A stretch of DNA of 64,000 nt from Symbiodinium sp. CCMP2592 (taxonomy: Eukaryota; Sar; Dinophyceae; Suessiales; Symbiodiniaceae). The translations under genes were made by a program, and so were the position numbers. The notes beneath the pieces are model-generated. The model ran no database searches. It saw nothing but the letters and a program-made list of their open reading frames with translations, and was not told the origin of the DNA. Below, in pieces: positions 1 through 64,000 of the stretch (its first letter is position 1; each line of letters starts with the position of its first letter). The stretch lies in the NCBI GenBank assembly GCA_905221615.1, contig CAJNDT010002001.1, positions 1,574,381 to 1,638,380 on the forward strand, in the 5' to 3' direction.

Positions 1-1571
1 CTATAGGTGTCAGAAGAGTCTTTCTGCTCATCCTCGTTGAGTAGGAGCAGTACTCCTTTTTCCATTTTAGCTGGCACCGGAAACCTTGGGGCTGCTTGCT
101 TGAAGTTTTTGTTCTTTCTTTCTGTAGACCAGCAGTCGACTGCCAGGCCCATGATAGCAACCTGCTGCGGAATATGCAAGCTGTAATGGTGTTTCGGCTT
201 GACATACTTTGATGTGTACGTTGCTTTAAACTGAGCCAAATGCTGGCACTGTAGGCTCTGAAGCCCGCTTGTTTCTTGAAGGCTTCTGCCTGGAGTCTTT
301 AAGCTGAAAACTTTGCAGCACACCAGACAAAGCAGTCGGAGGCTCTTGACTTCTTGGGCCAAGCTTTTGCAGTCTCCAAGCACGGTTTCTGCGAAGTATG
401 TGAGCAAAGGCAAAGCTAAGGCGCACTGGGTAGCACCACCTTTGTAGTCTGCACCAAAGACCAGGATTCTCTCATCCAGCACCTCTTTTGCGGATCCTTT
501 TGTCCCACATTTCCATGCCAGGGCAGCAAGGCTTTGCAGCATGGTTTTCTGGAGTCCCTGGGCAGCGGCTCTTTCCAGGAAGAGGCCAATCTCCACATTC
601 ACGATTCCGTTCGACCACAAGCAATGCATGGGATCGTAAACGCTGTCAATGACATTGACCAGAGTTCCTGGACAGGAGCTGAGGCTTCTTGGTATGAGGT
701 ACCAGCCCAATAGCTTGCAGTCTTTCTCATACTCTGAGATGCTGGAAGCAGCTCGCAGATGCTGCATGATCGCATCCAACTTTTCTTGCCGCATAGGCAA
801 GAATTTCGATATGTCCGGCTCATCTATGCAGACCAAGGACACGGCACGCCGATGCTGCTTGGACACTGCGTTTTGGCACTTAAGGCACGGACGCATGCCG
901 CTGGCGCCCTTGCTGCCAGCCGTAGCCTTCAGCGCAGCTTCGTCTCCCAGCAGGTAGATTTTCCTTGCTCTCAGAAGAAAAGGAACACGGCAGGAGTCCT
1001 CTAAAGGCACTCCAACCACGCATTCTTCTAAGAACAAGGCCAGGGCTTGCATGTAAGAAGCCAGCCCACCACTGATTTGGTCTATGGTTTTGTGCCGCAC
1101 AAAACCAACGGTAATCCAAGAGCTGCCTCGAGCAAGGCCTAGCCCTAAAGCTGTCCAGGAAAAGTGTGCCAAATATCCTTTTCGGTTCTGGTCAGGTCGT
1201 AGTACATTTCCGGGGACGGCCTCGTCTACGTACAGAATGCCATCAAGCCCTTCCACAGCTTCTTTTCGCATGTGGTGGCCCAGCACGTCGGCAAGGCCTG
1301 GTAGCTTCTGGCATCTGGCCTGAAGGGCTTTGTCCAGTCTGAGGACCGGGAGTTGCAGGATATGGTCTGTGCCAGCTTCCCGAACCGCGATGCTACTCAG
1401 CAGCGGATATGTCTCTGGGTATCGATTTGCGTCCTTGTGTGCTGGGGCTGTTTCATGCTTATCTTTCTTAATCACGCGGGCAGCCTCTTTCTGGCTTACG
1501 CCTCTAGCGCAGCTCAGAACATCTCGCACGCTTTGGTTGCTTTCATCTGCCTTTCTTTTCTTTGGCGCCAT
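1..1571 (-). CDS. Transposase-like protein, C-terminus cut by window edge
   Basis: An ATG at 1571 opens a frame of 523 codons that runs off the window start without a stop, so the C-terminus is missing. The protein begins MAPKKRK, a classical basic nuclear-localisation type sequence. Visible blocks are an acidic motif YVDEAVPGN (about 114-122), LLGDEAALKA (207-216), a CxxC pair (229-232), DPMHCLWSNGI (313-323) and KPKHHYSLH (459-467) followed by a Glu. From memory, this set of blocks marks a very common dinoflagellate transposon family. The order of DE, GDE and PKxH blocks loosely resembles CACTA/Plavaka-type DDE transposases, but I cannot assign catalytic residues. No intron is needed. It is the most distal of six minus-strand genes of the outer unit. 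Confidence is good that it is a real gene and moderate that it is a transposase. Confidence 0.8.
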   Translation of the reverse strand, partial: MAPKKRKADESNQSVRDVLSCARGVSQKEAARVIKKDKHETAPAHKDANRYPETYPLLSSIAVREAGTDHILQLPVLRLDKALQARCQKLPGLADVLGHHMRKEAVEGLDGILYVDEAVPGNVLRPDQNRKGYLAHFSWTALGLGLARGSSWITVGFVRHKTIDQISGGLASYMQALALFLEECVVGVPLEDSCRVPFLLRARKIYLLGDEAALKATAGSKGASGMRPCLKCQNAVSKQHRRAVSLVCIDEPDISKFLPMRQEKLDAIMQHLRAASSISEYEKDCKLLGWYLIPRSLSSCPGTLVNVIDSVYDPMHCLWSNGIVNVEIGLFLERAAAQGLQKTMLQSLAALAWKCGTKGSAKEVLDERILVFGADYKGGATQCALALPLLTYFAETVLGDCKSLAQEVKSLRLLCLVCCKVFSLKTPGRSLQETSGLQSLQCQHLAQFKATYTSKYVKPKHHYSLHIPQQVAIMGLAVDCWSTERKNKNFKQAAPRFPVPAKMEKGVLLLLNEDEQKDSSDTY

Positions 1572-1940
1572 AGCGAAGGCTTCGAGCAGGGAAAACGACC
1601 TAAACTGTGACTGCGGGGTTTAAGCTCAATGTGCTCAAGGGCTTGGAACCAAAGGAGCAAACCTGGTAACCCAAACCATTAATTATGAGGACCAGTATAC
1701 ATGTATTGGTTCTGGGGACACAGGTTTATGTATTTTTCGGTGCTTGCTCCGGGTTGAGGCTTCAAGTTCAGATACCCGAGTTTAAAGCTTAGGTTAGTGC
1801 AGTTTGCTTGAACCATGACGTTACTGCGGTCGTCCCTGGCAGAGACGAATCCCTTCCTGAAAACAAGCAGCTGTAGAGAATCACTGCCACTGTGGATCTG
1901 TTTTCTGCGGCCGAAGGCTGTGTCTTGGCCTTGTGACTTG
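1572..1940. other. Spacer without recognised gene
   Basis: This 369-bp spacer lies between two minus-strand genes. I see no convincing reading frame or RNA gene. It is the presumed 5' flank of the transposase-like gene. Confidence 0.5.
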
Positions 1941-2456
1941 TCAGGCGGCTTCGGGTTCTATGCCTGCTGTCTGCACAGCTCCTGTCGTTGCGTATGGCAG
2001 CACTGCCTGCAAGTCTGCTTGTTTTAGAGAAACTTTGGCGTGGACAGCCTCAGCCAGCCCTCCTCGGGAGCTCACCTTCCTCCTCCGGGCTGCCATCGTT
2101 CTCCGACTCATAGACAGCTTCAATCTCGAAGAGAAACCAGCGAAGCTCTTATTCAACCACCAGTGTGCAGCCTGCAATGCAGATCTGTCACTTGGTGAGA
2201 GGCATGCCCACAGAGCTGCGGCTGCCTGCGGCTCGCTTGCAACTAGGAAGAGATCTCTACAGTATCGACCTTCAGCCTCCTCTGCCATCATGATTTCTGT
2301 AACTCTTGAACCAAAAACCTCCGTGCCGCCATGACAGGAAGTTGCTGCAGAGAATGCCTGGGCCAAGGTCTGCTTTCTTTTCCCCATCCCCGCTTCTGCG
2401 TTCCGGATGTCTACAACATGCAAAGCATCGAAATTAATCCTAATTGCTGCAAACAT
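1941..2456 (-). CDS. Hypothetical protein, up to 171 aa
   Basis: An unrecognised minus-strand frame lies in line with its neighbours. A second ATG at 2387 (MGKRKQTL, residue 24) gives a more typical start with a short basic stretch; the upstream 23 residues may be untranslated. The middle holds a basic segment rich in Arg/Ser (about 115-131). No membrane segment or metal-binding motif is seen. Codon use (GC-rich, few Asn/Ile) matches the other genes of the outer unit. It could be an exon of a longer gene. Function is unknown. Confidence 0.45.
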   Translation of the reverse strand: MFAAIRINFDALHVVDIRNAEAGMGKRKQTLAQAFSAATSCHGGTEVFGSRVTEIMMAEEAEGRYCRDLFLVASEPQAAAALWACLSPSDRSALQAAHWWLNKSFAGFSSRLKLSMSRRTMAARRRKVSSRGGLAEAVHAKVSLKQADLQAVLPYATTGAVQTAGIEPEAA

Positions 2457-2935
2457 CCGATGCTTTTCAAGCAGGCTTCTTTACAGTCACGTTCGGATGT
2501 TGAGAGACCACTCCTCAGCACCCATCTTTATCAGTTCTAGAGGAGTTGAGTGCAAGAGGCTAGGCCGTCCGAGGTTTAGGAGAATGTCCTAAAGCTTCAA
2601 GTCTATATAGCTTGGTTATTATGAAAGAAAAATCAGTTAGAAGCTACCCTACTATAAAAAATGAAGAGATGTCAGGGGCTGAGTTATAGAAGTTACCTTA
2701 CTATAAAAAGTGAAGATATTGAAACGGTTTAGGGCCAGTTTAGGGTTGTGTCTATAGGGTTTAGGCTTTAGGGTTTAGGGTTCACAGGCATGTTCCTATA
2801 CTAAAGTGTTTTCTTATGTGTTTTTATACATTTACAGATACATCCAGGATGCTGCAGGATCTACCACGTTGCCGTGTCGCTTGACACGTTTGGGATGCAA
2901 CCACATGCACGAATTATAGTGTACGGCTTCCGGCT
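2457..2935. repeat. Spacer with TTTAGGG-type words
   Basis: No gene is seen. The spacer is AT-richer than its flanks. It contains a repeated CTACTATAAAAA-like phrase (about 2648 and 2700) and telomere-type words at about 2755-2785. Confidence 0.5.
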
Positions 2936-3961
2936 CTACTGTCCCTTGGCTCTCCTTCGCTTGGAAGGCCCCTTGGCCTCGGCGCCTGCGCCCTTTGTGC
3001 CCTCCTCAGCTGCACGCTTAGCGGCGCTCCTGGCTTCACGCTTGCTTCTTGCAGCCTCCGACTTGCACACCTTCACCTGCTTCACAACTTCGTTCGCAGC
3101 CTTGCAGGTGGGCTTCCACTCTTCCTTGCCGAAGGGCAGGGTCTCCAGAAGCTCTGTGCAGTTTTCTTTCTTGGCTAAGGTCGCCTCACAGGCCGCCTTC
3201 CAGTCCCCAAGCTTCTTCAAGAACTCGGGCACCTGTTGCCTGGTGGCGTCGTCCAAGCTTTCTGGCGTGCCCTTGACAGTCACGGAGGTCAAGGAGCACC
3301 ACGTTGCACTGAGCAGAGGCAGGGCTTGGTTTGCCAGGCTCAGCGTAAACTTGTTCTGGCGCGCGTTGTTGGGCTCTTTCTCCTTCTCCTGCTTACTCGG
3401 CTGCCCAGGCACAACGTCCCATTCCTTCGGAACCTTGTTCTTTTTCCCCTGCGCGATCGTTTTCACGCGCGTGAGCACTTCCTCTCGCACTGTGCGCTCG
3501 ACTTCGAAGTTGTGCACCGAGTGTACCGACAAGCGGTACGTCGTACCTCCTAGCTTCTCGTTTTCTTCCGTGTCGCTGCAGTTGTCCAGGACGTCTTGCG
3601 TCCAGCCTTGCGAGAGGAGCACGCTGGCAGGGAGGTAGCTGCCGCCCGTTTCGGAGCGTGTCTCCGAAACACGCTGACGCGTCAGGGCCTCGGTGAAGTT
3701 GCTTTGGACTGTGGCCCAGTCCTTGCAGCCGTTCGACTGACTGAAGAAGCGCGTGCGCTCCGTTTCGTCGAGCTTTGCAAAGGACTCCCAGGCCCCTAGG
3801 TGACGCCAGAGTCGGAGACTCAAGCTTTTGCACTGTCCGCACTGCTTCTTGGACCAGCGACCGCAAAGCTCCTCCGTCTTAAACTCTTCGCCGCAGTCGT
3901 GGCACTTGCCTTTTGCTGGCAGCTGTTCCTGAGGCACTTGCACCTCCAGGTTCTCTGCCAT
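2936..3961 (-). CDS. Zinc-ribbon-like protein with basic tail, 341 aa
   Basis: A 341-residue frame begins MAENLEVQ at 3961. Near the N-terminus are paired cysteines C20-x2-C23 and C41-x2-C44 with C33 between, followed by an aromatic stretch LWRHLGAWESF, consistent with a small zinc-binding module. The centre carries LTRQRVSETRSETGGSYLPASVLLSQG-like sequence that I remember, in varied form, from many dinoflagellate proteins. The C-terminus is a Lys/Arg/Ala-rich tail ending KRRRAKGQ, probably for nuclear entry or nucleic-acid binding. A long opposing frame at 2874-3638 is a shadow with poorer composition. The gene is co-directional with the neighbouring minus genes. The biochemical role is unknown; an accessory DNA-binding protein of the outer element is an inference. 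Confidence 0.75.
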   Translation of the reverse strand: MAENLEVQVPQEQLPAKGKCHDCGEEFKTEELCGRWSKKQCGQCKSLSLRLWRHLGAWESFAKLDETERTRFFSQSNGCKDWATVQSNFTEALTRQRVSETRSETGGSYLPASVLLSQGWTQDVLDNCSDTEENEKLGGTTYRLSVHSVHNFEVERTVREEVLTRVKTIAQGKKNKVPKEWDVVPGQPSKQEKEKEPNNARQNKFTLSLANQALPLLSATWCSLTSVTVKGTPESLDDATRQQVPEFLKKLGDWKAACEATLAKKENCTELLETLPFGKEEWKPTCKAANEVVKQVKVCKSEAARSKREARSAAKRAAEEGTKGAGAEAKGPSKRRRAKGQ

Positions 3962-4194
3962 CCTAGCTTAGTAGGACGGGGGTGGGCTCTAGCTGCTTTG
4001 TAAACAGTGTCTGCTGCGAGCCAGAAGCTGCGGAAACGAAGCGGTCAATTAACCAGGAATGCATTCCATTCTCCTGGATTTCTGATGTAAGCCTAGTGTG
4101 CTTTGACTGTCTTCAGAGACCTTCAGTAGATTCTGGACTTGCCAGTAACTAAGGCGCAGCGGTCTAGTATTGGCCCTGCAATCCCAGCTTAAGA

Positions 4195-4480
4195 GGCCAG
4201 TACCACCTTCACTCCACCTTCGCTCCACCTTCGCTCTAGCCCAGTCGAGAGGGAGCTTACCACCTTCACCACCTTCGCTATCCCGGCCTAGCTAAGCTAA
4301 GATTAGGTAGTCCACCTTCGCCACCTTCGCCATAAGTTTAAGGAGAAGGGGACCACCTTCACCACCTTCGCTGACAATTCGCAGGCCCGGGTACCACCTT
4401 CACCACCTTCACCTTCACTACAAGATCTGAGTCCCAGCATACCACCTTCACTCCACCTTCGCTCCACCTTCAACCTAAAG
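4195..4480. repeat. Degenerate CCACCTTCRC repeat cluster
   Basis: About 18-20 copies of CCACCTTC followed by AC or GC occur in groups of two or three (for example 4203, 4262, 4311, 4353, 4395, 4441), separated by unrelated 15-40-bp pieces. It lies in the spacer downstream of the gene at 4598-5110. A partial frame at 4303-4674 on the minus strand runs through it and is not credible. Confidence 0.7.
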
Positions 4481-4597
4481 CCAACAGTTTTCCTCCACAC
4501 TGCACTGCTCAGGTGGCCTCTGCGAGCAGTTTGTTCTATCCGGTCTTGCTGCTGGCACAGCTCGCACTTTGAAGGCCCATACCAAGCGCTCGCAGCT

Positions 4598-5110
4598 TCA
4601 AGGGGACTGTGTCCGTGCTTGCGGGTGCTGGTGCAAGATGTGGTTTTCGAACCAGCGATAGCAAGGGAAAGCATCGCTGCCTAGGAAGCACTGGGTGCTC
4701 GCCAGCAGTTCCATTGACAAAGATATGTCACTGTCCTCTGCATCCGTCGGAATGCAGAGATCCAGGTAGGGCTCCAGCTCGTCGGCTGGTGGGCCCTGCA
4801 GGCATCTGGTTGCATCCACTCCTTGCACCAAGTACTCTAAGGCTGTCACCGTGGTAGACATCCAAACCAAGTGCCGCTTGTGGCTCTCTTTCTTCTGTGC
4901 TGTCGCATAGCAGTCAAGCACGCACTGCAGTGCTGCGAGCTGCATGGTGGCATCTTGCTCGGATATGCGACAGCGTTCTAAAGGTTGCAGCATGTCATAA
5001 ATAATTTTGCTTGTTTGCGTTCCCGCAGGGAGCACGAAGTTCTTAGGCGGCATGCTGTACCGCCGCAAGCTATGTAGCGCAGGCGAGGTTTCTTGAGCTT
5101 TAATAAACAA
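4598..5110 (-). CDS. Hypothetical protein, 170 aa
   Basis: A minus-strand frame begins MFIKAQET; an internal Met at residue 20 (MPPKNFVLPAG) is an alternative start. The protein is mixed helical, with several Cys (for example QCVLDCYATAQKK) but no clear zinc pattern. The composition is less biased than the neighbouring Arg/Lys-rich proteins, which argues for a folded domain. The C-terminal residues run toward the CCACCTTC cluster. I do not recognise it. Confidence 0.55.
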   Translation of the reverse strand: MFIKAQETSPALHSLRRYSMPPKNFVLPAGTQTSKIIYDMLQPLERCRISEQDATMQLAALQCVLDCYATAQKKESHKRHLVWMSTTVTALEYLVQGVDATRCLQGPPADELEPYLDLCIPTDAEDSDISLSMELLASTQCFLGSDAFPCYRWFENHILHQHPQARTQSP

Positions 5111-5672
5111 AGCGCTGCGCTTGCGGCCCTCTGTCTCATGCCTGAAACAATCCGGCTCATGGAACCTAACTGGAACATCCTGTCACAAGGACAAAATAGA
5201 AACTGTCTCACGTCATCAGAGATAAAGGTTTTCTAGGGTTGAGGGTTGGGGGTTTAGGAACTACTTAGAACTGAGCGACTGCGGTTACGGCTTCAGGATA
5301 TGGTCTTGCGCTGTTACATGAAGAGAAGCACACATGTTCACACCGGGTTTAGGGTTTACGGTTTAGGGTTTATAGGGTTTAGGGTTTAGGGTCGTACGGG
5401 GTTTAAGTAAATTATAGTAAACTGATTGACAGGGGCCGTTTAGGGTTTAGGGTGTTTTCTTACTCATGAGGATTACGGCCTGGAGCCCAGGAAATCTTCT
5501 AACTTGGGGAGTGAAGAGAAGCTTTCTGCGGCACGCTCTCTTTTTTTTTACACGCGAGCCAAGGGTCCCAGTACTAGCAGCAGGGGCGTGGCAACTGCTG
5601 TGGCGGCGTCGCCTGCGCCCCTGAGGCCCTGCAGCATGCAGCGCTTGGCTGCTGTGCTGGCAGGCAAGAGCG
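5111..5672. repeat. Spacer with TTTAGGG-type words
   Basis: No gene is seen. Telomere-type words occur at about 5230-5255, 5345-5400 and 5440-5455, interrupted by unrelated sequence. Confidence 0.55.
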
Positions 5673-6761
5673 TCATCTGTGGAGGATGGCCCTGAGAGTC
5701 GTTTCCCACATACACGTGATGAGCTTCTGCTTCGCAGCATCATCCTCTGGGTCCGGAGGATCTCTTGGATCCCTGTGCTGTGCTGGCCTCGGCGGTGACG
5801 GGCTTGGGGACTTTCTTCTCTTCTTGCCCTGGGTCTTCTCCTTTTTACCTTTTTCTGCAGGCTTCCTCGTCTTCTGGGCTCTGTCGTCGTCTTCCTGCTC
5901 GTGCTTGACGCTTGCTGCAGGCCTGCCTTTGCCTTCCTTGAAAGGATTGCCCGGAGCGCGTTTGCGCTGTGGACTGTGGCCTTGGCCTCCTGAGGCTAGG
6001 TCCTCAAGCAAGCTTTCACAGTCGCTCTCGGAGACCTCGCCTCTCTGCCATGCCGCATGGCGTTGAGCCGCCAAGTGGTCACAGTCCCGCCACGAACGGC
6101 CGCCTCTGGCAAAGAGGCGCCAAGCGAGGCACCGCTGACTGCGCCGGTGCTGGGACAAGCTCGCAGCTGTCGCAGCCACGTGCTTCCAGCAGACGTTGCA
6201 GCGGACCGTAGTTCCACGCTGCGCGCCTCGGCCTGGACGGCTGCGCCTCTCCTGGCTTGCTGCCTTCGCCTGCGCAGGGCCGCGCTCCGGCGTCTGGGGT
6301 CTCTGGCTGCCCCTGTCGGGCATGCAGAGTCTACTCTTTCGGTCCTTCTCTGCACGCCTCTCCGCCGTGCCGTGCTCCGGCTTGCGGGGCCTCCTAGCTT
6401 TCTCCGGCGTGCGGGCCCTCCTGCGGTCCCGGCTTTTCTTCCTGCTTTTGCTGCGGTCCCGGCTTTTGTCCTTGCGTTTGCGGTGGTGTCGGTCTCTGGA
6501 CCTGGACTCTTTCCCCCACTGGCGCAGCAGTTGCTCCCGGAGGTGTGCCGCGTGGTCGGCTGTCTCTCCCGAGCCTTTGGGCTTTTCCTCCGGTGCTGCT
6601 GCTGGTCCTGCTGGTGCTGCAGGTTCCACCGCTTTGGCCAGCAAGGAGGGGTCGGGCACTGTTTTGTCCGACTCCCCCGCCTCGGACTCGCTGCTCTCGC
6701 TCTCCGCTTGGGCCGTAGCCGCAGGCTTACTTTTCTCTTTCTCTGCGTCCTCCGGCGGCAT
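5673..6761 (-). CDS. Arg/Ser-rich C2H2-type zinc-finger protein, 362 aa
   Basis: An acidic Ser/Glu N-terminus (1-35) is followed by a long charged RS/RD/RK tract (about 86-180). Then comes one zinc-finger-like unit with C188-x2-C191, H205 and C211, followed by a conserved-looking AWRLFARGGRSWRDCDHLA stretch, and a Lys/Glu/Pro tail. I remember this finger-plus-Trp pattern from many unnamed dinoflagellate proteins. The RS-like tract suggests RNA or chromatin association, but that is inference. The start MPPEDAEKEK at 6761 lies just after a spacer with TTTAGGG words. Opposing frames at 6057-6842 and 6196-6807 are shadows of the GC-rich Arg codons. Confidence 0.75.
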   Translation of the reverse strand: MPPEDAEKEKSKPAATAQAESESSESEAGESDKTVPDPSLLAKAVEPAAPAGPAAAPEEKPKGSGETADHAAHLREQLLRQWGKESRSRDRHHRKRKDKSRDRSKSRKKSRDRRRARTPEKARRPRKPEHGTAERRAEKDRKSRLCMPDRGSQRPQTPERGPAQAKAASQERRSRPGRGAQRGTTVRCNVCWKHVAATAASLSQHRRSQRCLAWRLFARGGRSWRDCDHLAAQRHAAWQRGEVSESDCESLLEDLASGGQGHSPQRKRAPGNPFKEGKGRPAASVKHEQEDDDRAQKTRKPAEKGKKEKTQGKKRRKSPSPSPPRPAQHRDPRDPPDPEDDAAKQKLITCMWETTLRAILHR

Positions 6762-7833
6762 GGCCAGCTGCCTGCACAGGGTTCATACTCAAAAGCTGAA
6801 GGTTTAATAGGGTTTAGGTTGAGAGTTGATTTTGGGGTTTAGGGTTTAGGGTAATGTAGAAATGTCTATTGGAGGGACCCCGAACCGAAAGGCTTGCAGC
6901 GATTACAGACCGGACGCGTGAGGGAGAGAGAGTGAGACGGAGTGTGCGTGTTGCCTGGCACGTTGGTCGTTTGGTTTCGTCGTCCTTCTGCGTCTTCGCG
7001 GCGCATCGTCGTCTGCTCCGTCGTATCCTATATATATATATATATATATATATGTATAACTGGATTTTCTTATCAAATTTTCTGAATCTATATAGCTGCT
7101 GCGCAATCACTGCACACCAAGAAACTCGTCTCTCCGCACAGCGGCCGTAGCCGGCACGTGCGGAGCGCCCTCGCCTGCCGTAGCTGGGCGCGCCAGGAAT
7201 CGTGCGGCGGCCGTAGCCAACTCGCACATCACCCTGCAGGCCTTATAGCCTGACAGAGAAACTTTAGGCACGGCGGCCGTAGCCTGCGCGACCTTCTCTG
7301 CATCGACCGTAGCCGGCTGCAGATCCCTGACACACAGCGGCCTTGGCCAGCACATGTGACCGGAGACTCTGATTGGAAAAAGATACCTGTACATATGTGT
7401 CCGTATACATGTCTACGTTTCGTAGTGGTTGAAGATATATGGGGTTTAAGGCTTTTTTTTATAATACGGCTTCTTAGACTGGAAGACAGCAGCAAATGTT
7501 TCCTAGCATCGACACGAAGAGTTTTGCCGCCCAAGCCCTGCCTTGCCTGCACCCAGAGCTTTAGGCCGGCCATGCGGTAGCGAGCCAAAGGACTGCGAGG
7601 CGGGAACGCATTTATTCACAAAGCAAACAAGGCGGTGCACACTGGAGCTGAGGGACATGCATGCGATTGGCTGCAAAACCTGAGGTACCCTGGCTCTTTT
7701 GTGTTGCTGTGCTCAAAGCATCTCCAACAGAAACCCTGTCGTCGCCCAATACAGCATTGCCTCTATGTGCTTTTCAAACACAGTTTCAGATAGGATCTAA
7801 CCTTGAAGCCTGCAAAGCTTCAGATAATCGACA
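6762..7833. repeat. Gene-free spacer with TA microsatellite and CCGTAGCC cluster
   Basis: No credible gene is seen. A TATATA run lies at about 7028-7053. Between 7140 and 7345 the octamer CCGTAGCC, usually as GGCGGCCGTAGCC, recurs at about 7144, 7207, 7277 and 7306, with near copies at 7176 and 7340. Short TTTAGGG words are at 6800-6855. Short opposing frames here overlap each other and are dominated by these repeats. Confidence 0.6.
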
Positions 7834-9183
7834 TCAAATCTCGAAGCCGCGATACCGCCAACAGCAAGGAGTGCAGCCGGCTCTCCAGCGACACTTGCTG
7901 CAGCCACTACGGTACTTCTCAAGCAGCTCCCGGGGGATTCCTTGGGAAAGCCGCCAGGCACGTTCTTCCGAAGATCCTGGCCTAAACTTCTCAGTGGAGG
8001 AAGCCCCCTCGCCGGGAGCTGCAGCTGTGCCAGGCGGCACGTGAGCCTTGCTCCCCGGTGCAGGACAACCAGGCTGGCTCTTCACACTTGCTGCAGCCGG
8101 CTTCTTCTTCGGCCGTGCTGCAGCAGGACAAGCAGCCGGCCGCTTGCAAACACCCTTCTCGGGCTGACCCAGTTCCTCCCGAAGCTTCTGCAACTCCCTG
8201 GGCACGTCGCTAGACGTCTCTGCTCCGGCTTCTGCTTTCGCAGCCGGAAGCACCGACTTGTCCGCTGCAGCTGGCGCCGTGCTTGCAGAAACTGCAGTCA
8301 TAGCCGGCGTTTCCCTATCTTTGTCCATCAAAGCCAGCATTTGCGGCTGCTGCCGAACTGCCGGTGCCGCAGCAGCCGGAGGCTGCGACTGCAGACTTGC
8401 GACGAGCTGAGCGGCTTGCACGGCCTGCAGAAAGCTGGAGTCTGCAGCCAGGTTGCTGCTGCTGCTTCTTTGCAAGGCAGCCTGCACGCGGACGTCGGAC
8501 TTGCGAAGAGGGACCTTCAGCGAGGCAAAGTCCAGCCTCTCACGTGCGATCTTGCAAACAACAGGAACTTCCTGCTCAAAGCACAGGTGCCGAATCTGCT
8601 CTGGCAGCTTCTGGTAACTTTCAGGTAAATTCCAGAGCATCACAGGTGGATCCCCGCCCTTGCCCAAGATCTTGCGTGCGCTGGGCTTCATTTTCTGAAG
8701 CTCTTGGTAGCAGGCTAAGGGTTCCGGAAGGGTCAGCCCCAGCAACAGGTACAGGAAGGTCATGATGGCACCCCAAGTTGGCTCCGACGGTGTCCGCAGA
8801 CCCAGTCTACCCAGGACGGGGTACAAGACTGCCTGAGCTTCCTCCATGGCTGTGCTTGCTTGCAGCTGCAACCATTGTCGCTCTGTCAAAAAGTCCGTGA
8901 AGCGCGTGAAGTCTTGTCCCAGCCGTTTCGGCTCAAGCTCGCTGCTTGTGCTCTCTGAAACCGACTGGGCCACTGCCGTGCGCAGACTCGGGGCCAGATC
9001 CTCACCCCAGATCTCGTCCGAGATCTCTTCTAAAACCGCGGCCGCCTGGATGCTGTTGAAGGACAATTTATGGCCAAGTCGCCGCAGAATGAAGTTCATG
9101 TGAAGTTTTATGTTTGGGATTTCTGTTGTGGTGTTTGAAACAGAGCGCACGTCCAGCTGATTGACATGTTTTGCATGGAGCAC
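7834..9183 (-). CDS. Pro/Ala-rich protein with C-terminal CxxC cluster, up to 449 aa
   Basis: The N-terminal half (to about residue 230) looks folded, with DFTRFTDFLTERQWLQLQ and EPTWGAIMTFLYLLLGLTLP. It is followed by a low-complexity Ala/Pro/Gln linker and a basic KRPAACPAAARPKKKPAA block. The last 23 residues carry C428-x2-C431, C437, C440 and C441, a compact metal-binding candidate. I remember this C-terminal pattern (CSKCR...GCTxxCW) from many dinoflagellate proteins. The first Met at 9183 may be too early: Met29 (9099, MNFILRRLG) begins the conserved-looking part. The gene is divergent from the plus-strand gene starting at 9223, so a shared promoter is likely. A role in the outer element is inferred from context. 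Confidence 0.75.
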   Translation of the reverse strand: MLHAKHVNQLDVRSVSNTTTEIPNIKLHMNFILRRLGHKLSFNSIQAAAVLEEISDEIWGEDLAPSLRTAVAQSVSESTSSELEPKRLGQDFTRFTDFLTERQWLQLQASTAMEEAQAVLYPVLGRLGLRTPSEPTWGAIMTFLYLLLGLTLPEPLACYQELQKMKPSARKILGKGGDPPVMLWNLPESYQKLPEQIRHLCFEQEVPVVCKIARERLDFASLKVPLRKSDVRVQAALQRSSSSNLAADSSFLQAVQAAQLVASLQSQPPAAAAPAVRQQPQMLALMDKDRETPAMTAVSASTAPAAADKSVLPAAKAEAGAETSSDVPRELQKLREELGQPEKGVCKRPAACPAAARPKKKPAAASVKSQPGCPAPGSKAHVPPGTAAAPGEGASSTEKFRPGSSEERAWRLSQGIPRELLEKYRSGCSKCRWRAGCTPCCWRYRGFEI

Positions 9184-9222
9184 CCAGCAGTCTCATGAGA
9201 AGGGCTTTGATGTTGAAGCCTC
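9100..9222. promoter_or_regulatory. Divergent intergenic region, probable two-way promoter
   Basis: It separates the minus-strand gene (start 9099 or 9183) from the plus-strand gene starting at 9223. No TATA-like or TTTT-type box stands out. The call rests on gene orientation only. Confidence 0.4.
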
Positions 9223-9835
9223 ATGGCCCAAAGGGGGGCACAGGAGAATGTAGAAAGTGTAGAGGATGCGGTCACTAAATGTGTCAAGCAATATGCCCGC
9301 TGCAGCGCTTCCGTAAGTTCTGCGGAGACACAGGACGTGTTGGCTTTAGTTGAGGCAGCAAAGACACTGCTGAAAGAACGTGCAGCCGTCGTTTTGAGTG
9401 CGGCTGCTCTGGAGCCAATTCTGTTGCAGTTCAGTTTGGACACCACACCTGTCAAAACTTGCCAGCGAGTGTCGCGGAAACATGGCGACCTCCATGTGAA
9501 GCGGGCTGCCACGACCCAGCATGATTATTTAGTGTGCCAGCTCTTCGTCACGGTGCGTGATGACACCGGCGGCTACAACCAAACCATGGTGTTCAGAGAC
9601 CCAGTGCGTTTGCAGCACGGAAAGACGATGCGAGCGCTCGCATCATGCGCTGTTGACAGTCCTGGAATGCGAGTGTCTGCCGCTCAGCCAGGTCGCATCT
9701 GCGTGCGACACCAGGTACATGACAGGGGAATCACCCAAAGTTTTACGAACGCGATGTCTGGTTTCTGGTTCACGCGGGCCTGCGAAGCTTTGTCCACAAC
9801 AGGGCCAGCGTCCGAAGACGTGGTTGCTTTGCATG
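9223..9835 (+). CDS. Outer-unit HMG-box-like protein, 5' part (interrupted by insertion)
   Basis: The ATG at 9223 (MAQRGAQENVE) opens the first 204 codons plus one base of a gene broken by the 17.9-kb insertion at 9836. The annotated stop after ...VVALHAQ is created by the inverted repeat of the insertion. If the element and one TG are removed, CAT-G joins AG-CTG at 27707 and gives VVALH-ELHTHVG in frame. The full gene would be 613 + 2738 = 3351 nt, 1116 residues. The N-terminal part is helical at first, then has a QHDYLVCQLFVTVRDDTGG region. I remember this family as a large unnamed dinoflagellate protein with a later HMG-like box. Confidence 0.85.
9834..9835. other. Left copy of 2-bp target duplication (TG)
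   Basis: TG directly precedes the left inverted repeat; the second copy is at 27705-27706. Dropping one copy with the element restores the reading frame, while keeping both creates a stop nine codons on. Confidence 0.75.
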
Positions 9836-9886
9836 CCCAATAGATCGGTTAAGGCAAATTCCTAACTAATAGGCAATAGTTAATTT
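9836..9886 (+). repeat. Left terminal inverted repeat
   Basis: It starts CCCAATAGATCGGTTAAGG. It pairs with 27654-27704 with two mismatches (bases 29-30) over 51 bp. Confidence 0.9.
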
Positions 9887-10035
9887 TGAGCATCAAAATT
9901 AACTATTAGTTAGAAATGGTGAATTAACTAATAGTTAATTTTAGAGTTAATTTTAAGATAAAATTTTTAACTAAAAATTAGTTAATTCTGTGGAATTAAC
10001 TATGGAAATTAACTTTTTTCAATAGCTGAAAAGTC
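9887..10035. repeat. Left subterminal AT-rich palindromes
   Basis: Repeated TTAACTATTAGTTAG / TAACTAATAGTTAA phrases and their complements form several overlapping hairpins. The same phrases recur just inside the right end (27540-27653), so both ends have matched subterminal structure, as expected for transposase-binding regions. Confidence 0.7.
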
Positions 10036-10590
10036 ATGAAATTGATCAGAAATAAGCATGAAAATCCAGAGCCAGGATGCATACACAGTAAGCATGGTCG
10101 TATCGTGGCCTCCCTTCCCTGGCCCTTGCCCTGCAGTGCGGGTCACAACCCCAGGCGACGGATTTGACACCGCCTTAATGCGGGCACCGCAGGCCCATGA
10201 GTCACGACACCCCTCTTCTTGCCTTCCGCCTGCAGATTAGCACCCCAGCGGGCACTTTAGCTCATCGTCCCGCTGTCATACCCCTCGAAAGGGGCGTTGG
10301 CTTCAAGGTGCCTGGGCCGCCCTGTCACCCGGCCAACGGTAACACACCGACCAAAACCCACAAACCGGGAAGTCAGTGTAGGTAGGGCTGAGAAAACTCT
10401 GACAGCTCAAAGTTTCGCAGAACAATAACCATGTCGAGAGCTCAAACATTCGCACCAGTGTGTCCATGGTGTGTATATTAGCTCAGAAAAGGTTTAGGGT
10501 TATCAAAAACTGCAAAAATAACCATGTGGAGAGAGTGCACATGAAAGCAAGCATCATCATGTCTCATATAGGAGACGTGCATCGGAAAGT
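10036..10590. other. Gene-free left arm of the element
   Basis: No gene is seen. The arm holds a GC-rich stretch (10100-10330) between AT-rich flanks and four copies of the AGTAANCATG motif or variants. Confidence 0.4.
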
Positions 10591-10599
10591 AACCATGTG

Positions 10600-11130
10600 C
10601 AATTCCAAAGCTTGAACCCCAGACAAAACATCCTTGAATGTCCTGGCAACTCCAAAAAACTTGAACCCCAGACAGAACACCCACGAACGTCCCTGAAGCT
10701 TGGTTTGGATTTTTTTTGGTGTTCAGGTGTAGGATTGGGAAGCGGGTCGTCCCTAAAACTCAACCCCAAAAAAAAAATCCCACAGTAACCATGACAAAAG
10801 CAACAAGCTTGAACCCCACAGTGAACAGCCTTGAACACCCTGGAAGCTTTGTTGGGATTTAGGGTTGTTTGGGGTCGTCCCTAAAACTCAACCCCAAAAA
10901 CCCATCCCACAGTAACCATGACAAAAGCAACAAACTTGAACCCCACAGTGAACAGCCTTGAACACCCTGGAAGCTTTGTTCGGATTTAGGGTTGTTTGGG
11001 GTCGTCCCTAAAACTCAACCCCAAAAACCCATCCCACAGTAACCATGACAAGTGCAACAAGCTTGAACCCCGCAGTGAACAGCCTTGAACACCCTTGAAG
11101 CTTTGTTCGGATTTAGGGTTGTTTTCACGT
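10600..11130. repeat. About three tandem copies of a 127-bp unit
   Basis: The phrase AGTAACCATGACAA recurs at 10784, 10911 and 11039 (steps of 127 and 128). It is followed each time by AAGCTTGAACCCC and GTTTGGGGTCGTCCC and preceded by AACTCAACCCCAAAAA. A diverged partial copy starts near 10600. The array lies between the left end and the 3' end of the transposase gene, so it may be part of the left control region or the 3' flank. Confidence 0.75.
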
Positions 11131-11230
11131 GCAGGATTGGGTTTAGGGTCGTTCTTGCTACTCCGTCTGAGAGGAAAAAGAAAAAGTAACCATGACCAAG
11201 TCTTCGAGTGGAAAGAAAGCGCTTGTGTTT

Positions 11231-13337
11231 TCACTCAACGGACGACAGGTGCAGCCCCATCCCTATTCGCCAGTGTTCCAACATCTTTGTGTTGGCAGCA
11301 GCAGCCTTTGTGCCACGAACGCAGTTTTGTGCCACCTTGCGAGTGATGCCCATGAAGTCCTCATTGGCGAAGCACCAAACCAGCCTGGGATTTACAGTGC
11401 CAGCCAACAGTGCACTGTGCAACACCATGTGCAGCTTCGCAGTTGTGTGGCAGAGCCAGGGGCAGTCTTCTTGCTCATGGAAGTGGTCTGCCACGAGTCC
11501 ATGCAAGTGAGCCATCTGGAAGGCTGCTGCCTTGAACTGGTTCGCCGCAGCCTGGGGGAAGAAGTCCTCATCGCGGTACTCGTCCAACAAAAGCTCCATC
11601 GTGCAGTTGGTCTTGAGCATGGCGAGGATCATCCTGTGGAGCTGCAGTTGCCCGTTCATGTATTTCTCCCAGAGGTGCAACATGGGCAGAGCCAGGCCCT
11701 TGACTTCAGCTGCTCGTCCCCGAAGCTTGGGGGGCCCGCTTTTGCGGACGAACATCGTGAGTCTGTTGAAGTAGGCATAGCGATGCTTCACACCGAGAAG
11801 CCGGTAGAGCTCTTGGAGCTCACTCCAAATTGTGAGGAGATTGGCTTGGGGGGTGTCCGTCATCAAGTAAAAGCACATGTAGTAGAAGAGGCCCCCGTAC
11901 ACGTACATGTCCGATCCAAGATATTTGCTATGCATATAGTCCACTGCAACTGTCGCTCCAGACACTGCAGGGATGTCGAACAAAGGGCATTTGCTCCTCT
12001 CAGGAAATGCCCTCCAGCTCGCCGGGCGCCAGCAGAGCCCGACCCACGGAGCAGTCTCTCGGAAGTTTCTCCAATTCATGGCAGCTCCTGAGCCGGTTGC
12101 AGGGCACAGGGGACAACAGTTCTCATTGCTGCTCCAGCGTGGGAGAGACAAAGATTTGGCGAAGAACTCTAAGTCCCCTTGCAGGCAGACAAGGACTCCA
12201 CAGAACCCATTGGCCAGCCAGTCGCCAGCCTTTCTTGCAGGCACAGAGCCCTCTGGGAACCTTTGCTGAGCTTTGGTTGGACAGATGCAAAAAAGCGCCA
12301 GAACAGTATACAGTAATCATGGCAGCAGACGAATACAAAAGAAAACTTGGGAGCAGGAAAAAGTAACCATGTAGCGAACCCTCGTAAATATTCATATGGC
12401 AACAAAACCATCTGTGTATATATACATAGATATATATATCTATCTTAATCTATATATACAAACATATTTGACTGAAGAAAAGAATACTTTATGCGGCCAG
12501 GCTCGGTCTTCCTTTCCAGTCGTGGGAAGGCCACTTGCCGTGGTAGAGGGCTGTAAAGGACCACTTGAGGATCCGAAAGAAAGTCTCCAACGTCCCATTG
12601 TCACCGGCGACAAGAAGCTGCTCGAACACAGACCAGACCAGGAACAAAGTTGCCTTGCTGCCGCCCCTGCAGAGCATACAGTGCCAGTTGAAGGTCTGCA
12701 GGAGCTTGGCCCAAACTTTGCCCAGGCCAGTGGTTGGGACGGCATCGCCGTGTAGTGCCAAAGGCAAGCAAGTTTTTCTGAAGTCATCTTTGTCAGCCAA
12801 TGTCCCATCCGCCATACACGGATGCTTGTCAAAGTGTTTCCAGAAAGCCTGCAAAGCTGGAACCCCACCAGGTAGAAAGGAAGCTTGCCAGTACCCTGGA
12901 TAGTGGTGGTAAAGTGCCGAAAAGACTTCGTGCGGCAGCATGAAAGCTTGAGCACTTTGTCCAGTCTTGAAGGGCAGGACCTCTTGAAACGGCCTCGGCA
13001 GCTTGCATTTGCCAGGCAGATAAGCCATCAGGTCCCTGTGGCAGTTGTTTGAGTGGGCCCCTGCAGTGCCTATTTCTGCAAGCTTCTTTAGGCGGCCCGG
13101 AACATCGCTCTCTGTCAAGCCAGCTGCCAACATGTCCTTCTTCGTCAGAGCAGCTATTCGCTGGACTTGCTGCGGCGTCAAGTCCCCCCATGCCCAAGCC
13201 TCCTCAAGGAATTGTGCCAACCCAGAATCCGCAGTAGAAGACGTCGCCGGGGTTTCCTCGCGAGCCAGCTGTTGCAACCGCTGTTTCTGTCCTCCTTTTC
13301 TTCGTTTCGGGGGTGGGACGTCGTCATCGTCCATCAT
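11231..13337 (-). CDS. Inner-element transposase-like protein, two exons, 625 aa
   Basis: Exon 1 is 13337-12495 (281 codons, starting MMDDDDVPPPKRRKGG, a nuclear-localisation-like start); exon 2 is 12265-11231 (345 codons with stop). The intron begins GC at 12494 and ends CAG at 12266, phase 0, and carries two GCATGNTTACT motifs. The junction joins HDWKG...A to QRFPEGSV. Both parts match, by memory, one continuous dinoflagellate protein family. Landmarks are FMLPHEVFSALY and LHGDAVPTTGLGKVW in exon 1, then CCPLC (331-335), VDYMHSKYLGSD (389-400) and KLHMVLHS near the C-terminus. Layout resembles the outer-unit protein at 1571 (DPMHC, PKHHYSLH), so the two may be distant relatives. It is the best candidate for the enzyme that moves the element. 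Confidence 0.8.
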
Positions 13338-13778
13338 CGCTCTGTCGCAAACGGCTACGGATATTCTGCACACTGTTTTTTTTTGGTTTGTACCTGAAAA
13401 AGCTTTTCTGTGGGTTTAGGGTCTACTAAGAAACAACTTTTCCTTCACCTCAATTAAGAAACAGAACAGAAACAGACCTCTGAGTCTGAGCATGAGGGTC
13501 GCGAGACTGTTGCTTCTTGACCACGGAAGAAGAAAGCAATCATGGCAGATGCACTCCAGAAAGAAACAATAATCAAGCACAGTCGTGTATACACAAGAGA
13601 ACAATAAACATGGCAGGGTTTACGGTTTTTGTAAGGAGGCCATCACATATGCACAGAGCACAGTGCATAACCCCAAAATAATCAAGCACGGCTTTGGACC
13701 GCTGGAAAATAAACATGCCAAAGCGGAATAATCATGCCAAAGCACTACAGAAGCGATTGCAAGTCCATGTGATAAAAG
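13338..13778. other. Spacer with motif copies
   Basis: No gene is seen. It contains four or five AATAANCATG-type motifs (13530-13735) and is the 5' flank of the transposase gene. Confidence 0.45.
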
Positions 13779-14162
13779 CTATATTGAGAAAAGTAAGCAT
13801 GCCAGCTGCACACACAGCAGTCTAATGGTCGCCACCGACACTTGACAGCACATCTCGCTCATTTTGGCGCCCCGGCTCTTGTCCGACTTTGTCGCAGGGA
13901 ACTTCTTTCTGGCCACCCTCTTCGAGGCTTTTTTGACCTTGACTTTTTCGCAGTTGTGAAGACCTTGACTGGGTTTTCTGCTGCTGTGCAGAGTAAAAGG
14001 CGAAGTCCAAGGTCTCAGCCTCTTCCCCGGCAGAAAGGTTTCAGGGACCCCTCTCTTCTCGGACACTTTCCAAAACGCCACCAGAAAGGAGACTGGAGCC
14101 CGGCTGTGCGGTCTGTGTGCTTCTGGCGACCAAAAAGCAGACAAGTCTATGTCTGTATACAT
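13779..14162 (-). CDS. Possible exon(s) of a basic protein
   Basis: An open stretch encodes a Lys/Arg-rich segment (KVKVKKASKRVARKKFPATK) and ends near a motif copy at 13790. The upstream part (VSFLVAFWKVSEKRGV) could be a separate exon. Two frames are open here and I could not decide between them; the longer basic frame fits the Lys-rich style of the other inner genes. No start or splice site is certain. It could be the 3' part of an unrecognised gene, or chance. Confidence 0.3.
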   Translation of the reverse strand: MYTDIDLSAFWSPEAHRPHSRAPVSFLVAFWKVSEKRGVPETFLPGKRLRPWTSPFTLHSSRKPSQGLHNCEKVKVKKASKRVARKKFPATKSDKSRGAKMSEMCCQVSVATIRLLCVQLACLLFSI

Positions 14163-14516
14163 ATCTTTATCAACCCTACACCCCTAAACCCAAACAGACC
14201 AGCTCTAGGTTTGAAGCGGGCCCGGCCTTTTGCTACGTGTCTACGGCAACCCAGCCAGTCGCAAGCACAGACACACACAGTGTCTAGTGGCCCGGAGCTT
14301 TTCTGTCCTGGCCGAAAGTGGTGAGAAGGCCCTTTTGTTTCTTGAAGCCTTGGAGAGAAGTTCAAGGTAGATCCTAAGAGCCCACTGGGCGCCCAGAGAT
14401 GTGCCACAGGAAATCTTGACTGAAGTATTAGCATACACATGTTTCCTATCTACATAAGTACCTTTCTAAAGAGTCCTACTCTAGACTTCGGTACATCTCT
14501 GGGAGACACAGCGAAC
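14163..14516. other. Spacer
   Basis: No gene is supported. A short minus frame at 14147-14440 has mixed composition and no splice support. Confidence 0.35.
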
Positions 14517-16538
14517 TCAGTCAGCCCTCGCTTTAACCACTGCTTTGACCTTCTCCAAGGTCTCGTTGGCTCGATCCGTGTCATCCCCCAGCTGCTGCAT
14601 GAACTTTTGGACGTTCTGCTTGGAGAGCCCTCCCGGCAGTTCCTGGGAGAAAACATTGGAGGGACAACAAAAGAAAACCCTGCACTTTCAAACCTCACAA
14701 ACTGTTTGTTCTTCCAACACACATGTTCAAACAAAATGTTATCCAAAGCCAACTGTCGTTCCACGTCAAGCAGTCACCGCAGACAGAGAGGCTCTTCGTC
14801 AGACTGCCAAGCACAGACTTCAGGTCCTGGACCCCGCAGACAAAGTCAAGACAAAAGTAACCAAGTTTTTGTTTGCTATGAAAATAACCATGCAGATTTA
14901 GGATCGTGACATAAAGGATGGGTTGCTTGCCTGATACCACTAGAACCAGAACAAAAACCCTGAGTGTGTCTATGTCTACACAGGCTTTAGGGATTAGAAG
15001 GGGTTAGGACTATGTGTGGATCTCCTCGGAAAGGTCGCTGTCCCCGAGAAGCTTGACCTTGGAGACGTAGCGCTGGGCGTCCCTCTGGAGCCTGTCGAGG
15101 GCCTGCTTGGCCTCGCTCAAGTTCGTCTCCACGACTTTCCACTTGACCTCCACCTCGACTGCTGGCTTGTCTTGCAGAGCCAGCTGTCGCTGCCCACTGG
15201 AGTTCCCCAAGACCACAGAGGTCTCAGGGCCGGACTCCCTGTTGGTGGCGGTCTCAAAAGACTGGGAGCCCTGCAAAGCCCAGGGCCTGCCACTGAAGAA
15301 GCTGCTAAGGGCGTCAAACTGCTCCACGTCCAAAGAGGCGCAGCCGCCACTCAGCTGCTGTGTGTCATTCGAGGTCTTGGTGCGGCCTGTCCTCACAGTC
15401 AAGGTGTGGTACAAGCCGCCTTGCTCGTACACGTCGCCACGTCTCAAGGCTGTCTTCAAGGCTTCCTCGTTGCCGTGGAAGACCTTCCACAACATGACGG
15501 AGTAAGACTCCCCCGTGCTGTAGCCCTCGGAGAACTTGGTGTCCGTGTTGGCTTTCCACGACTGAAAGTCCGGGCTGGTGGTGCACATCGTGTAGTTGCC
15601 GCTCCTGATACTCAAGCAAGAGTAGCCATGCATAGCCAACTTTGGACGATTTCAGAAGACACCCGGAACAATAATCATGCATGCTGCTGAAGACACAGAA
15701 ACGTCAAAGTAGGCAAGGGTGGCAGCAGTCATCGTGGATGCAGCCAGGACACCCGGAACAATAATCATGCATGCTCCTCTTTTCAACGAAGACACACAGA
15801 AAAAAGAAAGTAAGCAAGGGTCGCAGCAGTCATCCTGGATGCAGAAAGCACACCCAAAAGAGTAATCATGCCAGAAAAAAAAAACTAGTACCCAAAAAGC
15901 AAAACATTCCAGTTCCAGGCTAGGTTCTTGTTGACTTGAAACAATCTATTGATCAATTCAGTCTTGAAGAGCCTGGGGTTGGACTGCTGGTTCGCGGACT
16001 CGTACAGCTTGCGAACGTCTTCGGGGACGTTGCCGGCCTTGAGCATGCGAGCCATTTTTCTGGCTTTCCCGACGTCGCGGGTTTCCTTTTCGTCCGCCTC
16101 GCCCTCGTCGGTCTCGCCGTCCTCCTGCTCCTCGTCCTGGCCCTCCGCTTCCAGCACACGTTTGCTCCACTGCCTGGTTACACTCGCAAGCTTCTTGCTG
16201 TTGCCCTTGTTCTTCTTGGCTTCCTCGTTCTTGCTCTCGTCGTCCTCGGCCTCCTGTTCCTCGTCCTTGCCCTTGCTGTTGGGCTTGCTCTTGGGCTGTG
16301 CTTTTCCCTTCGGCTTGCCCTTGGGCTCTGCTTTTGCCTTGGCCTTGGCCTTTCCTTTTGGTTTGGCCTTGGCCTTCCCCTTCGCCGCGGCCTTAGCCTT
16401 GGCCTTCCCCTTGGCCTTTGGCTTCGTAGGGTTCTCCTTGGACTTCTTCTCGGCGGCCTCCTCTGCCGAAGCCTCCTTCTGCTCAGGAGTCTCCACTGCA
16501 GGCTCAGTCTTCTCAGAAGAAGTCGTCGGTTTGCCCAT
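14517..16538 (-). CDS. Lys/Ala-rich multi-exon protein (about four exons)
   Basis: Exon 1 is 16538-15901: MGKPTTSSEK, a Glu/Ala region, a long KAKAK/KGKPK repeat tract, then a conserved-looking KARKMARMLKAGNVPEDV segment. A GC donor at 15900 (phase 2) and a CAG acceptor before 15604 join VLFs frame to SGNYTMCTTSPDF. Exon 2 runs from 15604 to about 15020 (WKVFHGNEEALKTALRRGDVY). Exon 3 starts near 14826 (DLKSVLGSLTKSLS) after a CAG; its end is unclear. Exon 4 is 14642-14517 (ELPGGLSKQNVQKFMQQLGD... to stop). From memory, these blocks occur in this order in a large unnamed dinoflagellate family. The first intron carries several GCATGATTAYT motifs. Nuclear basic protein is an inference; function is unknown. 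Confidence 0.65.
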
Positions 16539-17180
16539 GGCGAAAGAGCAGACAGAGGGCAAGGAGTGGGGCAGGACTTGTCCACCTCGCTGGTGGTGAC
16601 ACGTCTCGAGGGCCCTTCAAAAGAGCAAAGCTCTGCAGATGGACAGTTCAATGTCGCTTCAGCAGCAGACAGACACAGAGTAATCGTGTCGAACAACACC
16701 GAAAACACCGTGAAGTCTGACAGTAACCAAGACAAGAGCACCCTCCCAAAGAATTACTTTGCTCACAGCTTCTGCGGTGAGACCTAGAAGAACCACTTCT
16801 AACCCTGCATGCGACATGCGGCTTCAAACGCTTTCCTAGCATCGCCCTCCATGGTTGCCGACATCCACGCATGCAATGGCCAACATAGCATATGCGGTTT
16901 CAAACGCTTTCGCAGAGTCGCTGATCTGAACAGTAGACTATTATGCCGGCCAAGTAAACGCCGTCCGTCTCATTTATTCATACTATGCATCGAGCACCAA
17001 CGGAACCAAAAACTACCGACATGCTGATTCATGCGCAATTCAGGAGTTGCCAGACCTCTGCTTCCATGCTTCGTGTCCTTTCCTAGTCAGAGGTCGCAAC
17101 CGCACACTCGACACAATGAATGTTGCCTTTTTTGTCCACTTTCTTGGCGAATTGCAGGTATGGAGATGCAGTGTTCTCTC
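16539..17180. other. Upstream region of the Lys/Ala-rich gene, no clear gene
   Basis: It holds degenerate motif copies (16680, 16722). The remainder to 17180 shows no supported coding; it has two similar phrases GCGGTTTCAAACGCTTTC (16826 and 16893). Confidence 0.4.
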
Positions 17181-17194
17181 CGCCCGTTACATTC

Positions 17195-17935
17195 CACAAG
17201 AAGAGGACGACGATGATGACCAGCACGAACACAAGCACGAGGAGGACGACGACGACAACGACGACGACAAAGAAAAGACGAGGACGACGAGCACGACACG
17301 AGGTATAGGGTTTCTTGCACCAGGACGACCACGACGACGACAACGACGACGACAAACAGAAGACGATGACGACGAGCACGATTTTGGTACTCAAACACCA
17401 ACACCGAAACCTTAAGCCAGAAAAACCCAACCCGCCAAACCCCAAACACCAAACCCTCCTTCCCAAACCGCCCAAACCCTCATCCCTAAACCTAGACCCC
17501 AAATCCATAAACACCAACTTCACAAAACCCTCTCAAACCCAAACCCCAAACCCGCCCAACCCTATAATATCACCACACCTACACCCCAAATCCTCTTAAA
17601 CCATGAAACCCTAATCCCGAAATCCCGCAGATCCTTAACCCCTAGACTTCCCTAAAGCCCTGAAACCTGAACCCCAGACCCCCATAACCCTAAACCCCAA
17701 AGCCCAGCAAAAAACATCCTAGACCCCAAGTCCTTAAAGCCTACACCCCTGAACCCTGAACCCCAGACCCCCGTAGCCCTAAACCCGAAAGCCCAGCCAG
17801 AAACCCCACACATCCCAAATCCTTAAACCCCGAACCATCCAAACCTGGAACCCCAAACCCTATAATCCCCAAACCCCACAAATCCTTAAACCCAACCACG
17901 AAACCCCCCTACAATCCAAATCCCTAAATTCTAAA
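17195..17935. repeat. GAC/GAT trinucleotide tract and degenerate CCCTAAA repeats
   Basis: An imperfect GACGACGAT tract occupies about 17200-17385. It is followed to 17935 by degenerate CCCTAAACCC/CCCCAAACCC repeats. The long frames here on both strands are repeat artefacts. No AGTAANCATG motif occurs, unlike the flanks. Confidence 0.65.
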
Positions 17936-18284
17936 TATTAAAGTAATCACTATGTAGTCATACCCACAATAATCGGATTCGTAGTCCTACTCCGAGGAAT
18001 AACATTATAGTAGTGTGATTATTATACTAGTTAAAGTAGCAGCAGTAGTAACCGTAGTAACCATAGAGTAGTAGCAGTAGTACTAGCCAGAGTAATAGTA
18101 GTAGCCATAGCAGGAATAGTACGGAGAGTCCTATAGGAATGCTAGGCAAGTTAGTCATAGTACGATCAGTAATAGTGGTAATAGTAGGAAAAGAATCGTG
18201 ATACTAAGAATGCTTAGAGAAATACTAGTAGTCATAGTACTAGGCCTAAACAATCCCTAACCTAGCCAATAGCGCCTAGGGTTA
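17936..18284. repeat. AGTAGTAG-rich spacer
   Basis: It is AT-rich with irregular AGTAGTAG/AGTAATAG phrases. No gene is seen. Confidence 0.5.
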
Positions 18285-19165
18285 GGGGTGGGGGTGGGGG
18301 TGGGGTTGGGGGTGGGGGGTGGGGGGTGGGGTTGGGGTTGAGGGTGGGGTGGGGTGGGGGTGGTGGGGCGGGGGTGGGGAGTGGGGGTGGGGGTGGTGGG
18401 GGCGGGGGTGGGGGGTGGGGGGTGGCGGGTGGGGGTGGGTGTGGGGGTGCGGGTGGGGGTGGGGGTGGTGGTGGGGGTAAGATTTTGTAAGGATTTCTTT
18501 TGTTTTTTTAATTTTTTTTGGTTTTTTTTTAAAGATTTTATTGGTTTTCAACAATGCTGATTGCAAGTTTGTTGCAAGTTTGTTGCAAACTTGCAACAAA
18601 CTTGCAATGGCACATTGCAAGTTTGTTGCAAGTTTGTTGCAAACTTGCAACAAACTTGCAATCACCATTGCAAGTTTGTTGCAAGTTTGTTGCAAACTTG
18701 CAACAAACTTGCAATGGTGATTGCAAGTTTGTTGCAAGTTTATCAATTGCCATAGCCATAAGGTATACCAAAACCTATATATATATAGGTAAAATGATTG
18801 TTTTCAAACTTGCAATCACGATTGCAAGTTTGTTGCAAGTTTGTTGCAAACTTGCAACAAACTTGCAATGGCCCATTGCAAGTTTGTTGCAAACTTGCAA
18901 CAAACTTGCAACAAACTTGCAATGGCCCGTTGCAAGTTTGTTGCAAACTTGCAACAAACTTGCAACAAACTTGCAACCCTGATAGTTGAAAACCAATAAA
19001 ATCTTTTAAAAAACCAAAGATTTTATAAAAAAAATAAGAAACTCCTTAAAAAAATCCTACCCCACCACCACCCCCACCCCCACCCCCCACCCCCACCCCC
19101 ACCCCCACCCCCATCCCCACCGCCCACCCCCCACCCCGACCCCCCCACCCCCACCCCACCACTCC
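18285..19165. repeat. 880-bp palindrome with G-rich and C-rich arms
   Basis: The left arm (18285-18480) is nearly all GGGGGTGGG units. The right arm (19055-19165) is the complementary CCCCCACCC. Inside these, GATTTTATTGGTTTTCAAC (18535) is mirrored by GTTGAAAACCAATAAAATC (18986). The core is built of TTGCAAGTTTG and its complement, itself self-complementary, repeated about 20 times around a TATATA loop near 18780. It can form a very long hairpin, and the G-rich strand could form quadruplexes. Frames of CKFVASLQQTCNK type here are artefacts. Probably a nested foldback element. Confidence 0.85.
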
Positions 19166-19420
19166 TAAAGCCCTATACCACGTAAAAACCTAAACCCTCT
19201 CAAACCCTGTACCGTAAATACCTGAACTCTTATCACGACCAACCTTGAACCCCAGACCCCAATCCCCAAGCAACCCTGAACCCCTATCCCTAATCTCCCA
19301 AACCCCCAAACCCTAAACCCCAAAGCCGAACCCCCCTACACCCCAAATCCTTTAAGCCTGAAATCCTGAATCCTGAACCCTAAATTCCTCAATCCCTAAA
19401 CCCCAAAGCTCAATAAGAGA
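19166..19420. repeat. Degenerate CCCTAAA repeats
   Basis: These mirror the CCCTAAA-type block at 17400-17935 and close the motif-free gap. Confidence 0.5.
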
Positions 19421-19589
19421 AAGTGCTGGACTGACGAGAAACCTGTGGGCCGCTGGGAGACATTGCACAAAATAACCATGCAACTCTACATGCATCTGTC
19501 GCATACACGAGAAGTAACCATGGCTCCGACAACAAAGGGACTTAAGTAAACATGGCACGGCAACTCATTGTGGACACACTAGCTTTGCT

Positions 19590-20432
19590 TGTTTTCCCCG
19601 AGCTCGCCATGGACTTCGCTGTGCTGGCTCTCGCCAGGCCCTCGCCATGGACTTCGCTGCTGCCCGCTGCCGTGGACCTGGAATGGCCAAGGCGGTCACA
19701 CGACAGGGTTTTGTTCCAAAGACCAACAGTAATCATGCAGCACTTCTGCCGAGCAGCTTTTGAAAAAACTTTCCCCTCTTTTGCTCCTCCTGCCACTGGA
19801 GAACCTGCCGTCAGCTGCCCGCTGCCGTGGACCTGGAATGGCCAAGGCGGTCACACGACAGGGTTTTCTTCCAAAGACCAACAGTAATCATGCAGCACTT
19901 CTGCCGAGCAGCTTCTGAGAAAAAACTTTTCCCTTTTCCTCCTCCTGCCACTGGAGAACCTGCCGTCATCATGCAGCGGACTTTGTTCCAAAGGCACACA
20001 GTAATCATGCAGCACAGATCCACAAAGATCGTGTTCTGCCGAGCCGCTTCTAACGGCTTTGCTTTGTCCTCTGGGACTCCGTGGTCGCCGCCTGCCTCTC
20101 CGACCTGGGCCCCCCCAGCAAAGCTTTCGCAGAAAAGTAATCATGCAACACAGGTCAGGCAACACTTCTATAAAAGGACAAGCAGCTTCGAGTGGCTGGT
20201 TGTCGAAGTCTCCGGCGGCGAACGTCTCCTGGGTTGCCGGCAAAAAAAACCATGTCGCATATGCTTGGGAACCTGCTTAAAACAGAAAAACCAGCTTGCA
20301 GGCAGGACACTGGCACAAAGGACAGGCACCAGAGCAGCAAGGACAGCTCGGCCGCACTATGCGGCCTCGCTCGTCCATGTACATCTTGTGCCAGCCTGGC
20401 CGCCGCTGGCAACTCCCGGTGTGCTGCATCAT
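19590..20432 (-). CDS. Cys-rich multi-exon protein with duplicated small exons
   Basis: Exon 1 is 20432-20296: MMQHTGSC...W...KMYMDERGR followed by eight cysteines in CPCCSGACPLCQCPAC, a likely zinc cluster. Exon 2 is 20228-20187 and exon 3 is 20123-20048 (FAGGAQVGEAGG...KPLE). The junctions are GC-AG and the phases 2, 2, 0 close correctly (137 + 42 + 76 = 255 nt). Exon-like units of exactly 47 nt at 19959-19913 and 19804-19758 are near copies (GTTCTCCAGTGGCAGGAGGA start). The last exon and stop, near 19590, are uncertain. Introns carry the GCATGATTACT motif. The leader upstream (about 20520-20985) is a duplicate of the leader of the gene at 24070. Function is unknown. Confidence 0.55.
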
Positions 20433-20519
20433 GCTGCTGTTGTGAGCTAGCTGTGTCTGTGCCGTGACATTTGTGTGTCTGTGTGTGTCTGTGTGTGTCT
20501 GTCTGTGTGTGTGTGTGTG

Positions 20520-20985
20520 TCTGTGTGTGTGTGCCGTGTGTGCTGTGTGTGCTGTGAGTGCTCTCTGCTGTGGTCCTTGTTTGAAGTGCTCTCTGCTGCG
20601 GAGTGCTGTGTGTGTGTGAAGTGCTCTCTGCAATTGTCTCTTTAGAGGCTGTGCTGGTGCTCTCTGCTTTGCACACGGGCCTCAGAAGAGGCACCCCTTT
20701 GAGCTGCGAAAAACGGTTGCCGGGTTCAACATGTCTTTCCACAAGCTCCATGAAGTGGACAGTAAGCATGCGGGCACAGGAACTGCTTCTCTGGAAAGTC
20801 TCAAAAGCAAGCATGCCCAGACTGCTTCTGCAAAGTGCACTCACAGTAACCATGCCGCAATCAAGCAACAGTAAGCATGCACACCACGAGAACTGCAGAG
20901 TAAGCATGCTTCAAAAACACTGTGTTCATGCTAAGTACAAAGAGTAACCATGCCAGAAAATCTCAGCAGGCAAAGTGCCAAAAGT
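20520..20985 (-). promoter_or_regulatory. Duplicated leader block, copy 1
   Basis: About 460 bp closely match 24133-24605: GTGT-rich part, AGTGCTCTCTGCTG phrases, AAAAACGGTTGCCGGGTTCAA, then six or seven AGTAANCATGC motifs. It lies directly upstream of the minus-strand start at 20432. It probably holds the promoter and 5' leader, perhaps with leader introns. Confidence 0.7.
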
Positions 20986-21241
20986 AAGCATGCCGAGCTG
21001 CACTTGCTTCCCCGGGTTTCTTCTCTTAGCTTCTCTGGCTTGTTTGGATCTTCGGGCTTCGGGTCTCCTGAAACAGATACAGTAAGCATGACACAAGCTG
21101 ACGGAAAAGGTGGACAGTAAGCATGCCGAGCTTCGCTTGCTTCTCCGGGGGTTCCTTCCTAGCTTCTGTGGCTTGTTTGGATCTTCGAGCTTCGGGTCTC
21201 CTTACAAAAGCCCAGAGAGTTTTTCACCGGAGGCGGGCAGC
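20986..21241. other. Short spacer with duplicated 90-bp phrase
   Basis: Two similar phrases of AGTAAGCATGCCGAGCT...CTTGTTTGGATCTTCG occur at 20981-21060 and 21117-21190. It lies between the stop of the 13-exon gene and the next leader. Confidence 0.5.
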
Positions 21242-24070
21242 TCACTCATCCGGCTCGCCCAGACCCCCGCTCAGGTAGAGCCGGATGGCATCATCATCCG
21301 GCTCCGTGGAGGTCTCCTCCGTGTCCGCTTCCTCTGCCCTGGGCAGCACGAAAAAACAGAAAGTAAGCATGCTCACAGGGTACATTTTTATAGGGACACT
21401 TTAGCTTCCTTTTACTTTAGGTCCTAAAGAGCTTCTGCCTGAAAAAATAAAATAATCATGCCTGGAGAAAAAGTAACCATGCCAAGACCTCAAGAAAAAC
21501 TGAGCCAAGTTTCGGGGAGGTTGGCTCCTGGTCCATGTCTTCGACAGGCTGCGACCTGAAGCTTGGGAAGGAAGAAGTAAGCAGCTATTCTTGTTTCTCC
21601 GTGGGTTAGAAGACTTTGACAAAGAACTGAACACCCAAAGCAAGGACACCGTACTATGCTAATTGCTTCCAGTGTCGGCGAAAGAGCAAAAGTGGCAGCA
21701 CTTGGACCAGAAGGCAGACTTGGCGCTTGCGGCCTTTGCTGCCAGCATCTGAAGACAGAGGGTTCAACTCTGTGTTTATAGAACAGTAATCATGCCACAA
21801 GCAGAGTAATCATGCCAGAAGCACAAACCCGGTACTGCTGAATTGCATCGAGTTTCGGAGCGACCTCCTCAGCACCGTCACCAGCTGCAGCTTCGGGCGG
21901 GGCTGTTGGCTGCCTTTGCTGGTGTTTAGAGAACAGTAATCATGCCACAAGCAGAGTAATCATGCCAGAAGCACAAACCCGGTACTGCTGAATTGCATCC
22001 AGTTTCGGAGCGAGCTCCTCGGCACCGTCACCAGCAGCAGCTTCGGGCACCGGTGTTGGCTGCCTTTGCTGGTTTTAGGCTTCTACCAAAAAAGAATTAG
22101 GGTACAGTAGAGAAAAAGCAGCAAAGTAACCATGCCGACACCCAAAAAAAAAACAACTGCCCCTGATTGCTTCCAGTTTCGGAAGCAGCTCCTCAGCAAC
22201 GACACCACGAGCAGCATCGGCCGGGGCTGTTGGCTGCCTTTGCTGGCAGAGCTCCATTAAAACACAGTTTTAGGCTTCTACCAAAAAAGGTTTAGGGTAC
22301 AGTCGAGAAAAAACAGCAAAGTAACCATGCCGAGACCCTAAAAAAAAACTGCCCCTAATTGCTTCCAGTTTCGGAAGCAGCTCCTCAGCAACGACACCAG
22401 CAGCAGCATCGGCTGGTGCTGTTGGCTGCCTTTGCTGGCAGAGCTGCATTAAAACACAGTTTTGGGCTTGTACCAAAAAAAGGTTTAGGGTACAGTAGAC
22501 AAAAAGCAGCAAAGTAACCATGCCGAGACCCTAAACAGTAGACAAAAAGAAGCAAAGTAACCATGCCGAGACCCTAAACAACAACAACTGCCCCTAATTG
22601 CTTCCAGTTTCGAAAGCAGCTCCTGAGCAACGGCGAAACCACCAGCAGGCATTGTCGGCCCCGGCCTTTGCTGGTAGCTGCATTGAAACCCAGTTTAGGG
22701 TTGCATCAAAAAGGTTTAGGGTAAAGTAAAGCAAAAGAAGCAAAGTAACCATGCCAAAGCCCTACAAAACTAGAAAAGTGTTGAAGTGCTTCCAGATTCA
22801 GAGGCAGCTCGTGAGCACCTGAACCAGGTTCGCCAGCACCCTGACCACCAGCAGCAGTGTCAGCAGTGGGCCTGAAAAGACAAGGTTTAGGGGACTGCAC
22901 AAAACAAACAAAGTAACCATGCCCCACTAAAACATGCTATATCTGCTTGCTTCCAGAATCCTCCGGGCCAACACACGAGCCACACTGCCCTTTGCGGTTT
23001 TCACAGGTGGAGCCTTTTCTGGCCTTTGCTGGTAGCAGAATTGAAACACAGTTTAGGGGTGCACGGGAAAGGTTTAGGGGACTGCAGACAACAAGCAAAG
23101 TAAGCAAGCCACACTCTGCTAGAGCTGCTGAGCATCAGAGGCTTGCAAACCGCACCAGTCCCCTGGCTACCCATGGCCTTGGAGGTGGTCTCCTGTTCAG
23201 GGGATTACAAAAAGCACCAGAGAAAATCCAGTAAACTTCTTAAGCATGAGTGTATACATATAGATATATAGATATATATATATAGACAACAAGTAGCCAT
23301 GCCACAAAAACAAAAAAAGTAATCATGCCGCACACACAGCTGCTCCTGCTTGTCAGCAGGGTAGTAAAAGATCTCTGGAGCAGCAGTCCAGATGTTCTGC
23401 TTCTGCAGTGGCTGGGGGGTGCTCGGCCTGGCCTTCTTCCGGGGAGGCGGTGCTGCCTTTGGCGCCGGTGGCTCCGGCGGGAAAGTGGGTGGTGGCACTG
23501 GTGGTGGTTTTGGGCGGAGAGGTGGCCGTGCTGCTGCTGCTGGTGCTGGTGGTGGTGGTGGCGGTGGTGGGAGGGTTGGTGGTGGTGGTGGGCGAAGGGG
23601 TTTGGTGACAGGTGGGGGGATGGGTGGTGGGGTGGGGATGGTATGGTTGACATCCGGGGAGAATGTCGCCCATGTGTCCCTGTCCCCCAGACGATGGCCT
23701 CGCAGCAGCCTTGTGGTCAGAGGGATCTCAAAAGAAACAAAAAGCAGCAAAGTAACCATGAGCAAACCAGAAAAACAAAAAACATTTCTAAGTGCTTCTC
23801 AAAGCAACAAAAGTAAGCATGAACAAAGCAGAAAAAAAAAACATTTCTAAAAGTGCTGTCGGGCATCGCAGCGTAGTGCTGGCCCTGCGAGAACCCCACT
23901 CGGAGGTGTATGTAGGCCGACGAGACATCACTCTGTGAATCTCGGCCAGGGAACATGAAAACGTTCACCGCCTCCTCGTCAAGCCCTGTCTGGGCCGCCG
24001 CCCACCGCTGGACGTCGCCAGCAAACCATGCCAGCGGCAGGTTTTTCACGTAAACCCGCACAGTAGCCAT
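21242..24070 (-). CDS. RRM-like/Pro-rich protein, 13 exons with repeated-exon array, 455 aa
   Basis: Exons: 24070-23857, 23698-23350, 23192-23147, 23028-22951, 22894-22790, 22670-22602, 22434-22363, 22242-22171, 22068-21997, 21918-21847, 21737-21666, 21555-21506, 21338-21242. They sum to 1368 nt, an open frame with a stop. All 12 introns (56-167 nt) start GC and end AG. Exon 1 begins MATVRVYVKNLPLAWF, like the first strand of an RNA-recognition motif. Exon 2 is proline-rich with a PRKKARP basic patch. Exons 4 and 6-11 are homologous 69-78-nt phase-0 units, consensus QRxPxAP...EELxPKLE; exon 5 is a more diverged 105-nt unit. The last exon is acidic (AEEADTEE). Every intron carries the GCATGNTTACT motif, degenerate in introns 3 and 11. 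RNA binding is an inference. Confidence 0.8.
21666..23028 (-). repeat. Tandem exon-intron array
   Basis: Eight successive exon-intron units of about 150-240 bp repeat the same order: CAG|CAAAGGCAG acceptor side, Pro/Ala/Glu exon, CTGGAA|GCAATTAG donor side, GCATGRTTACTTT motif, then often CCCTAAACC and a pyrimidine tract. The pairs 22242-22171/22434-22363 and 21918-21847/22068-21997 are almost identical, so these duplications are recent. Confidence 0.8.
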
Positions 24071-24132
24071 GCTGGGTTTACGTGAAAAAGTCCTAGACAC
24101 GAGTGCTTGTCTGTGCTGTGACTGCTGTGCTG

Positions 24133-24605
24133 TGTGTGTGTCTGTGTGTGCTGTGTGTGCTGTGTGTGCTGTGAGTGCTCTCTGCTGTGGTCCTTGCTGT
24201 TTGCAGTGCTCTCTGCTGCGGAGTGCTGTGTGTGTGAAGTGCTCTCTGCAGTTGTCTCTTTAGAGGCTGTGCTGAGTGCTCCCCTGGTGCTCTGCTTTGC
24301 ACAGGCCTCTGAAAAGGCCCACCTCTTTCAGCTGCGAAAAACGGTTGCCGGGTTCAACATGTCATTCCACAAACTCCAAGAAGTGGACAGTAAGCATGCG
24401 GGCACAGGAACTGCTTCGGGAAAGTCTCAAAAGCAACCATGCACAGACTGCTTCTGCAAAGTGCACTCACAGTAACCATGCCGCAATCAATCAACAGTAA
24501 CCATGCACACCACGACAACTGCAGAGTAAGCATGCTTCAAAAACACTGTTCTCATGCTAAGTACAAAGAGTAACCATGCCAGAAAATCTCAGCGGGGAAA
24601 GTGCA
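24133..24605 (-). promoter_or_regulatory. Duplicated leader block, copy 2
   Basis: It is the partner of 20520-20985 and lies immediately upstream of the RRM-like gene start at 24070. It carries AGTAAGCATGCGGG, AGTAACCATGCCGC and four or five further motif copies in the same order as copy 1. Homology stops shortly before each start codon; the two coding regions are unrelated. Confidence 0.7.
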
Positions 24606-25344
24606 AAAAGTGATCATGCAACAAACATATGTTTCTGGATTGTGCAAACAGTAGCCATGCAACAAAAACTTCTTAAGGAAAATGCAGATAGTAATCATGT
24701 AGCAAAGAACAGCTGTTTCTGGAAACGATATACGGACAGTAACCATGCAGCACAATGTGTGTTTTTTCTAATTACCAAAAGAGGAGAGCTGTTCAGGGCT
24801 TCTCTGGCGCCAAGCTTTGGGCCTTTGAGCTGTTGCTTCAAAGTTCGGTGTTAAACTACAGGGCTTCAAACCCACTGAAAGACAAAAGCCTCTCCCTGAA
24901 CACCCGGAAAAGGACGGGGTGAGTGCTCCCTGTGAGGCTTCTTCTGCTGCTCTCTTTTTTCCAAGACACCGACACAGGTCTTGCAGCCTTCAGAGGACCG
25001 AGACTTAAGCCGCACAGATGTGCAAGAAGCAACCGCTGCTTCCTTCAACTATAAAAAAGGCATGTGAAGAGACTGTGAGGAACAAAAGAATCCCTATAAT
25101 GTTTGTCAACCACTCTAAACACGATACACTATTGCCAACCGGAACCACACATTGCCCAGGCCCGGACCTTGCCGGAGTACTGTCACAAAGAGATTCCTGT
25201 GTGTATGCTTGGAACAAAAAGCAGCTAGACTTTTGCTAAAGACAGACGATACACACCAAAACTGGCTTTTATAAGGGTTTAGGGTTGGGTCCAACATTTG
25301 GCACAAAACAGCATACACACGGAACATCTCTCCGAAAAAGCCCT
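24606..25344 (-). other. Spacer with motif copies and one possible terminal exon
   Basis: Motif copies occur at 24612, 24650, 24690 and 24737. A minus-strand stretch at about 25010-24869 (SEGCKTCVGVLEKREQQKK... to stop) could be a last exon of the upstream gene at 26700, but I found no phase-consistent junction. The rest shows no gene. Confidence 0.35.
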
Positions 25345-26700
25345 CTACTCCTGAGAGGGCTGTATCTCCCCTTTGTCCACCTTCTCACTCCACCGTGCCC
25401 TCGCTTCTCTCGCCTCCGCCTTTGCCGAGTCGGGAGACAGACCACGGCCGAGGGCAGCCACTCTCCTCACAAACTTGTTTCTGCTGGATACATGTGTGTG
25501 TGTGTGAATTACATAGGGTTTAGGGTTTAGGGTTTTATAAACCAAATCGCCAAACTTTCTTGAAGAATGTCCCAGGTTCGCCGAGTGGTAGACACGGGAA
25601 GACTTGCGGTGTCGCCAGGTGCTCTTCAAGAAGACTCCGTTCTTTACCTTCTGTGTGTCTGGTTCTAATCATGCAGCTTGTCAAAAACAGTAACCATGCG
25701 AACAAGTAACCAGTAAATAATCATGCAGCTCCTCACAAAAAATAGCCTTAGACCGCCTCTACGAAATAAAAACTATTCCAATATGCACCAAGCAGGTCAC
25801 GGTAGCAGCAGGAGCTTTCGCCGTCGCTTTGGCCTTCGCAGTCCCTTTGGCCTTCGCCGTCGCTTTAGCCTTGCCCTTGGCTTTAGCCTTTGTCCTGACC
25901 TTCGCCTTGGGCTTTTGGACACTCACGTCTTGAGTCATCCAAGAGCAAAGCTCCTCCTCTTCGTCCACGTTCAGGAAGAAGCTTGCCAGGCTTCGCTTGA
26001 GCTTCGGCAAAGCCAAAGCTTCGCCACTCGAGGAACCCTTCTCCACCATAACCCCCTCGCGACTCGCTTCCGAGTCCTTCCTGGCGAGGACTCTCGCGAA
26101 CACTGCAGACCCGGCAGGCCGTGCCGCTGCTGCTGAAGCTGTGCTCGGTGCTGAGGAGGTTGCTGGAGCTGTGCTCGGTGCTGAGGCTGCTGAGGCTGCT
26201 GGAGCTGTGTTCGCCGCTGTTGTGGACTCAAAGGTCAAGAAGGACAACATGCTGTCGATGATTTCCTTCTCTGAACTGGAAGCCTTGCGACATGCCCTGC
26301 CGTATGCTCCACTGTCCACCTTCAAGTTTCTCCAGTTTGCACAGAGCTGCCGGACGTACTGGTCGGCGACGTCCACGAAGTCATAGTCGGACTTTTTCGA
26401 AAAGTTGATCCGACCATGCTCCGTCTGCAGCTTGTTCAGGCATGCTTTCAGTTTCGTCGACTGAATCACACCATTGCTGCACACTCGGAACAGGCCTTGC
26501 ATCAAGTTCGCAGCACCAGGCTCGCACAAGGCATCGAGGGGTGCCGTCGTTTTCCAAGTGGTGTTAGAGGCGAAACGGTCCAGACGAAGCAAACCCGACA
26601 GGTCTCGGGACCCCAGCTCCCTGAAAGTAGTCTCGAAGGCCTTCATCAGGTCGCCCACGGTCACCGCAGGGTCAGGTGTGAGCCGCTGGCCAGACGGCAT
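25345..26700 (-). CDS. Ala/Lys-rich protein, at least two exons
   Basis: Exon 1 runs from ATG 26700 (MPSGQRLTPDPAVTVGDLMK) to about 25790, roughly 300 codons. Its N-terminal half looks folded (LMKAFETTFRELGSRDLSGL; VADQYVRQLCANWRNLK). It is followed by an Ala/Pro/Ser linker, an acidic NVDEEEELCSW patch and a KAKAKGKAKA tail like that of the gene at 16538. The intron that follows carries three motif copies (25672-25722). A likely second exon after CAGCAG near 25487 encodes RNKFVRRVAALGRGLSPDSAK... and stops at 25345. The junction phase was not resolved. It is the most 5' gene of the inner minus-strand group and lies next to the right end. Function is unknown. Confidence 0.6.
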
Positions 26701-26925
26701 ATTGCTCTGTGGGCACGGAGGGAGCAGAAAAGCTCAGCTAGACGTCTGTTTTGTGTCTGTGGTTTTGGCAACCCTAAACCCTCTGCTGCAGAGTTTTGTT
26801 TGCACAGGCGCTTGGCTGTTTGGAGCTTCTGGGTCTCACCTGGAACTGCCTGTTCCCCGTTTGGGCCTTCAACGGGCTGCCCGGAGAAGTCGCGAGTTCG
26901 GCTTTCACTGAAGCTGGCACAAGTC
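26701..26925. other. 5' flank of the Ala/Lys-rich gene
   Basis: No separate gene is seen. A short plus-strand frame here is a shadow. Confidence 0.35.
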
Positions 26926-26929
26926 AAAC

Positions 26930-27310
26930 GTCTGCCCAACACGAACCATGTGAGTCCTGAACTGAGCAAAAATAATCATGCAGCTTGTCCAAAACAGTAA
27001 CCATGCGAACAAGTAACCAGTAAATAATCATGCAGCTCCTCACAAAAAATAGCCATGAGAACACATAACCTTGCGAAAATAATCATGCAGCTCATCACAT
27101 AAAGTAACCATGCGAACACACAACCTTGCCAAAATAATCATGCAGTTCTGCACATAAAGTAACCATGCGAGCACGACCTTGTGGGAAAATAATCATGCAG
27201 TTCCGCAAACACAGTAACCATGCGAACACATAACCTTGGGAAAATAATCATGCAACACCTCAAACACAGTAACCATGCGAACTTTTCTAACCCTGCAAAC
27301 CTCTTGGGAA
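26930..27310. repeat. Tandem array of about 55-bp units each with two motifs
   Basis: Six units alternate AAAATAATCATGCAGCTC and CACAGTAACCATGCGAACA (motif pairs at about 26969/26996, 27024/27049, 27078/27104, 27132/27158, 27187/27213, 27243/27269). Part of a further unit recurs at 25672-25722. The array lies about 400-750 bp inside the right end. Confidence 0.75.
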
Positions 27311-27539
27311 ACAACACAGTAAACATGCAGCGGAATAGCCTGCAGCCTCTCCGCATGCGCCTTTTTTCTTGTCCGTCCTGCCCCCCCCCTTCCTACAGCG
27401 ACTGGATACTTCTCCTCTGTAGCGAACAACCTGCTCGCCCGCTCTATTTTGTTACCAAAATCGATACAGTAACCATGAAAACGTCTACACTTTTGCACGG
27501 CATCTCCAATACGACAGCTGTTATTTTCATTGAACAAAC

Positions 27540-27653
27540 ATGCTTTTTATAGCAAATTAACTAAAAATAGTTAAGGAAAAACAAGCCTAAATTAACTAAT
27601 AGTTAATTCTAAATTAACTAATTAGTCAATATTTTTTCTAACTATTAGTTAGG
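27540..27653. repeat. Right subterminal AT-rich palindromes
   Basis: TTAACTAATAGTTAA-type phrases match the left subterminal region in inverted layout. Confidence 0.7.
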
Positions 27654-27704
27654 AAATTAACTATTGCCTATTAGGCAGGAATTTGCCTTAACCGATCTAT
27701 TGGG
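27654..27704 (-). repeat. Right terminal inverted repeat
   Basis: Inverted partner of 9836-9886. It ends ACCGATCTATTGGG, followed by the TG duplicate at 27705-27706. Confidence 0.9.
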
Positions 27705-27706
27705 TG

Positions 27707-30444
27707 AGCTGCACACCCACGTAGGCTGCTGTGCTCATGATGCTCACAACTCCCTGAAGTGGGCCCACCAAGCGCTTTTCAACGACAAGCTGCTTTTGGA
27801 GTCTGTCTACATAGGCATTGCTGCTTGCCGCGCGGCCTACTTCAATGCCATCGACATCTTGGGCACGTGGCTTGTGGAGAAGTTGGAGAGTAGGCCGGAG
27901 CCTCTTCTTCCTGATGCCGATGCGATGCTATTGCTCTGGACAGCTTTGGGTGTCGACTCGGACACCGCAAGGGTTCTGGCCAACTTTCGTGTGCTGTGGC
28001 AAGATGACAGATTGCTCATCAGCCAAGAGGCACAGTCGCAAGCAGATTGGCTGGAGCAGGTCTCTTGTGCTCTGCTGGGAGCCTGGCGTTTTCAGCGTTT
28101 TACTGAATCCAGGTGGTGCACCATCGGCTCTTCGTGCAGGGCCCTTGCAAGTGGCTTGCTCTTGGGCTACATGAGCTTGTTGCAGTATATGCATGAAAAG
28201 GGCATTTTGGGTGAGTATGAATGGAATGGCTGCCGGCGCATAGGTGCTGCCGAGCGACAATTCGTGATGGCTGTGGGCATGGCAGCTTTTCTGCCCGAAG
28301 CGTTTTTGCTGCATGTGCTCAAAGATGCCCGCGTGGCGAAAACGCAAGAGGCTTTACAGGAAGTGCTTCTTGAAGAGCTTAGTTTTTTGGACAACCTGCC
28401 GCCAGCTGTTTGGGAATACCTGAGCCAGGCAACCAATGCCCGGCCCGAAGCACTCCGCAGTGCCGTCATCCAGGGTGCTTTGGTTTCATGGGCTTTTCTG
28501 GAGTGGCGTGTGCTCGCAGTTGCTACGTCACTTCCCTGGTCGTTGTGCGCAGGGGACATTGCGCAGAACCTACAGGACTTGTTGAGTCGCGAAGAATGCC
28601 CAATCGAGCCCGTATCGGAGAAGTTGTATCTGCTTGGACAAGCTGGGTACAACCGTCACCGCTTGACAGAGGCTGTGCGGTTGTTAGGGGAATGCTCTTG
28701 GACGTCTGCTTTTACGGAGAAGCAGCACGCCTCCACAAGTCGTGTCCGGAGACATCACCCCGAGCTTGGCGACAACATGCTGATGGCACGTGCTTTTTGC
28801 CACACCTTTGCCCAAATGCTGCCTGGAATGTCTGAAGAAGACCGCAAGAGAGCCGCACTGGTGTCCCAACTTGTGAAGACCCTCAAAGCAAACCCCAACT
28901 ACATCACAGGGCGGCAAGTCTTTTTGAGATACATCATGCAGAAAGCTTCGAAGCTCGAGACTTCTCTGGGTGTGGCTTCGCGCTACAAGCGGCCACGCAT
29001 CATGAAGCAGCACGGAGCTCACTGGGAGAAACTCACTGCAGATGCGAAAAGAGCCTACGAGCAGGAGGCTGAGGCAGAGCGAGCGTCCAAGCAGCAGCGT
29101 CGCGGTGAGGACTTGGCGTCACTGCGCCAGGAGCTTGCCAGTCTGCGTGCAGAGGCAGGAAAGCGCAAGGATCCGCAGGGTTCAATGCTCATTTCGTGCT
29201 GTGCATTGGATCGGCCCTCCCTGCAGAGACTTGGCAGTCTGCTGCAGGAAGGAAGCTTCAAGGGCAAACAGTTGCAAAAACTGCGGGAACGATGCTTGGA
29301 TTGCCCGAAGCCGCTGCCGTCAGCAGAGATGGCCAAGCTGGAAACGGCTTCGCAGTTGCCTCCGCGGAATCTGAAAGGTCTTCCCGTCATAGCAAAGCAA
29401 CTATGCCAGATGCGTGATAGTTTCCGTGAAGCAGTTTTTTGTTTGACTCAGGAAGGAGACGACCGCTGGATGCGTTTTCTTTTCGCATCCCAGAATCCCT
29501 TTGCAGTGTTTTTCCAAGACTTGGATGTAGAGACTGTTGAGCACAAGTCGGCCAGTGTCGGCAAAGGGTGGGCAGAGCAATGGTCTTCGGCTCACCTCTG
29601 GCAGTGGAGGCTTCGCACAGGACAGTTTTTGTCCGGAGCTGTCTTGGAGGACACAGACCCCAGCAGAGTCAGTGTCGTCATGCGCAGTTGGTTTGCAGCA
29701 GACGGGCGCTTGCTGTCTCACGACGTTTTGCAGCCTTTGCAACCTCTGTTGAAAGCCTTGGCGCCGGAGCAAGCCCGTGAGCCGGAGCTTCTGCCCCCGG
29801 CTACTGCGAGACGCCGTGCTGCTGAGCCTAGCCTTGTTGAAAAGCATCCCTGGCTGGCTGCTGTGACTGCGGTGAAAGAATCGCAGGAACAGAGCGATCG
29901 GGAAGAGCTTCCTGATGATGCTGCTGACGACAGTTTGGGTGACAAAGCTTCAGAGGATGATGCCTCGGAAGGTGCTGGTGGACAAGATGACGACTACGAC
30001 GAGTTGTTTAGTGCACTGGAAAACCAGCGCTGCGCGCTCCGAGGAGATGTTGCAGCACACAGCGAGATGTTCAGAACAAGCCTTTTAGGCGGGCAATGGC
30101 AAGTGGAGCGGACTGGCCGCACAATTTATGGTGTGAGAGTTGATGCAAAACACGGCACAACAGCGGCCGCACTATGCGCTGCTTTCAAGCTGACAAAGAG
30201 CGCGAGCTTCGAGCGGTCTGTCTACGGGGAAGAGGGAGGGAGCTTTCTCTCAAAACTCTGGATTCACCGCATGTCTTTCCTGTGCGCAGCTTGGGAAGAG
30301 ACAGGCAAAGCAAAGAAGGGAATCTCACAGCAAGATCTGTCCAAGTACGTGCTTCCTGCAGACATGGAAGCCAGAATGCAAACGCTGGAAGGCAAGAGCT
30401 TGGCCCGTGCACGTGCCATCTTGAAGATTGAAGCATGCGCCTGA
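27707..30444 (+). CDS. Outer-unit HMG-box-like protein, 3' part (interrupted by insertion)
   Basis: This is residues 205-1116 of the gene starting at 9223. A reading frame computed from here alone appears to start at 27664, but those codons lie in the inverted repeat of the insertion. It begins LHTHVGCCAHDAHNSLKWAH, then has LLLLWTALGVDSDTARVLA and RFTESRWCTIGSSCR. A possible HMG-box-like segment (about 595-670: TGRQVFLRYIMQKASK ... HWEKLTADAKRAYEQEAEAE) runs into a coiled-coil-like RQELASLRAEA. An acidic stretch lies at about 29,880-30,005. No stop or frameshift occurs over 2.7 kb, so the interruption is recent, or the element is removed precisely. The HMG assignment is weak in the first helix. 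Enzymatic role is unknown; I remember the family as common in dinoflagellate mobile DNA. Confidence 0.85.
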
Positions 30445-30526
30445 ATCTCATCTTGCGCGGAGAGAAAGCAATCCACATTCCGAGCTTGCTTGGTGCTGTG
30501 TTAGCCTACATTGTTGGCGGGTTTTT

Positions 30527-30680
30527 GAAAGTGAAGTTTTCTGCGAAGTTTGTTGCGAAGTGTTGTGTGAAGTTTGGTACGAAGTTTACAGCGAAGTTTC
30601 GTGTGAAGTTTTCTGCGAAGTTCGTTTCGAAGTTTTGTATGAAGTTTTGCATGAAGTTTTCATGAAATTTTTCGAAGATT
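30527..30680. repeat. GAAGTTTT minisatellite
   Basis: About 14 copies of a 10-11-bp unit, TGYGAAGTTT, with substitutions, lie just downstream of the HMG-box-like gene. The KFSAKFVAKC-type frames over it are artefacts. Confidence 0.75.
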
Positions 30681-31322
30681 GTAACCTCTTATAAAAAAAT
30701 CCACGCGATTTCCACGGCATTGTTCACGAGACCTCTGGGCGAGGCTTGTTCGGTGGCCGCAAACATACCTCCAAAATATGAGTGGCGAGCCAGCTCTTCT
30801 GCGTAGAGTGGAAGAGAGGGGGCGGGGGTTTCCTGCCCCGCGGTCCCTGGGCAGGGTCTCAGCTCGCGTACCCGCAGGGCGGCGAGAGGGGTCGGGAGTT
30901 TCCTGCTCCGCGGATCCTGGCTGACAGCGTCACTGAAGAGGAGGAAGGCGGCTGTGGAGGGTGGGCAAGCTCTCCTGCGAGAGCAAAATCTTCTAGGGTT
31001 CTTGATTGAGCTAGCAATATAGTATAACATCCCTATTTTAACCTTATATATTATGCCGCGATTTGTAGACAAAAGACTTCACAGACACATTCTGAGAAAT
31101 CTGCTGGGCCTTAAAGCCCGGCATTGCTAGCATGCAGGCCATTGCACGTGGCGGTGCTCTGTTTCAGAAGCTGCTGGCGAACTCGACTTCTCAGTCACAT
31201 CCCAAACTCGTGCCAGGGCATGCATGCAAACACCTGTGGCCGTGCTTCCGCCGAGTGAGGGTTCAGAAGTGCTCAAAGCAGGCCCTGAAACAGTGTAGCT
31301 CGTGGCTGTAGCGGTGGCGGCC
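30681..31322. other. Spacer without recognised gene
   Basis: It contains a duplicated phrase GGTTTCCTGCCCCGCGG / GAGTTTCCTGCTCCGCGG (30826, 30896) and GGCGGGGG stretches. The region before 31323 is the presumed promoter of the next gene. Confidence 0.4.
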
Positions 31323-33904
31323 ATGGAAACCCCGAAGAAAGCGGCCGGCAAGAAGCTGGCTCAAGAGTGGCAGCTCGCTTCAGGGTCGAAAGTGAAGGTG
31401 TCGCGGCCAAAGAGAAGCAACAGCGCGGAAGCGCAGGTGCGCAAGAGTTTAGCTGACAATTTCAAGACTATGTCAGCTGTTGAGATAGATGGGACAGTGA
31501 GGGAAGGGCTCACCCTACGCCAGCGCTTGATGCGTGATAAGCAGCAGCAGCTAGATCAACCTGGTTCCGTGGCATTTGGAAAGTGCTACTATCAGACCTT
31601 GCGTGACCTTTACGCTGACGGCAGCAAAGTTGAAGTGCTCTTGCGCCCTGACCCTTCCCTTGCAGTCAGGCCGGAGCTAGTGGAAGCTGCCACTGCAGCT
31701 TTGAAGCACCCGCCTAACAGGTCCCTGCTTGTCCAGTTCTTGAAGGTCGCAACAGCTTTCAACCAAGCAGAGTTCGTGGGGGTTCTGCGCTGGATGATGT
31801 CCCTTCATCCATCAGCCAGCAATGACCAGCTGAAGAGTGGCTTGGCCGTCTTGGAGACGGTTTCCCGCTTGAAGCTCCAGGAGAAGTTTCCGCACGAAGC
31901 TTCCTTGGTGAAGTCCAAGTGGGACGAGATCCTGTTGGAGGCCAGTCAGTAACAAGAACGTTTGAAGCATTCGGGTTGTCAAAACCACTCTAATTTGTGA
32001 AGGCTTCGTCGCTATGCAACTGTTGTGACAAAACGGGTGATGCACAGTGGCAGCAACCCATTTCGCAATGCTTAGGGCATCACATCTAGCTGGAAGTTTT
32101 TTGAGGTTTTAGGCTTAGGAAATCTTTCGGAATGCTAAATGGTAAATGTGTTTCAGGGGCGGTTCTGTATCATAGAAGGCTCAGCACGTCACACTAGAAG
32201 ATGTTGAGGACACAGATTCGGAGTGCTGGTTGTAGCGATTCGCCTGCTGGAGTTGGTTTTTAAAAATGTTGGAAGTAAAACCAGAATCCTGGCTTGGCTG
32301 AAACACAGCAGTGGGTTGTTGTGACCATTTAGATATCCCTGTGCTTGAGGCCTTCCTGAGCGTCGCCAAAGCAGGTTTCGGACCAGCGCACTGGCTTAAC
32401 AGTCACAGCGATGTGTGGCCATTGGTGCTCCCAGTGTCCCAAACTCGTACTTTGCTGAGTTTGGGGGAAGACGAGTCGTGGAACAGTGTTGCCAAAGAGT
32501 TGCGTGCGGTGACACAGTCTTCCATGCTCGGCAAGCGCCTCTTCACCTTCGCAGCACTGAAAGTCGTTGAGGAGTCCGTGCAGGATGCAATCGAAGCCAG
32601 CTGTAAAGACTTGCTGGCACTCTCGGCCATCAGCCCTGACGCCCTACAAAAGGTGAAGACAGCCGGCTTGGAGCAGCTCAAGAGCTTGGTCAGCGTCGAC
32701 GACCTGCCGGATCGCAGAGAAGTGACTGTGCAGTATCGAGGTTGGCCAATAGTGTTGAAGGTCTCCTGCGTGGCAGAGCAGCTTGACTGGGCTTTGATGT
32801 CTGCTTTGAGGGGAGCCGCGGCGGCAGCGAAGTCCATCCCTTGGTTGCCCGCAGAAGAATGGCTATGCCCAACCGGTGACGGCTCAAAGCAGGCAGCGGT
32901 CTCTGACGAGCTCCTGACAAAGCCCAGGGCCGTGCGGGAGCTCATGTCTGCGCTCGTGAACGCCGGAGATGAGAAGACTGGCGAGGGCATGCAGGATACG
33001 AACGGGATCCTTATGACATGCCTAGGATTTTTTTGTGGTAGCCGATTAATTGTGCAAGTATTCGATAGGAGACTTCGACCACGAAGAATCTGCTTCAACT
33101 GAAAGCACAACCCTACCCTTTAAGAACCCATACACTGCACTACTGTAAATCCTTGCCGACTGCTCTTCAAGCGAGGAGACCTTGAAAGTCCACCGTGACA
33201 AGTTTTTGGCTCTGGATTCCTATGCAGCCATCGACCTGGCATTCATCAACGGCATGTGCGGTGAGAGTGGTCGCAAGAAAGTCGAGGATCTCTACCTCAA
33301 GAAGTCTGTGCCTTCTGCCAAGAACCTACTCTCAGTGGACGCCGCTGTCAACAACAGCCGGTCCATGGTGGAGAGTTCGATGCTGCAATGCATGGGCTCC
33401 AGCTGCCAAGGAAGCATCAGTGCCGCGCACAGCATGCTGTGTGCTATCCAGAAAGGTTTGCCAGCGTGCATCGACCCAGACAGCACAGATTTTCTCAAGA
33501 AAGTTTTCTCCGGCACGCAGTACTTTGCTGTCTACACCGGTGGGAAGCTTGTGTACGATGACAGCGGGGTGTTGAGCACCGCAGGATTGACAGAACCTGT
33601 CTTGACGGGGCAGGATGCTGTGCAAGCCCTGTGGAAAGATGTCGCTGGTAAGAGTGCTAAAGACCTCACTTTGGCCCTTTTGGAACCCTTCGTTACTTTT
33701 AGGCGGTTCTTGAATGATGAACAGCGGAAAGACGCTGACAAAATCTTGCAAGAAGTACTTGCTGCTGCGAGCAGCAAGAAGGGTAAACCGTCCAAAGTAG
33801 CTGCAGGCCCCAAGGAGTCAGCAGCTAAGGGCACGAAGCGGAAGTCTGCTGCAACAGCTGCTGCCGAAGCGCAGAAAGCTGCGAAGTCTTTGTTTGCTGC
33901 TTAG
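31323..33904 (+). CDS. Unnamed dinoflagellate-family protein, three exons
   Basis: Exon 1 is 31323 (METPKKAAGKK; an in-frame Met at 31302 is possible) to about 31947, ending near EILLEAS with a GT (CA|GTAAC) or GC donor. Exon 2 is about 32330 to 33020 (FLSVAKAGFGPAHWL...SDVWPLVLP, then KAVVEES-type helical sequence to MQDTNGI). Exon 3 is 33176-33904, after CGAG, frame ETLKVHRDKF, with a Lys/Ala tail ending AKSLFAA. From memory, all three parts match successive regions of one family seen in many dinoflagellate genomes. Exact donors are uncertain. No AGTAANCATG motif occurs in its introns, unlike the inner element. Function is unknown; it belongs with the outer unit by position and style. Confidence 0.65.
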
Positions 33905-34358
33905 GCTTGTTTGTTTTGTTGGCCCTCACTCTTCATCAAACTACTGTTTGAATAGATGTTTAAAGTCGCCCCACGCCCTTTCTCCACAAAAGGCCATCGA
34001 ATCAACAAGCAGACGATACTTTTCCGCCGAAGCTGCAGCACACATGAATGGGGTCTGTGGGCTGCTGTATTGGCGTGAGACAAACTGTCACTCATACGTG
34101 TTCGAGGAAAAGAATGAGAGCTTCACTGTTTCTGATGCTTGGAGCAAGCCTCTTCCTTGTCGTTTCCCCTACCCCAATAATTTCTCCAACTTGCCACCTG
34201 CATAGCGTTTTACTCGCAAAGTACAGCTAAGATCCCGCCTGCATGTCCGAGTTGTAGCGCTTTTACCGTTTTTAAAATTCTGAAACGTCAGGGCTATGCA
34301 GTCCGAGAAGGAGCCTTGGTAGATTTCGTGTCTAGCATAGCAGGAACCTTCAATTATC

Positions 34359-34643
34359 TCAGTGCCCATAAATCCATTTCGAATAAACGCCCAAAACCTC
34401 ACGGCTCACTTCTGGGAGCCCCGGGACACAAGACAATCCCTTGGCCAGCAGCGCAAGCAAGGTTGCATGCTGTTGCCGACGCAAGTTCGGCGCACTCGGC
34501 AAGGCCGCCACTTGCTTCAAAAAGCTCTGTGCCCCTTGCACCTGCTTCAGAACAGCTGCCATCACCACAGCAGGGCCAAAAGTCCGGCTGGATTGAGCCA
34601 ATACATCCACGGAATGTAGGTTATTTCTATAAAACTCTTTCAC
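34359..34643 (-). CDS. Possible small coding segment, 94 aa
   Basis: A minus-strand frame contains AVVMAAVLKQVQGAQSFLKQVAALPSAPNL and looks helical and Ala-rich, like coding sequence of this genome. Neither start nor splice sites are clear. It may be an exon or a remnant. Low confidence. Confidence 0.3.
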   Translation of the reverse strand: MKEFYRNNLHSVDVLAQSSRTFGPAVVMAAVLKQVQGAQSFLKQVAALPSAPNLRRQQHATLLALLAKGLSCVPGLPEVSREVLGVYSKWIYGH

Positions 34644-34889
34644 TCATTATTTTCCTGCAAAAATTGTTTTTTTATGTATATGAAAGATTTTCTATCCTGA
34701 TTTCCTTAAAAACCTAAGTCAGGCTAAGTCAAACCATCTTCGTCTTCGGCATGGTCTAAGTACTTATAAGTCCTGCTACCTACTTATATCTAACCACGTT
34801 TTCCCATGCACTTATAAGTCCAGATTGGACTTAGTGTATACTTACATGTAGCATACAACCTACTTGCTGTGAACTTATATGTCCAACCA

Positions 34890-35260
34890 AGTGCAGGGGC
34901 TCCCCAAGTACCAGTGCAGAGGCGCGAGGGCGTACACAACAGCGTGTTGCTGAGACTGCGGATCCCGCGCCTCCAGCTCCATCCGATTCCGCTTCGACTG
35001 AGCCACGATCTCGCACGATGGGCCCGGCCAAGGAAACAACGGCAAAGGGCAAATCCCGAACTGGCTCAAACGTGACAGGCCTCATCGATGAAGCTGATGA
35101 CACGAGGCAACCGACGAAGGGCAAAGGAAGAGGGAAAACCGAGAAAGGAAAAGGAAAGCAGGAGAAAGGCCGAGGGAAGGGTGATAAGGGAAACAAAGGA
35201 AGGGGCGGTTCCGGACGAGGAAACAAGGACCGTACCCGTAGCCCCACGACTCGTAGGTAA
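34890..35260 (+). CDS. Basic Gly/Lys-rich protein or last exon
   Basis: The frame is open from about 34890 to a stop at 35258-35260. An in-frame Met at 35018 gives 80 residues. Upstream in-frame sequence (RTQQRVAETADPAPPAPS) also looks coded, so the real start or acceptor is upstream, perhaps the CAAG or GCAG at 34890-34900. The tail is KGKGRGKTEKGKGKQEKGRG-like with a final RSPTTRR. Probably nucleic-acid binding. It may be the final exon of a gene whose other exons I cannot find. Confidence 0.45.
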
Positions 35261-36100
35261 CGACCGTCAACCTACGTGGCGATGCATTGTGTCACTGCAA
35301 GGTGAATCCGGTTGAGTCTTTCTGACCCATGCTCCACACGTCATTCGGGTCAGGCGGATTCTGATGGTGAAACCCGGCTATGATACAATTTCCGCTACTT
35401 CCTCAGCCTTCCTTGCCTGCGCCGCGCTGAGAAGACCCACAGGGGTACAATGGCTAGCCATGGTATTTTCCTCGTGTGTCCCTCTCTTTTCACGGACACT
35501 CGATGCTGCCGAGTTCTCACTCTGAGCGCATTGAGTCTAATATGTAAAACCCGCATAGATCCGATGGAACATCCGATTGCCACCGATCACTTGGCAACTC
35601 GCTATGCGCCTGACGATCACAAAAGGCTGCGTTTGTACAGAAGTGAAACATAGGTATGATCCAGATGCAGAGACCGACCCACATCTAATGGTTCTTAATT
35701 GCTTCAAGCTTAGCTGACCGGAAGAGGTGTGGCTCGGTGCACAATCAGTGGATGTGACTCTCCTAAACTCCGCTCTTCTCACGCGTGAGCTCGCGTCGAG
35801 GGGGGTGTGATTTGTCACTGACATGCGTATATGTGCTTCTGCCTTCTGGTTAGGAATCAGACCAACTTTGTCTCACTACGCAGCTTGACTGCTCAAGGAC
35901 CGCCTAGCGAGTCCCAGGAAAAGACCGCTTACAGCCTGGGGGTTGTAGGACCTGTCTTCTACCTGAGCGTCAACCTTACGGTTTTTAACTCTGATCATCC
36001 TTGCTTTGCCTGCTGCATTGCTTTTTATCTACGATCGGCTGCCTTGGGCTTTGTGACCGAGAGTTGAGTGGAATCCTCCGCTTTTCACATTTATAATTCT
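35261..36100. other. Spacer, no supported gene
   Basis: Mixed-composition sequence. Short overlapping frames on both strands show no convincing coding pattern. Confidence 0.35.
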
Positions 36101-36102
36101 GG

Positions 36103-36222
36103 AAAGTGTAGTAGAAGCCAGAAAGTTGGAACATGGCTTTAGGAGGATTAGTGCTATAGGATCCCGTATACTTTACCTTAAGGGCATGGGGATAATGATG
36201 TTCCAACTTTCTGGCTTCTACG
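36103..36222. repeat. Palindromic MITE-like repeat (CCAGAAAGTTGGAA family)
   Basis: GTAGAAGCCAGAAAGTTGGA (36107) is mirrored at the other end by TTCCAACTTTCTGGCTTCTAC (36201-36221). Related copies are at about 41508-41592 and 59245-59302. Confidence 0.8.
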
Positions 36223-36535
36223 ATATCCTCCGCGACAGTTCCTAGGACCCTCTGGGAATAAGAGAGGATAAGGTCGCCAAAGATAGGCACTGCATTGTAC
36301 AGTCTATGCACTAGTAGTAGAGTAGGTAACCTTTAACATTTTTTTGGGTAGTAAAGTTCCTATAAAATCCCTTAATAACCAAAAAGGTTAACCTTCAGTT
36401 CCCCATGCTACCCGACAAGTAGGATGCAGTTCATTGTCGCTTAAACCGTAATACCTAAATGGTTTAGGGTTTTGGGTTTAGGAGTTAAGCTCTAAACCTA
36501 AACTCAAGACCCGAAAACCCTAGCCTGAAGCTTGC

Positions 36536-36659
36536 TACTTAAAGGATCATAGGACTTAGTAGTTGGGGTTATATGTATGGCAACTACACTTATAAGTACA
36601 TATAACCCCAATTAAGGTACGTATAACCCTACTTACTAAGTCCCATGATCCCCCGAGTA
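36536..36659. repeat. Palindromic MITE-like repeat, family A (CATGGGACTTAGTAAGTAGG)
   Basis: The arms TACTTRRAGGATCATRGGAC and complement enclose repeated TTATAAGTA/TATAACCCC phrases. Other copies: 42761-42882, 45512-45635, 45758-45881, 46232-46349, 47612-47740, 49831-49934, 50771-50892, 54289-54413, and halves at 37276-37319, 54470-54500 and 58167-58210. Confidence 0.85.
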
Positions 36660-36715
36660 GACCCTAAACCCTGACGATTGGACGATATCTTGCATCACGT
36701 TTCCGGAGCTTACTT

Positions 36716-37465
36716 TTGAAGTCTCCTGAATACTATGAAGGTTATCATGTATCAGAACAGATGGATGAGCTCTTGGAAAGGATCAACACAGGTGCTAATT
36801 CAGTCGTTCACAAAGCCCTATCTGAATCTCTACGACAAGATGGCACATCTTGCCTGCGAGTTACACATTTTAGCTCCGCGACCGAGTTCATATCATGGCG
36901 AGCGATTGAGATCCTGGCGAAGTGCCTCTGCAATCTGGTTGAAGAAAAGTATCCAGATTCGCGATGGCTGACCTCGATCGCGGAGTATTACAGATATACA
37001 GCGTCGTATTTCGAGATTGAATACCTCGACCCGATCTCTAAGACGATTGGATGTGTTGTCAGAGGACAAGAGTGCCGACTCCTTATGGGTTTACCTTTGA
37101 CAAAAGAAGATTTACGTTTGTTTTCTGAAATTTCTTCGGGAGTGGAATCCAGCATTCTGTATGAGTGCAGACTTATTCGTGGCGACGACCTCTTGATGTT
37201 GAATTCTTCAACATTCTATGACCGTATCCGATGGTTTTCGCTACAGAGCAATCCGGGAGATCCCTTAAAAAGGACCCCTATAACCCTACTTACTAAGTCC
37301 CATGATCCTCCAAGTACCCTCCAAGCTTTAAGGTCGCGAGGCTCGAAAGCCAGGCAACTTAGATATAGGGATTCTGTGTGTGATGTTTTCTTGGAAGGTT
37401 TTTACAGACTTACAAGTGCCGTAACCCCAAATGGGTTCTCGTTGAGTGTACTTATATCTCTATAA
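36716..37465 (+). CDS. AT-richer ORF of unknown function, tail from a repeat
   Basis: A 249-codon frame, listed from a TTG; the same frame is open from about 36667 (YLASRFRSLLLKSPEYYEGY), so this may be an exon, not a complete gene. The first about 182 residues look like a folded domain (VSEQMDELLERINTGANSVVHKALSESL; FISWRAIEILAKCLCNLVEEKYPDS). From 37265 the frame runs through half a family A palindrome (TPITLLTKSHDPPS), so the end is repeat-derived. Codon use is clearly less GC-rich than genes of the first 34 kb. It is flanked on the left by a complete family A copy. I do not recognise it. Confidence 0.45.
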   Translation: MKSPEYYEGYHVSEQMDELLERINTGANSVVHKALSESLRQDGTSCLRVTHFSSATEFISWRAIEILAKCLCNLVEEKYPDSRWLTSIAEYYRYTASYFEIEYLDPISKTIGCVVRGQECRLLMGLPLTKEDLRLFSEISSGVESSILYECRLIRGDDLLMLNSSTFYDRIRWFSLQSNPGDPLKRTPITLLTKSHDPPSTLQALRSRGSKARQLRYRDSVCDVFLEGFYRLTSAVTPNGFSLSVLISL

Positions 37466-39120
37466 GATACCTGCTTACTACCTGGACCCAGACCCCCCCT
37501 CTATTCTTTTACACCAAATACCCTCTATTATGGACCACAAGGGCTCCATTAAAGGGCCATTGGGGGGTCCTGGTAAACCCTAAACCCCTAAACCCCTAAC
37601 CCCCAGACCCCTAAACCCTAATCCCCAAAACTCCGAAACTCCTGAAGCCTCAACCCTAATCCCCTCGGGGTCCGAGTCAGTCCCCCGACCCTCGAAGTAA
37701 GGCCGACGACCTGCAGGCCCCCCCAAATTCCTGGGTTCTTGCTAAGGGTTTTAAGTTGCCATATTGGGGGATCTACAAGGGTTCTAGGGTTCCTTTAAGG
37801 GATCCACAAGGGTTCCTTTAAGGGATCTGCAAGAGTTCCTTTAAGGGATCTATAAGGGCTCCCTTAAGGGATCTATAAGGGTTCCTTTAAGGGATCTAGT
37901 TTAGCTTAAGTTACCATAGTACAGGAACTCTATTATTTACTGTAGATTCTTACTATGGTAATTTAAATTCTATTCCTTAACGAAAACCCAGCAAAGGGTC
38001 CTGGTATTTCTAAAGGATTCCTTCAAGGGATCCTTAAACGCCAAACCCAAAACCTTCCTTGACCCCAAGGGTCCAAGTACCCAATAATCATATTATATAC
38101 TCTCCAAAATCCTAACCTACATAACTACTATCCTAAAACCGAGTACCTATTTTGTTGGGTCCTTTGGACCCTCGGGGTCCCATCTTCGATAAAGGCCCCT
38201 ACATAAGTCCTTATAAGAGCGCTTATAGTAGCTCTTATAGACCCCTTTCAAAGGAACCCTATTCTATTAAGCCCTGAACCCAGATTGTCAAGAACCCAGA
38301 TTCACTCTGAGGTCTCGCCTGCCCTTTCATGGTGGATTGGAACGGAGATGGCCTTCTAGCCACTTTGCCGGCACATGAGCCCTGCATAACCTACTTTTTT
38401 GAGGACTTACATAAGGGAAATCATAATATTAAGGAGCCCTAAACAGGGAGGTGATTCAGGGTTAAGGAGAACATGAATATAAGGAAATCCATAGTAAGGA
38501 GCCCCCAAACGGTAGGTGGTTCAGGATTAAGGAGAGCGTGAGCCGTTATAAGGAGCTTCGGATTTAAAAAGGCTCACCGTGCAGAGCTTTGAGTGTTGAG
38601 GATGTTGACAGTTTTGAGCTTTGGCGTGGTGTTTTCGGGATCATATAGGTCCCCGGATTGGAAAGAGTTATAAGATCGAAAATTAGGGGAGGTCCGTATG
38701 ATAAGGATCCTACTATTAGGGTGCTATATTAGAGTCCCGTATTTTCGGATATCGGAAACTCCCATCGAATTGCGGATGTGACGTTTTTCTTGGTTTGATT
38801 GAGCCACAGTTCCATCTCAGGGTCTTCGATCTACCACTGAAACGCTGACGGTGCTGGTGATTGTTGAAGCTTCTTCACGGAACCCTACCCCGGAAAGTGC
38901 GAGTCTCCGAACGTAGCTCCGAACCCTATGCCCCTGCCTTAACCCAATAACCTGCCATTTTTCAGTGCTCCTATAAGGAAATCATACTCAGGAACCCTAA
39001 AAATGTAGGTTCCTTAGGGTCCAGGTGAACCCTGAACCGAGAGGTTTCGGGCCATTCAAGGTGGGATCATTGGGAATTGGGAAGGCACCTCAGCGTGAAC
39101 CCACACTACGGTCACTACCC
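37466..39120. repeat. Repeat-rich, gene-free stretch
   Basis: CCCTAAA runs lie at 37575-37660 and GGGATCTATAAGGGTTCC tandem phrases at 37780-37900. A palindromic copy at 38060-38195 (CCCAAGGGTCCAAGTACCCA... family, also at 44290-44400) and part of a family C repeat (38690-38768) follow. No gene is seen. Confidence 0.6.
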
Positions 39121-39123
39121 CTA

Positions 39124-39230
39124 AGGGTCCATGTACTCATATAGCATATACATTGGCCTTAACGTACCCCCTTTATAGATACGTTGGGCCCAAAGTATAT
39201 GCTATATGGGTACATGGACCCTCAGGGTAC
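39124..39230. repeat. Palindromic MITE-like repeat, family D (GGTCCATGTACCCAAATAG)
   Basis: Inverted arms enclose GCATATACATTGGCC / GGCCCAAAGTATATGC. Other copies: about 41078-41183, 44747-44850, 50638-50736, 52376-52470 and 58897-58985. Confidence 0.8.
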
Positions 39231-39294
39231 GGCTATCCTAGGCACGGCTGATCTCAGCAAGAAACCACCGCAGGGCCTGGATCCCTAAACTTTA

Positions 39295-39406
39295 CTAGGA
39301 TGCCCAGTATTACCCTTATTCCCTTTTTGTAGTCCTAGGTTCCTTATAAAGTTACCCAATACCAAAAAGAGAGGCCTTTTTATTCTTAGGTTACTGGCTA
39401 TCCTAG
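39295..39406. repeat. Palindromic MITE-like repeat, family E (CTAGGATGCCCAGTA)
   Basis: CTAGGATGCCCAGTATTACC is mirrored by GGTTACTGGCTATCCTAG. A related copy is at 51352-51445. Confidence 0.75.
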
Positions 39407-39699
39407 TAGGTCATTCTCAGGATTCAGGTAGGGGTTATCACAACGCCCAAAAGTAAGCAACCAACAGCTGCGAAAGGCTAATTACTGTTCTACATACCTT
39501 TGGGCTCCAGGTAGGGTTGGGGGTGCAGGCTTACGGCATCTCCTCTGAACCTCTACTTCACCGTTTTTCCTGACCTCATACAAAGGACCTCCTCGTTGGC
39601 GAGTATGATGCCCGGCGGCAAGTTGCAACCCTAATTCTAAAGGAGCGAATACTTGGCAAGTCTCCGAGCGGACCCCTTTTTCCCACCATTCTGGTCTTT

Positions 39700-39800
39700 A
39701 GGAGGTTCCCCATAAGAACACCTAAACCCTACACCCTAAACACCTGAACCCTAAACCCCTGAACCCTAAACCCAAAACCCAACACCCTAAACCCTAAACA
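39700..39800. repeat. CCCTAAA run
   Basis: An irregular run of CCCTAAACCCTGAACCC. Confidence 0.7.
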
Positions 39801-42760
39801 GAGAGCCCCTTTTGTTCCCTTGGATACTGGGGATCCGAGAATATCATCCCTGAGGCCGATCCCCGCCTCGAGTCAGACTGGGGGGCTTACAAACACTGAG
39901 TCACTAAGTCGACTTCCTAGAACTAGGTAGGGCTTTGGGCCATTGTACATTTGCTCTTATTGGGCTTCAGAGGATCTTACCTACTAATATTTTTCAAAGG
40001 CTTTAGTAACTCTCAAGTTCTAAAGGCTGGGGCTGTCAATGCAGCCGCCGGGAGCTCCGGTGTTGCCAAGTCGTGGCTCGACGGCCCGAGTGGTGACAAG
40101 GCCACGGCAGGTTTTCGTCGTGACATGTCAAATCATCACGAGACATCCAGGAAGCCGAAGCGGGGCGCAGGCACCACCGGCTGCTGAAGTTCTGCCCGAT
40201 GCAGCGTCCTTGGTCTGAAGACAGAGACATAGGAGTTGGCAACAGGGGACTTTTCACTTGAAGACTTGATTGATCCAAATTGCTTGGGTCCAACTGACTC
40301 AGGCAGCGCCTGCCCAGGAGGGTGATCAAAAGGGCAATCAAGAGGCCATGGAAAGGGTCAGCTGTTTTGATATAATAGTTGCACATTTGGCCACTGCAAT
40401 CCTACACGCTAACCCTCTTGAATCCCAATCCTGCACCTGTATAGACACTAAATCCGAAACCTGAAAGCCGGACGCCTGGTCTAAGTCTCGGAAGCTCCAT
40501 TTCCCGAAATATTTTCTGGCCTGAGACCGTGAAGTAGGGACCCCTTGTACGCCCATGTATGTGTAGTATTAACATCTATCAACCCTAAGTCCCCTGCTCT
40601 TCTCAACAGCGGTATGGTTTTTATTTCATGGGTTTAGGGTGCTCTTTTTGCTGACCGTTCCGGAACCGTCTTGTCCCTGTATTTTGAGGGCGGTGTTATC
40701 GATGATTCGGCGAGAAGTTTCCAAGCACACACTGGTAGAAGGAGCAGACACCAAACCCTTAGCCCGAAGCCCTAATTTAATGTCAGCAGCATGGCCACGT
40801 GTCTCGGGTTACAGCCCTTTCGGCCACTTGGAGTATCAGGGGACTCAATACTGTAAGGCTTTTTTTGTACCTTATCTGGAGTTAGGAGTAAGTGCAACTC
40901 TAATTCCTCATTTAGATTGCATGGCTAGAGGTCCTGATTTACCGGAGACCTCAATGTTGAAACGCCTACTGTTTGTTCAACGTTGGTTGGTCTCGTGAAA
41001 AGTTCCCAAACTCAGGGCTTTGAGGCTTCTTCGGATCCGTAAACCATTCTAAACCCTGGCCCGAAGCTTATTGCCCTACGGGTCCATGTACCCATATAGA
41101 GATACATGAGCCCAAAAGTACCTATATAGAAACTATACATTAAGGCCAAGGTATATACTATATGAGCACGTGGACCCTTAGGATTGGCTGTAACCTCAAC
41201 TTTTCAACTTGGGGGGTTCTTATGAAGAAGTCGTTTCTGGAAGTTTTCACTATGATTTTCTTGGGTTTTGAGCCAGTGAGGAAGCTCCCTACACTCCAGA
41301 CCTGAAAACCATGGTCTTCCGAGGAATTATTTTTATTTTAGTTCATGTAAAAACCCAAGAGATTTTTTCAACATACTTTTTTTATTATGGTTCCAAGGGG
41401 GGTATAGTTCTAAGTTGCCATATTGGGGATCTATAAGGGTTCTATAAGGGTCCCTTTAAGGGATCTACTCCAGACCCCAGAGACCCTCTAAAGGGAGCTC
41501 CAGAAAGTTGCAATATGGTTTTAGGGTAGGATACCTTATAATTTCCCATAAAGGGTTTAGGATAATCATATTCCAACTTTCTGGCTTTTACTGCAAGGCC
41601 CGGAAGAGCTCTGAGCCCAGAAAATGCTCAAGTCTTCGGCCCATGGGGCGCTGTGGATGAAAATATGGGAGTTTCCGAAAATTACAGTAAACCCTATAAA
41701 GATTGAAGCCAAATAGCGCTGGGATTCCCTCTACATTACTCTCAAGGATTGAGGCTATTGGGTTTCCATTTTTTGGCGTCTACTGTAGGAGGTGCCGTAT
41801 TTTGGGGTCCTTTAAAGGGGTACCATAAGTGTTTATAGAGTTTGCGACACTAAGGGGGCACTTTGTTTTGGGGTCCTTACAATAAGGATCCTACTCTTTA
41901 GGGTACTATATTAGGGCGGAAACTCCCATAAGGATAGCTGACGATGGCGATGACGAGCAGGGTCAGGAGCCCTAGAAGAAGAAGGAGAAGGAGAAACCCT
42001 AAATGGGAGGAGGCAGTGAAGATGATGGGGATGATGAACTAAACACCAACGGTGGTCATATCTAGATTAGATCAATATGGACGACACCTCTCCCTAAACT
42101 TATACCAAGAGCCGAGCTATACGTCTACTGAGGATGGCACAGTGAGGTTCTGGATAAAGAGTCCGAAGGACGGCGCCCCAAGCCTTCGAAAGACACCTTA
42201 TCAAATCAGTCTTTCAAGGTTCTTTTTGGGTTTTGGAGTTTGGGTCAGCTTGGAGGTACTATGTGGGTTCCAGGGGTAGTTAAGTGTCTAGGGTTGCATA
42301 TAGAAGTGAGAAGACTTACCAGCGTTATTCCTCAAAACTCCGTATCCTGAAATACCGTACTTGAAGATTTTTATCAAACCTGTTCCGGAATTAAAACAAA
42401 CCTATATTGAGACAAAGGTGATAAAAAGTCTAGACCTATTTCTCTCTTTTTACTTCAATTTCCAGATAATGATACATACCACACTATGCCCTCAAAAGCC
42501 CGCTCAATGTATTAAGCCCTCGATCTTAAACTGCCTTCTGTCCCTAAACCCTAAACCGTCGCCGATTGCAACACCACCACCAGAGGCTATGTCGTAATCT
42601 AGGTGGCAATTTGGGAAACTGTTTAATTTCCCTTATGGTTCCTATAGAGGTACCTAATTTTAAAATTTCCAGAGCCCCAACACTACAATCCAGTAATACG
42701 AAGTTTCAGTCATGCACAGAAGTTCCCCCGCCCATCCGACCTACTTCAATAATGGTAGTG
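39800..42760. other. Mostly repeats; two weak coding islands
   Basis: A frame at 40030-40187 (AGSSGVAKSWLDGPSGDKATAGFR) and one at 40639-40998 are open but unsupported. A family D copy and an AAGTTGCAATATGG palindrome (41508-41592) are present, and family C pieces occur at 41665-41935. No gene is asserted. Confidence 0.35.
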
Positions 42761-42884
42761 TACTTGGAGGATCATGGGACTTAGTAAGTCGGGTTATAAG
42801 TACCTCAGTTGGGGTTATACGTAAATATAACTGTACTTACCTTACTTATAACCCCAGTTATTAAGTCACATGACCCTTTAAGAA

Positions 42885-43300
42885 TTGCACTCTGGAACTG
42901 GGAGGCCTTCCGGGCGCCCAGCTAGCGACTCACGCCTGTCATGACATCCACTGCGATTGTCAGTTGCGGCAGATGCGAAGGATTCCGAGGAGGCTACGCA
43001 CCAGCACCACATTCCGAAACGGGTCAAGGCCCATGTGGTCCTGGGCATGCCCGTTGAGGGAATCGGGAGCAACGAGGATGCCACATACGTCCCGCATCCC
43101 AGACACCAGTGGTCTGTCCGATCCCGCATTTTCACCTCTGCTATCAATGGCTTTCGTCTTCTATTCCTGACGTATCTGGAACGCCTGAAAGAGCTCTGCG
43201 TTGTCCAGAATGCTGGCAGTCAGCAGCCTCAGTGTAATACAAGGTCCCAATATAATGATATTGTGCCAGACCTTCAATCGTTACTCTGCTACTTAGTTTA
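42885..43300. other. Non-repetitive island, possible gene remnant
   Basis: It is GC-richer than its surroundings. A plus-strand frame 42957-43301 (MSVAADAKDSEEATHQHHIPK...) and minus frames are open. No family is recognised and no splice-consistent model was found. Confidence 0.3.
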
Positions 43301-44520
43301 GGTTGGTATTCGTAGCCTGTGAAAATGTGTCCAAACTACCCTTTGGATGCAGACGTGACAGATGCAGGGGCCCAGAACTCACAGTTCGGGTTTTGTGGAA
43401 TAGCCCTTACCCTTCTTCTCCGAAACAAGTGCTGAAGATGGGTTGTTTTGGCTTACGTCGAGGTCTTCCGGGCTCTAATCCACGAACCTTAATATAGGAA
43501 CCTGATTCAGAAACCTTCGGCCTGTAGTAGGGTTCCTTATGTGAATCCTACTATTTTGGGGTTATAGTCCCAGTGTTTCTTAATCAGGTTCCTGCATTAG
43601 AGACGTGGAGAATCCTACCGACTGACCAGCCTATCATTTTTGAGTTGAGGGCTTACGGCTCATAGAGCTTATGGTTCCTGAACCCTAAACCCGAAAAGCC
43701 CTTAAACCGTAAAACCTTCCTAAAACCCAAAGGGTCCAAAGTACCCAAATAGTAGAATGTAGGGTTTCTATATTAGGAAGATTGATTTGGGGAGGTATTC
43801 CCCATAACAATACCTAGGACCCTTTGGGTAAAACCCAAGAGAGCGACAGGACAACAGGCTCTACTATCAGAGCGGTGCAGCAAATCCTTTCAGCCCCTGA
43901 GCCAGCAAGCGAAGTGGTGTAGGGATTTCGGGTTTAGAGGTTCAGGGTTTCGGATTCGGGGTTTAGGGTTCAGGGATTTAGGGTTTAGAGGTTTAGGGTT
44001 TCGGATTTAGGGTTTAGGGTTCAGGGGGTTTAGGGTTTAGAATCGCCCTCCCAGGGTTTAGGGTGAGGGGTGTTTTGTTTCACTGTTCTAAAATGCGATG
44101 AAACGTGTTGAGACTGCAAGTGGTTCGAAATTCTTCAAAGGTGCTACCTCACGATTTGCAAGCACAGCCCTAAACCCTAAACCCTAAACCCTCTAAACCC
44201 TAAAACCTAAACCCCTTTGAGGTCAACTAGGGCCTGAATCGTCACCAACGAATCAGTCTGAAAAAAAAACATGCCACCAGAATCTTACCCCAAGGGTCCA
44301 AGTACCCAATAGTCATATACTCTCCAAAATCCTAAACCTACATAACTACTATCCTAAAGCCGAGTACCTAATTATTGGGTCCTTTGGACCCTTGGGGTTA
44401 TCTGCATCACGAAGGCACCTATTTTCAAGGGTGTGAAGGTTCAGTATCTCCATGGACGGTTCGCTGAAGCTTCCAATTCTCCTGGCAACGTTATGTTGAG
44501 GGTTTAGTTGTTTAGGTTAT
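43301..44520. repeat. TTTAGGG/CCCTAAA-rich stretch
   Basis: Runs of TTTAGGG with interruptions lie at 43920-44065 and CCCTAAA at 44168-44215. A palindrome at 43728-43835 (CCCAAAGGGTCC... type) and a copy of the CCCAAGGGTCCAAGTACCCA family at 44290-44400 are present. No gene is seen. Confidence 0.6.
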
Positions 44521-44629
44521 ATAGAAGCTGCCCCCACCCTGTAATAGTGACTATAAGGATTATCATAGGGCCCTTTTATATTCCTTTTATACCACTATTA
44601 CAGGATGGGGGCAGCTTCTAAGGTTTGCG
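44521..44629. repeat. Palindromic repeat (AGAAGCTGCCCCCACCCTGT)
   Basis: TAGAAGCTGCCCCCACCCTG is mirrored by ATGGGGGCAGCTTCTA around a TATAAGG/CCTTTTATA core. Confidence 0.8.
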
Positions 44630-44976
44630 GCGCTAGGGCGACCAGGGTCTAGGGTTATGCGTCAGGAAAAGCTTGGTATTGGTTACTCCTTTTATGACAC
44701 TGAAAACCGCACTAAGAGGTGTACAAAGCTTAATATCCCTACCCTAGGGGTCTATGTACCTAAATAGTATATGCATTGGCCTTAAAGTAGTCCCTATATA
44801 GGTACATTTGGGCCAATGTATATACTATTTGGGTACATGGACCTTAGGGCTAGTACAGTGGCTCAATAACTCATAGGGATCCTTAGGGGTGTAGGGGGAC
44901 GGGGGGGTAGGGGGCCTTAAGGCCCATAATAAGGACTAATATGGACTAATAAGGCCTATTTAAGGAAATACATATA

Positions 44977-45016
44977 GTAAACCCTAAACCCTAAACCCTA
45001 AACCCTAAACCTCAAT
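44977..45016. repeat. CCCTAAA run
   Basis: About five near-perfect telomere-type units. Confidence 0.75.
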
Positions 45017-45075
45017 AACGTACGGAAGGCCCTGGTCTAATCATCAAGGCCTCTGAGCCCGGCAAGACCCAGGCA

Positions 45076-45172
45076 GTCCCCAGAGGCTCCATAGTAGTTC
45101 CTGTTTTAGGGGGCTCATATTGAGAACCCTAAAAGGTAATCCCAAAAAGGAACTACTATGGAGCCTCTGGGT
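45076..45172. repeat. Palindromic MITE-like repeat, family B (AGTAGTTCCT)
   Basis: CCAGAGGCTCCATAGTAGTT is mirrored by AACTACTATGGAGCCTCTGG. A second copy at 51988-52075 has AAGGCCCCAAAGTAGTTCC and its complement. Confidence 0.8.
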
Positions 45173-46639
45173 ACCGTAATGATAGAAACCGTAGAAGAAA
45201 TTTGTACGCAGTGCCTGTATGGAGCTTGTTGTAATTTTTTTTTGGGGCGCGATATTGAGCTTGAGGGCCCCTTGTTTTGAAGAATCTCTGAGGCGTGGCT
45301 GAGATAATCGAACCCGATCCGGAGCTCGGCACCTTGGTGGAATTGGCTCGACGGTGGCTCTACGGGGTGCAGGCATTTAGGGTGTGAGGGATCAGAGTGC
45401 TTAGGATTTACGAGTCTTGGTAGTAGAGCCTCAAAACCTAAACCCAAACGTTCCGTGCTTAGGGTTGAGGGCTTGAGAGTGCAATGGGTTCAGTATTGAT
45501 TGAAGTCCCCCTACTTGGAGGATCATGGGACTTAGTAAGTAGGGTTATAAGTACGTTAATTGGGGTTATAAGTAATTACAACTGTAGTTACCTTACCTAT
45601 AACCCTACTTACTAAGTCCCATGATCCTCTAAGTAAGCCTAGACCTGTTGAGGGATCCGGGTCAACCTGAACCCCCCAACCGGCATTTGCAAGGATTTGT
45701 GCAAAGAAATCATAATACGGAGCCTTAAACAGGTAGGTGTGGGGGAGTTTATATTCTACTTGGAGGGACAGGGGACTTAGTAAGTAGGCTACAAGTAGAG
45801 TTAGAAGTACTCTAAATGGAGTTCCCCCAATTGAAACCCTACTTATAACCCTACTTACTAAGTCCCCTGCCCCTCCAAGTAGGGTTGAACCCTGAAGCCC
45901 AACCAGGGTTCGAGGTTCCGGGCGATGATGTTAAGTCTGAGTTTTTACTGCGACGTGTTCGTCTTCAAGGCAGCTCTGTCGAGCTTGATGGACTTTTTAA
46001 GTAAGAGGAGGGACCCTTGATGGGGACCCCTGCCCTATAGTGGGCTATATAATGGGTATATAATAGCTATATGAAGGATATTTTTTTGCATGGTGTATTC
46101 CATGGTCTGCTTAAGTTTTAAGCTGCTGCTGTTGTCAGGGCTTGCTGTCCGGGCTGTCCGCCTCCCTTCCCCTTTGCAGCCCCCCCACCCTCCCCCAAAA
46201 AGCAAAAACAGAAGCGGAACAGGCTTGGTTCAGGGCCCAGGGTTTAGTAAGTAGGGGTTTCAGTACCTTAATTGGGGTTATAAGGAATTACAACTGTAGT
46301 TACCTTACCTATAACCCTACTTACTAAGTCCCATGGTCCTTTAAGTAGGGCTTAGGGTTCGTCTGGGCTGGTTTAAGTGGAGTAACCGCCTTCCCCGGGG
46401 CTGTCCCGGCCAGCTGGCAGACCGTGAGTGTGGAAGCCCCAAGTCAAGCATAATGCTGGGGCCTTTATAATTAGACCAGGGTTCCCTTAAAGGGGTCGAT
46501 AAGGGTTACTATAAGTGCTATTTTCGAGAGTTAATGTAGGGGTAGGGGCCTTAATAGTTAGTATAGGGCTTTAGGGGTATACTATACTATAAGTATTAAT
46601 ATGGAACCCCCAAAGCCCCAGCCTAATTAACAAGGCCCC

Positions 46640-47170
46640 TACATTACCCTCGCATCCGAATGCCCCTGACACTTTGCACGAGTTTGCCGCTTGCCATCGC
46701 CTTTTGCACCCGGTGGAACAGACACGCAAGAATTGTGGATTTGTGAGTTTTGCCATGCCAGGGCATTCCAACAGTCCCACTTAGAAGTGGCGGACAGCAT
46801 AGACTCCGTGGACCGCCGGAGCTTTTCTGATGTGCATTGAAACACGGCATGGCGTCGGCCTCTGTCTCAGCAAGTGCTCCAGCGAGAAGTGCAGGCCAGC
46901 TTGCGATGTTTATCCACGGGTTAACTTGCCAGCGCGAGCCGTTTTTTGCAAATTTCAGCCGGGACACAGCCGCAGGAAACTTGGCATCACAATTCAAAAC
47001 CTTCTGAACATACGGTCAGATTGCGCTTGCGTCTTGAAGCAGTTCGGCGAACTCTTACACCGCAGAACTGACTCGCTGGCTAAGCGCCAGAGTGCTCGGC
47101 ACGAGAGCGCAGGCGTCGGGTGGGATCAGACGCTTCTGAAAGGACACGTGTTGGCAGAACGCTAGGGCAC
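46640..47170. other. Non-repetitive island, possible gene remnant
   Basis: A GC-rich stretch with long open frames on both strands (minus 46997-46644, MNCDAKFPAAVSRLKFAK...; plus 46830-47165). They conflict, and neither is recognised. Possibly an inserted gene fragment between repeats. Confidence 0.3.
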
Positions 47171-47454
47171 AGATGATTGGGATCCCCTGATGCCTAGGTC
47201 GGGTCGAGCTGGCTTCGGATACTATGAAGTTAGAAACTATAGAACGATAGTCCTTTAGATACAGCCTGGAAAGTGCTCACTATACCTATAAGCCGAGTAA
47301 ACCCTAAGCCCTAAGCCATCCTGAACCCCAAACTAAGCCGTAAACATTCACAGCTGTGCACCGAGGATACTCTGCGGCCACACCAGTCGTTGTAGACTGG
47401 GACATGGATGGGAAGAAGGCAAGGCAATCAGCAATGATTGCGCTCGTGCCCAGA

Positions 47455-47572
47455 CCCCCGGGAGGATCCAAAAAGTAGATCCCTTAACAGGGGTTCCTAT
47501 AAAGTACCCTTAGTAGTATAGCGCCCCAAATTAGGGGATCTACTTTCCAGGTCCTTTTCGAGGGTCTGGGTG
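47455..47572. repeat. Palindromic repeat (CCAGACCCCCGGGAGGATCC)
   Basis: The arms CCAGACCC...AAGTAGATCCC and GGGATCTACTT...GGGTCTGG are inverted around a TTCCTATAAAG core. Confidence 0.65.
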
Positions 47573-47744
47573 CTTGGGACAGTGAAATCACGGTTTTGTG
47601 TTTACGTGATGTACTTGGAGGATCATGGGACTTATAAGTAGGGTTACAAGTACCTTAATTGGGGTTATAAGTAGTTATACGTGTAGTTACCTTGTTTATA
47701 GCCCCAATTACTAAGTCCCATGGCCATGATCCTTCAAGTAGGAA

Positions 47745-49270
47745 TCATGATCCGGGGCTGGGTTTGGTGCTTTTATTATATCGCTCGGATTTAGGCCTTG
47801 TTTGAGTTCAGGGTTTATTGTGTATAGGGTTTTGGCAGAGCTGCAGTGGATTTTGTCTTGGCAGGTCGTGGTTCTTTGGATTTGGGAATGGAGTTATGAA
47901 GGAAGACTACCAAGGTGATAGGCTTTGTTGTTACATAACTCGTGTGGTTGTCACCGTTTCGCCACCGATTCACCTCCGTATCTGAATACTGCAGGGGTCT
48001 GAACAATAACTAAACGCATTCCCTCATAGTCCTTCTACAATGCCATATCCCAAAACCCGATTCCAATGGTCAAGGTCGCTACAAGCCGCTACAATAATCC
48101 ATTGGCGGCTGCCGGCGCAACTTCCATACAAGTGTTTCCGAGAATAGAGGACGTTAGCCGATTTAAACCCTAAACCTTCAACCTTGAGCCCTTTTTTTCT
48201 GTAGCCGCCATGTCCCTGTGTCAGGATTTCATCTTAGTCGCCGGAGGCCGAAGGGAGTCATCAGCGGTTTGGGCGCCAGGGTGTTGGGTTAGAGTTTAAG
48301 GCTTAGAGTTCAATGGGTGAGCGAGGGTTTACTTTCAGTAGGATTTGTCGTTTCGGGGCTTATACCGGGCTTGGGGTTAGAGCAGTTGGTTTAGATTGCA
48401 GGGTTCAGGCATAAAGTTGGTTTCTTGCAGTTGCTGGTTTTGGAATGATGGAGTGTGGGGGTGTACCACACATGCACCGCGACCCTACACCCTAAATTCC
48501 TAAACCTTAAACTTACATCCCTTTGACCATAAACCCCGAAACCCTAAAACTCAGGTCAGGATCTGAGTCTAGGTGGGGTTCAGGGTTGAGGCTTTCGGCT
48601 GGGGTTCGGGGTTGAGGTTTTCGGCAAGCGGCACAGGTGGTGACGTCTGGTGTTGTTGTACTGAAACCTAGCTGCTGCATGTTGTGCGTCTGTTGGCATC
48701 TGCTTCCGCTGCTGCATCTGGTAGTTCTACCGAGTCCGCTGCCTGAGTTAAGCTCATGGAAGGATATACCCTTTTCAGTGCATTTGTGCGCTGAACAGGA
48801 GCGACTTGCCCAGTTGGAAAGCCTTGTGGCAAAGCTGGTTCGCATGGTGCTCGCGCCACTTGAGCATCTCGAAGGACGGATGACTCTGCTTATGATGGCT
48901 CCTACCATTTTGCGCCCTGGCCCCGAGCACTTGCCCGGTCTGCCATCTTGCAGATTACCCAAGCGTGCGGCTAGGGCGTTTGGGTTTTGGCGGTTTTGGG
49001 TTCAGTCAATTCCTACAAGACTAGAAACGAGCCCGAAGCCTGGACCCTACATCCTGACTGTTGAATCCTAATTCTTGACATCTAAACCCTAATCCCCAAA
49101 CCCTGACCTAATCGCTGAACCCAATTCCTAAGTTCTGACCGCTAGACCCTAATCCCTAAACCCTGATCGCTCAGCCCTAATCCCTAAACCCGAACCCTGA
49201 CGGCTCAGCCCTAATCCCTAATCCCTATAAATCCTAGACCCTTACAACCAAAATATCTAATCCCTAATCC
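47745..49270. other. TTTAGGG-rich stretch with weak coding island
   Basis: A plus-strand frame 48637-49071 contains EQERLAQLESLVAKLVRMVL and could be a short coding piece, but it lacks a splice-supported model. CCCTAAA-type words fill 49080-49270. Confidence 0.3.
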
Positions 49271-51870
49271 CTCGTCCTGGGTTTGGGGCAGCCACGAGAG
49301 GTCGGATCCGGTTCTTCAAGCAGAACATGACCAACCAGCTCGAAGAGGCTTCGGGCCTGGATTTTTGTTGAGGGGCCCTAAGGCCCTGAAGCCCAAAACC
49401 CTAAACACTAAACTCAGAACCCTAAGCCCTAAATCGTAAACCCAGAACCGTACAACCTATAAACGAAGGGTTCCTTTCAAAGGGTCCTTTAAGGGGTTCC
49501 TGTCCTCACTTTAGGGGTCGCGTTAGCGGTCAAGGTTCAGGTCTGGTGGGTGTTGCCTGATGTTTGGGAGTTTGGTTTATGTTGGAGTTTTGGGTGTTGT
49601 GTTTGGGGGTTCATGGGTTTAATTAGGCAGCTAGTGTGCCATTATTGGGTTAAAGGTGCATTTGTTACGGGAAGGGTTTAGGGTTAATTATGGTCTGAAG
49701 GTAAGCCCACCTAGCCAAGATGGCAAAATTAGTTTACCAATCCTAAGACATCTCTCATCCCCCACCCTCAAAAGAAGAAGTTCGTTAAGCACAAATTTAA
49801 AGCAGCTCCAGAGTGCAGACCCCGAGGATTTACTTAAAGGGTCATGGGACTTAGTAATTGAGGTCATTAACTGCTTGTAACCCGAATCAAGATACTTGTA
49901 ACCCTACTTACTAAGTCCCATGATCCTCCAAGTAAGTAGGAGACAGATCCTACCCTGAAACAGAGTGAGATCGTGTATTTTCGAGGGCTCAGTCAGGAGC
50001 TTGTACCGCAAGGCTCAAAGCAACATAGAAGGGTGAATTATCGATATGGGAAGTAGTCAAAATTATGATCCTTTTTTGGGTGCCCTAAATATTAGATGCC
50101 GTATTATCATAGGGACCCAGCAAGGGACGCTCATTTTGACATCCACCCATATTACACGTTTCAGTACTATAATGATACGAGACTATACCCCGCAAACCAA
50201 ATTATTACGGCCCCTACATTGTCCCAACGAGCCCTTCTTAGGATAGGAGGCGCAACCAGTAAATCTTTTGGAGCCTTAGGGTAAATGGGCTGGGAGTGGG
50301 AGAGCTTTGTGCGTTTGCTATGTCCCACAATATTATCGGCAGAGATTCCGTAACCTAGAATTAAGGAGTACATCTAAAGTCACAGGTGTGCTGTATGGGG
50401 GCTACGAGGGTTTGCTCGAAACTAAACCCTCGACCCCAAATCCGAGATAGGCTTGATCCCTAAACCTTAGACCCTACCATTGGTATAGGCCTGAATCTTG
50501 AACTTATATGTACTCTACCAACAGGTACACTTTGGTAGTTACCTGTGGCCGAAAAGCCTGCCGTCTAAGGGCTCCTTGCTATGGCTTCGATATATGACTC
50601 CTTCAAAAGGTAGGTTGCTCGGACGACAGCCCGAAAGGTCCATGTACCCGAACAGCATATACTGTGGCCCCCATGCGCCTATATCGGGATTACTTCAGGG
50701 CGCAAGTACACAGTATTTGGGCACATGGGCCCTTAGCGCAGGTAAGCAAGCGAGTTTCTTAGATCCCGCTCTTTAGAGGATTATGGGACTTACTAAATAG
50801 GGTTATGAGTACTTCAATTAAAGTTCTATATGTCGCTATAACTGTAGTTACCTTACTTATAACCCCAATTACTAAGTCCCACGATACTTTATAAGTTGCC
50901 CCGAAAGCTCAAAGCCGCTTGTTTGGCAGGTGGTCGGTGAAAAGAACCCTTTCCACGACATCCATTTAGGCGCGACACTGAATGTTTAGGGTTCGAGGTT
51001 TTGGCTTCAGGTTAGGGTTAAGGTTGAGGGTCAGGCTAAGCCTTACACCCCAACCCTAAACCCTAAAACGTTTAGGGTTTCAGCTTTCAGGGGCTTCATT
51101 TTGAATCCGTTGGGCCGGCAGCTTCGGCAGGCAGGCTGTTTCTTCCGGCTTTGCCTTGATACGTACTCAACCCTTATAGTAGCCCCTAGAGCATCCCATC
51201 TAGAGCCCCTTAATGGCAAGCCTTACAGGAACCTTTTCGCAAGTTTCATCCCGAAGCCCGAAACCTCTAAACCCTACATCCCTAAACCGTAAAACCTTAA
51301 ATCCCTAAACACTGAGCCCCCTAAACCTTACACTTAACACCTAACTACCCACTAGGATGCCCTGTAGTACCCCTATTCCCTTTTTGTAGTCCTAGGCTCC
51401 TTATAAAGGTACTTGTTTATCCCTAGGTTACTGGGCATCCTAGCTACAGTATTCCAGCCTATATACCCTAAGCTTCGCCCCTGAAACCCCAATACCCGGA
51501 GCGTCCGGTTACGACTTGCGAATACCTGAAGGACCAAATGAGTCTTAAAAGTAGGGGCCTTATACCCATATACTATGAATCCCTATATGGTATATGAACC
51601 TTAAACCCTTTTAGGGTTCATTTCGTCCTTAAGGTAGAGGGAGGAAGACTCAGAAGAACTTGGGTCCTAGAGATCCTTCGTCCCCTAACAACCCAGAGAC
51701 TCCCAAACCCCTTAATTGAGGAATATACCTAACAGTTCCTTAAAGGGATCTATAAGGGTTCTATAAGGGAATTAATGAAGGAATATACCTTCAATTATAG
51801 TAGGATCCCTAGTATGATTTAAGGAATATTCCTTAATTAAGGGATATTGGAGTCTCTGGGAACCCAGCGT
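49271..51870. repeat. Repeat-rich stretch with several MITE-like copies
   Basis: It includes family A copies (49831, 50771), a GGGTGCCCTAAATATTAG copy (50050-50150; fuller at 62922-63028), family D (50638) and family E (51352). At 51695-51860 is an AATTGAGGAATATACC / GGTATATTCCTT palindrome with relatives near 62430-62490 and 63905-64000. No gene is supported. Confidence 0.55.
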
Positions 51871-51898
51871 CCCCTTCAGATCCATCCTAGTCATCATC

Positions 51899-52213
51899 AG
51901 ACCCTAAACCCCTAAACCCTAAACCCTAAACCCTTAAACCCTTATAAACCCTTAAACCCTTAAACCCTCAACCCCTAAACCTTACCCAAAGGCCCCAAAG
52001 TAGTTCCTTTTTGGGGTTCATATATAGAATCCTATATAGGGTAACTCCAACAAGGAACTACTTTGGGGCCCCTGGGTAAGCCCCTAAACCTTAAGCCTCA
52101 GAGTCCCCTTCAGATCCAGCCCCTAAACCCTAAACCCTAAACCCTAAACCCTAAACCCTAAACCCTAAACCCTAAACCCTAAACCCTAAACCCTAAACCC
52201 TAAACCCTAAACC
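51899..52213. repeat. CCCTAAA runs around a family B palindrome
   Basis: Telomere-type units lie at 51900-51985. A long near-perfect run of about 13 units lies at 52118-52213, the cleanest in the window. Confidence 0.8.
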
Positions 52214-52479
52214 CGCCCTGCGGGTAGCAGGTTGGACCTTCGCCCGCGTCAGCATTGTCGAGCCTTGGGCATACACGAGACGATGTTGGGTTTCCCTAAG
52301 GGGGTTCTTGTAAGGGATTCTTTGAAAGGGTTCCTTTAAGGGGTCCCTATAGGGTTGAGGGTTTAGGGTATAAGGGTCCATGTACCCAAATAGTTTGTAC
52401 TTAGGCCCCAAAGTACCTACATAGGGACTATTCTAAGGCCAAAGTATCTACTATTTGGGTATATGGACCCTGAGGGCTT

Positions 52480-54280
52480 GTGAGCCAAGCTTATGTTACA
52501 TACCCCTGTGCGGAATTGCAACAAACTTTCTAGCGGACAGGTATCAAGCCCTTACTTGTATCAAGCCGTATTCAAGGTTTCCTAGTCCTAGCCTACCCGC
52601 CGTCCAGAATGTGCAAGTGTTCAACCATGGGTTTCCCAAGCTTAAAGCCTGGAGATCTCCACGCAGCCCTATAGCCCTTACCCCAACCGTGAGAAACCCT
52701 AATCATCCTAATCCCCCCAAAAGCCGCGATGCAAGTACACATATGGGCACCTTCTGGACGGGCGACAAGGAAAAACGTGGATAAGCCCTCAGAACCTAGA
52801 GCCGAGCTCAAAACTCTGAAGACCACTAGACTTAAAACCTCGGGCGCCGAAGCCCTCAAGCCTTAAAGCACCAAGCCCGTGTCCACGCAACGAACCCTAA
52901 ACTCCTAATCCTTAAAACAGAAGCCCTAAACCCAAAGCCTAAACTCCTACACTCTGAAGCCCTTATAAAAAGAGACACACTTAAAAACAAGAAAGCACTC
53001 TGAAGCCTTTTACCTCTACAAACCCGAAACGAAAGGATTGGGATCGGCAAAGCCTGTTCGAAGCCTAAACTAACTTATGCCTAACACCCTCCTGCACCGT
53101 AAACTCTCCAAAACGCTAAGCCCTAAACCTTATAAGGCACCCCTATAGGAACCCGTAAAGGAACCCTTGAACGAACCGGTATAGGAACCCTGACAGGCAC
53201 CTTGAAAGCAACCCTTACAGGAACCCTTAAAGGAACCCTTAAGGGGACCCTTAAGAGAACCCTCAAAGGAATCCCTTAAAGGAACCCCTCAAAGGATTGG
53301 GATGGTGACGGCGACCTCGACTTGATCGCGCCAAGTGGCAGGCAAACCCCACATGCTCTGGGAGACTTTCTGGTTTAGGGGTTTACGGCTTAGGGTTTTG
53401 AGGTTTAGGGCTTTAGAGTATAGTGCATCGTAGTAAGTATGACGATTGGCCGTTGGAGCCTGATTGTGGATGGCTCGTTCTGTTAACTCTCCCACCCAAC
53501 GCCGTCTAAGGCGGTCAAACCACTATTTCTTCCAAGCGCAGGGAAGGGCCCGGCAGGGAGGGCAGAACCCCACGACCCTAAAGCCCTAACCCCTATAGCC
53601 CTAACCCCTAAAACCCTAAACCCTAAGCCCCTAAAGCCCTAAACCCTAATCCCCTGGGCAGGGGCAAGAGGGGAGGGCAGGGGGCAGGGCCAGGCCAGCA
53701 GGCCGCCCAGGAAGGAGGGGCCCAACAAGGCCCAAAACGGCGAGGGGGGCGGCTAAGCCTCTTGGGGCTTAGTGTTTAAGGTTTAGGGCTTACGGTCTGG
53801 TGGTCGGAGTTTCGGGTTTAGGCTTTGTGTTCAGGTTTTCGGGCTAGGGTTTAGGGTTAAAGGTTCAGGGTTTACGGTTTAGAGGGTTCAGGGTTTAAAG
53901 TGTCGAGTTTTGGAGTTTGGCTGTTAGGGAAAGGTGTAGGTATTCGTGGTGAGGGTCTTCAGTTTGAAGGACTGACGGCTCTTGCTTACAAGTAAACTAC
54001 AACTCTTTTGTGGCTTATATAATCCAGCCCTAGTTCATAACCCCCGGGTATTGTTCTTGGGGGGGGATAGTTTCTCAAATCATGATCAGGATTCCTCTTG
54101 CGCAAGTGGTACAAGCCAGATCGAGTCAGTGGTCTACCTCATCACGCTCAAGGTCTCGTTGACTTCAAACTCAGCAGTGTTGCGCAAGCGGTGTTGTTTG
54201 AGGAGCCCGGCTGGCATCCGTGGCAGGGACGGCTGAGTCTGCAGTTGACTCTGGAGAGTTGATGAACCTGCTAGGTAACC
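52480..54280. other. Spacer with GGAACCCTTAAA phrases, no supported gene
   Basis: Irregular repeats of AGGAACCCTTAAAGGAACCC lie at 53140-53290. CCCTAAA words are at 53575-53655. A GC-rich GGCAGGG stretch lies at 53655-53740. No gene is seen. Confidence 0.4.
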
Positions 54281-54565
54281 TCGCTGACTACTTAAAGGCT
54301 CATGGGACTTAGTAAGTAAGGTTATAAATAGGTTATCATTAGGATAACCCCACTTAGGGGACTTATAACCCCAAATATAACCTACTTACTAAGTCCCAGG
54401 ATCCTTTAAGTAGACCCTAAACCCTTGTAGTATCCCTATAGATCCCTTTAAGGAGCCCTTTAAGGAACCCTCTTTACTAAGTCCCATGATCCAGTAAGTA
54501 CAGGTCTGCTGACCTCCTTGGTCTTCGTGTTGCCACCGCCGTTGGAAACCTTGAGACTTCCTTGA

Positions 54566-54606
54566 ACTTAGGGTTTAGGGTTTAGGGTTTAGGGTTTAGG
54601 GTTTAG
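54566..54606. repeat. TTTAGGG run
   Basis: Five to six near-perfect units in the orientation opposite to most others nearby. Confidence 0.75.
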
Positions 54607-54806
54607 ACCCAACAAGCACATAAGTATAAGCATTTTATAGGGATATCCCCTATCTTATTGGGCTTCATTATAAGGGGGTTTATTATATGGGATATCCCTA
54701 TCCTACTTTTTGCTTATGTACTTCTTTGGGGCCCTATGAACGGCTCAACATCGTTGAAAGTCTGGATGGACTAGCTTCGAACGCTGGGTTCGTTCTTAAC
54801 TCAAAG

Positions 54807-54926
54807 GGGAAAAGGAGGGACCCTTAATAAGGGCCCTAGGGTATATACCCTTAATATAGCTATTATATACCCAGTACATAGCCCATTGTAGGGTAGGGGT
54901 CCCCATTAAGGGTCCCTCCTTGTCCT
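54807..54926. repeat. Palindromic repeat (AAGGAGGGACCCTTAATAAG)
   Basis: The arms AGGAGGGACCCTTAATAAGG and CCCCATTAAGGGTCCCTCCT are inverted around a TATATAGC core. A half copy lies at 46003-46080. Confidence 0.8.
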
Positions 54927-55569
54927 GTTTGATTAACAGTCTGAGAGTTGAAGCAGCCCGCTGTGATGCAGTCCCCTCGCCCGATCTCTCCGGTTCACAC
55001 AAAAACTCCATAAACCCTAAACCCTAAACCTCTACACTGTGAGAAACTCAAACACTCTCTTCCCCCGCCAGTGGCGTGGCCTATTGGGAGCAGATCAACG
55101 GCAACTTAGTGCTCCGAGCTGGTCAAGCCAATCCTTTTCTTGCAGCACCTCGGTTGCGAATATGGGAGCTTCCGAAAATTGGGGGTACCTTATTTTGGGG
55201 TCCTTGTAACAAGGATCCTACTATCTATAGGGTACCATATACGGGTGCCCTCGGTTGCGAGAATAGGTTTCTGCATTTTAGGGTCGGCCGGTGGGATTTA
55301 GACAGTGGGTTTTTTCCTGCTATGTTTGGACAGGGTGAGGTGTTTGCAAGTTGTTTCATGGTTTGAGGGTTATTGTTTGCAGGAGTTTGGTGTTAACGGT
55401 TTCTTGCTCCACCTCGCTTTCGAGTTCAGGGCTTGAGGGCTTGTAGTTGGGCTTTAACAGCGTGTCTTTTCGGTTTGCAGATGTCGAAGTGTTCTTTGCA
55501 CGGCTTAGGGTTTAGAATTCAGGAACACGCAGAGTTTCGTTTCAAAGTATTACGGGTTAGAGTTAAAAG

Positions 55570-55947
55570 TTGAGGGATTCGGACATGGCAGGGACAGGTT
55601 GCAAGTGTCGAGGGCCCACCTGCATTTCCCTCGCGATCATGGGTGCCGCTGCAAGCAACAGTGGTGATATCCTCCAGGCTGTGAACAGGTTGAGCTCGGC
55701 CGTGGAGGCCTTGCAGACGCCCGGCCAGCAGACGCATCCGCCTGCACCGCCAGTGCCAGACCCTGCATCTAATGCAGGAGTTCCAGCCCCTCCCCCGTTT
55801 CCGCCCATGCCACCCACCGGCCCTTGGCAAAGCCCGGCTGAAGACCACGGCAGCCGTGGCCAGAACAGCAAGTTGAGGTTTTGTAACTTCTGCAAAGAAG
55901 TGTCCTGGTGCGACCTCCTGGCTATGGTAACGGAGAGGTCTGAATAA
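55570..55947 (+). CDS. Possible Pro-rich coding segment, 125 aa
   Basis: A plus-strand frame with an internal Met at 55639 (MGAAASNSGDILQAVNRLSSAV) is followed by a Pro-rich stretch and CNFCKEVSWCD. The mix of a helical start, Pro linker and CxxC resembles coding sequence of this genome. The minus-strand frame 55563-55970 overlaps it and is probably the shadow. It could be an exon. Not recognised. Confidence 0.4.
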   Translation: MRDSDMAGTGCKCRGPTCISLAIMGAAASNSGDILQAVNRLSSAVEALQTPGQQTHPPAPPVPDPASNAGVPAPPPFPPMPPTGPWQSPAEDHGSRGQNSKLRFCNFCKEVSWCDLLAMVTERSE

Positions 55948-55970
55948 GTTCGATGTTTGAACAATTTCAT

Positions 55971-56078
55971 ATGGGAGTTTCCGAAAAGGAAGGGGTACCT
56001 TATCCGGGGTCCTTATAATAAGGATCCTACTATTTAGGGTACCATATTAGGGTCCCCTATTTGCGGAAACTCCCATAT
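55971..56078. repeat. Palindromic MITE-like repeat, family C (GGGAGTTTCCGAAAA)
   Basis: ATGGGAGTTTCCGAAAA is mirrored by TTTGCGGAAACTCCCAT around AAGGATCCTACTATTTAGGG. Other copies are at about 55160-55256 (partial), 60207-60606 (interrupted) and 38690-38768 (partial). Confidence 0.8.
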
Positions 56079-56223
56079 AGCATCCACTCCTGGCCTAGAG
56101 TCTAAGATACCTTCTCTGTCTCTCACCCGCAAGGGTTCAGGGTTTAGGTTTCCAAGGTTTACTGTTCAGGGTGCAGGGATTCGGTTCGGTTTGGGATCTA
56201 TGGTTAGGCTCTGAGGGTTGAGG

Positions 56224-56400
56224 AAACCCTAAACCCTAAACCCTAAACCCTAAATCCTAAACCCTAAACCCTAAATCCTAAACCCTAGACCCTAAACCCC
56301 CAAGCCCCTAACCCCTAAACCCTAAGCCCGAAACCCTAAACCCTAAGCCCGAAACCCCTAAACCCTAAGCCCGAAGCCCTAAACAGGAGTTTCGGAGCCA
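56224..56400. repeat. CCCTAAA run, degenerate
   Basis: About 20 telomere-type units, with TCC, GCCC and extra-C variants. Confidence 0.75.
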
Positions 56401-57955
56401 TGGTTCAAAAGACGAGCAGAACGGGACATTGCTGTTACTCTATGCCTCCAGCGGCCTTATTATTGGGTCCTTAAGGGCTCCTTCAAGGGGTCTATATAAG
56501 GGTTCCTTTAAGGGATCTATATAAGGGTTCCTTCAAGGGGCCTAGGGCCCGAACTATGGGGTGCTTGGAAGGATAGGGTTAGTTGTCTTTCATGTGTTTC
56601 GTCCTTAAGGAAGGTTGGGTCAGTCTGAATGTCGGATCCAGTCACTCGGCCGTACATGTGCAACTCTCTACAGTTGCGCCCGGAGAGCCCAATGCCCTAC
56701 CTGGAATTTGCAGTGCTCCACTGTTTGCAAGATATGTTGCACAAGGTGTGTGGTGCTCTTTGGGTCAGTACCTCCTACGTCGCCCAGACGGCGATATTGC
56801 TTCGGCCAATATGTAGGAGCCTAAGTAATTAATAATACTTTTTTGGGGGGGGTCCTTATTATAGTTATAGTATAATATGCCCCAAAACGCTATTCTACTT
56901 GTTAAGGCACCGTAAATACCGATCATAGCCCTTATAGGGTAGGCCTTATAGACTCCGCCTTAGAAAAGAACCCGATTCTAATTATTAAGGCCCCTAGTCT
57001 TCTATGCTCCTAAAACCCGATTGTACTTGTTAAGGCCCCTATATTATGATGCCCTTATACTGACTATCCCTTATAGCCCCCTTTTAAAGGAAGCTTGTTG
57101 TCTTCTGGCTGTCGCTGTCAGAAGGTAAGGCGACATGGCACAAGGTAGCCATCCCTGGTTCATGCGGTCTGCCTGACCTGGTGCGCTTTGTGTTGCGGCG
57201 CACAGGCGCACAAATAGACCGTGTAAGAATCTGGCCTGAGCGCCAGCCTCTGAGCGTGATGCCACCTCTCAGCACGCAGGTGCCGGCAAACAATCTGCGG
57301 TTAAGGGCAGATGTCCTGAGCCGACCTGCTTCAACCAGTGTCCCTGAGTGACCAGACTAGTGAACCACTAACCAAGTCTGGTGGCCTACAGCACCAGTAG
57401 CTGGAGACTACCAGCCATGCTGGTGCAATGGGCCTAAGAGCTCAGAAGGCACTGGTGGCCAAACTACCCCTAAACCCTAAACCTAAAACTACCCCTAAAC
57501 CCTAAACCCTAAATTACTCCCAAACCCTAGTACTGTAGTATGCCCTCATGCAGCTATTCAATGCATTCGGGTTTTGATTCTGTGACCCTCCTCAAAAAAG
57601 GACCCTACACCCCTGAACACCAAAACCCCAAACCCCTAAACCCAAACCGACCTGCAAAACTCACAGCCCTGAAACCTGGACCCTAAATTATAGATCCCTT
57701 ATAGTAACCCTCAACCCTTTATAGAGCCCTTATTAGTACCCTTCTAGTAACCCTGTAAAGGAACCCCTACGGAGCCCTCAGTAAACCCCTAAACCCTTTA
57801 TAGATCCCTTATAGATCCCTTCAAAGGAATCCTTGTAGATCCTTAATACCCTAAACCCCCTAAGAGACCGACCTGCAAAACTCAGAGCCCTCAGAGCTGC
57901 TTGAGGTCAAGTCCCACTTCATCGACAATGCCCGAGGTCCCGTCCTCAACGGTAT
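56401..57955. other. Repeat-rich spacer, no supported gene
   Basis: TTAATAATTAGGC-type repeat pieces lie at 56820-57060. Weak overlapping frames occur at 57070-57300 and 56583-56832. GGATCCTTATAG phrases lie at 57690-57850. Confidence 0.4.
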
Positions 57956-57964
57956 AGAGCTTAT

Positions 57965-58112
57965 TGGGCTTAGAGGGTTTAGGGTTTATAGGGTTTAGGG
58001 GTTATAGGGTTTATAGGGTTTAGGGTTTAGGGCTTATAGGGCTTATAGGGTTTAGGGCTTATAGGGCTTATAGGGTTTAGGGCTTATAGGGTTTATAGGG
58101 TTCAGGGTAGGG
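57965..58112. repeat. TTTAGGG/TTATAGGG tandem stretch
   Basis: Alternating GGGTTTAGGG and GGGTTTATAGGG/GGCTTATAGGG units. Confidence 0.75.
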
Positions 58113-58497
58113 CACTTCCCAAGATCGGACCCTAGACCCTAAACCTCCAGCCCTAAAGCCGATAAGCCCTACTTGGAAGGGCAGGGGACTTAGTAAGTAG
58201 GTTATAAGTAGGGTTATAATTGGGGTAACTCCGTTTAGAAGTAAACCCTAGGTTAAAATGCCGCTCTGTCCTACAATGTCGAAGGCTTCCGGTTTCGGTG
58301 TCTTTCAGTTTCAGCCTTTTGGGATTAGGGTTTAGCGTTTAGCCTTTAAGGTATGGGGTTTAGGGGTTTTCAGGCTTACGGTTTTTTGTTTCAAGCCAGC
58401 AGGCTCAAAAGTGGCATAACATGAATCCTGAGAGCCCGTGGGCAAATCTCAAACCCCAAAAACTGACCTCTCAAATAAAGCAAATATTTTGCCTGCA

Positions 58498-58505
58498 TCT
58501 CTCCC

Positions 58506-58592
<87 letters not shown>
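58498..58592. repeat. (CT)n microsatellite
   Basis: About 45 near-perfect CT units are followed by a short TATATACATATATG stretch. Overlapping Leu/Ser frames are artefacts. Confidence 0.95.
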
Positions 58593-58600
<8 letters not shown>

Positions 58601-59155
58601 ATATACATATATGTACGTAGAGCTCGGCAGAGCCCTTCAAACACAGTGGATCTTCAGATGTTTTGAAGCAGGCTGGGACGGAAACTACGGCGCACCCACG
58701 GCAGTCGACTGGGACGGAGACGGCCAAGACCTCGGGAGTTTTTTTTGGTCTGCCCTAAGGCTCCTTAGGGTCCAGGAGCCATAGGGTGGGTTTTGGAGTA
58801 CCATATTTGAGTGTTTTTTTTTGACCTGGCCCTAACGGAAACGTTATGAAACCCAAGTCTGCACTTTTCCTCCCTGGCTACTTCAAAGTCCAGTTGGTCC
58901 ATGTGCCCAAACAGTACAAACTTTGAAGTAGTCCCTTTTAGTAGTTTGGGGTCAAGGTATGTACTATGACATGGACCTTTGGGGGTCTATGTTTGGGGTT
59001 TGATGGTGTAGGGTTATAGGCTTTGGGCCCTGAACCCTAAACCCTAAACCGTAAAGTCAGCCAGCCCCGACATCCCAGACAGAACAAAGCCGCACTGAAA
59101 TCCGACACCCGGACCCAAAGCGGTAAGCCCCAAGGACTCAAACCCAAAGCTCCTA

Positions 59156-59235
59156 GCCCTAAACCCTAAACCCTAAACCCTAAACCCTAAACCCTAAACC
59201 CTAAGCCCTAAACCCTAGACCCTAAACCCTAATAC
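59156..59235. repeat. CCCTAAA run
   Basis: About ten near-perfect units; a smaller run lies at 59316-59360. Confidence 0.75.
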
Positions 59236-60206
59236 AGCGGAAGCCTCAAAGTTGGAAAGGGAACCCCAGCACTATTTGGCCTTAATCCGGTTTCCAACTT
59301 TATGGGGATTACTGTAGCCCTAAACCCTAAACCCTAAACCCTATTAGGGTTAATAAACCCTAATAGTCTCAAGGCCGGAGGAGGCGAGAATTCACCGCCA
59401 GACCTTGGGGCTCATCGACGGGTTTCCATTTTTTAGGGGGGGGTGGGGGGCGGCGGGGTGGGGGTGGGCAGCGGTGGCGTCACTGAGGAGCCTCTGACCG
59501 ATTCGGCCGGGGCCGAGGCGAATAAGTAAGGTCACCAAACCCTGAATCTTCAAACTAAGCAGAGCCATGCTACGGCCGATCTGGAAGCACCCTAAACCCT
59601 AAAGCCCTAAGCGGAACCATGCTGAGGCGATCTGGCAGCTCGGATGGCAGTGGAAGGGTTGGCTGTCAGATTTTCAAACACCGTGCCGGGGGGGTTCCAG
59701 GTTTGTGTGTTTCAAGAGTTTAGGGATTTCGGGTTTGGGGCTAAGGTTTTGGGTTTGGGGTTTAGAGTGTCGCGTTTTTTTTTGGGGGGGTTTTGGACGG
59801 TTTGACTTGGGGTTTAGTGTTTATGTTCGGGTTCTGGGTTTAAGGTTTAGGGTTTAGGGGCCTTGAGCAGAAGAACCCGCAATGTACCACAGGGCTCGGG
59901 GAAAAGTCTTGGTGCCAGTAGCAGTGCAAGCTTAATATGCTACTATTAGCTTACCCCCCCCCCATGCAACTGCCTCTTCTTGATCTCTCGACTTTTGACT
60001 GTGGCCCAGAAGCCCACATAGAGAAATACCTTGCAGGCCAAAATATACTGTAACATAGGTATCTGGAGCTTTTGGGAAACGGCCCTGTGCTTCTTCTTCT
60101 TATCAGGGACCGGGGCCGGGTTCTCGCGGAACTTCGATCTCCACCAGTCGAAGGCTGTTTAGCTTAGGAGCTTCAGCAGTCAGCAGCATAATTCTAGAAG
60201 CCTAAA

Positions 60207-60384
60207 TGGGAGTTTCCGAAATGAGGGGTACCTTATTTTGGGGTCCTTATAATTTTAACGCTACGCCGCCCGCCTCGGCTGTGTAGCGGCAGGGTGAGGG
60301 GGCAGTCGATGTTTTTTTATGCTAGGGCGGCCTGTCAAACCCGGTTGATACGAAGTGCGAGGAATGGGTAGGGGAGGGGGGGCA

Positions 60385-60441
<57 letters not shown>

Positions 60442-60606
60442 GAGGGGGGAGGGGGGGGGGAGGCCTGGGAGGGGGAGGCCGACAAATCAGGTAGAAGCCG
60501 GGCAAGGGGGTGGCAAACGAATTAGGTGGAGGGAACCTGAGCTAACCCCCAAGATCCTACTATTTAGGGTACCATATTAGGGTCCCCTATTTTCGGAAAC
60601 TCCCAA
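60207..60606. repeat. Family C palindrome interrupted by a 290-bp insertion with poly-G
   Basis: The left half (60207-60252) and right half (60550-60606) of one family C copy are separated by unrelated sequence. That sequence contains an almost pure G tract at about 60385-60440 and further G-rich sequence to 60470. The poly-Pro frame on the minus strand is an artefact of the G tract, whose length may be an assembly estimate. Confidence 0.75.
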
Positions 60607-61730
60607 ACAGTTACCACGATTCTTCCTCAAGGTAATACTACAAAGGAGCAGACCGGTGCACCAAGGACTGGAATATTGCGAAAGTCGGGCCTGAAACGAT
60701 CTAAGGCTTCTGGAACATTTTCCGAGCCTGTGAGATCGACGTTCTTTATGTTTTAGAGTTAGTCGTCTGAATAATGGTTGGGGGGAGTGGTGGTCAGGTT
60801 TGGTTGCACCTAACCAATCTTTATAGGCTTGATTCGGTCTGTTGACAGTTGAAGCCCCTCGTACTGCAGTTCTGATAGTAAACCCCGAGCCTTAAACTTT
60901 GCAAACCCAAAGCCCTTAAACCCCAGAAGCCCTAAGCCCCAATGCGCAAATACTGAACCCTCAACCTTCAGCACTAAGCCTCAATCCCGAAACCCAAAAC
61001 CTAAACCTTAAGCCCTAATAGACCCTAAACCTTAAACCCTAAACCACTAAACCCTAAACCAATTCGAGAGTTCGCACGGAACAGCGCCGAAGCCCTCCGA
61101 GGATTTGATCCTGGGGCAAGCAGATGGCTCCTTGTCCAGACACGAGTCCCCCTAAAGAATACCAATACGCTTAGAACATAGTTATAGCATAGTGGGCTCC
61201 AAAACCCTATTCTACTGATTAAGGCCCTTACATTAATGCCCTTAGGAATCAGTTCTTTATGTTAGTACAAGGCCATTGGTTTAGTAAGCGGATATGCTGT
61301 GTTACGTTGCTATGAATATTATTTAGTTATGCTATTGTCACGGTTCTTGTTGTTATTATTGAATAATAGTCCCACTCTTACTATTCATGTATTGTTAATT
61401 TTGTTGTTAAAGTGGAATACGACTATAGTTATGATCCATGATTATGATGTTGGTGATGTTTTGATTTTTACGTTTGTTGTTATTCTGCTTCTAATGACAC
61501 AATGTTTCTCTAGAGGCCCTTGCCGTGTTTGCTTTGCAATAGATGTTCTACAAAAGGCTTATAGGGCATCTGCTGAGATACTCTTTAATCTACAGCCCCG
61601 CTAATAACAAGCATGTCCTTTTGTATGAGTCTGCTAATTAGTATTGATTGCATTAGCAGCTCATCAGATCATGGCTTTGAGATTTCGCGTCCCTGGAGCT
61701 TGAGCCCAATACAGGCTAGAACCCACCCAG
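60607..61730. other. Spacer, no supported gene
   Basis: CCCTAAA-type words lie at 60880-61060. An AT-rich stretch at 61299-61604 gives a hydrophobic frame without support. Half of a TTAATNATTAGGC repeat lies near 61150-61250. Confidence 0.4.
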
Positions 61731-61732
61731 AG

Positions 61733-62495
61733 AACCCAATACCCCTTAATTAAGGCTTGCGCGCCTAAAAAAAACTACCGCTCGAAATGTTGACGACGAG
61801 GAAGACAACGATGCTGATGAAACTTACGATGGTCACGATGATATCGATGGCGATGGCGATGATGATAACGATGATGATGACGATGATGATAACAATCGTG
61901 GTAGCAATGATGACCTGGCGATCTGGCAAAGGTGACTGTGCAAAGACCTTTTGCCCCATACCTTTTCCACCCACAAACCTCAACAAACTTGCCGCGACCT
62001 TCAAAGTCATCGGCCCCACCAGTGTTTTCGCCTTCTGCCGTAAGACTAGCTTTGCAGCCCAGGTCCGGAGAATACATTCAGGCCGGCTTTTCCCAGCACG
62101 CAAAAAGCCCACTGCTCAACACATTGATGACGATGATGATAACGATGATGATGAGAATGATGAAGATGATGGTGATATCGATGGTGGCTGTGAGGATGAT
62201 AGCGATGTTGACATCGATGATGATAGCACTGATGGTCGCCTAGGGCGCCCAGAAAACTGGACACGAAATCGTGTCCCGTTTTTGCTTCTGCCACAATACC
62301 GCTGGGGAAGGTCAAAACGTGCGATTTTGCTGCGCCTGCCACACTTTTGTACACTTCCCTCGGCCGCTCCTCTGTAGGTTTTGTCTTCAGGGTAGTTTTT
62401 TTTAGGCGCGCGCGCCTTAATTAAGGAATATACCTTAAGTTATAGGGGCCTTAATATTATGATTTAAGGTATATTCCTCAATTAAGGGGTATTGG
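61733..62495. mobile_element. Nested insertion with GCGCGCCTAAAAAAAACTAC inverted ends
   Basis: A CCAATACCCCTTAATTAAGG palindrome copy is split. Between its parts is a 650-bp segment (about 61757-62416) with inverted ends GCGCGCCTAAAAAAAACTAC. The sequence TTAATTAAGG stands on both sides and may be a target duplication. Inside, two GAT/GAC-rich tracts (61795-61915 and 62125-62235) flank a non-repetitive core. A plus-strand frame 61787-62377 crosses it but is largely poly-Asp from the tracts; coding is doubtful. Confidence 0.6.
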
Positions 62496-62921
62496 GATCT
62501 TTGGGCAGAAGCCCTAAACCTCTCCCAACCCTCACAACTCCTTATTCCCGAATCCTGGCGCCTTTACCCCTTTAGTCTAAGTACCTTTGCTTTCGTGGGC
62601 GGGGGCGAAGCGAAGTGATTCAAATCCCCGTTCGTGCCTGAGTTTGAATTGAGATTTCTGGACAGGCCTACTTTGTGGGCTTAAATCATTACCTATTGTT
62701 TTGGGGGTTCCTTTTTATAACTATGGTATAATGGGCCCCAAAACCCTATTCTAATGATTATATAAGGCCCCGATATTCTACCCTGAACCCTAAGCTCCTA
62801 TGCCGAGCGTATACTTACCTGCAAGTCAAAGGCAGACCGTGTAAACGCGGCTGAGAGTATATTCCGAAGTGGTTACACACAACCACGAGCTTCTCCCTTA
62901 CTTCAGGGTCTACATGGGTGG

Positions 62922-63028
62922 TTGTCCAAATTATGGCCCTTGTTTGATTTTGGGCACCCTAAATAATAGGTGACGTACTATACTAAGGACCCAAAAAGGG
63001 ACCCTAATTTTGACAACCACCCACATGG
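62922..63028. repeat. Palindromic repeat (ATGGGTGGTTGTCCAAATTA)
   Basis: CATGGGTGGTTGTCCAAATTA is mirrored by TAATTTTGACAACCACCCACATG. A diverged partial copy lies at 50050-50150. Confidence 0.8.
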
Positions 63029-64000
63029 TGAAGAACATCGAAGATCAAGGAGGTGGCGGCTGCAGCGTGTTGCTATGCAGACCAGGTCGCAGCAATCAAG
63101 CTGAGACAGGACCGCTGCGGATGAACTTCCTCAGGTTCGACGACACCATGACGCAGGGTACCATCCTAAACCCCATGTAGCTACAATTGTAGGAACCCCT
63201 AGCCCTTTGGTCCAATGTAGAAACACAAAAGACCTATAAGGATCTTTACCACGCTCAGAAAGTTTATTCGAAGCCTCGTCACACGTATTCCTCCTAGAAC
63301 CCTTTTACGCGCTGACCCGAAACCCTAAACTCTGAACACGAACACTAGGCACCCTGCTCTACTTCGAGCGCATGGAGAACGCACACCTTGCAGAGCGAAG
63401 CAGCCATGCCAATCCTTTCAACGGGACCGGGAGAAGGGATAATGCTGCTATTTAGGGTATTATAGTAGGGTCCCCCATTTTCGGAGACCGGGAGAAGGGA
63501 TAATGCTTGAGGGTTCAGGATAATTGTTCCTGTTGTTTTTGTAAGGGCTCGTTTTGCGGATGCTTCGCGGCTCTTCAAGGTCTGAAATTGGTTGATATCC
63601 GGTCATGTAGGACTAAGAATACTAAGGTCTGAAGTTTAAGGGTTTGGGGTGGGGGGGTCCGGGGTTAGGGTTTAGGGAACGGAGGAAGCATCAGGGTGTA
63701 GAGCTTGGAGTCTTAAGCGGAGATGTCTGGGGTTTGTATTGTTTCTTGTCTGGAGGTGAGGGTGGGAGGTTGGGATGTATCGACATCATGTGGACCCCTG
63801 ATCCAATGAACCAGTCCTTAGTCCAGTTCGTGTTATGCCAAGGGGGGCCCTTTAAGTTGAGAGCGTGATGCGAAGGTTCATTGTTTAGGGTTCCCAGAGA
63901 CTCCAATATCCCTTGATTAAGGAACATTCCTTTACATCATGTTCGGGGTCCTACTATAATTTGACGTATATTCCTTAATCAACGGGCATTGGAGTCTTTG
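63029..64000. other. Spacer, no supported gene
   Basis: Contains a duplicated phrase GACCGGGAGAAGGGATAATGC (63426, 63487). TTTAGGG words lie at 63665-63680, and part of the GGAATATACC palindrome family lies at 63895-64000. Confidence 0.4.

Follow-up and report, generated by a model that had tools for sequence, protein, structure and literature searches.

The window, a 64-kb stretch of DNA (64,000 nucleotides) from Symbiodinium sp. CCMP2592, a strain given as S. tridacnidorum in a section of PMC8045281, contains an element of 17,869 bp (9836-27704) that interrupts a host open frame. When the element is excised together with one TG, ...EDVVALH is joined to ELHTHVG... in a single open frame of 3351 nt (9223-9835 plus 27707-30444). 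The terminal inverted repeats of 51 bp are identical at 49 of 51 positions, the mismatches being positions 29-30, and beyond them the A/T-rich subterminal stretches of both ends also align. Three genes in the element, gene A, gene B and the transposase, are well supported, and two others, an RRM-like multi-exon gene and a small Cys-rich ORF, are weaker. The features are as follows.

9223..9835, + strand: interrupted host open frame, 5' part
9834..9835: target site duplication TG, left copy
9836..9886, + strand: left terminal inverted repeat, 51 bp, beginning CCCAATAGATCGGTTAAGGC; it also ends other copies
9887..10020: left subterminal region, A/T-rich, with AATTAACTATTAGTTA-type palindromes
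10051..27477, - strand (gene-sense): extent of the polar motif GCATGRTTAYTKT, with the densest array at about 26971-27477
11234..12260, - strand: transposase exon 2, with the second Asp of the DDE triad, C2C, D2H, H3H and the catalytic Glu
12261..12504, - strand: transposase intron, inferred GA-AG from a reading against relatives, with two motif copies inside; the database model P0001 splices differently
12505..13337, - strand: transposase exon 1, with the first Asp of the DDE triad in HGD
14517..16538, - strand: gene B, with a basic Lys/Ala-rich N-terminus, a conserved central domain and long predicted C-terminal helices; it adjoins the transposase in the 38% family too
18269..19181: low-complexity centre, in which a (GGGGTG)n arm, a TTGCAAGTTTG palindrome array and a complementary C-rich arm form a long imperfect inverted repeat
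20298..20432, - strand: small Cys-rich ORF, a possible gene (weak), with no Pfam match
21242..24070, - strand: multi-exon gene (weak to moderate; exons by eye), with an RRM-like first exon, a Pro-rich exon, several near-repeat small exons and a C-terminal exon
25345..26700, - strand: gene A, the gene closest to the right end; in other families its homologues precede the transposase on the same strand
27654..27704, - strand: right terminal inverted repeat, 51 bp
27705..27706: target site duplication TG, right copy
27707..30444, + strand: host open frame, 3' part, with a weak HMG-box-like stretch (E 0.00065, under the Pfam cut-off)

The matching inverted ends, the TG flanks, the in-frame VVALH/ELHTHVG join and the 3351-nt frame, all claimed in an earlier note on this DNA, are present in the sequence. 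Degenerate telomere-like CCCTAAACCC tracts were also seen, both within the element (17400-19450) and in its right flank (28000-64000).

The left end, used as a query against the CCMP2592 genome, found 49 matches, and 12 copies, here labelled by the contigs that carry them (C numbers), were read at both ends: six long ones and six of 6.2-6.5 kb. The long copies are those in the window, C1072 (17,862 bp), C5370 (18,118 bp), C2981 (18,121 bp), C5220 (30,249 bp) and C569 (33,839 bp), the last two each containing a 100-N gap. The window copy is 99.92% identical to C1072 and 98.87% identical to C5370. The genome search for the 51-bp ends that the earlier note had proposed thus returned other inverted-pair copies, both near-identical 18-kb elements and the 6-kb class. 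Since C1072 and C5370 sit in flanks different from those of the window, with their own duplications (TA/TA and CG/CG), the element is not an assembly accident of the single window locus. Matching 2-bp duplications were found in 11 of the 12 copies (TG, TA, CG, TA, TA and TA in the long copies; TA, GA, TT, AA and GT in the short ones), the TA/TA match being less telling for C569 and C5252, which lie in or beside TA-rich sequence; C4246 has no matching duplication (GA/AA). The left flank of C2981 is that of C5220 and its right flank that of C569, both at 100% over 500 bp, so this copy is probably a chimera, and without it the count is 10 of 11. Similarly, C4246 or C5072 may be misjoined, because they share a left flank (500 of 500 bases) and have unrelated right flanks.

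Compared with the window copy, the six 6.2-6.5-kb copies are 96-97% identical at their left ends and 81-82% identical at their right ends. This class looks like a set of non-autonomous derivatives, since C5252 and C5072, the two with ORFs listed, keep only a transposase relic. The full-length element may itself be autonomous, judging by its intact ORFs and near-identical copies, and has probably been active recently.

The genome also contains, at other places, the sequence that preceded the C1072 insertion: of 347 candidates 40 were scored, and every one crosses the junction at 97-100% identity, four of them over 301 bases at 100%. The query joined three targets, the matches coming from the C1072 part, and these are paralogous empty sites. 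The target of the window copy is single-copy in the CCMP2592 genome, and accordingly no empty counterpart of the 9835/27707 junction turned up there.

The transposase is encoded in two exons separated by the putative GA-AG intron, and GA donors were permitted in the annotation of the CCMP2592 genome, as stated in a section of PMC8045281. A database protein from Symbiodinium sp. CCMP2592 is 98% identical to it. Its signature, numbered on the inferred splice, consists of D198, D307, C327/C330, D385xxH388, H555/H559 and E578, and the C, H and E columns are invariant in a 15-member alignment. Exon 2 has at least 118 matches in the CCMP2592 genome (118 scored of 975 candidates), down to 32% identity, and 114 of the 118 scored are stop-free. 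No Pfam family rose above noise in a scan of the 15 family members (the best, at E 0.058, is not a transposase), and a PDB sequence search with the transposase returned nothing significant. The predicted structure of a relative, P0002 (pLDDT 87.8), matched a RAG1-like fold, and on this modelling the transposase is predicted to resemble RAG1 in fold.

We regard it as almost certain that the element is a DNA transposon, and we read it as a giant cut-and-paste member, in Symbiodinium, of the CMCT clade (CACTA/EnSpm-Mirage-Chapaev-Transib, with Plavaka, ESTA, Lanisha and RAG1). The DDE triad, with C(2)C and H(3-4)H between the second D and E, and a 2-bp duplication within the clade's 2-5 bp are consistent with this placement. 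In contrast to the clade, whose termini are 5'-CA..TG-3' 'in most cases', the element has CCC..GGG ends, its transposase has no Pfam transposase match, and its class has the conserved genes A and B. The left ends of two further families, the 38% family (f38) and the 32% family (f32), begin CCT and CCC. The element differs from CACTA/EnSpm proper in lacking CACTA termini (CCC instead) and a recognisable Tnp2 (Transposase_21) domain. With RAG1/Transib it shares the RAG1-like fold, as modelled on P0002, but its transposase is about 10% identical, its duplication is 2 bp whereas that of Transib/RAG1 is 5 bp, and no RAG2-like partner was recognised.

Genes A and B accompany related transposases in other families. 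A gene A relative, P0027, has at least 98 matches in the CCMP2592 genome (129 scored of 212 candidates). For 68 of these 98, a listed transposase lies downstream on the same strand within 30 kb, at 7.4-25.8 kb (median 10.7 kb); one has a transposase upstream only and none has one on the other strand. These counts come from scored matches only, several gene A matches sharing one transposase, and the chance of such a pairing is about 0.0016 per match. The pairs fall outside the window family in 59 of the 68 cases. Gene A was found upstream of 67 of the 88 scored transposases outside the 32% family and at none of 30 scored copies within it, so that either the core is not universal or gene A is too diverged in that family. 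In the 38% family, too, the transposase has a gene B homologue next to it in the same orientation (to 1e-21); the one beside the 32%-family transposase is weak (0.042). Because both genes recur with related transposases, on the same strand and in other families, they are probably conserved partners or machinery rather than cargo, and the element appears to represent one family within a class whose large elements are built on an A...B-transposase core; the elements of the other families would then be single large units. Pfam gave nothing convincing for either gene (for gene B the best was DUF7032, E 0.0041, under its cut-off), a PDB sequence search with gene B returned nothing significant, and its predicted model (pLDDT 62.2) had no PDB match at E 0.001.

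In C5370 and C2981, gene B is present in an alternative version (block 14300-17300), differing from that of the window at 24-25 of 255 synonymous and 67-68 of 942 non-synonymous sites (about 8% divergence; rough dN/dS about 0.75). Transposase and gene A are almost unchanged between the same copies, which argues that the copies are mosaics or carry a swapped gene B block. For the multi-exon gene, the RRM reading of exon 23851-24070 was made by eye; this exon had no Pfam family match and nothing significant by PDB sequence search, and between the window and C5370 it differs at 4 of 52 synonymous versus 2 of 164 non-synonymous sites (Fisher P 0.03). At 21650-22900, several near-repeat modules (QRQPTAPPEAAAGDGAEEVAPKLDAI-type) resemble small exons that have been duplicated, and the stretches separating them bear the motif. 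Arrays like the central TTGCAAGTTTG array were present in five of six 6-kb derivatives compared and not in C5252.

The earlier note's giant multi-gene DNA transposon with genes on one strand is therefore borne out by the copies in the genome and the C1072 empty sites. Its claim of at least five genes beyond the minimum needed for transposition is not supported, since A and B recur with the transposases of other families. It is quite improbable that the element is a transposase-only transposon with captured host genes as cargo, as that note implied. The two gene B versions in otherwise near-identical copies are what such capture might leave, and the partial f38 and f32 sequences showed no counterpart of either the RRM-like or the Cys-rich gene; however, A and B keep their order and strand relative to transposases that have diverged, and for these two genes the cargo reading is largely refuted. 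Some copies are gapped or chimeric, and the size lies within the polinton-like range of 14-40 kb reported in a section of PMC12220804, but an assembly artefact or an integrated virus is scarcely credible given the matching duplications in different flanks and the 40 empty-site matches. A Pfam scan of eight element ORFs yielded no convincing family, and among them no capsid, DNA polymerase B or integrase match, and no relative was found among viral contigs by tblastn (66 pattern matches checked). For the element as such, this reading is refuted by the C1072 empty sites.

The element also carries a short motif, unmentioned in the earlier note, that faces one way over most of its length. The gene-sense strand has 55 exact matches to its core, CATGRTTAYT, and 87 matches if one mismatch is tolerated; the opposite strand has none, and shuffled sequence yields 0.03 and 1.41. 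An initial version of the pattern, which finds 80 sites in the element, has no exact copy and four one-mismatch copies in the 46 kb of the window that lie outside it. When sites with similar flanks were removed, 48 of the 87 were left, with the consensus GCATGRTTAYTKT; position +11, which is outside the search pattern, is T in 44 of the 48. Only 1 of 80 sites starts inside an exon, exons covering 5107 of 17,869 bp, with spans that are approximations and include two weak genes of the five. Part of the motif copies lie in tandem units of 127, 55 and about 190 bp. In the 1.1-Gb genome, motif pairs number 165 versus 7 for a reversed control, and 97 of the 100 places listed (of the 165) fall in full or partial copies of the window family, to which the motif appears essentially confined.

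As the motif is absent from f38 and f32 in about 5.5 kb of element per copy, it is not a host-wide branch point. Neither is it an obligatory splice signal, because at least one gene B intron (about 14643-14757, on our own reading) has no copy; some introns have several. In 69% of the 48 sites, compared with 48% at random (8 of 2000), the first AG lies 12-45 nt downstream of the motif A, and pyrimidines are in excess; this spacing resembles that of a branch point ahead of a 3' splice site, although the effect is modest. The string GCATG may resemble the RNA site of RBFOX. Among the four 18-kb copies, substitutions fall at 4 of 800 motif bases versus 228 of 17,069 others, too few for an argument. 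In the f38 copy L051 (3531-9000), the plus strand shows a candidate one-way word of that family, TTGCTACTTAG: allowing one mismatch, TGCTACTTA is present there 10 times and is missing from the opposite strand. The f38 left end, CCTCTAAGATCAGGTTAGGC, resembles that of the window element.

We prefer a role for the motif at the RNA level, in RNA processing, over one at the DNA level, because it lies on one strand, avoids exons and shows the AG spacing. Its strong rival, possible if on the unlikely side, is that the motif is a DNA-level recognition site bound by the product of gene B or gene A in order to pair the ends or repress the element. Subterminal repeats of plant CACTA elements serve TnpA-type proteins, and the soybean element Tgmt* has asymmetric subterminal motifs, both according to a section of PMC2613891. 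In the window element, motifs are most densely arrayed within the right-hand subterminal 0.7 kb, and the non-autonomous 6-kb class keeps both ends; at the right end, six of six of its copies have five exact-type motif copies in the same orientation. Between the 18-kb and 6-kb classes, the motif bases at five alignable right-end sites vary less than the intervening sequence (3 of 58 versus 49 of 214, P 0.001), but these are five of ten sites in an alignment that may be anchored on the motifs themselves, and over all ten there is no clear difference (18 of 105 versus 91 of 429). A single motif direction over 17 kb would moreover face the two ends in opposite ways, and the motifs populate introns and intergenic stretches well away from the ends while avoiding exons. 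The lack of difference over the ten sites, together with the tandem units, would also suit a motif that has no function and was simply multiplied along with tandem duplications and intron/exon modules in a repeat-rich element. We consider this improbable, since more than half of the sites survive the removal of similar flanks, the +11 T is nearly fixed, and the five alignable sites are conserved.

With the RNA-level role preferred, the following model may be drawn. A RAG1-fold DDE transposase would act on the CCC...GGG inverted repeats and insert the element with a 2-bp staggered cut, a chemistry suggested by the observed ends, duplications, C1072 empty sites and intact catalytic signature. 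Gene B, the neighbour of the transposase, and gene A, which lies farthest 5', may serve end binding, synapsis or transposase control. To judge from the strand of the ORFs, the transcription unit would run from the right end to the left end, and GCATGRTTAYTKT, outside the exons of the element's pre-mRNA, could be a splice or branch-point-like signal, or an RNA-protein signal, by which transcripts of the element are processed or identified as its own. Counting against this account are right-end arrays denser than splicing needs, the gene B intron that has no motif, the lack of a gene A match at any of the 30 scored copies of the 32% family and the CC..GG termini. The whole of it, a CMCT-clade giant transposon with a three-gene core and the motif as an RNA-level signal, is tentative, and we place it slightly short of an even chance. 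A bolder version, which we offer as speculative and rather unlikely, is a new dinoflagellate lineage of giant RAG1-fold transposons with a three-protein core, in which each family's pre-mRNA would carry a private, oriented 'address word' read by an element-encoded protein, putting the splicing, trans-splicing or export of a polycistronic transcript under the element's control.

If the class holds, a RAG1-like enzyme with two partner genes would add a branch to the clade that gave rise to V(D)J recombination. Near-identical and probably recently mobile copies in a coral symbiont are also material for a native gene-transfer tool, and the one-way motif offers a direct test of whether a transposon can label its RNA (or DNA) from end to end. 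Among the open-access papers listed, few dinoflagellate DNA transposons and no description of such elements were found, Repbase and most subscription papers being outside this scope. The apparent novelty lies in the lineage, in the A...B-transposase core and in a one-way motif dispersed along the element; size by itself has precedent.

Among known systems, the dinoflagellate introners described in a section of PMC11453091 are likewise mobile DNA with splicing-related signals in dinoflagellates, but introners make introns, whereas the window element is a giant coding element that breaks a coding frame. The two-component logic of Spm/En TnpA-TnpD (a section of PMC2613891), in which a transposase works with a second protein, is plausible for the window element, although no sequence relation is shown and the orientation and spread of the motif differ. 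Tgmt*, a soybean CACTA element of 20.5 kb with 4 subterminal motifs on the left and 24 on the right, and whose authors argue for motif and protein diversity between families (the same section), is also giant and combines a transposase and a putative DNA-binding product with an asymmetric repeated motif that differs between families. Tgmt*, however, has a 3-bp duplication, CACTA ends and a motif in its subterminal regions, whereas the motif of the window element is element-wide and in one orientation.
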